Below are positions 1 to 64,000 of a stretch of DNA of 64,000 nucleotides, piece after piece. Source of the stretch: Ectocarpus siliculosus (Eukaryota > Sar > Phaeophyceae > Ectocarpales > Ectocarpaceae); contig FN649729.1 of assembly GCA_000310025.1 (NCBI GenBank), forward strand, positions 3,077,320 through 3,141,319. Reading direction: 5' to 3'. The notes beneath the pieces are model-generated. The model saw nothing but the letters and a program-made list of their open reading frames with translations. It did not search any database and was not told the DNA's origin. The first letter of the stretch is position 1. The number at the start of each line of letters is the position of its first letter. The position numbers and the translations under genes were made by a program.

Positions 1-480
1 CGGTTTTTTCCCCCCCCAAAAACCATCCATTAGGTTTCCCCCTTCAAATTCGGGCTTCGCTTGTTTTAAATTGGGGGGGGAAAAAAGTTTCCCCCAAAAG
101 CGGGGGGTCCCCCCAGGGTTCCCAGATCAGGGTACCTTTTAAAAAAATTTTGTTTTTTCACCCCCCCGAAACCTTTTTTTTTTTTCATTGGTCAGCGGGG
201 AGGCGGGGTGGAGCAAAAAAACAAAAAAAGAGGGGGGGGAAAACTTTTAGAAAGGGGGGGGGGCTCTTTCCCGGGCCGGGCCCGGGTTTTTTTTTCCCCC
301 GGTTTTGGGGGGAAAAAAAATAGACAAAGGGAAAGCCCCCTTTTCCCCCTTCCGTTTTTTTTTGTTTGGGCCCTCCCCCATCCGGGCCCCCCCTCCCGTT
401 TTCCCCCCCCCCCCCCCCCCCCACGACACCAAAAACACTTCCAGAGCAGATATGCTTCTTTTCCCAACCAACACCGCCGG
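1..480. other. Low-quality contig-end sequence
   Basis: The stretch is dominated by long C, G, T and A homopolymers next to each other, unlike anything else in the window. Open frames here are only poly-Pro, poly-Gly and poly-Phe/Lys. It sits where the remaining exons of the OST3/OST6 gene should lie, yet no conserved coding can be read. It is most simply explained as poor read-end sequence retained in the assembly. Confidence 0.75.
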
Positions 481-507
481 TGCTAATAGGCGGAAAGGCT
501 ACCTTAC

Positions 508-1903
508 CTGCACGCGGTGCACTTGTACTGGGACCCCAGAGCGGTGAAGAGCACGACGACGCTGTACGGCCTCGACTTGCCGCCCGTGTAACGGGTGAAG
601 TTGCCGTCCGCTAGCGTCACCACAGGCCCCCGGCTGGCCAGGTGGTCCACCCTCTTCTCCGTCGCGCTTTGTCCTCCCTGTTTCCATTGTTTTTTACAGT
701 ACAGTAATACGTAACCCCAAGATTTTGAAGACCTTTATGTTCAGCTGATCGAACACAAGAGTAAAAAGCGCCAATTCGCTGGAAAGAGGAGGTGGACGGT
801 TGTGGACGTATGTTGTGTGCTACAAGGGGGGACATAGATTAGAGTCGTGAATAGAAAAAACGAGATTTCTTTACCGCGATGTTTCCTTGCCAGATTGATT
901 GTGTGCGTGTTGTCAGTGTAGACACATGGCAACACACGGGTGCATGTAACCTTCACAGGGGATCTGGTACCCCGCAAAACAGACAGCGAGATTGAAAAAG
1001 ACTCTCGGATCAAGCTACCGTATGTACTTTGTGTCTACGAGTTGAGGATCACAACAGACAATTGGATCACGTTATGCACCGCCGTTCCGTTGTGCCTACA
1101 CAACATATGCAGAAATGTACGCATATTTCCCCAACAACCAATGCTCGTGGTCCTCCTATGCTGTGTAAGGATAAGACGCACACCTAAAGACACCAGATGA
1201 AAGTCCCGACACGCGTGAAGAAAACGAAGCAACCGAGTATTGTACATTGCATGCGCATGTATGTATGTACGGTGAAAGAACACGGACGGCAGGCGCCCAC
1301 AAAGGCAAGCAATAACTCCGCACCAAAAAAAAGGGGGACGAAAGGGAGTGCAGGCGCAGGGAGCTGAATCACAACCAACTTACAACAATGGAGATAGATA
1401 CCTAGGAGCCAAGAGAAGAAACTACCTTCGCATCCCTATGCTCTGAGGTCGAGGAGCGTTCTTCGTCGATTGTTTTCGCAGACCAGGCCCAACCCACGCC
1501 ACCTCCCCCATGTGCTGTCCACACTCCACACCCTCGACACAGAAATCCAAATCTGCCATGTTGCTGCTGCTATTATATATACTGCTGTGCTACATAAATC
1601 CGTCCGGGAACAGCGGGCCTTGACAAAGCGCTCGTACTTTGGTGCTCTTTCTCCCTGTATTTTTTCCATGAACAGCAGCATGTTTGGTACACCCCAACGC
1701 CGATGCTCCCTCTCCCGGTAACACCGGGAGAGCGCGGACGGGAGTCCGCTGGACTGCTCCCGCCGTAGCTGGTCCGTCGGATATACACACACCTGCTTCG
1801 CTGCTAACGCGCTCCCTTCACGACAGCACAAGGCGAGGAGGACGCCCAGAGCCATCAGGCTCACTCCCATCCATAGCCTGTATCGTCTCGATCCTTGAGC
1901 CAT
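508..1903 (-). CDS. OST3/OST6-type oligosaccharyltransferase subunit, 5' part
   Basis: Two exons are supported. Exon 1 (1903-1793, 37 codons) begins at ATG and encodes a signal peptide with a hydrophobic core rich in Leu/Ala. It ends AAG CAG before a gt donor. Exon 2 (677-508) follows an aacag acceptor in phase 0 and ends in phase 2 at a gtaagg donor. Exon 2 reads the start of the lumenal thioredoxin-like domain: RVDHLASRGPVVTL, then YSVVVLFTALGSQYKCTAC. The latter matches the human TUSC3/MAGT1 block YSVIVMFTAL...CVVC and includes the CxxC redox motif (CTAC). Family role: OST3/OST6 subunits sit in the ER oligosaccharyltransferase complex and form transient mixed disulfides with substrates during N-glycosylation. 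The rest of the thioredoxin fold and the four expected C-terminal membrane helices are missing because the sequence degrades below position 480. The 1.1 kb intron shows no other exon. Confidence 0.82.
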
Positions 1904-2428
1904 GTCTCCTCTCCTGCGCTGGCTGCCTGGCTGCTGAGGCTCTGCTCTGCTGTGTCCGGGGTTGTCTGGTTCGAGAGGAGGGGCGACGCAAGCAGGACTT
2001 TATGCAAAGTTTTGGTAACATGTGCAGGCGGTAGATGTGTTTTGTAACTGTCATTCCGAACTTCTACTGCTGTCGACGGCAACAGCCTCTCGACTCTCGA
2101 CTCGACCCTCGACCCTCGACGGCCGAACCCGAGGACGCCGGGAACCGTTTTTATCGATGCCGAGTATGTGGTTCTGCTGCAGCGTGTAGGCTGAACCTCT
2201 TACCCCCGCCCCTTCCCTCGCTGCACGTCTCTGTCGTCTACTGCATGTCTTCTTGCATCAGACGGCAGGGCAGGAGTGCCCGAATGCCGGTAACATCGAA
2301 CACCGCCTGTGCGGCCAAGGGAAACACGACGACGGTGGGAGAGAGTCTCCGGGAAAGCGCATCCCAAAGACCCAGATAGTTTTCAGAATTGGCAACAAAG
2401 CCGCGAGAATTGTTTTAGTCTACATAGG
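1904..2428. promoter_or_regulatory. Head-to-head intergenic region, candidate bidirectional promoter
   Basis: About 0.5 kb separates the OST3/OST6 start codon (minus) from the first possible kinesin start (plus), so both 5' ends and any shared promoter must lie here or in unseen 5' exons. It contains a short imperfect tandem of CGACTCT/CGACCCT units around 2086-2123. No TATA box or other recognised core element can be defended. Confidence 0.4.
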
Positions 2429-5400
2429 ATGGTTATTTCTCAGGGCCATGGTGGCGACAAGAACAGCAGGGCCCCGGAGCGCCCTACCCAGAGGCAGCAG
2501 CGGAGAGGAGACGGCCGCTCGCCTGGGCACTTTCACCGACGCCAATCGAAACCATCAACAGGGTTTGGGACAGGGATGACAATGGCGCCAACAGCAAGCG
2601 CAATGTCAGGCCTGTCCACGCCAAGCCGGCATCAAACACCGGGCCGGCAATCCACAGGCTCCGGATCGGTGTCAGGTCGCTCTAGGTCAGGCAGCATCGG
2701 GGGATCCAGCAGCAGCCATGGCGGCGGCGGCGGCGGCGGCGGTTCACACGAAGAGGGAGGGGTGAGGGTGGTAGTACGGGTGAGACCGCTAGGCAAAGAG
2801 GATGAGGCAAAGGGGGGCGAAAGGACCATGAGGTGCTGCAACCCAAAGGCGCTTGAGTTCACGAGTACACCGCCACTTGCAGCCTCTGCCGCCGCCGCGG
2901 CGACGGCGGCGGGTGGCGGGGCGGGCAGTGGCAGCGAAGGGACAGGAGGGGGAGGGGTGGTAGGAGAGGGGAGCCGCCAGTATACCTTCGATCTATGTGC
3001 TCACGAAGGCTTCAACCAGGAAGAGATGTTCCAATCCTGTGGACTCATGCCGCTACTGAGCGCGGCTATCAACGGATATGCAGGTGTGCGGGCAACTTGT
3101 GCTGCAGGACGCGATAAGCGTGAGCTCGTATCTTTGCTCTCAGAGGCGGCCTTCCTGTTTGCCGCCGCCGCTTTCGGTGTCTCTATCCTTCCCTGTGGTC
3201 GTGCCGTATCTACGGAAGAACCCAGGGGCCACACAGAAGGCAGCATAATCTAGTAGACCTACGCATAGGCGTAGCCAGGGTAAGCCTTGCCTATCCTCCA
3301 AGAGTAGCCTCGTGAGCGGCGACGGAGGTCGTTCAGTGGAAAATTGCACTCCTCATTGCTCATGGTATGCTTAGTAGTTCACCGTTGTCCCTATAGAACG
3401 TTTCTTACATGCTTTCGACCCCACAGTAGACATAATTATCGTAGGTCTTCCGAGGTGTCTGCAAGTGAGTATTGGTCCCGCTCGCAGAACTGTCCCATTT
3501 CTCTTGCCCATCTTGTGCCCATGAAACCATGCCTCCCTTTCGCTTGCATCCCAACCACACATCTACGCCACGTGTACACGGATGAGCAGGAACAGTCTTC
3601 GCGTACGGGGCGACAGGCGCAGGCAAGACCTACACTATGTCGGGCCGCGAGCAGGTCCTCGGACCCAGCCGGGGCCCCGGCGGTCGCGTTCGACCCGGGA
3701 ATAATCGGGGAAAGGCACCGCCTGCCGCCACCGGCCGCGCCGCTCCCGTCGCGGGCGTTAGCGACGGAACCGAGGGCCTGGTTCCGAGATCGATGCGGTT
3801 CCTTTTCCAGCAGGTGTCTGCGCTGCCGCCCGCGGTGACGATGAGAATACGAGCGTCCTTCTACGAGATCTACAACGAGGTCGTGTACGACCTCCTCACT
3901 CAGGGCGACCGCCGCCCCCTCCAGGTGTGGTTGTCTCGGCCGCACCACGAAAACATACCTTTCCTTCACGCGATAGAGACGCGACAAAACCTTCTGCTGG
4001 AATTTTTCTGTATGCATCCTTACCTCTCTTTTCCTTGGTATGGTAGCAAAAGGCGGTGGTTTTCACCGTCGTTTCCGGCATGGCTGAGCTGCACTGTACC
4101 ACCGCAACAGAGAGACAGAGGTGGGCTGTTGACCCTGAAAAATCGTTCGCCGCGTGGCGTGGCGGTGCAGGTGCGGTACGACGTGAGGCGTGGGTTCTTC
4201 GTCCAGGGTCTGTTCGAGGTGGAGATACGCGGGCTCCACGACATCATGGCCGTGGTGGACGAGGGCAACGGCAACCGCCGGGTGTCCTCCCACCTTCTCA
4301 ACAAGGACTCCAGCCGGAGTCACTCCCTCTTGACCGTGTACCTCGACAGCGAGCGGAAGGACCCGGAGGACGGGCACCTGGTCAAGCAGTTCGGAAAGTT
4401 GAGCAGCAGCCAGCGCCGCAGCGTGCCGTTTTGTGTGCCTGCCATGTGTCCCCCCCCAAAAGAGGGCCTCTTCGTGGTTCTTTACAAAACCCTGCTTGAA
4501 GACAGAGCCAGTAATCGCGTAGAAGGGCGGAGAGGAGGTTGTCGAGTAGCATGCATTGGCGGATGAGAAAAAGTAATCCCGCGCGATCCGCGAGTCGAAC
4601 AATCCCAATCGGTCCCTGTGTGACTCAAGCATACGGGGGTGCGATCTGAAACCGCTACGTGTCCCCCCCCCCCGCCCGGAGCAGGTGTCGTTCGTGGACC
4701 TGGCCGGGAGCGAGCGGCTCAAGAAGTCCAAGGCCACCAACGAGAAGGAGACGGGGGCGATCAACAAGTCGCTCATGACCCTGGGGAAGGTCATCTCCGC
4801 CCTCTCCAAGCGGAGCGCGATCGCAGCGGCCGCGCCGGCGCATACGTCGGTCCTGGTGGAGGCCGCCGCCGCCGGCATGACCGGCGTCATCGACAACCTG
4901 ACGCTCCCGGCGACCGCAACCGCCGCCGACAGCGGCGCCGACAGCAGGGGCGCCTCAGCCGCGAACAGGAGCGGCGGCAGCAGCGGCGGCGGCGGGGCGG
5001 GCACGCCGGCGGTCGTGGTGGACCAATCGGCGCCGGCGGGGGCCTCGGACATCTGGGTCCCGTACCGCGACTCGACGCTGACAAAGCTCCTGATGGACAG
5101 CCTCGGCGGCAACGGGCTCACACTCATGGTCGCGTGCGTGTCCCCGTCCGTGAGGCACGCCGAGGAGTCCGCGGCCACGCTGAACTACGCGGCGCGTGCG
5201 AGGAACATCCGGAACCGGCCGCTCGTCCGGGTGGACGCCAGGGAGAGGCTAATCAACGGCCTGCGCCGGGAGGTTAACCTGCTCCGCGAAGAGAACGAGC
5301 TGCTGAGGAGAAACCAACTCCAGCGACAGCAGCAGCAGCAGCTGCTGCAGCAGCAGCAGCACGACGAGCCTCTGCTTGGAGTGTATTCCGGGGGGGCAGG

Positions 5401-8131
5401 CGAGACGCTTGGAGTGTTCTCTGGTGACAACGGCGGCGGCGGAGGCGGCGGGCTGTTCGCGCCAGTGGCTTTTTCGCAAGACGGTTTTGAGCTGGCGGCA
5501 GGGGGAGGAAGCCTTGACGGAGGCGGCGGGGGCGGGGGAGCGGCGGCCCCTGAGGATAGAAGCCTGGCACTGAAGCAAGAGCCAGCGACTGCTCAGATCG
5601 GGCAGGCCAGTCGGGACGTGGCCCTACTCCTACGAAAGTACGAGGAGGAGGTAAAGTGAAGCTTCCGTGCGGCCGGCCTTCACTCGCTGATTTTTGGCCG
5701 GGGTTGGGGGGCACAACTTGGCGTGGCCAATAGAATAGAAGAACAAATTGTCAGTTGGGGGTGCATGTATGAGCACTCTACCCGGTGTCTAGTTCAAAGC
5801 TTTGAGCAGCTTCTGAGGAGTCCCCAGAGAACACAAGTTTGCGGTACAGAGCATCATGGCGAACAGGATTAGTTTAGAGACAACTTTATGCCCGTTGTTC
5901 GGTGCTCCTGCTGCTGCTGCTGCTGGTGCTGCTGCTGGTGCTTCCTCTGGTCCTCTCCTCCAGTGCCACCGTCTCAGAAACGAGGCGGCCTATGCGCAGC
6001 ACAAGGAGCAGGAGATCGGCAAGCAGACCCGCCAGGCGCTGCTGGAGAACGACGCGCTTTCGCGCACGGTCGAACGGTTGCAGAGAAGCTTCGGCGGCGC
6101 TGGAAAGGCAAGCTAGCTGATGTACAAAAAGCGCGTGCCAAAATTTCGTGACGGACAGAATCCAAACGGGGGAAAACGTGCTCCGTTGGATTCGCGCGGT
6201 GGTCCTGGAAAATAGCAGCAGAGCCACAAAAAAGCAAACGGGAGGAGGCCATACGTAGACCATATGATTTCGGCGAAAGATTCGTTCAAAAGGAATCTTG
6301 ATCTGGTCTCGCTTGTGGACGTACCTTGGGTAATTTTTCCTTTCCACCCCCCCCGCCTTCCTGCCTCTTTTCTCCACGCTGATCGCAAACAACGTCCTGC
6401 ACCAAAATCCAGGCACCGTTCTCGACACCAACATCAGCGGCAGACCAAAACGGCGCGAGTGACGGGGTTCAACAACACCCACCACCAGGTGGCGCCCAGT
6501 CCCCCTCGGCGGCGTCGGCAGCAGATGCGGGAGAACGGCAAGAAGAGTCGCGCGCCGAAACAGTGGCGGGAGCCGGCACGGGGGGCGCCGAGACCACCCC
6601 GGCAACGGCAGCGGGAAACCTGGGGCAGGAAGTGATGCACCTGCGCAGGGTGAACGAGGCCCTGGTGGAACGGGTAGAGTACTTCGAACGGGGTCAGCTG
6701 AAGTCACCGGTGCGATGACACGTGTTACGAGGGAGGGGGGGTGGGGGTACTAATGTTTTTCATGCCTTCGTTGTGAAGACCGCCCTCGAGAGGACGGAGT
6801 GGGAGAGTGGGTATGGGGTTCACTCCGTTGTTGCTGCTGTATTGCCCTTGATCAGTCGGTTTTGCAGGCCGTCGACCTCCCAACTTGTCCGAGGCGGATC
6901 GCTGTGGCAGCCTTCTCCCAGAAGAGACGCCGCCATCACCCGGCCGCTTTGCAAACACGTTTCTGCGGTACTGTACGCGGAATCAACCGCTTTCGTTCCT
7001 GGCCATTAGCGCATTTATTGAGGGCAGGCAGAAGGGCGTGCGTCCGGAGGAGGACGGGGGAGGGGGTGGGGTGGGGGGGGGGGCACGGTGGCGCACGGCT
7101 TTCCCAGCACATGGTTTGTAACAACGGTTGCTCTCGATCCTAACCTCCGAGAGTTCATGCTCTGGCGTGAGGGGAGCGAGCGGCCCACAGGCCAAATCAT
7201 TGCTCATACTTGCTTCGGAAGCGTTCTTGCAATGCCGACCACCCTACACACTTCCGAGCCCCGCAGCCTTCGCACATCGTTCTTTGACGACCCCTTGCCT
7301 CATCCGTACAACCAATTCCACGCAGAGCGATCGGGGAGGCGGCGGCGGAGGCGGGAGGGCTGTACGCGGAGGAGTGGCAGGTCGAAGACCTCACAACATG
7401 GGCGAGGGAAGGGGCGGGGGCGGGGGTGCGGGCCGGGGAGCCACTCTCGGCAACAGCTCCGCCAGAATAGCAAGGCCGGCGGTGTCGACGGCGGCAACGC
7501 GGCCGACGCCTGCGGCAAGCACCAACACGGCGACGGTAAAGCCCGCCGCGGGGTCATTGACGGCGAAGAGCCCGAGGCCCGCCAAAGCAACGAGGGCTAC
7601 GCCAGATGGCGAGACGGCGGCGACCAAGAGAACCCGTGACGATGGCGGTAGCTCCACAGCGACGCGAACGAAAGCCACGCCCGCCGCCGCCGCGGCTGGA
7701 GCGGCACCGGTGGCAACAGCCGCGCAGCGCCGGCCTGTGCCGGCAGCACCGGCCGCCAGATCGAACTCGCGCCCCGTCAGAAAGCATAGCATACAACGGG
7801 ATGCGCAGGGACGGATTCTCTTGCGAGGGGACAAAGGTTACGATCCCCTGGTGGTGGCACCGATGGCGGCCGCTCCGCCACCGGGGAAACCAGATCGCGG
7901 CGGCGCCAGCAGCGCAAGGCTGCGGGGGGGAGTGGGGAGGGCCGGCGGCGGGAGGGGTGCCGGTGGCCGCACGACCGTTGGCGACAAGGGCATGGTAGGT
8001 CAGACCACGGAGTTCGGTGAGCCGGGTAGAGCGAGTCGCCTTTCCCGTGACTCTCTTGGCGAGACGTCAGCGGCGGCAGCGGTGGGAGAGCCGCAGCCGA
8101 GAGTCGAAGATTCACCCTCCGTAGCAGCAGC

Positions 8132-8203
<72 letters not shown>

Positions 8204-9665
8204 GGCCGTGGAAGGAGCAGAGGATGGAAGGGCGGGAACGTGGCCGGTTGGGGGTGGCCTCGACAACGACAACGACCATGACGACGGTGATCCAAAGCAC
8301 AGGAGGGGGGGAGACGACGGAGCTGACGGCGGCAACGGCGCCCGTCCAGAGGGGCAGAGCGACTCGACGCTCATGAAGACGCCCGCTGCTGCAGCCATCG
8401 AGGGCGACGAAAGGGCGGCGGCGGCGGCGGCGGCAGCTGAGGAGGGAGCTATTCCCCCGCCAGAGGCTGGCAGCGCCCGGGCCGACCAGGAAGAGGCAAG
8501 CGAGCGCGTTGGCATGAAAGAATCCGGTGAAGTTCAACAGCGCTCAACAGGTGATGACAACGGCGTTGATACGACCGACCATTCTTCCTCAGCAACAACA
8601 ACAGGGGACGAGGCAGCAATGGGGGAAGTTATCCCCCCGCCAGAGGCTGGCAGCGCTCGGGCCGACCAGGAAGAGGCTAGCGGGCGTGATGGCCCAAAAG
8701 AGTTCGGCGAAGTTCAACAGCGCTCAACAGGTGGGGACAACGATCTTGATCCAACCGATCACTCCTCTTCAGCGGCAGCTGCAGGGGGCCCGGGGAATGA
8801 AAAAGAGGGGAAAACAGGTACGTTCGTCCCGGAAAAAACGAGGGATGAGGCGGGGACGGCTGAAATTGCTGACGGGGGCGGCACTAGCCGAGGAAACGCC
8901 GATAGGACGGCAGGGAGGCCGGCGGACAAGGAAGAACAAGTGTCCTCCTCTCAAACCGAGGGAGACAAGGAAGAACCTTCTGGTGCTGGTGGTAGGTGTT
9001 CTGTTGGACATGGTGATGGTGATGGCGGTGGTGGTAGTTGTGGTGATAGTGAAGAGGGCGGTGCTAGCGGTGAGGGACGAAGCGGGGTCGAGCACAGTGA
9101 TGATACCGCACAACAAGCGAATAGTGGGGAACCGGCGAAGCAAGCGGATGGCGAGGCTGGCCAGACGGAAGCAGGTCCAACAGAAAAACCCCCGGCCGAA
9201 GACCAAAAACGGGTTTCTGCGAGTAGTAGTGCCACCTTCCTCAATCCAACGGCGGCCGGTATGGTGGCACCACCTGAGGAAGAAAACGGGGACGAGGGCG
9301 GGGATAAGGGCTTGCCATCGCCTGGTCGACGACAACATAGTCGGGACTCGCCTCCGTTGCCCGACCAAGAAACAACTGGACAGGGATTGGTCAACGCGAA
9401 ACGGGGCCGGGAAGGCGACGGCGGCGGCGGCGGCGGCGGCGATACCGACGGTAGTAGTAGCGCCCCCGGTGCAAGCGATCGCTCCGATTCTTCTGCCGCT
9501 GCGAGTGACAAAGTTTGGGAGCCCGGGAAGAACCCCTCGAAGTCAAGATCGAAATCGACCCGGTTGATGCGAAGGGAGTCGACGTCGGAGAGTGGTTCTG
9601 TTACTGCGGGTAGCAGTAGAAATAAGAAGGCGGGAGGTTTTTTCAAGAGAAGCAAGAAAAAGTAG
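2429..9665 (+). CDS. Kinesin-like protein, N-terminal motor with long low-complexity tail
   Basis: Exon 1 runs from ATG 2429 or 2576 (same frame) to 3083. Then come 3590-3924, 4171-4380, 4685-5650, 5964-6107, 6413-about 6691, about 6868-7050 and a last exon from 7267 or 7326 to the stop at 9663-9665. The motor hallmarks are in order: VVVRVRPL (strand beta1), P-loop [23 protein letters not shown], switch [10 protein letters not shown], switch [33 protein letters not shown] and [14 protein letters not shown]. Phases match at every motor junction. Switch I and II residues are intact, so an active microtubule motor is expected. A short Gln-rich coiled coil ([12 protein letters not shown]) and a second one ([18 protein letters not shown]) follow. 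The C-terminal ~780 residues are Ala/Gly/Glu/Ser-rich and end in a basic FFKRSKKK. Insertions occur after beta1 (Ala/Gly) and in loop L12. I cannot assign a subfamily. The exon 6-8 junctions are the least certain. Confidence 0.85.
8122..8199 (+). repeat. (GCA)n trinucleotide run encoding poly-alanine
   Basis: About 25 nearly perfect GCA codons lie inside the last kinesin exon and encode an uninterrupted alanine tract. Such runs are prone to length change. The reading frame is kept on both sides. Confidence 0.9.
8445..8800 (+). repeat. Two-copy coding tandem repeat in kinesin tail
   Basis: Two adjacent copies of about 175 bp encode the same peptide pattern. Each has [17 protein letters not shown], then GEVQQRSTG, then TDHSSSA. 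The first copy is near 8450-8625 and the second near 8630-8795. Only a few residues differ, so this is an internal in-frame duplication. Confidence 0.85.
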
Positions 9666-10284
9666 TTTTTTTTTTCGGTCTTGACACATTCTTATTTTTA
9701 GGGCGTACGTACACACAACATACCACATATTTTTTTAAATATCCTCCTACTTGAATATTGTGTCCTCTGTTTGTTTACCAGAAGCTTTCATGTACGCATG
9801 CATACGGTCGGACTCAAGATTTTATGTTTTCGTCTCCAAATTTGAATCCTCAAGTTCTACACTGTAAGTTGAGGTTTGGTCTCCAAGTCTGGGAAGAAGG
9901 CATTGAGTGGGATTTCCCCTCCCTTGTTGAATATGCTTGTTGTGGTGAATGAGCCCCAATTTGTCTTTGGGGGACTTGACAAATCAGAAACAAACTCTGT
10001 GTCCCCCTTCATCGTGTCCTCTCTGTCGCCAGTTCCAAGAGAAGGCCGGGGTTTTATCGCGAACGGATAGACGACAAGTTAAGTAGTATTTCTTCCTTCC
10101 GTGTTGTTCATATTTTCCAAGGAAGCTGTGCATCAGCTACACCCGTCGTCGTAGAGGTGTGCAAGGTCCAGAAAAACGGTAATTAGACTAGTAAACCTGG
10201 CGCCGACGCCGAATTGTTTGATTGCAGACAAAAAATTGTGCGTCTTCATGCAGAAAGCAGAAGCAGAAACTATCCGTAAGAGGC

Positions 10285-10285
10285 G

Positions 10286-10317
<32 letters not shown>

Positions 10318-10325
10318 GAGAGAGA
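10285..10325. repeat. (GA)n microsatellite
   Basis: About twenty GA dinucleotides with a single C interruption. It lies in intergenic sequence. Confidence 0.95.
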
Positions 10326-12198
10326 TGACACTCCACGTAGATCGAATGTCGAAGCTTTATTAGGCACCAAGAAGAATGGTTTGGAAACACCTCGTCGAGG
10401 TCTTTATTATGTAGAACCCTCTTCTTTACCCTACCCTAACCCTCCGTACCCACCACTTGGTTGTGGAGCAATCGAGTTTCGAAGGTCGGTCTCCGTGTGT
10501 GCTATACATCTCCGCCTCTTACGGTCGGTATACGGAGTATGTATGCACCAAGCAAGCAAATCTCAACAGTTTATTTTGATGACCCCGAGGCATTAACGAC
10601 AAACAAACCACGACAAACCCGACTACAGACAAATCGGGTTTCCTCACGACGAGCAGGGCCAGCATAAACATAGTCGATCCGTACGCATGCATACCTGTAC
10701 GCGAATCCAGGAAAATCGCAAAAAACAAGCGAAATCTTTCGGCTGATTCATGCTGCGGCCGGCCCTGGCCACGCACGCACTCGGTTGGTTGCTATATATT
10801 GTGCCGTGGTCTGTGTAGCAATTAATCGCAAATATGAAGAGAGGGCATTCTTCGCAACCGTTAACGGTCTCGCCTTGCGTACGTACGTACACCCTTCGTT
10901 TCATAGGCGAGAGGGGGTAATGTTTTTCTTCTGCCTTGCGGGACGGGTGCCTTGCATTCATTCGTTGCTCGCCTGCCTTCTCAATTCGTTCGACCATCGA
11001 CCAAACGCATCCTTCCCCCTTTTGGAGGCATGTCACTCCCAGCCTGCTCCTGGTAGGCACAGCCCATATTCGACGCCCTCGGGTTGGTGTAGGTGGCACA
11101 TGCATGCATGCGTGAGCTCATACATACATGGACCAGAAACAAAGAGGGCGCGTTCGTTGTCTATCCACCGTTGGTATACTCTTCTTCTCGTCCTTGACTC
11201 AATAATTGCCAAACCCCAACACTGTTTTTGATCATTATGCCACTACATGCCACTACCGCCGGTGGCTCGGCGAAAATGAACCAACCGCTAAGATCGCCGG
11301 GGCCGAGACATCAGTTAGTGCAGGCTTTGTCGGACTGGAACACGCAGCGTCTCCAGGTCCGCTCTCTTCGTCCCGTCACAAACACCCAAGAGGCTCGAAA
11401 AGACACAGCAACCCAAATAATCTCGTCAAGAAACAAACCGTGTGTGCGTGCGTGCGAATCCTTCGGAAAAAGACCCCCACACTTCCACCCGGGCTCTCGG
11501 ATGTCATGTCACAAACAAGAAAACATAAAAAGGAGAGGAGAGGAAAAAACAGAGAAAAGTAACACGAGGGAGTCTGTCTTACAGTCTGGCCGCTCTTTGA
11601 CATTACCGCTACTACAAGCCAGTCCGTGTCTGCGAACGAATGTTTAGGGCCAAGCAAGCGCAGCAGCGAATAAAATACTCCCGAGAAAAAAAATAGCACC
11701 GTGCAAAAAAAAAAAACAACGGCACGCACACACGTACGCAGCAGCAGCAGCAGCTTTGCGGACAAAGTTAAAAACACAGCAGCAGTGAAAACAACAACGG
11801 CGACACCGCACACAGCCGTTCCAAGACCTGGAAGACCAGCAGACCCCCCAGAAACCCGTTCATCATGCGCACCGCCCGCGCCATCATGCTTGCTTCTAGG
11901 CGACACTCTTTTGTCACATTTCAGGGATGAACGAAAACGAAATACGGATAGGCAGGCCATCGGGACCCGACCTGCAAACTTCCCTAGACAAGTAAAGATA
12001 AAATGAGCTGGCAAGATCGGGCCAGGGAAACAAGACCTCATCGGCACACAGTGGTGATTTCCCAAGTCGACCTGAAGTCCGTAGACGAAAAGCGCAGCTA
12101 GCCTCCCCCCTTGCCCCCCCCCCCCCCCCCGCATGTCAACCCTACAAACCTTTGGCAACGAGCGGGAGGTGGTGCGAGTGGGTGGGGGGCCAAAAGGG

Positions 12199-12311
12199 NN
12201 NNNNNNNNNNNNNNNNNNNNNNNNNNNNNNNNNNNNNNNNNNNNNNNNNNNNNNNNNNNNNNNNNNNNNNNNNNNNNNNNNNNNNNNNNNNNNNNNNNNN
12301 NNNNNNNNNNN
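12199..12311. other. Assembly gap (N run)
   Basis: 113 unknown bases, with poly-C/poly-G on the left and G-rich sequence on the right. The gap probably reflects a hard-to-sequence homopolymer region. Confidence 0.99.
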
Positions 12312-13401
12312 CCGAGGTTCGTGTGCACCCGGGGAGGGGTGGGGGGGGAGAGGGGCAGGTTTCGATTCCTACCATTCCCGCGGCAACCAAAAACCCGGGC
12401 CAGGCTGGTACCGCGTGCAACGAACGGGCCGGTCTGCTGCGTGTTTGAAAAACGACTTGTAGGAAAAAAGGGCACATATAGGGGGATACGTAAAATACCG
12501 TAAACAGTATCAACAAAATGAACCTTTGCCGTTACAAGTCATCACGATTCCTTCCACCAGGTAGGGCGCGTGCAGCCTCCCCCCGCCCCTCCCCCCCAAT
12601 CTTGTGCGCTCAGCTGTTTTCTCCCGAGCGACGCCAAAACCAGACAAAAACAAAAAAAAGATAAACGAGACAGGGAGAGCCGACGCGCCATTCCAGCAGG
12701 CAAGGATATTCCGCGTCTTCGCTACCGCGACATACAAGCACCCCAAGACGAGACACGCATTAGCCGTGGTGAGGTTGCCCCTGCCCTTGCCCCCCCTCCC
12801 CCGCGCGCTCCGTGCATGACACTTGAGTGTTCCCGAAGGGCCACTCAAGGGAATCGATCGCACACAAACATACACACAATAGACATCAATCCAATTCGCG
12901 CGGGCTCATGGCTGCCTTACACGGAAGTTCGTTCGATCCACGGCCACAAACGGAACAAAAGAAACACCCAACAAACACAGGCAACAAGATAATCAATTCT
13001 GTAAACACCGAACGCTAAACACCCGCTCCTTGCTTATGATACTCCTTCCGCCCTCAAGCATAGGGGTGACACGGCGAAGACCCGCCACCGCAACAGGAGA
13101 CACACCCTCTCCTGCAAAACAACAGCCTTTCCACCAATCCACCCACAAACGGTCTAAGCAAGTCGTGTGCAAATTGACACGGCCGAAAGCTTCGCGCAAA
13201 AAAAAAAGGGGGGGGGGGAGCAGGGAGAAAAACCGTGGGAAGAGGGGGCCCGGGACACGCGTGCAGCATATGCCCTCGCTGCCCCCCACCCCCCCCACCC
13301 CCGCGCGCGCTCAGGCTCCACGTTCGTGCCTCAGAAACATCGGGTCGTCATTCCTTTCGTGGCTTTTGTCCTAGGGTTCTTCTCCGATACTGACGACGGG
13401 A

Positions 13402-16400
13402 TCAGGAAGTGGTGCTAATGGGAGCAACCGTGGCGGATGCAGCGGGCGCGGCGGCCTCAGTCGCGCCTACGGGGTCAGCCGAGGCAGCAGCGGCGGCGGT
13501 GGCGCCGGCCTTGGCGTTGCCCGCCTTGGGGTACGAGCCGCCGCCGCCGCCGCCCCCAGTCTTGCTGTCCTCCCTGACCTCAATCTGTCGGGAGCCGAGC
13601 TCGGTGCCGTTCAGCTCCTGGATGGCCGACTGAGCCTCCTCCTGAAGGACGCGCGGAGCAATTCAACAGCAGTGGGCGGACAGCAGCATGACAAAATAAG
13701 AAAGGGGGGTACGCACGTGCGACGGGAGGGCGGGACGGAGTCCACCAGCACTTGTGACAAAAAACCAACCTCGCGGTTCTTGCCCTGTCGCACTGCGTCG
13801 TCCCAGCGTTGAAAAGCACTACCTTGTACTCTACCAACATATCCGAGCCCGCGGGAGACTTCACACTTGATTTCGCCCCTGCAGCAAACGCGGCAGAGAA
13901 ACCGACACCTACTATTAATACCCTCTTCTTAATAACAGCGCGACACTTTTCATTCATCATAATATTACCTGCGTCCTGAAGCGGACGGTGCCCCAGCCCT
14001 TGGACCTACGCGAGCCGTCCATCATCACGTCCGCGCGCTCCACCTCCCCCGCGGTACGGAAGTGGTCCTTCAGGTCCGCCCACGTCGTCTCGAAAGACAG
14101 GTTGCCCACGTAAAGCTGCCGCCCGGCGAGGTTCTCGCCGCCGCCGCCGCCCCCCCGGCCGCCGCCGCCGTTCGCCATCTCTCCTCTCCCGCCGCCGCGT
14201 TGCCTCTGGCGGGGGTTCTGCTGCTCCCTGTCCTCGCGAACGAAGATGGGCCTCCCGCCCAGGGCGGTGTTGTTGAGCTCTCGGATGGCTCGGTTGGCCC
14301 CGCGGATGTCCTCGTACTCAACGATGCCGCAGCCCTGCACTCGTTACATACCCGCGACACGAAAAACAATCCAATCAAGAGAGCAAGAGGGGGCGGGGGA
14401 CGGGTCGGTGTGTTTCTCTCTCGAAATGGCATGGACCGCCTTACACAGCCCGGTTTACAATGAAAATTGGCCAGGCGCTGCCTTACGTACAGAGGGAGAG
14501 AAACTTAGGAGGCAACACGCTGCCGGAACGCAGCCGTCGCCACCCGCGCATCCTTTTCTTTTGCCACCGCGGGGTCTCCGCGCCATGTCGTCCGTCACCG
14601 CCCCCTACTCCTTCTTCCTCCCCCCCCCTCCCTTGCCAAGCAACAACAAAATTGGTCGGGCAGCAGCGGCCGGAACACACACACACACCCGCACTGAGAC
14701 TGACGTGTTTTCATTGGTCAGCCGGTTAGCGCGGTCGATGCTAATAATAATAATAACAAAAAACACACACAACGCCGTTTCCGACTACACCACAAACATG
14801 GCAGAGTCATAGGCTTTCCTTCCTCCCTCCCGGAAAACGTCTCTTCCTCCTCCCTACCTTGGAGCGCCCGTCGCCATCCTGAAGAACGTCCGCGTGCACC
14901 ACTTTCCCCACCGTCCTCATGTGGTCCTTGAGCTCCTGCCACTCCACAGTCCACGCCAGGTTGCCGACGTAGATGCGGTTGCCGGTAGCCTGCGGCATCG
15001 CACCCCCGCCCCCACCTTGGTGCCCGCCGCTGCCGTGCTGCTGCTGGTGCATCTGCATCTGCTGCATGTGTCCCCCCATCGACTGGCCCATGAGGGCGCC
15101 GGGGCCGGCCGCGAACGGCTGCCCGCCGAAGGCCCCCATGGGCCCCATCTGCATCTGCCCCACCATTTGCTGCTGCTGGTGGTTGTGGTGGTGCATCTGC
15201 TGCTGGTGGTGCCCACCCCCCGGAGTTCCGCTCTCGCGGTCCTAGAAACAGTTGAACAAAAATGAGCGGACAGAAAAGCCGGAGAAAGGAGGTGGCCCGA
15301 TCAGACAGTAGTCGCTACCAAGTGATAACAAAATGGGTGAGTCTACGCGCTGGGGTCCACGAGCGATCGTCCAAAAAAGCACTCGCAGACTGTAGGCGAG
15401 TTCATGCGGCGCACACGCCGATTTGTATCCAATTTTTGGTTTCAGGGTTTGAAACAAAAAGCGACAATTGGCCGCGAGAGTTGAAAGCGGTTCAAGCCGT
15501 CATGTGACCTCCACTACGAAAAACACACACACACAAGAGAATGTCACTGCAGTTGTGACGAGGAGGAGAAAAATCACGTCCCTCGGCAAGCCAACAGCAA
15601 CCAAGCGAGCCACCCATCTCGCCCCCGCTCCGGTTCTCCAACACAATCGTCGTTGCCACACACCACCCAACAAGCAACGATTCTCCTTTCGCAAAACAAA
15701 CAAAACAAAACAGTGCTACGCTCACCTCCCGCACGAAGATCATGCGGTTCTTGAGCTCCGAGTTGTTGAGCTGCTCGATCGCCTGCGTGGCCTGCTCAGG
15801 CTCGGCGTACTCCACGATGCCGCAGCCCCGCGAGCGGCCCCCCTGGTCCGTCATGACGTCCGCCCTGATCACCTCGCCGCCGAGGCCGCGCATGTGGTCC
15901 TTCAGGTCCTGCCACGCCACGTCCCACGCCAGGTTTCCGACGTAAACCCTGGCGTTTTGGTTCCCGCTCCCCCGAGGCCCGCCCCCCATGGGCGGGCCGC
16001 CGCCGCCCCCCACCACCGCTGGAAGAGGCTCCGCGGTGTTGGTTGTTCCCCCCCCCCCCGCCACCTGACGGTACACAAGTACACAACGAATGGACGTCAC
16101 GATGAAGAATTCAAACGCTCGTGTTCGTGATGATAGGTCAAGCCTAACTATTAGCGCAATAAATTAACACGCATGGATACACAGGTCGCTCACTTTGTTG
16201 CAGTTTTTTTTCTCGTTGTTTTCCACTACCAATGCGCGTTGTATTTAGCGATTTCCGACACCAAACAGCATGCCTCGTTGTTTTCTACCCATCAATGCGC
16301 GTTGTAATTAGCAATTTCCGAGCACCAAACAGCATGCCACTTCCATCCCACCGCGCATCTATTACCACCATGAATGAGCGAGCCATGTTTCGATCAAAGC

Positions 16401-17760
16401 AAACAAGGGAACAAACTCGTCCATCGGTGACCGGAGACGGCTATGTTGTCCACATGACAAACGGTTCTTTGGTCAACAAAAGTCGTTACAATGCGATACA
16501 TGTGCTATAGTGGGGGGCCCTCTATAGTGCCGGCATTTTCGGCTCGCACACACTAAATACCAAGTCCTTTCTGTACTCTGAAGAGTGTCCGTGCCCGGCA
16601 TATTGCCGGTGAAATCTCGGGACAAACCCCGGCACTACAGAGGGCCCTCCACTGCTATACCCTTGTTTTCGCATCGACACGGAAAAGAAAAACACATGAA
16701 CGACAATCGCGCCACAGGCAGCTAGCTATCTACAGTTTTGTCGGCGGGAGGCGTTGTGTCGGATGGACGTACCTGCGGCCTCACGGTCCTCCCTCACGAA
16801 GATCAGGCGCCCCTTAAGCTCGGTGTCGAGGAGGGTGTTGATGGCCTCTTGCGCCTCCGCCGGGGTGCGGTACTCAACGATGCCGCAGCCTTTGGAGCGG
16901 CCGGACGCGTCTCTCATCACGTCCGCTCGGACGACCTGACGTAAAAAAAGAGTGTTTACATACACACCGCCGTATTGTACACAGCGGTCGGGGGAAAGAA
17001 TTGACACATAGATCGACGTGCAGGCGGCATGGGTACCCACCCGTCTTGTGTGTTGCGTGTGTACGCAAGAGGAAAGAAACACGGACATCACCGGCATGCA
17101 GACGGCATGGATACAGAAGCTTGTGTGTGTTAGCCAGTCTATCTACACTACAACCTGCCGGCGTGTTGCATGTGTTCCACGCATCAGCCGGGGGCACACA
17201 GGGAGCTTGTATTTAGTTTGATATGCGTACGTACTGTATTCATGCCTCGTCTTTCCTCGTGCAAATTTTTTCGAGGTACTGTGAGGGTTCACCCGTCCAC
17301 ATTTTCCTCGACGGCCGTGAACGCCACATGCGATTAGTCACGAGTTAATCTTCAGTTTCCGCCGCATTTCAAGAGAAATCGACATTCTTTCGAGAACGGG
17401 TAGTAGCTCTCTTTGTATGCATATGCAATATATTTCCTCAACAATGAAACCCACAGTCTACCACTCTACTTTTTTACCACAGCAGTAGTCGAAGGATGTG
17501 TTGCAAGTCTTCACAGCAGCTAGCAGGTGGCAGCAAGACCTCGCGCTTACCTCGCCGGCGGTCCTCATGTGGTCCTTGAGGTCTTGCCACTCGGTCTCCC
17601 AGGAGAGGTTGCCCACGTACACGCGGGTGATGCCCGTCGTCATCACCCCGACCGGCGGCGCGGACATGCCGCCCACGACGGGCATGACGCCGCCCATACC
17701 GTTCACGACGACGCCGTTGGCGTCCTGCGCATACTGCGCGGGTTGCTCCACGTATCCCAT
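13402..17760 (-). CDS. Four-RRM RNA-binding protein (hnRNP M / Gbp2-like)
   Basis: Exons in coding order: 17760-17551, 16935-16773, 16064-15726, 15241-14858, 14334-13969, 13641-13402 (stop). Each of the four RRMs shows RNP2-like (V/I/L)YVGNL and an RNP1-like core: [10 protein letters not shown] in RRM1 and RRM3, [10 protein letters not shown] in RRM2, [10 protein letters not shown] in RRM4. The shared WxDLKDHMR and FVREDRE blocks show the four arose by duplication. Linkers are rich in Gly, Met, Gln and His. Residue spans are roughly RRM1 45-122, RRM2 150-240, RRM3 320-395, RRM4 450-530 of about 565. The tight [11 protein letters not shown] pattern is typical of Gbp2/Hrb1 and hnRNP M type proteins, which act in mRNA packaging and processing. 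Nuclear mRNA binding is inferred. All junctions are phase-consistent except exon 2 to 3, where a run of 12 G at the start of exon 3 puts the frame off by one. A wrong homopolymer length or a missed micro-exon would explain it. Confidence 0.85.
16212..16337. repeat. ~63 bp tandem duplication in an RRM-gene intron
   Basis: Copy 1 (16212-16273) and copy 2 (16274-16337) both run from CTCGTTGTTTTC through AATGCGCGTTGTA to CCAAACAGCATGC. They differ by a few substitutions and two small indels. It is noncoding and lies in the intron between coding exons 2 and 3. Confidence 0.85.
16509..16653. mobile_element. MITE-like element with terminal inverted repeats
   Basis: A 145 bp element lies in the intron between RRM-gene exons 2 and 3. 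Its ends are inverted repeats of about 30 bp. The left end begins AGTGGGGGGCCCTC and continues TAGTGCCGG. The right end reads CCGG, CACTACAG, then AGGGCCCTCCACT. A direct repeat GCTAT flanks both sides (16504-16508 and 16654-16658) and looks like a 5 bp target-site duplication. One further A/T beside it makes 6 bp or TA possible. There is no coding capacity, so it would need a transposase from elsewhere. The superfamily is not assignable from one copy. Confidence 0.7.
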
Positions 17761-19736
17761 CTTTTTTCGTCGGCAACACCCACGAAAAAAACAGCAGCAA
17801 CAGGAAGAGGTGCATGTTTTCAGAAATACATCGGTCAAACGTTGTATAGATGAATTACAGTTGTAGGATAATGGGAGGTTCTGGGAAGAGAGATTGGAAA
17901 ATGTGAAGACTGCTGCAACAACAGCCGTGCAACCGAAGGAAGACTAAATAGCAGACTACGTTGCATGTTTTGCATGACGGGGAGGGCGGGGGGCGAAGAG
18001 AACATGGACAGCAGTGCGGGAACATGAACGACGAAGACGTCGCACCCGGCACTACTTGTATTTATGGTCGAAAAGCAAAAAAAAGATCGGGGGGAGATTT
18101 TGGGTGTCGAAGGTGCCGCTGTCGTTCGGCGGGGAGCCAAGAAGCCAACAACACTTGTTGAGCTGACGTTTTCCGCGCCCACAAAACCCCTCCCAACCCG
18201 TGCTCCCACCAACTATCTGGATTGTCTTCACATTAAACACCGTTCCGAGCCCTCTCGACCCAGTACCTTCATATGTCCGTACTGATCCAACACTTGACGC
18301 AGTCGATTCCCGTGGTCACAGGCTAACTTACCTTTTACCCTAAAAAGGTACACTCAAATAAACTGGCCCCGAGGGTCCGCAAGTCAAAAGAAATCAACGA
18401 CAGATATTCTGGAGTCCTCCGCTCCCTCTGCGCGCTATGCGAGGTAACAACTGAGACTAGGAGTCAGTGCGGATGGGGAAATATGTGAGTCGAGCTTTAG
18501 GTTGAAGTACACTGACTACAACAGTAGCTTACACAAGACTTGAATCTTCCCTTTTCCACACGACCACACATATCAGAGGAAACTCACATTGAGACACACC
18601 CAATACGGTGCGACAGGTAATAAAGCAACTGCTGATTGAAAAAAGCAAGGGGGCGGGGGCAGCAGTTAGGTGTGTGACTCGAGCTACATGTGTCCGGCCA
18701 GCTGTGCGACCAACACATTCTTGGTGCGCGATGAGGACTCAACATTTGTCGGGGGTTTTAGCGCGTGGGACTCCTGGCGATATTTAGTTTTACTATCGTG
18801 CAACTCTTTCAGGGGTCGAGGAAGCAACCCAACTTGCAAGCCAGCAGTCGAGCTTCCGCTGCACCCATCTCGTGGGCGTGGAATCAACCGTGCTGCTGTG
18901 ATCGTGTTGCTTCCGGACAGCAGGCTCATCCTGTGTGCAACGACAGAAACAAACGCGCGCCGTGCCTTGTCCGAAAACACCCACACACGCCTTGTAGCTT
19001 TTGATCTGGGGACGAATCCGCCAGCAGCTTGCCCGCTGAAATGAAACGCAAAGAGGGCATATTTTGGATTCAACCTCTGGCGCGTCGGGCTGTCCAAGAT
19101 CTATCCACTACCTACAGGCCACGTGATAGACCGAGCACGAGCACGACCACGTGGTAGATATCCTCCTCAGGACCGAAAACTCTCCGCCTGGCAGAGGAGG
19201 CTACGTGCGTGTACCCGACCTGCAGAGCGGCCCCCAAGCCGAGCGCTACCCTCACGGCACGAAAAGAAAGAAAGAAACGTAAGGTGGAAAACGGCCAACA
19301 GGCTCGACACACACAAAATTCAACCTAAATAAAACCCAGCCCCAACCAACCTCCTTGTGTTTCCGCTCACCCCGTTCTCCATGACGAAAGCTCTGCGACC
19401 CCTTCCCGTAAAGACTGCTCTCCTTGCAAACTTAACAGCTCGCGTCTACCTCCTTCTGCGGTCCTGTCTTTGTTGCCCTCGATTTGGGTGGTGGATGTCT
19501 TGGCGCGAAACAAAACAGATGTGTGGGCACGGGCGGGAAAACCACACGGCGCGAGTGGGAAAAGGGGACCCCCCTAGGGGTATGAAAACACATTTTTTCA
19601 AGAAGTAGGGGGGGGGGGAGGGGGGGTACTGGTGTCTTTGGTGGTGTGGTGGTTGGGCGCAGCTGGTGATGCCTCGCGCTCTCTCACAGCCCCTTCCCTA
19701 GGTGTCGGAGTACCGAAGCCCACCCCTTTTCTCATC
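17761..19736. other. Divergent intergenic region between RRM and uL14 genes
   Basis: About 2.0 kb holds the 5' ends of both genes (RRM gene minus, uL14 plus). I see overlapping ORFs of 124-137 codons on both strands near 18670-19097, but none resembles a known protein. No promoter motif is recognisable. C/T-rich sequence just upstream of the uL14 ATG would suit a ribosomal-protein promoter, but that is inference. Confidence 0.5.
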
Positions 19737-23212
<3,476 letters not shown>

Positions 23213-24253
23213 GAGCATAAATGACGCTCGCAAGAACGCCCACATGTGTCGTCGACAAAATGACACCGGCGCGACACACCTCGATGAAACTGTTTTTACT
23301 CCGCTCGCCTGTCTACTGGGTTGAAGTGCAGACATTGTCCGCGGCTTTGTGTGGAGAGCGTGTTGAGTTCCGTTGAGAAGCGCAGATGAGAGAGGGCGAG
23401 AAAAGGGGGGGGAGCTGCAATTCTGAATTTCACAAGGGTTCAGACAACATTGTATTTGGTGTCTCCGGTACACATGCTGTGCCTATGCATGATAGCGTGA
23501 CGTGCTCGCAATAAAGCGACAGCTTTGCTGTATGGGTCGTGAGGGGCATAAAGCCGCCCAAGCGACGTGTGTTCGCACGCACTTTTTTCTGCCCTCGTTA
23601 CGTGGAACAGCTACTATCAGGCTACGCGCAAGCGTTGTGGCGCTACGCCTCATATTCAGGTGCGTTGCGTGGTGCACACGGCACAAGCTGCGTCTTGTCA
23701 CGAGCCTGACACTGCCATTGCGCCACACGTACGCCACACGTAAATATCACAATTCGCGAACCTCTGTTTGAGAAAGGGCCGTGCGCGACAAGAGATAGCA
23801 AGCCGCGATTCACAGCACCGCTTTCCAGACACATGCCACCCCCCCGTGAGAGTACGGCGCAACGGCAAACATTTTTCTGCGGATGTCAGCGACGCACATT
23901 CCGCGATGCCCGTTTCCACAATATCACCAAACTACAAACGCATGTGGTTGCCCGAACTGCTGATTCGTCTCCGCCAGATTTGTTTGTCTGATGAGATGGG
24001 TGCGGGTAGATGCCTCCACACTCAACCTAGCAAAGAGCGAAGGTAGACTTCCCTCTGGTACTTGCGCCTTACTTGTGCCTGGTTGAAGGTGGACATGGAT
24101 TCGATTACTCAACACGCGAACGCCTTCTCATCCGGTGGGCGTGGGTCTTTCCTCCAAGAAAATGTTGCAGCAGGAAAAAACATGATTTGAAGCGAGAAGA
24201 TTGGATAGAAGGTAGCACCGCTGCCCCTGCCTCTTCACCCCCGGTACCAGAAT
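23213..24253. other. Convergent intergenic region (uL14 / CFAP57 3' ends)
   Basis: The 1.04 kb region between the two stop codons must contain both 3' UTRs. An AATAAA hexamer at 23510-23515 on the plus strand is a candidate polyadenylation signal for uL14. No coding exon was recognised. Confidence 0.6.
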
Positions 24254-27200
24254 TCAAGCTTCCCCTGATAAAGGCGCACTCGTCCGAACACCCGAGGCCG
24301 CGACCATCAAGTCCGTGTCTACGACGACCCCTTGATCCGACGCCCGGACCAAACTTCTATGCGCCCCGGGGGGTGCAGCCGGAGACGACGCCGATACCCC
24401 CCCCTGTCCTCGCCCCCCACCGCCCCCGGCACCACCCAGCAGATTGCCCGAATAGGACAGCCTCCCGACCCCACCGCCGCCTCCGCCGTGACTCTCTCCC
24501 GCTCCTCCTCCTCCTCCAGCTTGCTGGTCGTCCATCCACCCATCGGAAGCGGACACTGGCCGACTACCTCCCTCGTTCGGGTAGGGAGCCGTACCCCCTC
24601 GTCCACTTCCACTTCCGCCCCAAACGGGCGCGAGTAGAGAGGACGGCTGCATCGTGCCGTTGCTCCTGACGCCAAGTCGGGGGTTCCCACCTGGCAAATA
24701 ATTTGGAGTTCGAAAAGAGAGAATGGGTGAGATTTTTAAGATAGGCTGCCAGTACTTGAGTCAAAATTGCCGTGAATTGTTACTGCAAGTTGTTTGCAGT
24801 ACAGCTGAAGTCTTCCGTTCTGTGTTCTTTTAATGGCGATGACCGGCACTACTGTATGTACGCATCGCAGTTTACATCAGAATATATACGTCGCGTCAGC
24901 ACCACCGTCACAGAATACCTCGAAAAGCACGACCTCCTTACCACCTTTGCCAACGTGCTACCGCCTACACACCGCGATATACCTGCCGATCCTGGTGTAG
25001 CTCTACCGCGCGCTGCCGCTTCAACTGCGCGGAGATGCTCTCGAAGGCCATGTATCTCGACGCGCTGGAGCTGCAACTCTCGCTCTTTGTCGTCGAGCGC
25101 CCGCTCGAGCCGGAGGGTGCCGCCGGTAAGAGCGGCCTGCGTTCGGTGGTGTATGTGAGCGAGTCAGCTACCGTGGTACATACGTAGTGATTGCCATCAC
25201 ACTGATGAAGCTATGGATTATGGCACTCACTCGTCGGATTGGAGAATCCACACATGCACGGGGGTGGGTTGGTGGCGGGCAGGGGGTACTTGGGTGGTGC
25301 CTGCCTTTGTGGCTACAGATCAGGAGCTGGAGTGTCGAACTATGTTTGGGGCATTCGTCTTGTCGTTGCTTTTCCGCCTCGCCCACCTCTTTGGAAGCGT
25401 AGGAGCAATACGCTCTCTATGCCGTCTGCGGGAAGCTGCGCGGTCGCGCGCTCACCAGCATGCATTGCCTCAGTCTTTCAGACCGTAGAATGTTCGCCTT
25501 TTCTAAACGCCGGGGCGGAGAACCTCCGGTTGTTGCCAATGAGGCTGAAGATGAGGTGGCTTCTACAATATTCGGGGATCTGCTGGATAGATCTACGTGG
25601 TTTGATTCGTCGGGCCACCCACTCGCACACCTGTGCATGAAGCTCGCGCGTGCCCCCTTTCACGATCCGCGACGCCGGCGTTACCGGAGACAGCGCCAGA
25701 TGACCCCGACCTAGACCGCCACCGCCTCCGGCGTTCCCCCTGTGACCCCCGCGACCGCCTACGACACCGCCGCTGTCATAGCCGACCCTACCGAGAGCCT
25801 GATGCCGCCCTTGGTGCGGCAACGGTTGCCGCTGCAGTGGCGACTGCTGGTGCTGGGAGTTCTGCAGGAGGATATCGAGGGACGACGACGACGCGGAGGA
25901 AAACGACAACGACGGTTGCTGCTGCTGCTGTTGTTGCTGCTGTTCCGACGCGGTCGCCGTTCCCGCCACCTGGTATTGGTGGCTTTTGCTGCCGTTGTTA
26001 ACGGTTCTCCCGCCTCCATGCCGATTGCTAGCGGCCGTGCTGCGAGGCCCTGACTTTGGAAACCCTCCCGCAGCTCCTCGACCTCCGGCGACGCCTTTCG
26101 GCCGCACCCCCGGTGTCCCTTCGGCAGCCCCTCCCGCCGACGAGGATGCCGCCGTAGACGCTGCTGCTGGGCTCGCGGGGTCCCACGGCGGGGGTGCGGA
26201 GAAAAAGCTCGTCTCCGTCTTGGGCTATTCGTTCAAGCACCGCGGTAATTACGAAAGGGGAGAGCATAGCAGCAGGTGAGCGTTTGTCGGCGCGTGTGCG
26301 TCTGTGTACACTTCGCACAACGACTTGATGTCCCGCGCAGATCGCATTATTACCTTCAGCACGCAGTGTATGGTCTGTCTTACGGTTAATTCGAGGAGTA
26401 AAGAGATCATTTGCCGGAACAAAGGCTGGCCTAAGTGCTCGCCAGTGAAGCAGTCAACAAGCAAGGCGCAGAGGTCATGCGGTGAGCGGGAGTCGGGGGA
26501 GGCGAAGAACTCACCGCTTGCATCACCGTGACAGACGTCGATTCGCCCATCGACCGGGACTGCTGCGAGGCGCCCTCATCCGATGTAGAAGAGCCAGTCC
26601 GTCTCCTCCCGTCGCCACCGCCGCCATTTCCGCCACCTTCCTGAGCCACTCTTCCATTTGGTGCGATACCAACTCCGCCCGAGCCGTGCGCGGGAGCGTT
26701 GCCGGGGCGCGCGTTCGGTTTCTGGAGCTGCGCCTGGTTCGGCCTCGCCGCCATCTCCTTGGCCTCCAGGCGGAGGATCTCGTTCTGTCGCTTGAGGTTG
26801 TTGTTCTCCTTGCGGAGGGAGTTGCACTCGGAGATGAGAGCGCTGTTCTCGGTGAGCTTGACGCGCTGTTTCGTCGGACGGGTGGGACCCGTTCATGTTG
26901 TTTTTTTGCCGTGTGTGAGGAAGTCGTTGTGCCGGAATACACCGTCACAATGGCACGCGAGCAGAGAGGCGGGGAGTCAGGAAAAGAGCCGCATGGCCGT
27001 TGCAGGCAGGCGTGATTGGTCGGGTGATGCCGAAACCGAGAGAAGGCGCTACGATCATCGGCCGGGGCATTGACCGACAACCCGCTGAGGTCTAGTGACG
27101 AATCTCACCACCGTTTCAAACGAGCACAGAAAACACCACCAAGCGCTATTACCGCAGAAGACTTGACTGCTTGAGCTCATGCAGAGGACGGCTTGTCGAA

Positions 27201-29828
27201 GGATAATTGTTCTTACCTGCTGCTTGACAGCTGCGAGTTTTGCGTCAGACAGCTTGGCTACCAGCTCATTTTGCTTCTTCTCCATAAACTCCCTCTGCCT
27301 GTGTGCCTGCGCAGGGATAGACCACAACCGACCATCGTTGATCGAGAATCCACCATACATGACGCGCTCAAGAGGTGCCACATTTGGCGACCATGCACCG
27401 TTGTGGACGGGAATGATCCCTTTTTCCCCGTCCCCTACTTGAAGAGTCCCCCCCCCCCGTCCCCCGGGGTTGGGTTTTCGTCGCTTGGCAACCACGTTGT
27501 AAAACAAGCCAATTCACTTCGTGAACTCGGCAACCAGGTTACCTTTTGTTTTTTTACCTCTGTTTTTTTTTTTTTGCGGTAACGATAATCGTGGTCGAGT
27601 AAATCATGTTGTGCGGGGTCGAGAACCCTCACTCCGCGCAAGGGGGATGATCGCACCACGTTGTTTTAAAATGGTCAAGCATCCTCGAGGCAGTTACACA
27701 GTGCTTACAACTGCTGTCTCTGGACGTGAAAGCGCCAGAAAATAAATTAAGTCATACGCAGCTGTCATCCGTACGCAAGGAAGTAAGCACAAGGTGCCGA
27801 ACACCCTTAGCAGGATGCAGCGCACCCTCCATGCGACTCGCCGAATACCTCACGGCGCTCGCGCTTGGTGATGTGAGAGCCTGGTCTGGTGAGAACCCGG
27901 CGTGCTCCGTCCCGGCTTTGTAGGGATGCGAGGTCAATGGTCTAACGACTACGGCAAGCACGACTATGAGTACACCCCCCCCTCCTACTTGAAGAGCCTG
28001 GTCCGGTGAGAACCCGGCGTGCTCCGTCCCGGCTTTGTAGGGATGCGAGGTCAATGGTCTAACGATTACGGCATGCACGACTGTGCGTACCCTCCCCCCC
28101 CCCCCCCCTACTTGAGATACGTGATCTGATCGTTCACAACATGACGGGATCATCAGCCAGCCGGATAGGCTTGGCAGACTACCGTGGAACCGACAATTCT
28201 CCCGGCGGTGTCGACTAACGAGAACAAGCCGCTCCTTCTCTTCACGTGGTTGACACACGAACAAACACGGGCGGGCTGCGATGCTAACGAAAACAGCCGG
28301 TCTCACGCTGTCTGCCTTTTTGGAGCCTCAAGAGCATTGTGAAACACGATACGATTCTAGTAGATTCAAGCGAGCTCCCCCAGAGCCGTCGTCCTGGTAA
28401 GCACTCCTATCATGTTTGCGCGTGCTTGACTTCTTGCTTGGCAAGCTAACGAATACCTAGCACAATGATTTCCAATAAGGCACTGGGGAAAACCTGTTGG
28501 AAGTACCAACTTGGTAGCAGTGTTCTATGACCGACAGGAGACCCGAATATTGTGATCATCGACTCTCAGGTCAACGCTGCTTATAGTATCCAGCCGTAAT
28601 AACCTGAAGGGTGTTCACAGTACATACCTCGAGAGTCTGGGCCATGAGATCTGCCGCGTCATCCCCCCCCCCGCGCCCCCTTCGGCCGCCGCCGCCGGCC
28701 CCTCCACCCCTCCGAAACTCGGTGCTGTCGCAGGACCCGTCCGAATCCCCATCGGTGTCCGTTCCTCCTCCCTGGATTGGAAGACAACGTGCATCTAGTG
28801 AAGCCATGAAACAATCCTCCTCTATCTAGACTGTGGGTGTAACGCAGAGGAGGCGTGGGTTCTTGCAGAAAACGTTTTTGTCGGCAAAGCATGGAACGAA
28901 TTTCGTTCTCTCGGGTTTCTACCTCTCGACAAACTCGTGGAGTGGGGAACAAGACCCACGGAGGGGAGAAGCTTCAATCTCCTTGTCGGCGGCCGCCCGA
29001 AACGACCCAACGCCGGATCCGACCTGATCTGATTGATCTGTACACGTGAAACCAGCCGCATTCGTTCCAGTGTTTTCTTTTGTATTTGTTTCGGGGGTGA
29101 CAATGTTTTCGGCCTTCAACGTATTACTTTAGCCAAGCAACTTTGCCTCAAGATCTCACAGCGAGTAAGACTACCCATTTTACGGCCTCCGAATGCTTAC
29201 GGCCAACAATTGGGTGTTCCGCGTTGCTCTCGAGACCGGAAACTCTCATTTCCCGGCACCATGCCGGGAGTGTCGCGCTCTTGCCGGCCCATGCCATCCA
29301 TCGTCACGGGACGCTCGGGAAGAATCGGCTCATGCCTAGACGTGTTTATTCGCAACACACGTACAACACACCTTCCTGTCGTCGTCTACCCCTCCTGCCA
29401 GCGACGAGCTCGCCTCCTCTCCGGCGCCGCCCCCACCTCCGCCTTTGCCCCCACCCCCTCCTTTGTCTTTGGTCTCTCCCCCACCCTTGCCTCCCCCCCT
29501 CCCCTCCCGGGAGTCAACCCTCCCCCCAACTGNNNNNNNNNNNNNNNNNNNNNNNNNNNNNNNNNNNNNNNNNNNNNNNNNNNNNNNNNNNNNNNNNNNN
29601 NNNNNNNNNNNNNNNNNNNNNNNNNNNNNNNNCCACTTCCCCCCCCACCTGCGCCGCCCGCGGCGGGACCTTTTGGCTCCGAGCTTCCGCCCCCGCCGCC
29701 TCGGCGGGACGAGGCGTGGCGAGTGCGGGAAGATTCTGCGATGTCCTCTCCTTGGACGAACCTTTTGTACGCTTCCTGTTTTTGTTTTGATTGGGTTCTC
29801 GTTAAGATTTGTGCGCTTCGTTGTTGGA

Positions 29829-29875
<47 letters not shown>

Positions 29876-31664
29876 GGACAGAGATAGAGAGAGAAAGAGA
29901 GGCTCCCGTGATAGGATGACCTTCTGTGTATATATTGTGTTCGTTGTCCAGGCAGCCTGCATTCTGTGCACACTGCGGATTGTTGAAGGGTGTATGTACC
30001 GATATTCTAAGGTGCTTGTTCTCGTACTTTGCGTTCAGCTTGCTCGTTCTGGTGGTAGCCATGGCCGTTGGGATTAACGTCCTAGACACCGCCTCAGAAA
30101 AACTGCCCAGGCTTGTCCAAACCACAATTTCTACCTTGACGGCCTGTTCGAGCTCCTTGGGAAGTCCAATGTGCACCATCGAGGACAGCTCGCGTTTAAA
30201 GCCGAAGATAATGCGGTCCTTGCTGCGGACCTGACTGCGCAGTCCGTTCACCTCCTGGCTCAGGCTGGCGACCTTGAGCTCCTTCTGCTCCAGTACTCTG
30301 GCCACGTCCTTCTTCTCGCCGAACTCGCTTAACTAGGTATTTTGGGTTTTTGGTCGAGAAGCTCTCACGATAAGTTTGTCGTTTCGAATGATCTCTGAAA
30401 ACGTGATACGGTCTCAAATTATTGCACGTGGATGCGATTTGAAGTTTGAAAACCGAAAGAAGCAAATCTCAACGCAGTTTCGCAGGATACGAACACGTCG
30501 ACATCGCCTCATCAAGTGGTGAAACAGCTGTTCTTAGGTCCAGAGTATATCGACATCGGTAAGGAATGATGGCGCGGAACACACTGTTGCTTGCGCCGCA
30601 AATATAGAAAGATTCCAACAAGACCATGACGTAATTGTAGCTTCTCAGTACTATCGCGAAGACGCGCTCAGTGTGACGACCAAGCCCGTAGTAGGGCAAC
30701 GTATTGGACACTGGCTGATTTCCCCTCCATCTTGGGCAAACCCCTCACTTGCCGTCAATGTCGCGGTTGTCCTATACTGCGTGAAGAGTCAAGATACCTT
30801 TCCCCATACGGACCGGCGGACGCGATGTTGTTGGCATGGTGTCCGCACCCACTCACCAGCTCGTCGTACATGCCGCGAATGTGCGCCTCAAGGCCCTCTA
30901 TGTGCGCGGTGATCGGGCCGCGCTCTTCCATCAGCTGCTGCAGACGATGGTCCAGAACAAACCTGCGAACGTACGTAGTGGTGCCTGTGTCAGCTCGTTC
31001 TTACCGTTGTGGATGGTCGGCGAAAATATGTTTCGCCGTGCTACACGCAGAGGCACAAGTTTCAGAAGAAATTCCGTGCAAAATACAAAATCGTCCGAAA
31101 CATGCTACATTGAGTGATTGAGGTGATGCTTGGTGGCCTCCAAAATCACCCCTCGATAGTTGGTGGCCTCCCAAATCACCCCTCACAGGCTGGGTCAGAG
31201 TTGGCACTGGGTTGCTCACGCGATTGCTGCTGTCTATTGTGGTACTCGATATCTCAGCGTCAACAACAATAAAGGCAACGCCAATAGCGACGGTAGCAGC
31301 AGCAACGAACAAGAGACTGCCAAAGGCACACAAGGACATCTCGTGATCATACCTGAAGTTGTCAAGGGTAGTATTGTTGCTGCGCAGCTCGAGAATCGTC
31401 TTCTCCTGCTCACAAACGACAGTTACGTGACGAAATGACTCAGGAAACAGACTGATACTATTGTGTTACTCATGGGAAAGTGGGCATGAGAGTTATTGTC
31501 TCCACATGAAACAAAGATCGAGAACATCCAGACCGGGAGAGGCTAAAGGAAAACCAATTGGTAACCGAGACACACCATATCGTGTGGAGTCGTGGAGCAA
31601 TGATGATTGTCGAAGGGACACTGTGAACAGACTGGGAATCATGGAGACACTTGCAAAGCACCCA

Positions 31665-31751
<87 letters not shown>

Positions 31752-34700
31752 ATACCGCCAGAAATGATATCTCCAGGCGCAGCGTATTCAAAGAAATTTC
31801 TCTTTGCGAAATGGTCGTTTGATTTCTAGCTCGCAACTGAACGGTAGCTACGGGTTTCTCTGAGAGAGTGCCACTATCAGGACAACTAGTGCGACGGAAA
31901 ACGATTCCACTCGAATATGTCCAGTTGTTTGTTCCCCACTGCTGTGAAGAGAAGTGCTGTAACTCGAGGCATTCGATTTATTGTCCGGAATGAAGGGATT
32001 TTTCTTAGTTTCCCCTACGAGTTGGAGTCGCACATCTCCGATAAAAGTGCGGCAAACAGTTCCTCTCTGGTGATTTTTGTCCAATTGGACTATTGAAATC
32101 ATCTGCAGCTCGAGACAAGTTGTTTGACCAAAATCAACTTGGTGCTTTAATATTGATGTTGACGTGGAGAGAGAGGGTACAACAGCGACGAGCGGTGTAT
32201 CGAGCTTTGTCCCGACAGTGCAATACCTTTTCTGCGAGGGTGAGCTCCCGCTGGTGCATGTGCTGCTCGAAGTGGTGCATGGTGGCCTCGAGCCTCTCTC
32301 GCTTGGCCTTCTCCAGCGCGAACATCATCTCCCGCGCGCTCGAGCTCCTCTGCGTCTCCTGCATCTTTTTTCGCAGCTGGTCCTCCTTCGTTTTTCGGGT
32401 CTGCGTGGTTTTTGCAAGGAGCATTGCCGTTGTGCCACGTCTCGTTGGCAATCAGATGCTGTAATTGGGGCCATTCACGTATCGAGACGACTTTCTAAAG
32501 TCGTTCCGTTCGTAGTGTTCCGGTTGAGAAGTCTGCATCATGCTTGTCGGGCATGGCACCTTGCGAATGAAACATGTTGAACGGCACCAGGTTCCAGGGT
32601 TTCCTAAACCGCCTTGGTTTTAGCGGTGGTCGCGTCGATGCACAAGGTACGTCCATGCGAAGCATGGATGCATCGAAACGCAGGAATCCCACATGAGGAA
32701 GTCATCGTCTACTCCGGCGACCGTTCGATGGTCACAGATTCACTCTCAAGTTCTGCGTGATGATCATGGTATCTTCGTAGCTTGAATCATCGTTCGGGCA
32801 ATGGTCTAAGCAAGTTGTCGGGTCTCGGCTGGCAGCGGTTATCACCAAAAGCCGTATTTCGAGCATGTGATAGTTTTCACCGCCTGACGTCGGCGTCATG
32901 TCATGGGATTGATATCACGTTCTTGGGTTGATGCGCTTGTCCCCCCTTCTTCGCGACACGGAACAACCAGGTAAATATCTCGATCGATGAAAGCCGGATA
33001 TGAGAGCCGTCTTCAGATTGATTGTGCAGGGAAAACACTTTTCCAACCTGAAGTGTGGCACGGAGCTTTCCAGTGTTCTCTCTCTCCCCGTGGAGCTCGG
33101 CCTCAGCCGCGGCGATGAGTTGCTGGAGCTCGGTCTCGTACTCTCCTTCCTGTTGGTCTAGAACCTGTGATTTTCAGCAACACAATTCGTGGAGGAGGGC
33201 GACGAAGAACGCCAATATAATGTATCACCATTCATTTCAACATCGTACAGGCGAAATACAAGTGCTCTAGCGATGGAGCCCCACCTTCCAGGTTGCCCCC
33301 TCCGCGGTCTAAGCACCCCTTTCGTGACTAGGGTGCACGACACATGTACAGTACATGATGCATTCAATTGCCTTGTGGAATCCTACGCCGAAGATGCATT
33401 GGCATGGCTACCATCTCGAAGAAGACTACTCGCCCTTACTCACTTCCATCTCTCCCTCCCCTCCTTCTCCCTCTCTTCTGATACACGACAGTCTTTACGC
33501 TGGGCCTGAGACTCCGAGGCTCGGGTTTGGGCGAATCTCGAGGAATAAGCAAAAAGCTTGCAGGCGCATGTGAGTTCTTCACGGGTATAGCCTGGTAAAC
33601 CCAGGTCCTCGCCCATTTCAGACATGTTCAATGTATTCTGCAGTCTCTTGAAACAGGACGTTCTTTGCATGAATTACCTCTCTGTACATTTGATCGTTGT
33701 AGTTCTTGTCTTCCTGCAGACGCTCGATCTGAAGCCGGAGCTCCTTTTCCATCTTCTTGGCAGCCTGTATGGGTTGAGCAAGAAGAAACGCCAGGTCGCT
33801 CACGTGGCTACATCCCGAATACGCAACTTCGTCAGGTGCGTTTGTTTTTCAACGCCCGCGACCAACTACTGCAGTGGTTTTCCCTTGCACATGTCGTTGA
33901 TTATCCTGGTCATGTCGGGTTCGAAACCGCGCTGGACGTGAAACGTGCACGAACTTGGACATGGCACTCGTATGCATTCAAGAGTGGTAGCGCGCAGGAT
34001 GTGCGTTCTCGTAGAGCTCCCTCAACTCGGGTCTACTTTACGATCACGGGGCAGACGAGAGGCCACACACATCAGATCAAAAGCCGGCACGTCACACCAT
34101 CCCGACCTCACCAACCTCGACCATCCAAACCGATGCCAAGCAATTCCGCTAATGAGTTTTGTACACGAGCAACTTGCACGAATCGATCATGTGATCGGTA
34201 TGAAACCCACAAATCCGCGCTTTTTTGCGTTACCCGGCCGCCCGATCAGCAGAACGAAATGTTCATAACGGTCGGTCCCATGGATCACGAGCCATGCTCA
34301 TGCGAAAAATCGGGCGATTATTGAGCACAGGACACACATTATACGGACGGCGTGGCGCGTACCTGTTCTCTAGCTCTGAGTTCCCACTGGTGCTCCTGCT
34401 GCTGCGCCTCCAAGAGCCCTTCGCACCGCTGCTGCACGGTCTCTACTTCCTCGCTCAGTCTATCGTAGCGATCCAGTTCCACAGCCAGCCGGTGCTCGTA
34501 CTGGTTCTCTAGCTCTTGTGTAACCTATGAAATTCGTTGTGAGCATTGTAAATATACTACAATACATCTCGTATGCCTTCTCCAAGAGTTTAGAAGGTGT
34601 CTTGCAGGAGCATGAACAAGCAGTTGCTGGTCGTGATATCTCAAACTTGATCTTAGTTGATGGGGGAAACGTGGGTATATCGTCGAGCAGCAGTTATTGC

Positions 34701-37700
34701 GGTGTATTCTTTGTATTGGGCTGTGGTATTTCCTTACAGCAGTACCGCGTGCTTCACCTGCACATGATGCCTGTCCTTCTTGTCTAGGGCTTCCACATTC
34801 TCCCGTTTGAGAGCTTCGTGCTTCGTGTAGAGCTCGTCGAAGCGAGCGTCCTTCGCCGCCAGCTTCCCTTCGTTGTCTTCCGAAACCTTGTGGGAGCGCG
34901 TGGCAGGTGCACATGTTATTTGATTACTCTTCCAACAATGGTTGCCATTAAGCACCAAAATCCGCCAACACCGAGTTGCGGCTGGGGAGCGTAGCCCAGA
35001 ATGAATAGGCTATATTCAATAGCTGCCCCAGGCCAGACCCTCTTGATTATTGGCCACAGCAACGTTTCCGGAGACATGCGCAGGAACACAAGCATTGATA
35101 CACGCAAGTGCTGCTACGTCAACCCCGAACCGTTTCTCACTACAGCGCTAAAAGCCACCATGTCTACTGTACGTGTCGCAAGGTCATGTCAGATCTATGT
35201 ACCTGCATTTGGTTGAACTGAGATGATATTATTGCCTCAAATGTGGTGGTATTGAACCGTGAAACTTGGCTCTACCTGCTTTAGGTCATCCAGGAGCTCT
35301 GCGGTTTTCCTGTGCAGCGCGAAGACGTGCTCGCTCTTCATATCCTCCATCGTCTTGTTCAGCTCCGCCACCTGAGGAACAACTCATGTTGGTTCAGATG
35401 TGTCGGCAGCTGCAGGGTGAGGACGATCAACTACAGCCACACGGAAAATCAAGGTAGGTTGAGTGAAATTGCAAACGGATGATGTGTTGATGGTTTAAGG
35501 AACTCAAACGGTGTCACCAAGTACGTCATCCGTAACTTGTCGTCCATCGGTTGAGTCAACAACGTATGCTGCTCAAAATGAAGCTATGTAACACACGGCA
35601 GACAGACCAGCTGTACCGGAGTGAAAAGTGAAGTGTACACAAGCAAGCTATTGATTCAACAGGATCAGACCCTCATCAATTTTCTGATCGCCCCGAAAAA
35701 GGCCCTCGTCTACACAACTCTTGCGGGTTGAACCAGGTTTTCCTTGTCGCCGTCGTCTACGTGTCTCAGGAAGAATGAATGACCTACAGTAGATCTAGCT
35801 CGTTCGCGGGAAGGGTTCACTTTCGACTTGATGAGCTTGCAGAAGTCGAAACTTTAGTCGAGATTGACTTGAACACGAAGGTATCAAGTTCAAATCTTGA
35901 CAATTGTTCGTAGATCTCATGAGGAAGGATCGGAAAATCTGTTACGCAAAACAAGTACCTGGTATGTGTTCTGTGCGTTCCGTACATATGGCGATAAAGT
36001 CGAATTGAGCATGGAGTGACCAAGTTCGCTGTACCAATGGATTTCTGCTTCATGTGCAATATGTGATGCAAGGGGTTGGATCATGCCTGCGCGTACTGCT
36101 CTTCGATCTCCTCCTGACTGACGAGAACAGCGTCGGTATCGAACGCTCGGGGGTCCGGGTCCTCCACCCCCTTGATCTGGATTCCTCGCTCCATCATCTG
36201 TGCACATGTTGACCGAAAGATATGCATATGTCCGAAAACGAGAGAACCCGTTCGAGCCGGCGGCGGACGATGTGCCCTTTAGAACTTGCTGTACACACGG
36301 TCAAGTACCGCAAGACGACGATGTTAACGTTGTATTGTTGCGTACCTATAACCTCTAGCAGGGGAGTCGTCGTCACTTTACACCATACGAGATATTTTCA
36401 TCAGCAAAAGGTGGACCTTTCACAAAATGGAGTCGAGTGCATCTCCTGCTCCAAGCTTAACGAACGGGGGCTGCATAACCCCGACCGGCGAAGAGCGAAA
36501 TGCCCCCCAATCGACCTGACAGGGGAGCTAACCCCGCTCATCTACAAGTATGAATCTATCAGACCAAAGCAATAGAGCCCTCGCTTCGTTGAAACCAAAA
36601 ACGCGACCGACGATTGTGTTCTGTCTTCATTCTCAGTTTTGCTCTCGACTTCCCACGCCAACTCTTGATGCCCGCCAAAGAGAAGACGGGACAAGTAAGG
36701 ACAGCGTGTGTTCGGCTGAACGAGGAGAGACAATGACAGCAACGGCAATACCATGAACAGCCGTGCTCAGCCCAACTACCGATTGTCCATCTCATAGGCG
36801 AATCAACCTAAAGCTCGGTGGCAACAAGTTCGTCACCTTGATGCCGAGGACAAACACGCAACCATCCTGCCCACAGGTGAAGATAAAGTTGTCGTCAGGG
36901 GTGACGACTAGGGCGGTCACTGGGCCGGAGTGGACCGGGAGTTCGAAACATGGAAGGGTTTCTTGCGGCAGGGGCCAATCGTACACGCGTACCCTGGGAT
37001 GTGACGAGGCACACAGAACGCGTTCATGCGTGGAAAATACGGAATTCGGAGAGGACGCTTCTTGGATACGGCGTGCGATGGCTCTGTTCCGAAGATTCAC
37101 GGTAAGAAGGAGGGACTACAGCATTACAAGCCAACTTTTCCCCATAAGATGCATTGTCAACCAGCTGTACCATCAGGAATTACGTTTAGTGCCGACGGGA
37201 AGGTGGAAGTTCAGCTGGGCCTACCCACATTTTTAACAGAGCAGAGGAGTCCGGCAAGAGTTTCACACAAACGCTTGAAAGACCGGATGTCGTTGCTAGC
37301 CCAAGAGCAACGTTCTTTTCTTTGTGAACTTTCGCCTACATCCAAGCAAGTACGCAAACCAAGCACGAACGACCCAAGCCTGGAATAAAATCGCGAGAAA
37401 TGCTGATGCCAAACCGTCTTCGAATGCGCTTTGTTGCTTCTCCAGTACCGTGTGTATCGTACCGGCCAGTGCTGGTGCCGCAGAAGAGATTCTTGCCCGA
37501 CATGCTGGTGGCCATGCACGTCACGTAGAATGGTTCGTCCTGTTATCATCAACAGTAGGAGACGTTCAAGTTGACGTGCATGCTTGTCCCCCCGCTGTAG
37601 TGAAGAATGTGTCGGGGTATGTTGTTCTCGGGGTGTGTGTGTTCAGGGAGGAGCAGACCGATACTTTATTCCATGCTCTCTGAAGTCATCCGCATTGGAT

Positions 37701-40700
37701 GTGCTGCATGAAATCTTGACCACAAGAATCCACGGCAATTTTCACAGTGTAGACTAAATTGGTATGAACGGAACAAAACCCGATGAACATTGAAAATATA
37801 ATGTATTTGTGCTTGCCTGCTTGTTGGCGTCCAGCCTGATCTCCCTGACGATGTGTTCCTTGTGGAGGCTGCCCCCCCACGTCACCTCTCGAATGACTGA
37901 ATCTGTGCCGCAACAAGCTACCACATCAGCAACCTGTACAACAAGATTTGTAGCATGTTCTACGCTTCAGCAGGAAAGTCGGGTGTCTGCCCGTTCCAAG
38001 GAGATCATGGTAAACGTCCATACTCAACTACATCGGGCGCAAGAGGACTTGAAAGGTGCTCTACAGGTCCCATTAACCGATATGCGATGCTCGTGCTCCG
38101 TATTTAAAATATCAGCCAAGACCCACGAACAGTGGAGTTCTGACCTCACGCTTGTCGGAAAGCTTGAGCTCCATTGCGTGATATGAGTGGGCACGGTTGA
38201 GTGCCACACAGTCGTCTACTCTTGCGCCGTTCTGCAGATCCCACCTATGCACACAACCAGATTAGGCGAAAACGAACGGCGCACGAACATCGATCCTGGA
38301 ATCAAGCAGCAGATTCGCTGAAAGCACACGCGTTAGGTGTCGCCAAGAGGAGTACAGAAAATATGTGTATTGTGTTTTCGTTAGAAGGATGTTTACGACC
38401 ATACAGGAGGTGATTATCGCTCCCCTTCTGCCCCTTCCCGATTTTCCCGCCCTCGCTTGGTGTAGCACCCGACGGGTGTCGTCCTTTGACGATTCAGTGC
38501 CAAAACGTTATCCTCAGCGTTCCGCCGCCTTCGCCATTGAACGTGATTGGCTGGCTACCGAGCGTTGATACAAATCTCACCCGTAGACGTTTCCGTCCTG
38601 TCCGGTGCTGAAGATAACACTGTCCCTGGGCCCCCATTTGACCAGCGTGATGGCCGCAATATGCCCAGTAAAACAGTGCACCTATCCGTGTGTGAAAGAT
38701 CGACCTCGCTGTTGAGACAGAGTGAAAACCTACATTCTACCAAATTTACTGGAGAGCGATGCCGGCACAACGTGTGGTGTCGATCGGCGAAGGTGTGGCG
38801 AGGAAAAAAAGCCAAGGTGAAAGGAGGGCGCTAGCGTCACGCAACAAGAACCGACCCGGAATCATCGCTATTCTATGCCACCATCACGCAATACCAGCTA
38901 CACATTCGGCCGGACAAAGACTCCTTTTCGAGCTTCGACCGAGTGCTCGCCAGGAACACCCAATATGAGCAATGCCACCACCATGCGCTCCCAGCACCGA
39001 CAGGATCAACACGGACCACACACTCCGACAAAAGGCCACCAGCAAGCTTCGACCGGGCACCTGCTGCGCCGTGATGGATGTGTACACCATCAGGGAAAAC
39101 CCGCTCGCAACAGCCAGGAGGTGTCCGCCGTTGGCATAGGCCACTGCCCGGCAGTTCTTCTGAGGAATGTCCCTCAGCACTCTCAGCCCCTCCATCAGAA
39201 GGCTGTAGATTCGGACCCGGTCCTTGAATCCCACGGCCACCTATATTGGGATGCCGCACGAATGAGGCGGTGGTATAGGAGGGCCACGTAGGGAGAGATG
39301 TGTCGGTGTGCGTATGAGTCGTGGGGGATTCGAATGGAGGATTTGTAGTATGCACCTTGTGTGCTTCCTGTGGCATCACCGCTGGGATTCAACTCAGTGG
39401 GGTGGGGGGTAAGCTAGATTATAGTTGGGATGGTGGAAGCTCGGCGGTGCTGACTTGGCTGTTTTTAAGAAATAGGCGATCGGACGCGTATCTTGACGTT
39501 ATCTACTCGCGTGCCTTTAGTGCGGTGGAACCGTCTATCAGGTGCATCGTGCTCTCACACGGTTATGGACAAAGGTGTTGAGCTTCCTGGACGGTTGGAT
39601 GCACGTTCTATGGAAGTTGCACTTACTTCCGTGGAGGCTGGTAGACTTTGGTTACCACGAAAGCCAAAACTATTTCTTCCATGGAAGTTGCTCCGACTTC
39701 GATAGAAGTAATCACATAGGAAAAGTTTGCGTACGACGACCACGGATCGCAAAGCTTCCATGAAAGTCTTATAAATATCGTTACGTTTATTGTTCGGGTT
39801 AGGTTTAGAAAGCTATCGTGCTCTCATCTCAGTTGCGTCACAACTCTGCACAGGTTTAGGATTAGGGTCAAGATTAAGAAGTTGCCGTGCTTCATAGAGA
39901 GTCGGTTATCCCCAACCGCGACGACATATCCCCGAGGCAACTCAAACTCCAGCAGCTAAAAGTGCGTTTGGCCGGTGATGGTAAGATACGAGACCCAAGT
40001 ACAACTAAGCGAGGTTAGGATGGTGCCACCGAAATCTCCTCTACGGTCGCTGCCGTGTTCTTTACCTAACTACGTCTTCGACGCTGACCTGAAAGCCCGT
40101 GGGGTGAAGGCTCGCGCAGTTGGGGTCTTCGTTGCGAAACTCGTACACCACCTCGCACTTCCACCTGTTGTTGTCGCGAGAGGAACGCGGGAGGCGAGGG
40201 GTCGTCCGAGGTCCATCTTCTGATTTCGCCCCCGTTACAACCTTGAGTGGTAATCCTACGAGTTTTCTATCCTCTTCTGGCGCTGCTTCTGTGTGTTTGG
40301 GCCCCACTTGAGATAACTCCAGACCCTTAGCACGCGGTCCTCTCCCACGGTCACGACGATCGGCTTGGTAAGACACACATCCAGTGCCACGACCGGGGAT
40401 GTGTGATTACCCCCCTGCAGCAACGGGTGGAAGTGGTTGATGCCCTCGTCGAGCACGTCCATGTTCCCGAGGTTGAACGTCTGGGAAGCGGCGAGATAGC
40501 AATAATACAAGTAGAATGTCGATATTCGTTGTATGCGTCGGCCGGTGTGTTTGTTGTTCGTTGAGCATGAAACACCACGGCCCAGGCAATACGGGAAGTT
40601 CGGGACGCCAACCTAGTGGGAACACGCAGAAAACACCACCATCACGTACACCAACTCTAGCACTTCGTTGGAAGCTGAAGCTTCAGAATTGAAACACAGC

Positions 40701-43700
40701 ACAGCTTTACCTGCTAGACTATATGCTGTTTGACAAGTTGCACTCACCAGGATTTCGTTGGTCCTGGAATAGACGTACATGACCTCGCTACCGCGGTTCA
40801 GCGTGAGCGATTCGAGGACGGAGCCGTTGGCCGTAAAGCTTTTGATCCACATGTACGGGTCGCGGTGGTCTTCCTGTTTAGGATATTGGGACCACGAGTG
40901 TTCGGGAAAGTCGCAAGCTCGCTACTGGTTCGTTCGCCCCAACTTGGTTGGCACCATGTATTATTTCGAGCAACGTGTAGCACAAGAACAAGTGAACGCG
41001 TTGAAAAGGGATTGGGTCATGTCCACGCGTCTAGCTTGTCGTGAGTATCGTGGACATACGGGAGACTACAATAACATGAAAACCTCCGGGAAATCACGAT
41101 TGCACCGGCGATTTAGAAAACATATCCGGCATTGGCCCATATGTATTGCCGGTTAAACTCCTATGCTCTCCCCCAGACAATTGGGTCGCCTAGCCCCTTC
41201 CCTGATGCGTAAACCCACAGGCAGAGTGAGAGACAGTTCAGAGGAATGAAAAGCGTCAATATGAAGTTGGCATGCTCAGACTCTTCCGCATAGAACATGA
41301 CCATCGTGAGAGCGCATTTTACCTCTGAAAGTGGCCAAACACTGGAGCAGTAGCTCCTCCATACCTTTCAAATCTTTTCTAGTCGACAACGGCATGAATT
41401 CGCCGACAAAGAACTGTGAGTGTCTCCTCCTCCAGCCAGCACTTCTACCTAACTAACTTTTGAATCTGAACTCAAAAGGAGGCTCGCATCCCGACGGACT
41501 GCCGCCTTCTCAACGAAAATCGTTCAGCAACGGATGTCTTGGCTCCGACAACGATGAAGAACGCAGCGAAAAGCGATACATCGTGCGACTTGCAGAATCC
41601 GGTGAACCATCATCAACTTCCACTCTATCACGGCCAGCACACCATGTTCTCGTAGACTCCAAGGTATCCATTGATCCCTCCACCGGCCACAATGAAGCCC
41701 TTGCTGAATGGCATGAGCGTCTCGAGCCGGGCCGTGTGCGGCAACTGCGCGTGCAGCGTCTGCTTGAGCTCGAGGAATGGGGAGGCCTCCGTAGCGTCGA
41801 AAACTAGGATTAAGGACCCGCGCTGGTTCATCCCTCCCCCTCCTCCTCCGCTGATAGGTCGGACGGCGCGTTGGTTGGTTGATCGGTTAGTTGTTTTGTT
41901 CGACAACGCGGTTGGTGTTTTTCTCATCGGCCAGTTGCGCAAAATATGCAGCTATTGGGGTGGGTTGATTAATCGGGAGGCGAATGGATGGGTGTGCATG
42001 GGCCGGTCGGTACAAGTTGACTGGCTCGTATGTCTCAACAAGCAGGAATTATGGTGTGCAACGATGAACTCGGAGAAGCGGGCAGCTCAATCGTTGGGCA
42101 AACGGTTACAGTGGAAGCATTGTAGGTCACCCTCGAAACAAAGAAGCACGGGAGCGGCCAAGATCCAACATTCCCGACACTAATCCGGTCCCTCCCTTCG
42201 CTTTGAGTGCGGGCTACCGCCCCACCCCGTCCCCCCTGCTTCACACCTTGACGCTCCGTGGTCGTCTCCATCTGTTATTGCCACCATCCGGGTGGGCTGG
42301 CCTGCCGTGCCAGGGATCCAGGCGTGGTCGGTAAAATTTCCCTGTAGATGTGCCAAGGTACGCGCACACACACGTGGTCATTCATCACAAGGCCTGCCCT
42401 GCGGTGAAGACGTGGTGGGCCTGCATCAAGGCGGACCGCACGCACGCGACGAGTCATCACCCACCTAACCATTTCGCTGCAGCAGACCAAATCGGACCGC
42501 ATCGCAGTTCCTATGGTGATAGGATGAGCCTTGCGTGTTTGCGTCCATCACGCAATTCTTCACCCCGCAAGGACCAAGCAGGTAAAAGGAACGGTGTCGG
42601 TCCTTCCCAAGAATAAGACGGACAAAAACAAACTTGGCGGTGATGTTTTTTCGCTGGATGTTCTCCGGCATATGAACGAGAGCGCCGACTGCCCCGACAA
42701 AGCTCGCCACATTGCGCAAGGATGCCCTTGAAAGTGGTTTTTGAAAAATGTGCCCTGCCGTTGGAAGGTTGCCTCGATTACGTGGCTCTGGGCATCAAAA
42801 ATGCAACACGCCTACGGTTACTATCGAACTTGCACTACTGTACTTCGAAGTGCAAGTTGGCGTGATGAGGGCGCCAGGACCCATGCAACACAATCGAACG
42901 CGCACAAATATTCCACGCGGATCACACAGAAAAAAACACGACATTGACCGACGCCTTTTGCTCGCCTGTTCCTTTGCCTGCGGCAGGATCCCGTGGGCCT
43001 TGAGTACGTTATCGGACGAGGTATACCACAGCCGCAGGTGCTGCGCCCCGCTCGTAGTAAAGAAGCCGTGGTCCCCTGGGTGGAACGCCACCCGGGTGGC
43101 GGAGGAACCGCTGTTTTGGGCGGTTTTGTCTACCTGCCGTGCGTTTTGGTCGGAATGAGCATACGCTGCTCCGGATATGTTAATAATATTGATAACAGTG
43201 TCCGCTTTCAGTTCTGGTGACGGTTGAAAGGGAGAAATCGGACAAAAATCCACCCCGATTGGTAATACAATCCGGCACCATGAGCAAGCAGCCTTGCTAC
43301 ATGGTTACCGCTGCTCCGCGTCTTGTTGGTTTGGGACGGGTTTTCCCGAATAAGAACAAGCTGAGTCGATGGACGTGACGGCAGTGTTGTCTCGTGGAAG
43401 ATCTTGGACCTCGTTACCGTGCTCTAGCCGGCGCCATAGCTGCAGCGAGCCTAGGAGCGCACTCGGACGAAACCGTCGACGAAACCAGCGCGCGCACGCA
43501 CTCACTCACAAGGAACGTGCGCGCGTGTGCATTCCATGAGCGTGAAAGCGGCAACGTCGTGCCCACCCCACCCTCAATTTTGGCCCAAACGTCGTAGAAA
43601 TGAACTTGTTTCGCACCTTCTCCTTTTCCCAGTTCCAGACCACGATATTGCTCTCAGGCTCGGTTGCGGCAGTCACGAGCCATTTGCTGTCCCCCGAAAA

Positions 43701-46449
43701 GCAACACGTTATGAAGTCTCCCCTTCCGGGGAACAGCATCGTTCGGATTCGTTTCCCGTTCGCCACGAGGTAAACCGACACCTGACGGTGTGCACACAAG
43801 TTTGGCTCGGATTGAGTCCATGTCTTGAAAAGGGTGGCCTTGACCTCTACTTGACGTTGTGTCCAGTACGGAACTCAGCGCGTGAAGTACGATGTCTCCC
43901 CGGAACTGTTTCAGACAAAGAACTACGATGCTGCCCCCAAAACGTTGTTTGGTGGCAGCCAATAGCATGGAATTGATGCCATGTGGATCTGGCACTCTCA
44001 TTGCTTTGACGGCCGAAAAATCACACATCACTGCGGCATAGGCACAAACCTCGCGAGGAAGACCATGCCTATGCTGCAGTTCCCGCCCATTTCCCATCTA
44101 CGACGGTCGCTCTCACTACTACATCCCTACGATCTCGGTCGGTATTCTGAGGAGCTACGATTCGGGCCACACAGCATGAATCTTCTGTGGTCCATGACTC
44201 CAAATACCACCGCGAGAAGGGTTCTGCAACTCTCCCATCCTCTTCAGCAAGAAAGTGTCAGACGTTCCGCTCACGTACAATTGTATCAACGAAAATTAAG
44301 CTTCGGGAGCAATACCCATCCGCGAGCGCATAACAAAATATCATGCGAGAAGCAGCGTGTGAGAGGTATCCATTCGAAGTCTTCGGTGTCACATCTGAAA
44401 CTATAGAACTTCAGCGCTCGGCATTCCTTACGAAACTCAGCCATGCGGTGAACACTGACTGACTGTGGTGCCCGAGGGGGCGACTCCAATCAAACAGATA
44501 CCAGCAGTTTGTGCTTCCTGCACGAGATAGAATATTCCCCCTTTGATCTTCTACTACATCGAAAGCCCCTAGATAGATGTGTGGACAAAACGATGAGATA
44601 GCGATGCTGCATGAGAAATGTGATATATCGAAAGTAGCGCTCCATTTTTTTCCATCTGCAAAGGAGTGAATGGAAACAAGTGCACGTGCCCCGTCGACGA
44701 CCAACGTCTTGGTGCAAGAAGCGAGCCAAAACGAAACCCTCCCACATGCGTTTCACCACGTCGCAACGATTTTGCCCCCTCTGCTCCGTTGTGAGAAAAC
44801 CGATCGAATCTTGCAAGAACACCACCAGCAGCGTACGTTTACGCTGTTGGTAAACCGTGGTGGTCATCTGCCGGTCCGTGCGAATGGGAGGGAGATACTC
44901 CAACAAGCCTGACGTTGAGCTGCAAAGGTTTTAGAGTCACCGCGTTCGCATGGCGCACCTGAGCGCTCCCCGGATCCTCTTCGGGGGTCCGGCCTTTCTC
45001 GCAGACGGCAATGACCCGCTTGTTGGGCGAAACGCACAGTGCTAATATTTCTCGCACGTTTCTCTGACGACTGACGAGGAATTTCATGCTGCCGTCATCC
45101 ACGCGGTGCATGGCTACCTGTACACCATCACAGACAGGTGGGTCGAGCGGTTTCAAAGTATGGGAGTCTGCGGCGTTAACGCGTTTCCCGCGTGCCTTAC
45201 CACACGCGCCATGGCCTTGGACTTTCAAAGATTTTCCACGAAAACGGTTTGTTGTCTACGTGCGCCTTCAACAAACCGGCCCTTCTTCCCGGCCGGAATC
45301 TGGAAGGCAACATGAATTATCTATTATTGAACCGTCCTCAGGACACGCAGATTGTAATCCTCGTCACGAGGTGGGTTCCCCGGCCCCTGCTCGAAAACGG
45401 GTTGTGTTTTCCTTTCAACAGCAGCGGCCGACGATGCCTGAAGGACTACCATGCTATACAAAGAACCGAGAATGAAGGTAAGATCTAAATAACCCCCCAG
45501 TTCCACCGTTGAAAAGTTGAAACATTGGGTGGTGTGCTAGTCTAATGACGTGCAATCAAACAACGGTCTACATCTTCCAAACATGATACATTCCATTACC
45601 GGCGTCTGGCTAAGGTTGTCCTACGCCGGGTTACATATGCACGTATATATATTTTGCAACGCACACCATTACAGTGGGTGAAGCTACAACAACCCATCAT
45701 CGTATGTAGACAAAATACAAAACACTCTACAATCGGGTTTTTGTGCAGATCTAAACCTCATGCATCCATAATGTACAAGAGTTGATTGGATTACCGAACA
45801 CGTTCAGCCAATGTGTCTCGCTGGCATATCCTCTCAGCGGCCTATGTTTTGGTTGGTCGCATATGGTGCTGTACGCACAAGTATCGCGCCGTCTTCGAAG
45901 CACCGAAGAGCATTGGCAGTACCCATTTTTAAGGCTACATGTTGTGATTTTATGCCAGTCATACAATGTCCATTGCCAGAAGAAGCATTCTTGCACATTG
46001 CTATTTGCCGATCTTGTTGGGCTGGACTTGCAATGCTACCACTGTGCCGGATCGAACGACATGCATTTTCTTCGGATGAACTCAACCGCGGTAAACCCGT
46101 GCAGTGGTGGCATACCAAGCAAATCTAGGACCAGCAACAGCGCCAGCATAAGCTGCAGCAGTAGCACCAACAGCAGGATAAATTCTCACAACTACGGATT
46201 TTTATTGCACACCTGCTGACCGACTGGATGCAAGAGGTATCCGAGCATCAGCCCTGCCCCCTCGGCGTCCGGATCCGGCACTGTGACGAACGCCACGTTG
46301 TCCCGGATGCCCCCCTCTACCCCGAAGGCATGTCTCAGGGTTAGGTACGTCCCATCGGACTGAATTGTTCGATGGTACTTGGTGCCCTGATGCTGACGCT
46401 TACTTCCACCACCCCCGCCACCCATCGAATCCATGAGCTCGTCGTCCAT
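24254..46449 (-). CDS. CFAP57: Cilia- and flagella-associated protein 57 (WDR65), 32 exons
   Basis: Exons in coding order: 46449-46213, 45117-44959, 43781-43617, 43133-42978, 42341-42247, 41850-41643, 40873-40748, 40480-40308, 40164-40089, 39240-39061, 38681-38581, 38244-38145, 37933-37817, 37539-37463, 36993-36837, 36197-36087, 35371-35276, 34886-34758, 34524-34363, 33764-33678, 33164-33048, 32400-32227, 31405-31353, 30962-30857, 30332-30135, 29775-29372 (with gap), 28771-28628, 27306-27217, 26865-26515, 26224-25631, 25136-25007, 24690-24254. Phases match at every junction except those touching the gap. The N-terminal half is WD40 blades, e.g. AFGVEGGIRDNVAF, ALCVSPNKRVIAVCEKG, SNIVVWNWEKEK, KPIVVTVGEDRVLRVWSY and GPVTALVVTPDDNFIFTCGQ. 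Next is a long coiled coil from MMERGIQIKGVED through FVLDHRL, EAYKRFVQGED and QREFMEKK. These align in order with vertebrate CFAP57. It acts in axonemes, where CFAP57 supports a subset of inner dynein arms. Total is about 1,830 residues (human about 1,250). The excess is Gly/Gln-rich sequence near the C-terminus. Three introns have GC donors. Confidence 0.93.
27876..28117. repeat. 117 bp tandem duplication in a CFAP57 intron
   Basis: Copy 1 (27876-27992) and copy 2 (27993-28117) share AGAGCCTGGT, GAGAACCCGGCGTGCTCC and GATGCGAGGTCAATGGTC blocks with few differences. Each ends in a poly-C tract followed by CTACTTGA. A related CCCTACTTGAAGAG plus poly-C piece occurs at about 27433-27460. It lies between the exons at 28628 and 27306. 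Confidence 0.9.
29533..29632. other. Assembly gap (100 N) inside a CFAP57 exon
   Basis: The flanks are Gly-rich coding sequence of the exon 29775-29372 on the minus strand, reading GGGGGSSEPKG before the gap and AGEEASSSLAGGVDDDRK after it. A round 100 N usually means unknown length, so the protein frame cannot be carried across. Confidence 0.95.
29827..29872. repeat. (GA)n microsatellite
   Basis: About 22 GA units, with imperfect GA-rich sequence continuing to about 29902. It lies in the CFAP57 intron between the exons at 30135 and 29775. Confidence 0.95.
31131..31190. repeat. 30 bp tandem repeat, two copies
   Basis: Two adjacent copies of TGGTGGCCTCC(A/C)AAATC followed by ACCCCTC lie in a CFAP57 intron. 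No function is evident. Confidence 0.85.
31664..31750. repeat. Long (GA)n microsatellite
   Basis: Roughly 40 GA dinucleotides with one C near the left end. This is the longest simple repeat in the window. It lies in the CFAP57 intron between the exons at 32227 and 31405. Confidence 0.97.
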
Positions 46450-48353
46450 CCTGCTAATGTACTCACGAACGGAAGCGCTCCCCGACAGCGAGTCCACGTC
46501 GTGTAGCACAGCCGACAATACAGTAGTGATGTGGAACCTTTGGCGCAATCCGGTCACAGCGACGAGCTGGTAATGCACCTACAAACTGGAAGAAGAGTGG
46601 GTGGGTGTACACGGAAGTCCAGATCGTCAAAATCTAGTCGAAACCTGTCGTGGTCGTGGTCGGTGTACGTACGATTAGTCCACAGTGTAAGCATTCGAAA
46701 CGAAAAATATATGCCGAACCGACACCAATTACGCCGCAGGTGCCGCACAAGACACAAGACACAAGACACAAGACACTGCCCGCCCGCCCATCTGATCGGG
46801 GTACAGGCGTATTTCATGCGCCCAGAGAGTTTCGATCGGATACAAGTTCAAGCGAGATCTCCAGCTCATCTAAACGTAGTGTTGGGCGGTTGAACCGAGC
46901 TGCTGCATGATGTGGCACAGATCAAAGCTGATCGGCGATGACTGTGAACATGCGACGGATCTACAAGGGACTCAGATTCCAATCGGCACGAGACCACCAC
47001 AGGATGGCTACTGTACACGATCTCCTTTTCTCTAGGATAACCATTAGTCTATAGCAAAGGACGATGCACGCGACATACGTGACCCCATACTTGTGTACAG
47101 TTTCTTTGCTCACATCAAAAACAAGAACAGAGGTTGTTCCCGTGTCCGGTTCAACAAGATAAAATACCGACAGCAGCCTCTCCTCGGTTCAACACCATTA
47201 TCAGGGATAAAGAGTCAGCCGTGTCTCCTGCCCATGTCGTGGCCACCCCACCCCACTTACACACAACAGCCTTCCTCTGCACATCGCTGTATTGTACCAG
47301 AACCAACTCAAGAGAATACCCAAATTTGCGAACCGAGGTGAGATATGTAGGTGGTGTACAGGTGGAATAGACACAGACAATTTTCGACTGCGTACGACTA
47401 GACTAGTGGTCCCACAGAAGTACGAGGCAGACAGAAAATCGACAGACCTGTGTCTTGCCCAAGGTTGCGAGAGCAGCATCCGCGCGAGAAAAGCGTTGTT
47501 CTAAGCTGCCACTATGCCCTGTTTGCACTCAACCTTCAATCGCTGCCGCACTCAACCTTCAAGCGCTGCCCAAATCATTTCATGTGTGTATGCCAGACAA
47601 TGGTTGGCCTTGAACAAATGCCGTTGGTGGCTGGCCTATATAGTTAAATGATATTTGAAGGACGGCAGAGGTAAAGAAGCTCGGTTCAATATGCTACATG
47701 TACGTGCTTCTCCGTATATGAAAAAACATTTTCGAACACGGAGAAACTCTGAAAATGAGAAACTAGTTGGCTCGTTACATTCTCCCACCATCTGTTTGAT
47801 GGGTACCTGATCGCGAACACACTTATCCCGTTCACAGCACTGTTTGTTCCCGACGCGGGCGTGGGACAGAGCACCCCTTCCCGCACCGTGATTTCCGCCG
47901 ATTCATGCCCCCCAACCCCGCCTCTTTTTCCCTCCATGGTTATTGTTTTCACTTGAATGTTGCACGCAAAATGTCTGGCAGACCTTCGGAACCTGTTCGT
48001 CACCTGAGCCAGGGGTTGGCTGTGCGTTCGGTGGTGTTTGATGCCACTTTCACCTGTGTGTCATCATGCGGGGCGCAGAAAAATGAAGCGTAGCCTCAAA
48101 ATACGAAACCGCATCCATTTGTGTAGACTAGGCCCACGTTTCGAACCTGGTCGCCGCCTTGATTCAATTTCCCTGCTGTAGTTCGCGTGTCACAGTCGCA
48201 TTATATCTATCTGCTTGTAACCTTGGCTAAGGTGTCACGCTAACCCCCGGCTACACCGATGAATTGAGCCATGGTGACGTCACCCGGCTGCACACAGAGA
48301 AACGAGCTGACTTCCTCTTCCCGAACCCCTTCCCCCGTTTTTGAATAGGCATA
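46450..48353. promoter_or_regulatory. Divergent intergenic region, CFAP57 / LRR-Cys gene
   Basis: 1.9 kb between the CFAP57 start (minus) and the signal-peptide exon of the secreted gene (plus). It contains a (ACAAGAC)n run at 46746-46776 and a 23 bp direct repeat pair at 47525-47547 and 47548-47570 (GCACTCAACCTTCAA core). No RFX X-box or other ciliary promoter motif could be defended by eye. An untranslated first exon of either gene could lie here. Confidence 0.45.
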
Positions 48354-51300
48354 ATGCTTTCTCATCCATCTTCGCGGTTCAAGCTTCTGGCGACAGCGGC
48401 GTTCGCCATCTCCTGGGCAAGTGGTGAGTTAGTTCATGCGCGTTCCAGCAGCCCGAAGCAAGCTTATACAGCACTTGGCAGGATGAACGTTTGTAGCATC
48501 TGCTCTAGGTGAGGGAGGATGCGGGCGTTGACAAGACGGTGTTTCATGTCCGCGCTGCGCCCTGTTCAGGAGTACACACGATCCTACGTCGTTCAGTTCA
48601 GCGTGAACGCCTTCGGAAAGCTGAGAGTACTGACCGGTTGCTGTTGTACGTCCATGCGATGTCCACGTGTGGAATTCTCATGCCACTTGCGTATGAGCAA
48701 CCCCACACACACTGAGGCTGGGAATTGTTACGATGTGGTACAATGGGTCTCCATCCTCAAAAACGGTTAACCACGATTCACGCGTATCACACGTATCATT
48801 CTCAGGTTTGAACTCTTGCCTGGATGTCACCGACGCTGTGAACTACAAGTGTGCACCTGGCACGACGAACATGTAAGCGTATCATTTCCTCATCCTTCTA
48901 CATAGTGACGATACGGGGAACGCTACGTTTGGGCAGCCATGTCTTCAAGTCTCTCCTGCATATCATTGCTGTCCCACCTCGCTGACAAACGATCGACAGA
49001 TTTCCCACATCGCAGTGATGCTGGTTTGGGGTACAATGTTGTGACAATCAAAGTTGCGGTTGAATCTTGAGAATCGCTAGGTGGGACATTTCGTGGCATT
49101 CTCGAAGAGACAGGCAACGGGACAGGCAACGATGTTTGCTTGAATGAGCATACTCGACCGGATTTTTGCATGACCGTATCTCACGTCCAAAGGAAGCGAC
49201 TTGACCTTCGCCGCGCGTCTACGTAGAAAAAGGTAGCGTGTCCCGTTCGCGCTAAAAAGCGCGTCCATCCTTGATACCGGCCTCGTAGTACAAACTACGC
49301 ATCTTCATGTGGGTGAGTATTCGCCGGCATGGCGAATCTCCTAACCTTCATTCGTATCAGATACCCTGCAAATGCCTCTTTCTCTCTCTCTCTGCCCCCC
49401 CCCTCCCTCCCTCTCTCACATTCATTGAATTGTGCCGTGATTGTTGCATCCGGATTTTTCTCGCGGTCAAGATTTTTCGGGAGCGGACCTACCACGGAAC
49501 CGTGTGGAAACCTGGTGGATGCTGACCTCCCCTATCTGCAGTCCTGCTTCGACGCGGCTGGACGAGACGGTATCACCGAGATGTGCGAGAGATGATCGAG
49601 TAGGACAGTGCCTTCAACTGTGTCGGCACGGAATCAGCTGGCCGGCTGTTTCGGTCAGACTGGCTAAACCAGCCAATTTCCCCTTCTGCGCTGCCCTTCT
49701 TCTCCTCCTCAGACTCGTTTTCAACTCTGCCTTCCACGTTTACCTGCATGCGTCCCTCGATTTCTTCTGCGTCGATTGCGTTCACGTCGATCGCGGAGAG
49801 CAGTGACTTGTCCCAGTGCTCAGGATTCACGACGATTCCCGCGGGAATCTTCAAAGATCTGCCGGCTTTGGAGAAACTGTAAGTGAAACGGGGCTATCTG
49901 TGTTCCCTAATGCGGATTCTTATAACCACGCCTTCAGACAACGAAGGTCACCAATCCATTGCCACCCGTTCTTCGCGCAGTCTTGATTATCGAGCTCAAC
50001 CAACACGACTCACTCGAAAACGTGTTCTCATCTCTGATTGACTGACCCCTTACGTGTCCAGCTTGATCAATCATTGTCAAGGTTTGAGGCTCACGTCGGG
50101 TCGTTCCATTTCTAGGCAGACTCGCCTTCGTCGGCCTTCACACCAATATTTCACTCCGTCCTACGCTTATGACGAGCAATCGGAACCAATGATTTTGCTT
50201 TCGGGCGAAATTCTGGATGTTTCTATTCAAACAGGATGGTAGGCGGCGTCGAGATTCGGACGCTTGAGGTCGGAGTCTTCGATGACGTCGCCGGCTCGCT
50301 GCGTGCGCTGTGAGTTTCGTTCTTCAGGGGCGGTTCTCGTAGAAAAAAAGATCGGAAATATCGTTTTCTCCAAAGCCCTTGCCTGCGGCGAGTAAATAGC
50401 AACACATTAACGCCTGTTGCTATATTCCCGCGAAATCATGTGAAAAGAGTGATATTTCTCAACGTACTTTGGGAAGATATGTGACCTTTTTCAATGGCCT
50501 CCTTCAAAATTAGTTATGCTCGAACACGTTGTTGAATACATAGACTACGATATTACTTTCCTGTCACCTTGTCCCATCTTTCTGGCGCTACTCTGACTCA
50601 TGTGCCTGTGAAAGTCAACGGGCATCTGCGGTTGTCGTTGTTTGAAAAATCGAGAGCACTCGCGCTGTCAATCTTGCTGTACTCCTGCAATTCTGGCCTT
50701 CTTTTTCTAACCTTAGGCACGTTCAGTTCTGCCCGGAGCTGACTTGGCTGCCTGCGGACCTGTTCAGGGGCCTCTCCGGCCTAACCTATTTGTGAGTTCA
50801 GTGCTTCACCAGGCTTTGGAGGGCATAGCGCTACTATACACATCTTCTTGTTTGCTGGGTTTTCACATTTACGCCACCTTTACGCTTACTCATTGGCATT
50901 GGCAACACCGAGAAATGCATGCAAGGTGTTGGGTTTTCATACCTCCTCGCAAAACATCACTGTGCCCACGCCCCGTTTCCTTTCGGCTACGCCACCATTA
51001 CAGGAAGATCCAGAACATCCCGAAACTGCGTTCGATTCCCGTTGGACTGTTCCAGGACACCACGGAAGTCACAGAATTGTGAGTGGATGCTCAAGCGAGT
51101 TTCAAGTTCGGCATGTTCTTACCCAACGGTTCATTCATTTTTCAGGTTCATACTACAGAGTGATGGAGAGCAAGTCACAGGACGTTGAGAGATTCTCTTC
51201 ACACGGACTTCTTCGGAAACCAACGAGGTATTGAAAAAAGGCATACATGTACGGATGAAGATTTCCTACACAGGAAACAGAAAGCTACGATGCCTACCAT

Positions 51301-54300
51301 TTCGCCTCCACCCTCCCGGACTATCGCTCGTTCTCTAGTGCTTACGCCTCACCACACGATATTTGTTCCCCGTTATGGGACTTGTGATAAATAGTCGATG
51401 CGGAGATTATAGGGAGGTACGAGATACAACGCGCCGTGAATAAGCAAGCTTTATTTGCATGCATCCTGTGCGCTCCTCGCTTGTTGTGTGTTGGCAGAGA
51501 TCTGAGTGGCAATGGCCTGACCGCGCTGCAGCTTGGGACCTTCCATGGGCTCACCAAAGTCGTCACATTGTGAGGTCACATTAATTTTATTTCCTTCACG
51601 AGGGAGTGACAGACAATGGTCATGTCAAGCTCGAAGCATCGGTGTTCGGTCGATGTTGTCGTGTCGAGATGGCGCTTGGCAAGGTCATACGGCGTTGTCG
51701 ACAGTGGCTGGCGAATGGATGGGTAGCCAGCAGTATGTGTTGCGGTACTTGGGGGGTGCTGTCTTCGAGTCGGTGAAACGGTTGAACGAGTCGCCGTCGC
51801 TGCGATCAAAGTATTTCAAAGCTCGTGAACTGCTTGTTGCGAAACTGGTATGCCACAATGTAACCTTGTTGCAGCTTCGATTAAGGAAGGAGGTATGGTC
51901 CACCTGTGTCCTCGACTTGATTGTACAACACAGTCGTGACCACCCATCCAATTGCTGCGTCTTTGGAATCCACCGCCGCGTTCGCCGCTGTTCGGCTTGC
52001 TCTTTCGTCGAATAGACCTCTTCAGTACAACTCGCTCACGACCCTTCCTGCCAGCATCTTCGAGCCGCTGACATCGCTCCAGAACATGTAAGACCACCCC
52101 ACCGTCGAAGCAAGTAAATTCTACCTGCCTGGTTGGTCGGTTTATCAGATCATCGACCTCTTCCTCTTGGAAGAGAAGGTTTTGGTTAGAGAGAACAACA
52201 GGAGACAGACAGGGAGAGAAATACGGGTTGCTTCTTAGTGATGGAGTAGAGGGTGGCGTCTTCGTGAATAGTATTCCTTTCTGATAGTTATTTAAACTAC
52301 ATAGTGCTGCTCCGTGTTTCCTAGAACGTCGACTTCATGACTTCACTTCTAATCCGTGAAAGCGCTACAACTGAGTTGCCTATTGACATCGCTTCAATAG
52401 AGAGAATTTCTACCAAGTTTCCTGTTCACTGGCACCCTCGACGGACTACCCGGCGAGTATTGGCATCGCAAACATCCCGTTCCGTCTCACGCAACCACTT
52501 CTTGTCTGTGCTTTTCGCTTGGGATGGGGCTTTGGCGGCAGGTGGTTGCATGGTGACGGCATGTTCAACATGCAGTGCCTTCCTGACAGGTGAGATGGAA
52601 AAGCTGAATGATGACCATACAGCCCTACACAACTGGACAAACAGGTAATTTAACACACCCCAGAACGTGCTTGCTTCCTGCCTGTGAAGTTATTCGCTTA
52701 TATCCTATCTACGCGTTGCGTTTGGGGTTCTAAGCTCACGAAGGCCTGCATGCCCTTACAAGATGCACCATCTCATGACAAATACCACTGCTCTCTGCTC
52801 TCTCCCGCTGTCCCTTGTATGCCTTCCTGGCCGGTCGGCTTGTGCTCAGCACTGCCGATAACATCTACCTTGCTGACGAGTCTATCAGGAACGGCACCTG
52901 TAGTGAGTGTGATTTTTCGTGTGATATTTGCCCTTCTACAGTACAGTAGTATTGTTGCGGTGTGGAGTTTCGGGAGGAGGTCTACGGTCGGGGAAAAGTT
53001 CGAGAATTTGCTGTGTTTTGGGGTTTTGTCAATGCCGTTGTTGTCGCCGTTGCGTTGCGTTGCGTTGCTGGCGCGTTTGCGGCATACAGAACGGCTTCCT
53101 CCTCCACCGGTGATGCGAACGACCGCTTGTTGACGACAGAGTGCACCCCTGCCAAGGCCGTCTTCTGCCCTAAGCAGACCAGTTGCTGCCCTGGGACTCG
53201 AGGCTACACTTGCGGTAAGCTCGTCTTTCCGGCGCTCGTAGTCCCGCTAGATAGCCCTACTTGCTTGCTGAGTTAGCTTGCCGTCGAACTTGCAACAGAC
53301 TTTTAACGGCCGTGGAAGGAAAGCCATTGATCCCGTGTTTACATCGAGCGTACATGACGTAAAGCAGGACGAGAAATACGGTACGCATCAAGGCTTGCCT
53401 CCTAGGAAGCCGGCCGACATTGGCTGTACTCCGTCTCTCTCGCGCAACCCCGTGTGTTGCACTTACACCTCGCGCGTGCTCGAAAGCACTAGTCCATTCC
53501 ACCCCCGACTGTATCGCACGTCTTGCGTTGTTGTTTGATTCGACGCGCACCCGGGCTGGATTCCTCTCACGATGAACAAACCTCACGTTCGTCAATCTGG
53601 GTCTCCTACTTCCAGAAGCGAGGACGGCGCCTGGACCCACGCCCCACCGGAAGTCTAAACCAGGTGGCTACCACTGAATATTGGCAAACCTCGCGGAAAT
53701 TTTGCAATATCCCGTAGATGCTCTCGTTCGGCTCTTGTCTTCACAGGCAATAATGGACCAGAAATATGTATGTTCGTCATGCACCCGACGCTGCCACGTC
53801 GAGAGAGGCACTGCATCTCTCACCGGATGTCCGCACATTGTTCCATAATTTGCACAACGAAGCCGCGTAACCCATTCGGCCGTACGTGCTTTGGAGTGAT
53901 GAACGATGACCGCACTCACTCACGGTCTCGCAGTCGTGTGTGAGTACAACTCTGCCTTTGACATGCGAGTATGAAACCCGACCGAATCGACACCTGACAC
54001 AGGTGGAGAGACTTGCGGCGTTTTCACGGACATCGAAGGATTCGTCGGCAAGACCGCCAAGGGCACCGCCTGCTGCCCGGTGAGAGTTCACAATGTGATA
54101 CGAGCTGTCACGTGACAGTCTCGATCAGACGACAAGTGCCTGGCAATTGTTCACCATCGTTTGTCATCAAAGTCCTTCCCGGGCCGCGAGATTGATGTCG
54201 TTTTCTCACACCATAATACGCACTTCGTTGACCTTCTTCGCGCGTGCCCCTCCCTTCGTACAGCTCGCGTGCGGGGAGTGTGGTGGCAGAAGGTGTCGCA

Positions 54301-57300
54301 GAAGGAGGCGGAACGGATTGACCAGGGATGAGTGCTGCGCTAGCGACGTCCTCAAACACAAGGGATCTTGCTCTGAACCAGGCGCCGCTGCTCCGTGCGT
54401 CATCGAAGGTGAGCCCCGTCGATGCCGAGCACACCCCAGTGACAATCGCGTGCAATCTGATGTCCCTCGCACCTGTATCAGCCCGTCTCGTTCTCGACGA
54501 GCAAACCGTTCGCAATTTCGAGCGATTCTCTTCCCACCGTTCTCACGAAGAGCAGTGAGCGTCTTTGCGAGTGCGAATTCCTCGCCTTCTCCGCATGCGC
54601 CAGTCGCTGCTTGCCCCCGACCACATCGAGTTTCCTCCGCTTCGTTTCATTCGCCTCAATCCTCCCCTTCCACTCGTCCGACAACCAACAACCACGTCCA
54701 GAGGAGATGGAGCGCACACCAGAGCCCATCACTGAGCCGAGTCCCGCGCCGACCCAAGAGCCCACGCTCGAGTCTACCCCTGAGCCAACGCCTGGGCCAA
54801 CGCCTGAACAAACGTCTGAGTCAACGCCCGCCCCCACGCTTCACCCCACGCCGGCGCCAACACGTCAGCTGACGCCCGTGCCCACGCTTCAGCCGACGTC
54901 CCCGCCTACTTGTCAGCCAACGCCGGCGCCCTCGCTCCACCCCACCCCGGTGCCGACACTTCAGCCCACAAGCGCGCCCACGCAAGACCCACCCTTGAGT
55001 CAACGCCTGAGCCCGCGCTTCAGCCAACACCCGCGCCCACGACTCAGTCCACCCATGAGCTGATGCTCGACCCGACACCTGGCGCGAGAAATCAGCAACT
55101 GCGTTCGTCGAGTCGAACTACCAGCAGTACTATGATGTATCCGCCCACCGTTCTCGCGCTTGGCCTCGTATGTGTCTTTGAGGTTGCACACGTAATGCCT
55201 ATTCACGAATGCGCGAGTCCCTACCTGACCCCGAATACGACGAAATCCTCCGTATGCACATCCTTTCGATTATTGTCCAACCCCCGTCGCGCCCCTCACC
55301 AACTGCCAACTACGTCCAGAGGGAACGGAGCCCACACCTGCGCCCACGCAAGAAGAGCTGACGCCTGACCCCACACCCGGGCCCACGCTTCAACCCACAA
55401 CCGCGCCCACGCTTCAGCCAACGCCCGCGCCCGCGCTTCGCCCCACACCGGTGCCCACACTTCTGCCCGCCCCGGTGCCAACGCAAGCGCCAACCCTTGA
55501 GTCAACGCCTGAGCCCACCCATGATCTGATGCTCGACCCGACACTTGCGCCAGGTAGGGAGCATCTAGCAGCTGCATTCGCCGAGTTGAACTACCAGCAG
55601 ACTATGATGTATCCGCCCACCGTTCTCGCGCTTGGCCTCGTATGTGTCTTTGAGATTGCACACGTAATGCCTATTCACGAATCCGCGAGTCCCTACCTGC
55701 CCCTGAACACGGCGAAATCCTCCGTGTGCATATCCTTTCGATTATTGTCCAACCCCCGTCGCGCCCGTCACCAACTGCCAACGACGTCCAGATGGAACGG
55801 AGCCCACACCTGCGCCCACGCAAGAAGAGCCGGCGCCCGCGCTCACGCATGAAGAGCCGGCGCCCGCGCCCACGCATGAAGAGCTGACGCCTGACCCCAC
55901 ACCCGGGCCCACGCTTCAGCCAACGCCCGCGCCCGCGCTCTGCCCCACACCGGTGCCCACACTTCATCCGGCACCGGTGTCAACGCAAGCGCCAACCCTT
56001 GAGTCAACGCCGGAGCCCACCCATGATCTGATGCTCGACCCGACACTTGCGCCAGGTAGGGAGCATCCAGCAGCTGCATTCGTCGAGTTGAACTACTCGC
56101 AGTACTATGATGTATCCGCCCACCGTTCTCGCGCTTGGCCTCATGTGTGTCTTTGAAATTGCACACGTAATGCCTTTTCACGAATCCGCGAAGTCCCTAC
56201 CTGACCGCGAATACGACGAAATCCTCCGTGTGCAGATCCTTTCGATTATTGTCCAACCCCCGTCGCGCCCGTCACCAACTGCCAACGACGTCCAGAGGGA
56301 ACGGAGCCCACACCTGCGCCCACGCAAGAAGAGCCGGCGCCCGCGCCCACGCATGAAGAGCTGACGCCTGACCCCACACCCGGGCCCACGCTTCAGCCCA
56401 CAACCGCGCCCACGCTTCAGCCAACGCCCGCGCCCTCGCTCCGCCCCACACCGGTGCCCACACTTCATCCGGCACCGGTGCCAACGCAAGCGCCAACCCT
56501 TGAGTCAACGCCGGAGCCCACCCATGATCTGATGCTCGACCCGACACTTTGCGCCAGGTAGGGAGCATCCAGCAGCTGCTATCGTCGAGTCGAACTACTC
56601 GCAGTACTATGATGTCCGCCCACCGTTCTCGCGCTTGGCCTCGTATGTGTCTTTGAGATTGCACACGTAATGCCTTTTCACGAATGCGCGAGTCCCTACC
56701 TGCCCCTGAACACGGCGAAATCCTCCGTATGCATATCCTTTCGATTATTGTCTAACCCCCGTCGCGCCCCTCACCAACTGCCAAACACGTCCAGAGGGAA
56801 CGGAGCCCACACCTGCGCCCACGCAAGAAGAGCCGGCGCCCGCGCTCACGCGTGAAGAGCTGACGCCTGACCCCACACCCGGGCCCACGCTTCAGCCCAC
56901 AACCGCGCCCACGCTTCAGCCAACGCCCGCGCCCGCGCTCCGCCCCACACCGGTGCCCACACTTCATCCCGCACCGGTGCCAACGCAAGCGCCAACCCTT
57001 GAGTCAACGCCGGAGCCCACCCATGATCTGATGCTCGACCCGACACTTGCGCCAGGTAGGGAGCATCCAGCAGCTGCATTCGTCGAGTCGAACTACCAGC
57101 AGTACTATGATGTATCCGCCCACCGTTCTCGCGCTTGGCCTCATGTGTGTCTTTGAGATTGCACACGTAATGCCTATTCACGAATGCGCGAGTCCCTACC
57201 TGACCGCGAATACGACGAAATTCTCCGTGTGCAGATCCTTTCGATTATTGTCCAACTCCCGTCGCGCCCCTCACCAACTGCCAAACACGTCCAGAGCGAA

Positions 57301-60300
57301 CGGAGCCCACACCTGCGCCCACGCAAGAAGAGCCGGCGCCCGCGCCCACGCAAGAAGAGCTGACGCCTGACCCCACACCCGGGCCCACGCTTCAGCCCAC
57401 AACCGCGCCCACGCTTCAGCCAACGCCCGCGCCCGCGCTCCGCCCCACACCGGTGCCCACACTTCATCCCGCACCGGTGTCAACGCAAGCGCCAACCCTT
57501 GAGTCAACGCCGGAGCCCACCCATGATCTGATGCTCGACCCGACACTTGCGCCAGGTAGGGAGCATCCAGCAGCTGCATTCGTCGAGTTGAACTACTCGC
57601 AGTACTGTGATGTATCCGCCCACCGTTCTCGCGCTTGGCCTCGTGTGTGTCTTTGAGATTGCACACGTAATGCCTATTCACGAATCCGCGAGTCCCTACC
57701 TGCCCCTGAATACGACGAAATCCTCCGTGTGCAGATCCTTTCGATTATTGTCCAACCCCCGTCGCGCCCGTCACCAACTGCCAACGACGTCCAGATGGAA
57801 CGGGGCCCACACCTGCGCCCACGCAAGAAGAGCCGGCGCCCGCGCCCACGCAAGAAGAGCCGGCGCCCGCGCTCACGCAAGAAGAGCTGACGCCTGATCC
57901 CACACCCGGGCCCACGCTTCAGCCCACAACCGCGCCCACGCTTCCGCCAACGCCGGCGCCCGCGCTCCGCCCCACACCGGTGCCCACACTTCATCCCGCA
58001 CCGGTGCCAACGCAAGCGCCAACCCTTGAGTCAACGACTGAGCCCACCCATGATCTGATGCTCGACCCGACACTTGCGCCAGGTAGGGAGCATCCAGCAG
58101 CTGCATTCGTCGAGTCGAACTACTCGCAGTACTATGATGTATCCGCCCACCGTTCTCGCGCTTGGCCTCATGTGTGTCTTTGAGATTGCACACGTAATGC
58201 CTATTCACGAATGCGTGAGTCCCTACCTGCCCCTGAACACGACGAAATCCTCCGTATCCTTTCGATTATTGTCTAACCCCCGTCGCGCCCCTCACCAACT
58301 GCCAACGACGTCCAGAGGGAACGGAGCCCACACCTGCGCCCACGCAAGAAGAGCCGGCGCCCGCGCCCGCGCAAGAAGAACTGACGCCTGACCCCACACC
58401 CGGGCCCACGCTTCAGCCGACGCCCGCGCCCACGCTTCAGCCCACACCTGTTCGACATGTATCACCCGACCCTACACCTACGTCAGGTAACGACACTCGG
58501 CAGAAAACGGTAATGGCAAACGTAATGTTCCGTTGATGGTGCAGAATGTTTCATGTAGTTCATCAGGGAGGCCATGTCGAGGAACAGGGTTGCGGCACCG
58601 CGCTCACGCAAGCTCTCGTTGCACAGGGATACCGCATTGCCTGCTCTCGCGCGGCAGACACTCCAAGGATCTCCACCCTAATATTGTCGTACGAACGTGG
58701 AACTCGACCGGGTGGTTTTTGCAACACAGCGGAAGCGACTTGCGGCGAGTACACGGACATTGAAGGAATCGTCGGCATAAATGACAACGGCACCGTCTGC
58801 TGCCCGGTGAGGATTACTACATTTTTGCCACTCCACCCCCAAAAATCTCGGATCCTCCGGCACTGACCTCACATGATGTTTACTATCTGACGTGCATCAA
58901 TGCCTGACGCGTAATGGTCGCATCCGGCTTGCTAGCGTGTGAAACGTAAAGGCTCGCGAGATTGATACGTTCGCCTATCACGCTGCCTACCAACAGCTTG
59001 GATGCGGGAGGTGTGGTGGCAGCGGATGCTACAAGAACAAGCCGGACGGATTGGGTGGGAGGGATTGCTGCATCAGGGGAGTCCTTAGAAACAAGCTTTA
59101 CTGCTCCAAGCCAGGCGCGACAGCCCCGTGCATCATCGAAGGTTGGCCCTATCGGGAAATCCAAAAAGCTACATATCCGATAGTCAACCACATGTTTTGT
59201 TACTGCACACCTCACAGCTTGTACAAATCGGCGGCGGCTGCAAGACCATACAACATTACTAAAGCTCGTTCCCTTTCGTTCGGATCCGTGTGCCTGCCAT
59301 GCTCCTGCATCTAGAGGAGGCGAAGCCCACCCCTGAACCTTCCCCTGCGCCAGGTAAATAAGTTGGGTAGCAAGTACTCAGTTGTGCATCACCTGGACAG
59401 TACGGCATATGTTGTCTTTTGGGAAAGGCGTATCTGGGCGTGTCAAGTCGAGGGATAGGGGGCCGTCCCCGATGCGTACATGTCTATCGCTTCATACACC
59501 GAGCCGCGCTGCCCGCTCGTCCGCAAAAGCTTCAGAGTGAATGACGTATCTAATCATGCACACCGTTCAGCAGCAATCCATGAGGATCGCGACTTTGCCT
59601 TCACCGGCTCGGCCGATTGACTCCTGATGCACAGGGGTCGAGATGTGTGGCATGTACACGGACATTGAAGGGGTCGTCGGCGCGAATGACAACGGCACCG
59701 TCTGCTGCCCGGTGAGCTACATGATGTTCATTATCAGACGATCACTAACGACTCACGTGCCATGCCCAGATCCGGCTCGTTGGCGTGTCAAAGGTAATGT
59801 TCGCGAGATTGATGTTTTCGCCAGTTACGTCCACCGCCGTCACCTCCCCCATGCACCCCCTACAAACAGCTTGGATGCGGAAGGTGTGGCGGCAGCGGAT
59901 GCGGCAAGAACAAGCCGGACGGATTGACCAGGGGGGATTGCTGCATCAGTGTCGTCCTAAGAAACCAGCTTTACTGCTCCGAGCCGGGCGCGACAGCCCC
60001 GTGCATCATCGAGGGTAGATCCCATCGGGACATTCAACAGGCTACATGCGTACAGTACTATCGATACTGTAGGTTGAATTGCATGAAGATTTCGAGAGCC
60101 AAGAATGTGTTCGTCACTGCATGCACACAGCCTAGACTACTATGTATACGAAGCACAAATCAAGTCGACGGATGCAAAGACCACGTAACTCCAAATACAG
60201 CAGTATGGCCTTGTTTTTTTATTGTATATTGTGAACACCTCTGTAGCTATAATAGTGTCTCGACGTACGCTGTTCTTCAATCGCGTGCTCCCTTAGGGTT

Positions 60301-63300
60301 TCTCTGTCATGCAGCTCCATCCAGTAGTGTGTGTGCACCTCTTCGAGTTCCGTTACTTCTGTCCTGACCTGCCCATCACACCTTCGTTGCCTCCGGACAT
60401 GACACCTTCGTTCCCTTTCCTTCGGACGCTGCAATAACTCACAAATGCCAACATGTGTGGCCCTGCCTCCTGCGTCTAGACGAGACGAAGCCCACATCTG
60501 ACCCTACGCCTTCGCCAGGTAAATCATGATAGAGTAGCAGTGTATTCAGGAGTACATCACTGTTCGATATCCTGTGGAGAACACGCCCCTGGGAGCGCCA
60601 TGTTAGGGTAGGGGGCCGTCCCACAGTGCGAAAATAATGTATCTCTTCCAACACAGAGCAGCGTTGCTCGCTTGTGCACAAACGGTTCGCAGTGAAAGAC
60701 TTATGGGTTCACACCTACCGTTCCACACAATATTCAAGCATGATATCACTTGGCCGACGAACAACGTGGAGCCCCCCCCATTGACTCCTGCTACACAGGG
60801 GGCGAGACGTGCGGCATGTACACGCACATCGGGGGAATCGTCGGCATGAGCGCCAAGGGCACCGTCTGCTGTCCGGTAGCGAGGAGTATTTTCTCAAGTT
60901 TAACAAGTAGCGTGCTGTGTGGCCTTCACTGCTAGCAAGTCAACGGCGATGCGCAACATACTGCGGCACACCGTCGCCCGATACCCGCCACTTTGGTGCG
61001 CCTTTGGCGCAGTATTGACTGTCAAGATACGTTACCCGTACCGTACACACCTCCTCGTGTGTTCTTCCGCACCAACAGCTTGGATGCGGGACGTGTGGGG
61101 GCCGCAATTGCAGCAAGAACAAACCGGACGGATTGACCGGTACCGACTGCTGCATCAGCGGCGTCCTCGACCACCAGCCGCATTGCTCTGAGCCTGACAG
61201 CACAGCCCCGTGTATCATCGACGGTGAGCCCTTTCACGGAAAGAGGGAACATGCCAGGGAAACGCCTGGCACAGGATGACGCCCGTGTGCCTCCGATTGC
61301 CAAATTGAACGGTCGGGATACCGATGTCCGTTCGTCCACCTTTGTCTACCTTCGCCCACCCATCCTTCCATGTATGCTCGAATATCTATCCACTCTTCAG
61401 GGCCCATCGGAAAGAAGACCACGACGAGGCCGAAGAAGCCCGTTACAGGTAACCGATGCTCACATGCTCACATGCTCACATTGCCCTGATGTATCCTACC
61501 ACGTGAGTGAGTCCGCGCATCACGCACGGTATCACATACTGCCGTCCGTTGGCATCGAATGTGCTAGAAATTGTTGTGATCATCAGACCTTCGATTTGGA
61601 GGAGCTACCGACGAACGCCAAGCTGGCGTCTCTCTAGATTCGCGAGGTGAAATGGCCCGTTGCTCCCACCTAAAAATGATATCGTCGTGACCGATCGCTG
61701 ACGACACAGGTGGTCGCCAATGCGGCATCAACGCCCCCCCCGGCATCGTGGGAGGCAACGACAGCGGCTCCGTCTGTTGCCCGGTGAGAGCTCCTCCCAC
61801 GTGGGTAGTTGCAAGGCTTGGACTTCACGAGTGCATCACCAGCACATGGCATGGCGCATCGCGACACACTCTCGTCGCCCTTCGTGCAGTTCCGGACATA
61901 TTGTCTAGGCGCTCGTGATTGGCTTGTGCGTTGTAAGCACCAAAACCTCAGTCATTCTGATCTGGTCACGTATGTTCTCCTCGTACCGAAACAGCTCGCT
62001 TGCGGGCAGTGTGGCGGCAAGGGATGCTCCAAGAACAAACCGGACGGATTGACCGGTGACGACTGCTGCGTGAGCGGCATACTCGAACGCCAACAACGTT
62101 GCTCCGACCCTGGCGCCACAGCCCCGTGTATCATCGACGGTGAGCCCTTGCATGGAGAGAGTGTTGGAGACGTCGGCGAAACGTAGGGAGCAACTGCGTG
62201 TGTCTCGACCTGCGCAGCAACAACTTGACATTACACCTTCATCTCCTTCCGTTCGTCCCACACTCTCTTCGGATCCCTCCAACAACCACAAATAACAACA
62301 AATCACCCGCGCGTGGCCCTGCCTCCTGCATCTAGAGGAAACGAAGCCCACACCTGAACCAAGACCTACGTCAGGTAAAATCGCGTTGAGTAGCGACTTA
62401 CCGGACGTGTGCTTCCCCCGGGAAGTACGGTGAACGATATTCCGTGGAAAAGGCAAATCTGGAAGTACCTTGTCGAGAGAGGGCCGTCCCTCGTACGCAT
62501 CAAGTTTTTCATATTCACACACAGACAAGCGTCGCTCGCTCGTCCCCCACGGCTTCGGAGTGAAAAGAGATACGGACACACACACTGATCAGCAACCCGC
62601 ACGATCACTACTTTCCCTTGGCCAACGAACGTGGACCCCCCCCCCAATGACTCCTGGTGCACAGGGGGCGAGACGTGCGGCATGTACGCGCACATCGCGG
62701 GAATCGTCGGCATGAGCGCCAAGGGCACCGTCTGCTGTCCGGTAACGAGGAGTAATTTCTCAAGTTTAACAAGTAGCGTGCTGTGTGGCCTTCACTGCCA
62801 GCAAGTCAACGGCGACACCAAGCACACCTTCCGTCGCCCGTTGCCCGCCACTTTGGTGCGCCTTTGGCGCAGTATTGACTGTCAAGATACGTTACCCGTA
62901 CCGTGCACGCCTCCTCGTGTTTTCTTCCGCACCAACAGCTTGGATGCGGGACGTGTGGGGGCCGCAATTGCAGCAAGAACAAACCGGACGGATTGACCGG
63001 TACCGACTGCTGCATCAGCGGCGTCCTCGACCACCAGCCGCATTGCTCTGAGTCTGGCTGCACAGCCCCGTGTATCATCGACGGTGAGCCCTTTCACGGA
63101 AAGAGGGAACACGCCAGAGAAACGCCTGGCACAGGATGACGCCCGTGTGCCTTCGATTGCCCACGCGAACTCTCGGGATACCAATCTGTTTCCATTTTCA
63201 CACGTCTACCTTCGCTTTCTCCTCCTTCCGTTCGTGCTCGTCCGCCAAATTGGTTAGGGCCCACCACAACGAAGGTCACGCCTAAGCTGAAGTCGAAGCA

Positions 63301-64000
63301 GAAGTTCACAGGTATTTGACCTTCAAATAATACTCAATACATACCACATCGTGAGCCCGCGCATCACCATACGGTGCCACATCTCCCCTCCGTTGGCATC
63401 GCACGTGATTACACGTTTGTTTGATAGAGAGTCTCTGTTTGTTTCCCGGTTGTTCAATTCGAAAGAGCTCCTGGGAGCGCCTCGCATGGGACGGTAGCGG
63501 GTTACTCTCACCAACTATTTTTGTCATTGTGCACGATCTCAAACACGATAGGCGGTCGCCATTGCGGCATCAACGGCCCCCCCGGCATCGTAGGAGAACT
63601 CTACAGCAGCTCCGTCTGTTGCCCGGTGAGAACTGTTCCAACGTGGGTTGTTGCAAGGATCTAACGCTAGTGTATGAACGCATGACGCGGCTCCCTCTTT
63701 CGTCGTTCTTTGGGCCGTGCCAGACAATATGTAGGTGTTGTGATCATATCCTTGTGAATACCAACCTGAGCTATCCCCGAATTGTGCTCGCGTGTTCCTC
63801 CCCCACAATTTCAGCTCGCGTGCGGGCAGTGTGGCGGCAAGGGATGCTCCCGGAACAAACCGGACGGGCTGACCGGAGATGACTGCTGCGTGGGCGGCGT
63901 TCTCAAACACCACGGTCAATTTTGTTCCGACCCCGGCGCCACAGCCCCGTGCATTTTTCGAGTACCCCTTCATAGGCAAAGGCACTTGAGGAACCCTTCG
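48354..64000 (+). CDS. Secreted LRR / Cys-module / Pro-Thr-rich modular protein, 3' end off the window
   Basis: Exons: 48354-48423 (signal peptide, core LLATAAFAISWA), 48806-48872 (CLDVTDAVNYKC cap), six LRR exons to 52087, 52542-52589, 52850-52902, 53140-53214 (CTPAKAVFC, SCCPGTRGYTC), then Cys-module exons, a Pro/Thr array and linkers (separate entries). At least 38 exons join with matching phases, apart from two Pro/Thr exons. The start is supported by a clear signal peptide in phase with the next exon. The LRRs follow LxxLxxxxFxxLxxL. The Cys modules carry 10 cysteines each. The Pro/Thr parts resemble an O-glycosylated stalk. No kinase, GTPase or membrane segment is seen before the edge. 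Extracellular or wall location with ligand or partner binding through the LRRs is inferred. The broken first Pro/Thr unit could instead make the transcript stop near 55063, with the rest a second gene or a decaying copy. Confidence 0.75.
49804..52087 (+). repeat. Six LRR exons, one repeat per exon, all phase 2
   Basis: Exons 49804-49878, 50235-50309, 50717-50791, 51004-51078 (75 nt each), 51498-51569 and 52016-52087 (72 nt each). Every exon opens with one base completing a codon and closes with two bases before a gtgag or gtaag donor, so all are phase 2-2. Examples: FTTIPAGIFKDLPALEKL, LTWLPADLFRGLSGLTYL, GLTALQLGTFHGLTKVVTL, SLTTLPASIFEPLTSLQN. The second (GGVEIRTLEVGVFDDVAG) is the most diverged. 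The neighbouring 48 nt exon 52542-52589 (WLHGDGMFNMQCLPD) is also phase 2-2 and looks like the C-terminal cap with its Cys. Confidence 0.9.
52850..52902 (+). other. Asymmetric phase 2-1 adaptor exon
   Basis: A 53 nt exon encodes TADNIYLADESIRNGTC. It enters in phase 2 (completing AGC) and leaves in phase 1 (A before gtgagt). It is the only exon that converts the phase-2 LRR half to the phase-1 Cys/Pro-Thr half. The following exon 53140-53214 accepts phase 1. Confidence 0.75.
54003..54408 (+). repeat. Cys module 1 (exons A1 and B1)
   Basis: A1 (54003-54079) reads GGETCGVFTDIEGFVG and ends TACCP. B1 (54264-54408) reads LACGECGGRRC, an Arg-rich stretch, DECCASDVL and SEPGAAAPCVIEG. A exons are phase 1 in and 0 out. 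B exons are phase 0 in and 1 out, so the pair is a symmetric 1-1 unit of 10 cysteines. B1 is more basic than the later copies (CRRRRRNGLT where others have CSKNKPDGLT). Confidence 0.85.
54703..58486 (+). repeat. Tandem array of eight Pro/Thr-rich exon-intron units (~500 bp each)
   Basis: Exons: about 54703-55081, 55320-55553, 55792-56055, 56296-56557, 56795-57055, 57295-57555, 57795-58082, 58316-58486. Each starts after acgtccag in phase 1 and ends GCGCCA G before gtaggg (the last at gtaacg), so they are 1-1 and mutually interchangeable. Encoded peptide: TEPTPAPTQEE, ELTPDPTPGPTLQPT, PTPVPTLHPAPV, APTLESTPEPTHDLM. Introns of about 233-240 bp are as similar between units as the exons are. That shows the whole exon-plus-intron segment was amplified. 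Exon length varies by small in-frame PT insertions. Unit 1 lacks one base and its donor relative to the others. Unit 4 has an extra T before its donor. Confidence 0.92.
58730..59353 (+). repeat. Cys module 2 and Pro/Thr linker
   Basis: A2 58730-58806 (EATCGEYTDIEGIVG, GTVCCP), B2 58997-59141 (LGCGRCGGSGCYKNKPDG, APCIIEG) and linker exon 59315-59353 (EEAKPTPEPSPAP). Phases are 1-0, 0-1 and 1-1. The linker is a miniature form of the Pro/Thr exons and uses the same CCA G donor. Confidence 0.85.
59635..60518 (+). repeat. Cys module 3 and Pro/Thr linker
   Basis: A3 59635-59711 (GVEMCGMYTDIEGVVG), B3 59870-60014 (LGCGRCGGSGCGKNKPDGLT, DCCISVVL) and linker 60480-60518 (DETKPTSDPTPSP). All splice phases match. 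The B3 linker intron is enlarged (about 465 bp) compared with the B2 linker intron (about 173 bp). Confidence 0.85.
60799..61448 (+). repeat. Cys module 4 and Lys-rich linker
   Basis: A4 60799-60875 (GGETCGMYTHIGGIVG), B4 61079-61223 (LGCGTCGGRNCSKNKPDGLT, DCCISGVLDHQPHC) and linker 61401-61448 (GPIGKKTTTRPKKPVT). Unlike the Pro/Thr linkers, this one is basic. Phases are 1-0, 0-1 and 1-1. Confidence 0.87.
61710..62374 (+). repeat. Cys module 5 (second subtype) and Pro/Thr linker
   Basis: A5 61710-61783 (GGRQCGINAPPGIVGG, SVCCP) is one codon shorter than type-I A exons. B5 61995-62139 (LACGQCGGKGCSKNKPDGLT, DDCCVSGIL). Linker 62336-62374 (EETKPTPEPRPTS). Phases match throughout. Confidence 0.87.
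62665..63311 (+). repeat. Cys module 6 and Lys-rich linker
   Basis: A6 62665-62741, B6 62939-63083 and linker 63258-63311 (GPTTTKVTPKLKSKQKFT). A6 and B6 are almost identical to A4 and B4, introns included, marking a recent duplication. Confidence 0.87.
63552..63960 (+). repeat. Cys module 7 (second subtype), at window edge
   Basis: A7 63552-63625 (GGRHCGINGPPGIVG, SVCCP) and B7 from 63815 (LACGQCGGKGCSRNKPDGLT, DDCCVGGVLKHHGQFC). It pairs with A5 and B5. At the end, the usual IIDG codons before the donor are altered (ATTTTTCGAGTACC). The B7 donor is therefore uncertain, through sequence error near the edge or a real change. Confidence 0.75.

Follow-up and report, generated by a model that had tools for sequence, protein, structure and literature searches.

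Organization of the locus

Within the window (the whole stretch of 64,000 nucleotides analysed, from contig FN649729.1 of Ectocarpus siliculosus), 40 exons at 48354-63962 can be joined into one open frame of 1437 codons, with GT-AG borders in all 39 modelled introns, and the gene extends beyond the window end. The modelled protein runs from a signal-peptide-like start through a Cys-bearing N part and six LRRs to a Cys-rich cap, followed by seven Cys modules and Pro/Thr stalk exons. The features, with their positions in the window, are the following.

48354..48423, +, exon 1, signal-peptide-like start by hydrophobicity (phase 0-1)
48806..48872, +, exon 2, Cys-bearing N part (phase 1-2)
49484..49569, +, exon 3, Cys-bearing N part (phase 2-1)
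49713..49878, +, LRR1 with preceding stretch (phase 1-2)
50235..50309, +, LRR2, 75 bp (phase 2-2)
50717..50791, +, LRR3, 75 bp (phase 2-2)
51004..51078, +, LRR4, 75 bp (phase 2-2)
51498..51569, +, LRR5, 72 bp (phase 2-2)
52016..52087, +, LRR6, 72 bp (phase 2-2)
52542..52589, +, LRR C-cap exon with Cys (phase 2-2)
52850..52902, +, bridging exon (phase 2 to 1)
53140..53214, +, Cys-rich hinge exon (phase 1-1)
53616..53663, +, linker exon (phase 1-1)
53747..53767, +, linker exon, 21 bp (phase 1-1)
54003..54408, +, Cys module 1, exons 54003-54079 (1-0) and 54264-54408 (0-1)
54702..55082, +, Pro/Thr exon 1, excluded from the model
55320..58486, +, Pro/Thr stalk array in units of about 500 bp, seven exons: 55320-55553, 55792-56055, 56296-56557 (frame-breaking, excluded), 56795-57055, 57295-57555, 57795-58082, 58316-58486 (phase 1-1 except 56296-56557)
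58730..59141, +, Cys module 2, exons 58730-58806 and 58997-59141
59315..59353, +, Pro/Thr linker exon L2 (phase 1-1)
59635..60014, +, Cys module 3, exons 59635-59711 and 59870-60014
60480..60518, +, Pro/Thr linker exon L3 (phase 1-1)
60799..61223, +, Cys module 4, exons 60799-60875 and 61079-61223
61401..61646, +, linker exons L4 (61401-61448) and X4 (61587-61646) (phase 1-1)
61710..62139, +, Cys module 5, exons 61710-61783 and 61995-62139
62336..62374, +, Pro/Thr linker exon L5 (phase 1-1)
62665..63083, +, Cys module 6, exons 62665-62741 and 62939-63083
63258..63311, +, linker exon L6 (phase 1-1)
63552..63962, +, Cys module 7, exons 63552-63625 and 63815-63962, end uncertain
60457..63954, +, two-module tandem duplication (60457-62131 versus 62313-63954)

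LRR exons 2-6 and the cap exon are all of phase 2-2, and the Pro/Thr and linker exons are of phase 1-1. The two halves meet, in frame, at the bridging exon 52850-52902, the sole 2-1 exon outside the N part. Each Cys module is a pair of exons of phases 1-0 and 0-1, asymmetric singly and symmetric as a pair. A preliminary description had read the locus as one gene with a phase-2 LRR half and a phase-1 Cys/Pro-Thr half, nearly all of whose internal units are symmetric. The joint open frame and the different phases of the halves agree with the first point, except that the Cys exons taken singly are 1-0 or 0-1; the second fails for single exons (21 of 40 symmetric) but stands when each Cys module is counted as one unit (28 of 33). 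The whole would probably be read from a single mRNA.

Leader and LRR head

The signal peptide assigned earlier to the LRR array corresponds to a hydrophobic leader starting at 48354, with a 12-residue maximum of 1.79 on the Kyte-Doolittle scale, a measure of hydropathy alone and not a dedicated signal-peptide predictor; the protein may be secreted, and no membrane span or anchor was seen in the model. Exon 49484-49569, with its GAG acceptor, is the least certain exon and was included because LRR1 cannot join exon 2 in frame. The LRR piece matched LRR_8 at E 8.9e-22 when scanned alone and at 2.3e-20 and 2.6e-19 within longer model pieces. With a profile built from the six LRR exons, six frames of the window scored E 4.1e-11 to 1.5e-8 and the next best 0.77, leaving no additional LRR frame there. 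By eye only, what looks like a degenerate LRR was noticed near 51.15-51.25 kb. Any of LRR exons 2-6, the five internal ones of 72 or 75 bp, can be skipped without change of frame. Their DNA identity is just 26-55% (10 ungapped pairs), and therefore recent LRR duplication was not seen. Among the best 60 of 205 solved relatives of the LRR part, most are extracellular LRR proteins and designs derived from them, including LRRTM (1.1e-33), the acid-labile subunit (2.8e-29) and VLR-A (5.6e-29), with the Nogo receptor, Toll and LGR4/5 ranking lower; this likeness to animal ectodomains partly reflects the content of the PDB, which is rich in extracellular LRR proteins.

Pro/Thr stalk and Cys modules

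The modelled stalk comprises 494 aa (29% Pro, 20% Thr and 10% Ala), and its 144 X-P pairs include 42 AP, 35 TP and 1 SP. The SPPP motif does not occur in these 494 aa, so that the Ser-Hyp(n) motifs of extensins are not matched. Damage affects two of the eight Pro/Thr exons. The first (54702-55082) runs out of frame and has no donor of the kind seen in the others, and the length of the fourth (56296-56557) breaks the frame. Neither was included in the model, and the frame survives their omission. Little constraint was found on the stalk exons (pS 0.049, pN 0.031, against 0.053 in the introns). Given the damage to two stalk exons and the lack of the usual donor at the last Cys exon (63815-63962), the locus may be partly in decay.

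In the model all 14 Cys exons are open. The modules are under selection, with a dN/dS of 0.28-0.62 in 20 of their 21 pairs, the remaining pair (modules 4 and 6) having 0 synonymous and 5 non-synonymous differences. Most of the listed module-to-module DNA matches (25 of 29) span 84-193 columns, near the length of one exon; the other four continue through introns (330, 427, 431 and 1722 columns). The longest reflects the tandem duplication of a two-module block, whose copies have a mean identity of 74% over 1722 columns. The recently duplicating part of the gene is the stalk and Cys array, not the LRRs, and the shuffling of exons to diversify recognition, suggested in the preliminary description, finds no support here given the diverged LRR exons.

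Relatives and predicted fold of the Cys module

By sequence, the Cys module has relatives at the C-terminal ends of proteins secreted by bacteria, GH16 and PL14 enzymes among them. The algal and bacterial modules have in common the pattern CC-x3-CG-x-CGG-x2-C ... CC ... C ... PC. The bacterial relatives were obtained by a scan with a motif from the algal module; three of the 19 motif matches listed (L008, L048 and L123) are Cys-rich low-complexity runs and were dropped. A profile of the 16 bacterial modules ranked the seven algal second exons top among the window frames (E 1.6e-8 to 9.4e-5), against 0.11 for the best other window frame and 0.22 for the best reversed decoy, and profile-profile comparison gave a probability of 98.2%, scores that are partly built in because the relatives were first caught with the algal motif. 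With the motif excised, 4 of 88 bacterial tails still scored E<=1e-3, as compared with 0 of 1760 shuffled tails. A mixed profile was the source of four module-bearing genomes of one bacterial class, two of which (G735 and G630, but not G005 or G635) were recovered at E<=0.001 by the algal profile alone. A search of genome contigs with the algal alignment confirmed no relative.

In all 16 bacterial proteins among the matches listed, the module is single-copy and stops 2-11 residues short of where the open frame ends; the algal copies are tandem, internal and intron-split, with a longer first part. Pfam placed two of the hosts above the GH16 cutoff and two above the PL14 cutoff; the other 12 fell below every Pfam polysaccharide-enzyme cutoff, at least seven of the 16 being truncated where the retrieved DNA stopped. 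In NCBIfam, three of six hosts resembled a hyaluronate-lyase family, far under its cutoff. From the company that the module keeps in bacteria, polysaccharide binding may be its role in the alga.

The 536-residue piece holding modules 2-7 matched no Pfam family at E<=0.1, and PDB matches of the module to insulin-like growth factor and hydrogenase (E 0.32-0.83) were taken as chance. The best predicted fold of the module is fairly confident (mean pLDDT 85.9; the other four models 63.5-72.9), and the prediction for the 48-residue second exon alone, from a seven-row alignment, was uninformative (46.8). Foldseek found no match to the predicted fold in the PDB at E<=10. In a viral library it matched two giant-virus proteins, neither at E<=0.001, one from Satyrvirus (E 2.6e-3, TM-score by query 0.67, identity 37%) and one from Tupanvirus (E 0.088, identity 36%). 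In viral contigs, relative searches confirmed none, the longer motif had 0 matches and the shorter one 23 loci; one frame from these loci (L011) weakly matched the bacterial profile (20.7 bits, E 0.00066). Going by the two fold matches, giant-virus proteins perhaps also carry a related module.

Interpretation

We propose, with a probability of about 0.5, that a single gene codes for a secreted matrix protein of several domains, with an LRR head, glycosylated Pro/Thr spacers and polysaccharide-binding Cys modules as wall anchors, in a linker or sensor role. The LRR head with its Cys-bearing ends would bind a protein or peptide partner, the Pro/Thr stretches would form extended spacers, probably O-glycosylated, and the Cys modules would hold matrix polysaccharide and fix the protein in the wall. 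Such a protein, though built of other parts than plant LRX proteins, could like them link wall polysaccharide to a cell-surface protein, or report on that polysaccharide. The stalk and Cys arrays would expand and contract by tandem duplication, allowed because their borders are of phase 1, while the LRR head would stay fixed. A more specific version, which we hold only tentatively, is that of an independent brown-algal LRX-like wall sensor, its LRR head tethered by tandem disulfide-rich modules derived from, or common to, bacterial and giant-virus protein tails, and its reach and grip tuned by phase-1 exon duplication.

The change of phase at the bridging exon, together with ATG frames with hydrophobic starts at 52763, 52775, 52819 (100 codons) and 53032 (33 codons), would also suit two adjacent genes, a secreted LRR gene ending at about 52.9 kb and a Cys/Pro-Thr gene from about 53-54 kb, the joined frame being a splicing artefact of the model. 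Read unspliced, however, those frames stop before the hinge exon, the bridging exons are in frame, and AATAAA is absent across 48300-64000 (the organism may use other signals), so that we regard two genes as unlikely. It is improbable that the product is a mucin-like matrix protein with a structural or adhesive task, its LRR head serving only in assembly: stalk and Cys arrays do make up most of the protein, but the LRR part looks like ligand-binding ectodomains. Less probable still is a decaying relic with the Cys/stalk array as pseudogene tail, as the damaged exons, the missing last donor and the weak stalk constraint would have it; the open Cys exons, their dN/dS below 1 in 20 of 21 pairs and the frame left unchanged by skipping argue against it. 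The least probable of these readings is an immune-type receptor that would vary its recognition through shuffling or alternative splicing of LRR exons, along the lines suggested for LRR-ROCO genes. Its exons have the phase and length of those in ROCO genes and LRR2-6 are skippable, but these are diverged, the profile found no extra LRR in the window, and neither GTPase nor kinase was found in the two scanned pieces of the model, which as a whole shows no membrane span either. The earlier statement that Cys modules and a stalk take the place of a GTPase agrees with the result for these pieces. Returning to the matrix protein, the likely function moves from a receptor towards a wall-anchored protein because the Cys module has relatives on bacterial polysaccharide-active enzymes.

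According to a review of the macroalgal matrix, no molecule of the signalling pathways discussed there has been biochemically characterised (PMC8307928). Wall sensing and anchoring in brown algae are largely open, and a secreted LRR protein bearing putative wall anchors, which may tie a sensor (the LRR recognition head) to the cell wall, offers a concrete test protein. The new fact, as judged from sequence comparison, is a small Cys domain with no match in Pfam or the PDB, akin to the tails of bacterial secreted proteins, common to bacteria and Ectocarpus and perhaps giant viruses, whose putative binding role is testable.

Comparison with known systems

The architecture was not named in the titles or abstract openings listed in a literature search, which is no proof of absence. 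Teng et al. (2024) described 72-bp phase-2 LRR exons in brown-algal LRR-ROCO genes, and their paper lists 15 non-ROCO sequences of Saccharina japonica with such exons, most of them LRR only (PMC11378527). The link to LRR-ROCO genes drawn in the preliminary description is fair for gene structure, with one LRR per phase-2 exon at or near 72 bp. Unlike the ROCO and LRR-only genes, the present gene has a hydrophobic leader and a Cys/Pro-Thr half, and the two scanned pieces of the model, from a gene that continues past the window end, did not match ROC-COR at E<=0.1. In LRR type the protein resembles animal extracellular LRR proteins (VLR, LRRTM, Toll and LGR), from which its Cys modules and the structure of the second half of the gene set it apart. 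VLRs end in a Thr/Pro-rich stalk. The bacterial C-terminal module agrees with the algal one in Cys pattern and profile, but it is single and terminal where the algal copies are tandem and internal. Chimeric arabinogalactan proteins have a stretch rich in Ala/Thr/Ser-Pro dipeptides beside a folded domain, and the algal stalk is such a stretch, its glycans being predicted. Chimeric arabinogalactan proteins are expressed in brown algae (PMC11468063). The oomycete CBEL proteins, secreted stramenopile proteins with CBM1 and PAN/Apple modules, likewise have a hinge rich in Pro and Thr; unlike in CBEL, no CBM1 or PAN was matched in the scanned pieces of the algal model, Ectocarpus is reported to lack CBM1, and the main text of the same paper nowhere uses the term leucine-rich (PMC3532174).

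A close parallel is offered by plant LRX proteins, which consist of a signal peptide, an LRR part, a Cys-rich part and a Pro-rich part and are tied to the receptor kinase FERONIA (PMC8398075). The algal protein begins with a hydrophobic leader, on Kyte-Doolittle hydropathy only, and likewise has an LRR domain and, between LRR6 and the stalk, a Cys-rich part formed by the cap, the hinge exon and Cys module 1. Unlike LRX, it has a stalk without SPPP, LRRs divided into phase-2 exons, and seven Cys modules akin to bacterial protein tails, interleaved with stalk and linkers. The best reading, by analogy, is that the protein would work like a plant LRX while not being a member of that family.

Gene model and leucine-rich repeat half

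The plus strand of 48354-64000 was examined one exon at a time, and splicing by sequence gave a model of 40 exons (48354-63962) that carries a single open frame of 1437 codons. All 39 modelled introns are GT..AG (acceptors CAG 31, TAG 7 and GAG 1), with a median length of 238 bp, and two of them cover the two Pro/Thr exons omitted from the model. Over the whole model, G+C at third codon positions is 0.692 versus 0.528 in introns, in agreement with the expectation for coding DNA; in the LRR half alone the third-position value is 0.689. The 3' end of the gene, as well as any membrane anchor, lies past the end of the window.

At the 5' end, a hydrophobic leader is followed by two Cys-bearing exons and six LRR exons. 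The phase-2 LRR half proposed in the preliminary description was borne out, since LRR2-6 (75, 75, 75, 72 and 72 bp) all have phase 2 at both borders, as does the cap exon:

52542-52589, plus strand, cap exon, phase 2 at both borders

Pfam LRR_8 matched the LRR piece (E 8.9e-22) and a 486-residue piece of the model (E 2.6e-19), and a profile of the six LRR exons, run against the window frames, recovered six of them with E between 4.1e-11 and 1.5e-8, well ahead of the following one at E 0.77. Among the best 60 of 205 solved relatives, the top places go to LRRTM (1.1e-33), a designed LRR protein, the acid-labile subunit (2.8e-29) and VLR-A (5.6e-29). Pairwise DNA identity among LRR2-6 is 26-55% (10 pairs), thus these exons did not arise by recent copying. 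By eye, a degenerate sequence resembling an LRR, broken by a stop and a frame change, can be made out in an intron at about 51147-51250; it may be a lost LRR exon, and the LRR profile of window frames does not recover it.

Junction of the two halves

The change of phase between the two halves falls on one exon, after which come a Cys-rich hinge exon and two linkers:

52850-52902, plus strand, bridging exon, phase 2 to phase 1

AATAAA is absent from 48300-64000, and the hydrophobic ATG frames at 52763, 52775, 52819 and 53032, read unspliced, all stop before the hinge exon. For these reasons, the location of both halves on one mRNA appears to be the simpler reading of the sequence.

Pro/Thr stalk and Cys modules

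The Pro/Thr exons recur with a unit length of about 500 bp, and the units resemble one another in exon and intron alike (pS 0.049, pN 0.031 and intron difference 0.053, for 15 pairs from six units, the damaged fourth included), hence the array arose recently and is under weak constraint at most. Of the eight Pro/Thr exons, the first and the fourth are damaged. The modelled stalk has 494 residues, with 29% Pro and 20% Thr; the dipeptides AP and TP occur 42 and 35 times in it, and the extensin motif SPPP not once.

Two exons make up each of the seven Cys modules, the first 74-77 bp long with phase 1-0 and the second 145-148 bp long with phase 0-1, so that symmetry is a property of the pair. The near-universal symmetry of units described earlier therefore holds when the Cys exons are paired (28 of 33 units) and fails for exons taken singly (21 of 40). 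The dN/dS ratio is 0.28-0.62 in 20 of the 21 module pairs, and modules 4 (60799-61223) and 6 (62665-63083) differ by no synonymous and five non-synonymous changes. One difference of module 6 from module 4 creates an extra Cys near the end. Among the 29 inter-module DNA matches listed, 25 span 84-193 columns, about one exon, and four continue through introns, the longest pairing 60457-62131 with 62313-63954.

Relatives of the Cys module

The Cys module had no match in Pfam and no relative in a PDB sequence-profile search at E<=1, and the algal alignment, used as the query against prokaryote genomes, yielded no confirmed relative. Scanning the same prokaryote collection with a motif derived from the algal module gave at least 119 stretches. 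Among the matches listed and the viral loci, 129 reading frames bear the motif, and the downstream Cys spacing also fits in 19, of which three were discarded as low-complexity. In all 16 frames left among the matches listed, 2-11 residues lie between the module and the end of the open frame. When these 16 were made into a profile, the second exons of all seven algal modules outranked every other window frame and the reversed decoys, and comparison of the algal with the bacterial profile gave a probability of 98.2%. Because the motif is of algal origin, the control was restricted to the sequence after it: 4 of 88 tails versus 0 of 1760 shuffled tails matched at E<=1e-3, and 10 of 88 versus 3 of 1760 at E<=0.1. 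The algal profile alone, at E<=0.001, matched three of 52 genomes of one bacterial class. The mixed profile had found the module in four genomes of this class; the algal profile recovered two of these and missed the other two, and its third match was a frame interrupted by an internal stop. On these results, kinship between the algal and bacterial modules is supported, yet distant.

The fold of a bacterial module was predicted from an alignment that contained algal rows. The best of the five models had a mean pLDDT of 85.9, the rest 63.5-72.9, and the fold had no match in the PDB at E<=10. In the viral library BFVD, it matched two giant-virus proteins (36-37% identity, E 2.6e-3 and 0.088). Both proteins, A0A3G5AEX5 of Satyrvirus and A0A6N1NJ43 of Tupanvirus soda lake, are uncharacterised. 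On the viral contig of locus L011, the bacterial profile of the Cys module gives the frame starting at 9757 a score of 20.7 bits.

Bacterial host proteins

Pfam was scanned with 16 hosts, nine from the motif-derived set of 16 and seven from genome searches. The GH16 cutoff was passed by two (loci L121, E 4.5e-16, and L153, 4.4e-15) and that of polysaccharide lyase 14 by another two (L128, 1.2e-32, and L154, 5.7e-36); no polysaccharide-enzyme cutoff was reached in the other 12 of this sample, in which at least seven of the 16 hosts are truncated at the edge of the fetched DNA. In an NCBIfam comparison of six hosts, three resemble a hyaluronate-lyase family with scores far below the cutoff; a beta-helix model was likewise resembled, also far below cutoff. 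The remaining seven of the motif-derived 16 are similar by eye to these three. The module is rare among bacteria of the four groups searched, occurring at E<=1e-8 in 3 of 195, 2 of 293, 13 of 282 and 2 of 58 genomes, counts that include known carriers and, for the first three groups, reflect scoring of part of the first-look candidates.

Other features of the window

Four further matches were obtained:

3637-5659, plus strand, pieces of a kinesin motor domain (Pfam E 2.9e-23 and 3e-32, above cutoffs)
15492-16100, minus strand, RRM protein (Pfam E 7.6e-19, above cutoff)
20912-21406, plus strand, ribosomal uL14 match (Pfam E 1.6e-4, just under cutoff)
41519-41660, plus strand, full-length 5.8S rRNA match (Rfam 75 bits, gathering 42)

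The last may represent a dispersed piece of rDNA or a pseudogene; at gathering scores it is the sole Rfam match of the window, and 38-48 kb has no other at E<=0.1. Together, the four matches mark the window as eukaryotic. A tandem duplication (unit 117 bp, 93% matches) lies at 27876-28100, and bases at about 29530-29635 are unknown (X in translated frames), being an assembly gap or a masked stretch.

Proposed working and comparison with plant LRX

In some bacteria, the Cys module stands at the end of enzymes from polysaccharide-cutting families. Holding the polysaccharide is the usual purpose of such tails. By analogy, the algal Cys modules may hold matrix polysaccharide, and in a walled alga seven of them on Pro/Thr stalks would keep an extracellular LRR head attached to the matrix. 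A comparable arrangement is found in the plant leucine-rich repeat extensins (LRX), which are described as tying wall and membrane through the extensin part, with FERONIA bound by the LRR (PMC8398075). Plant LRX proteins carry an extensin part, whereas the stalk modelled here is without SPPP; since this motif was sought and is absent, the likeness to LRX would most likely be one of working and not of descent.
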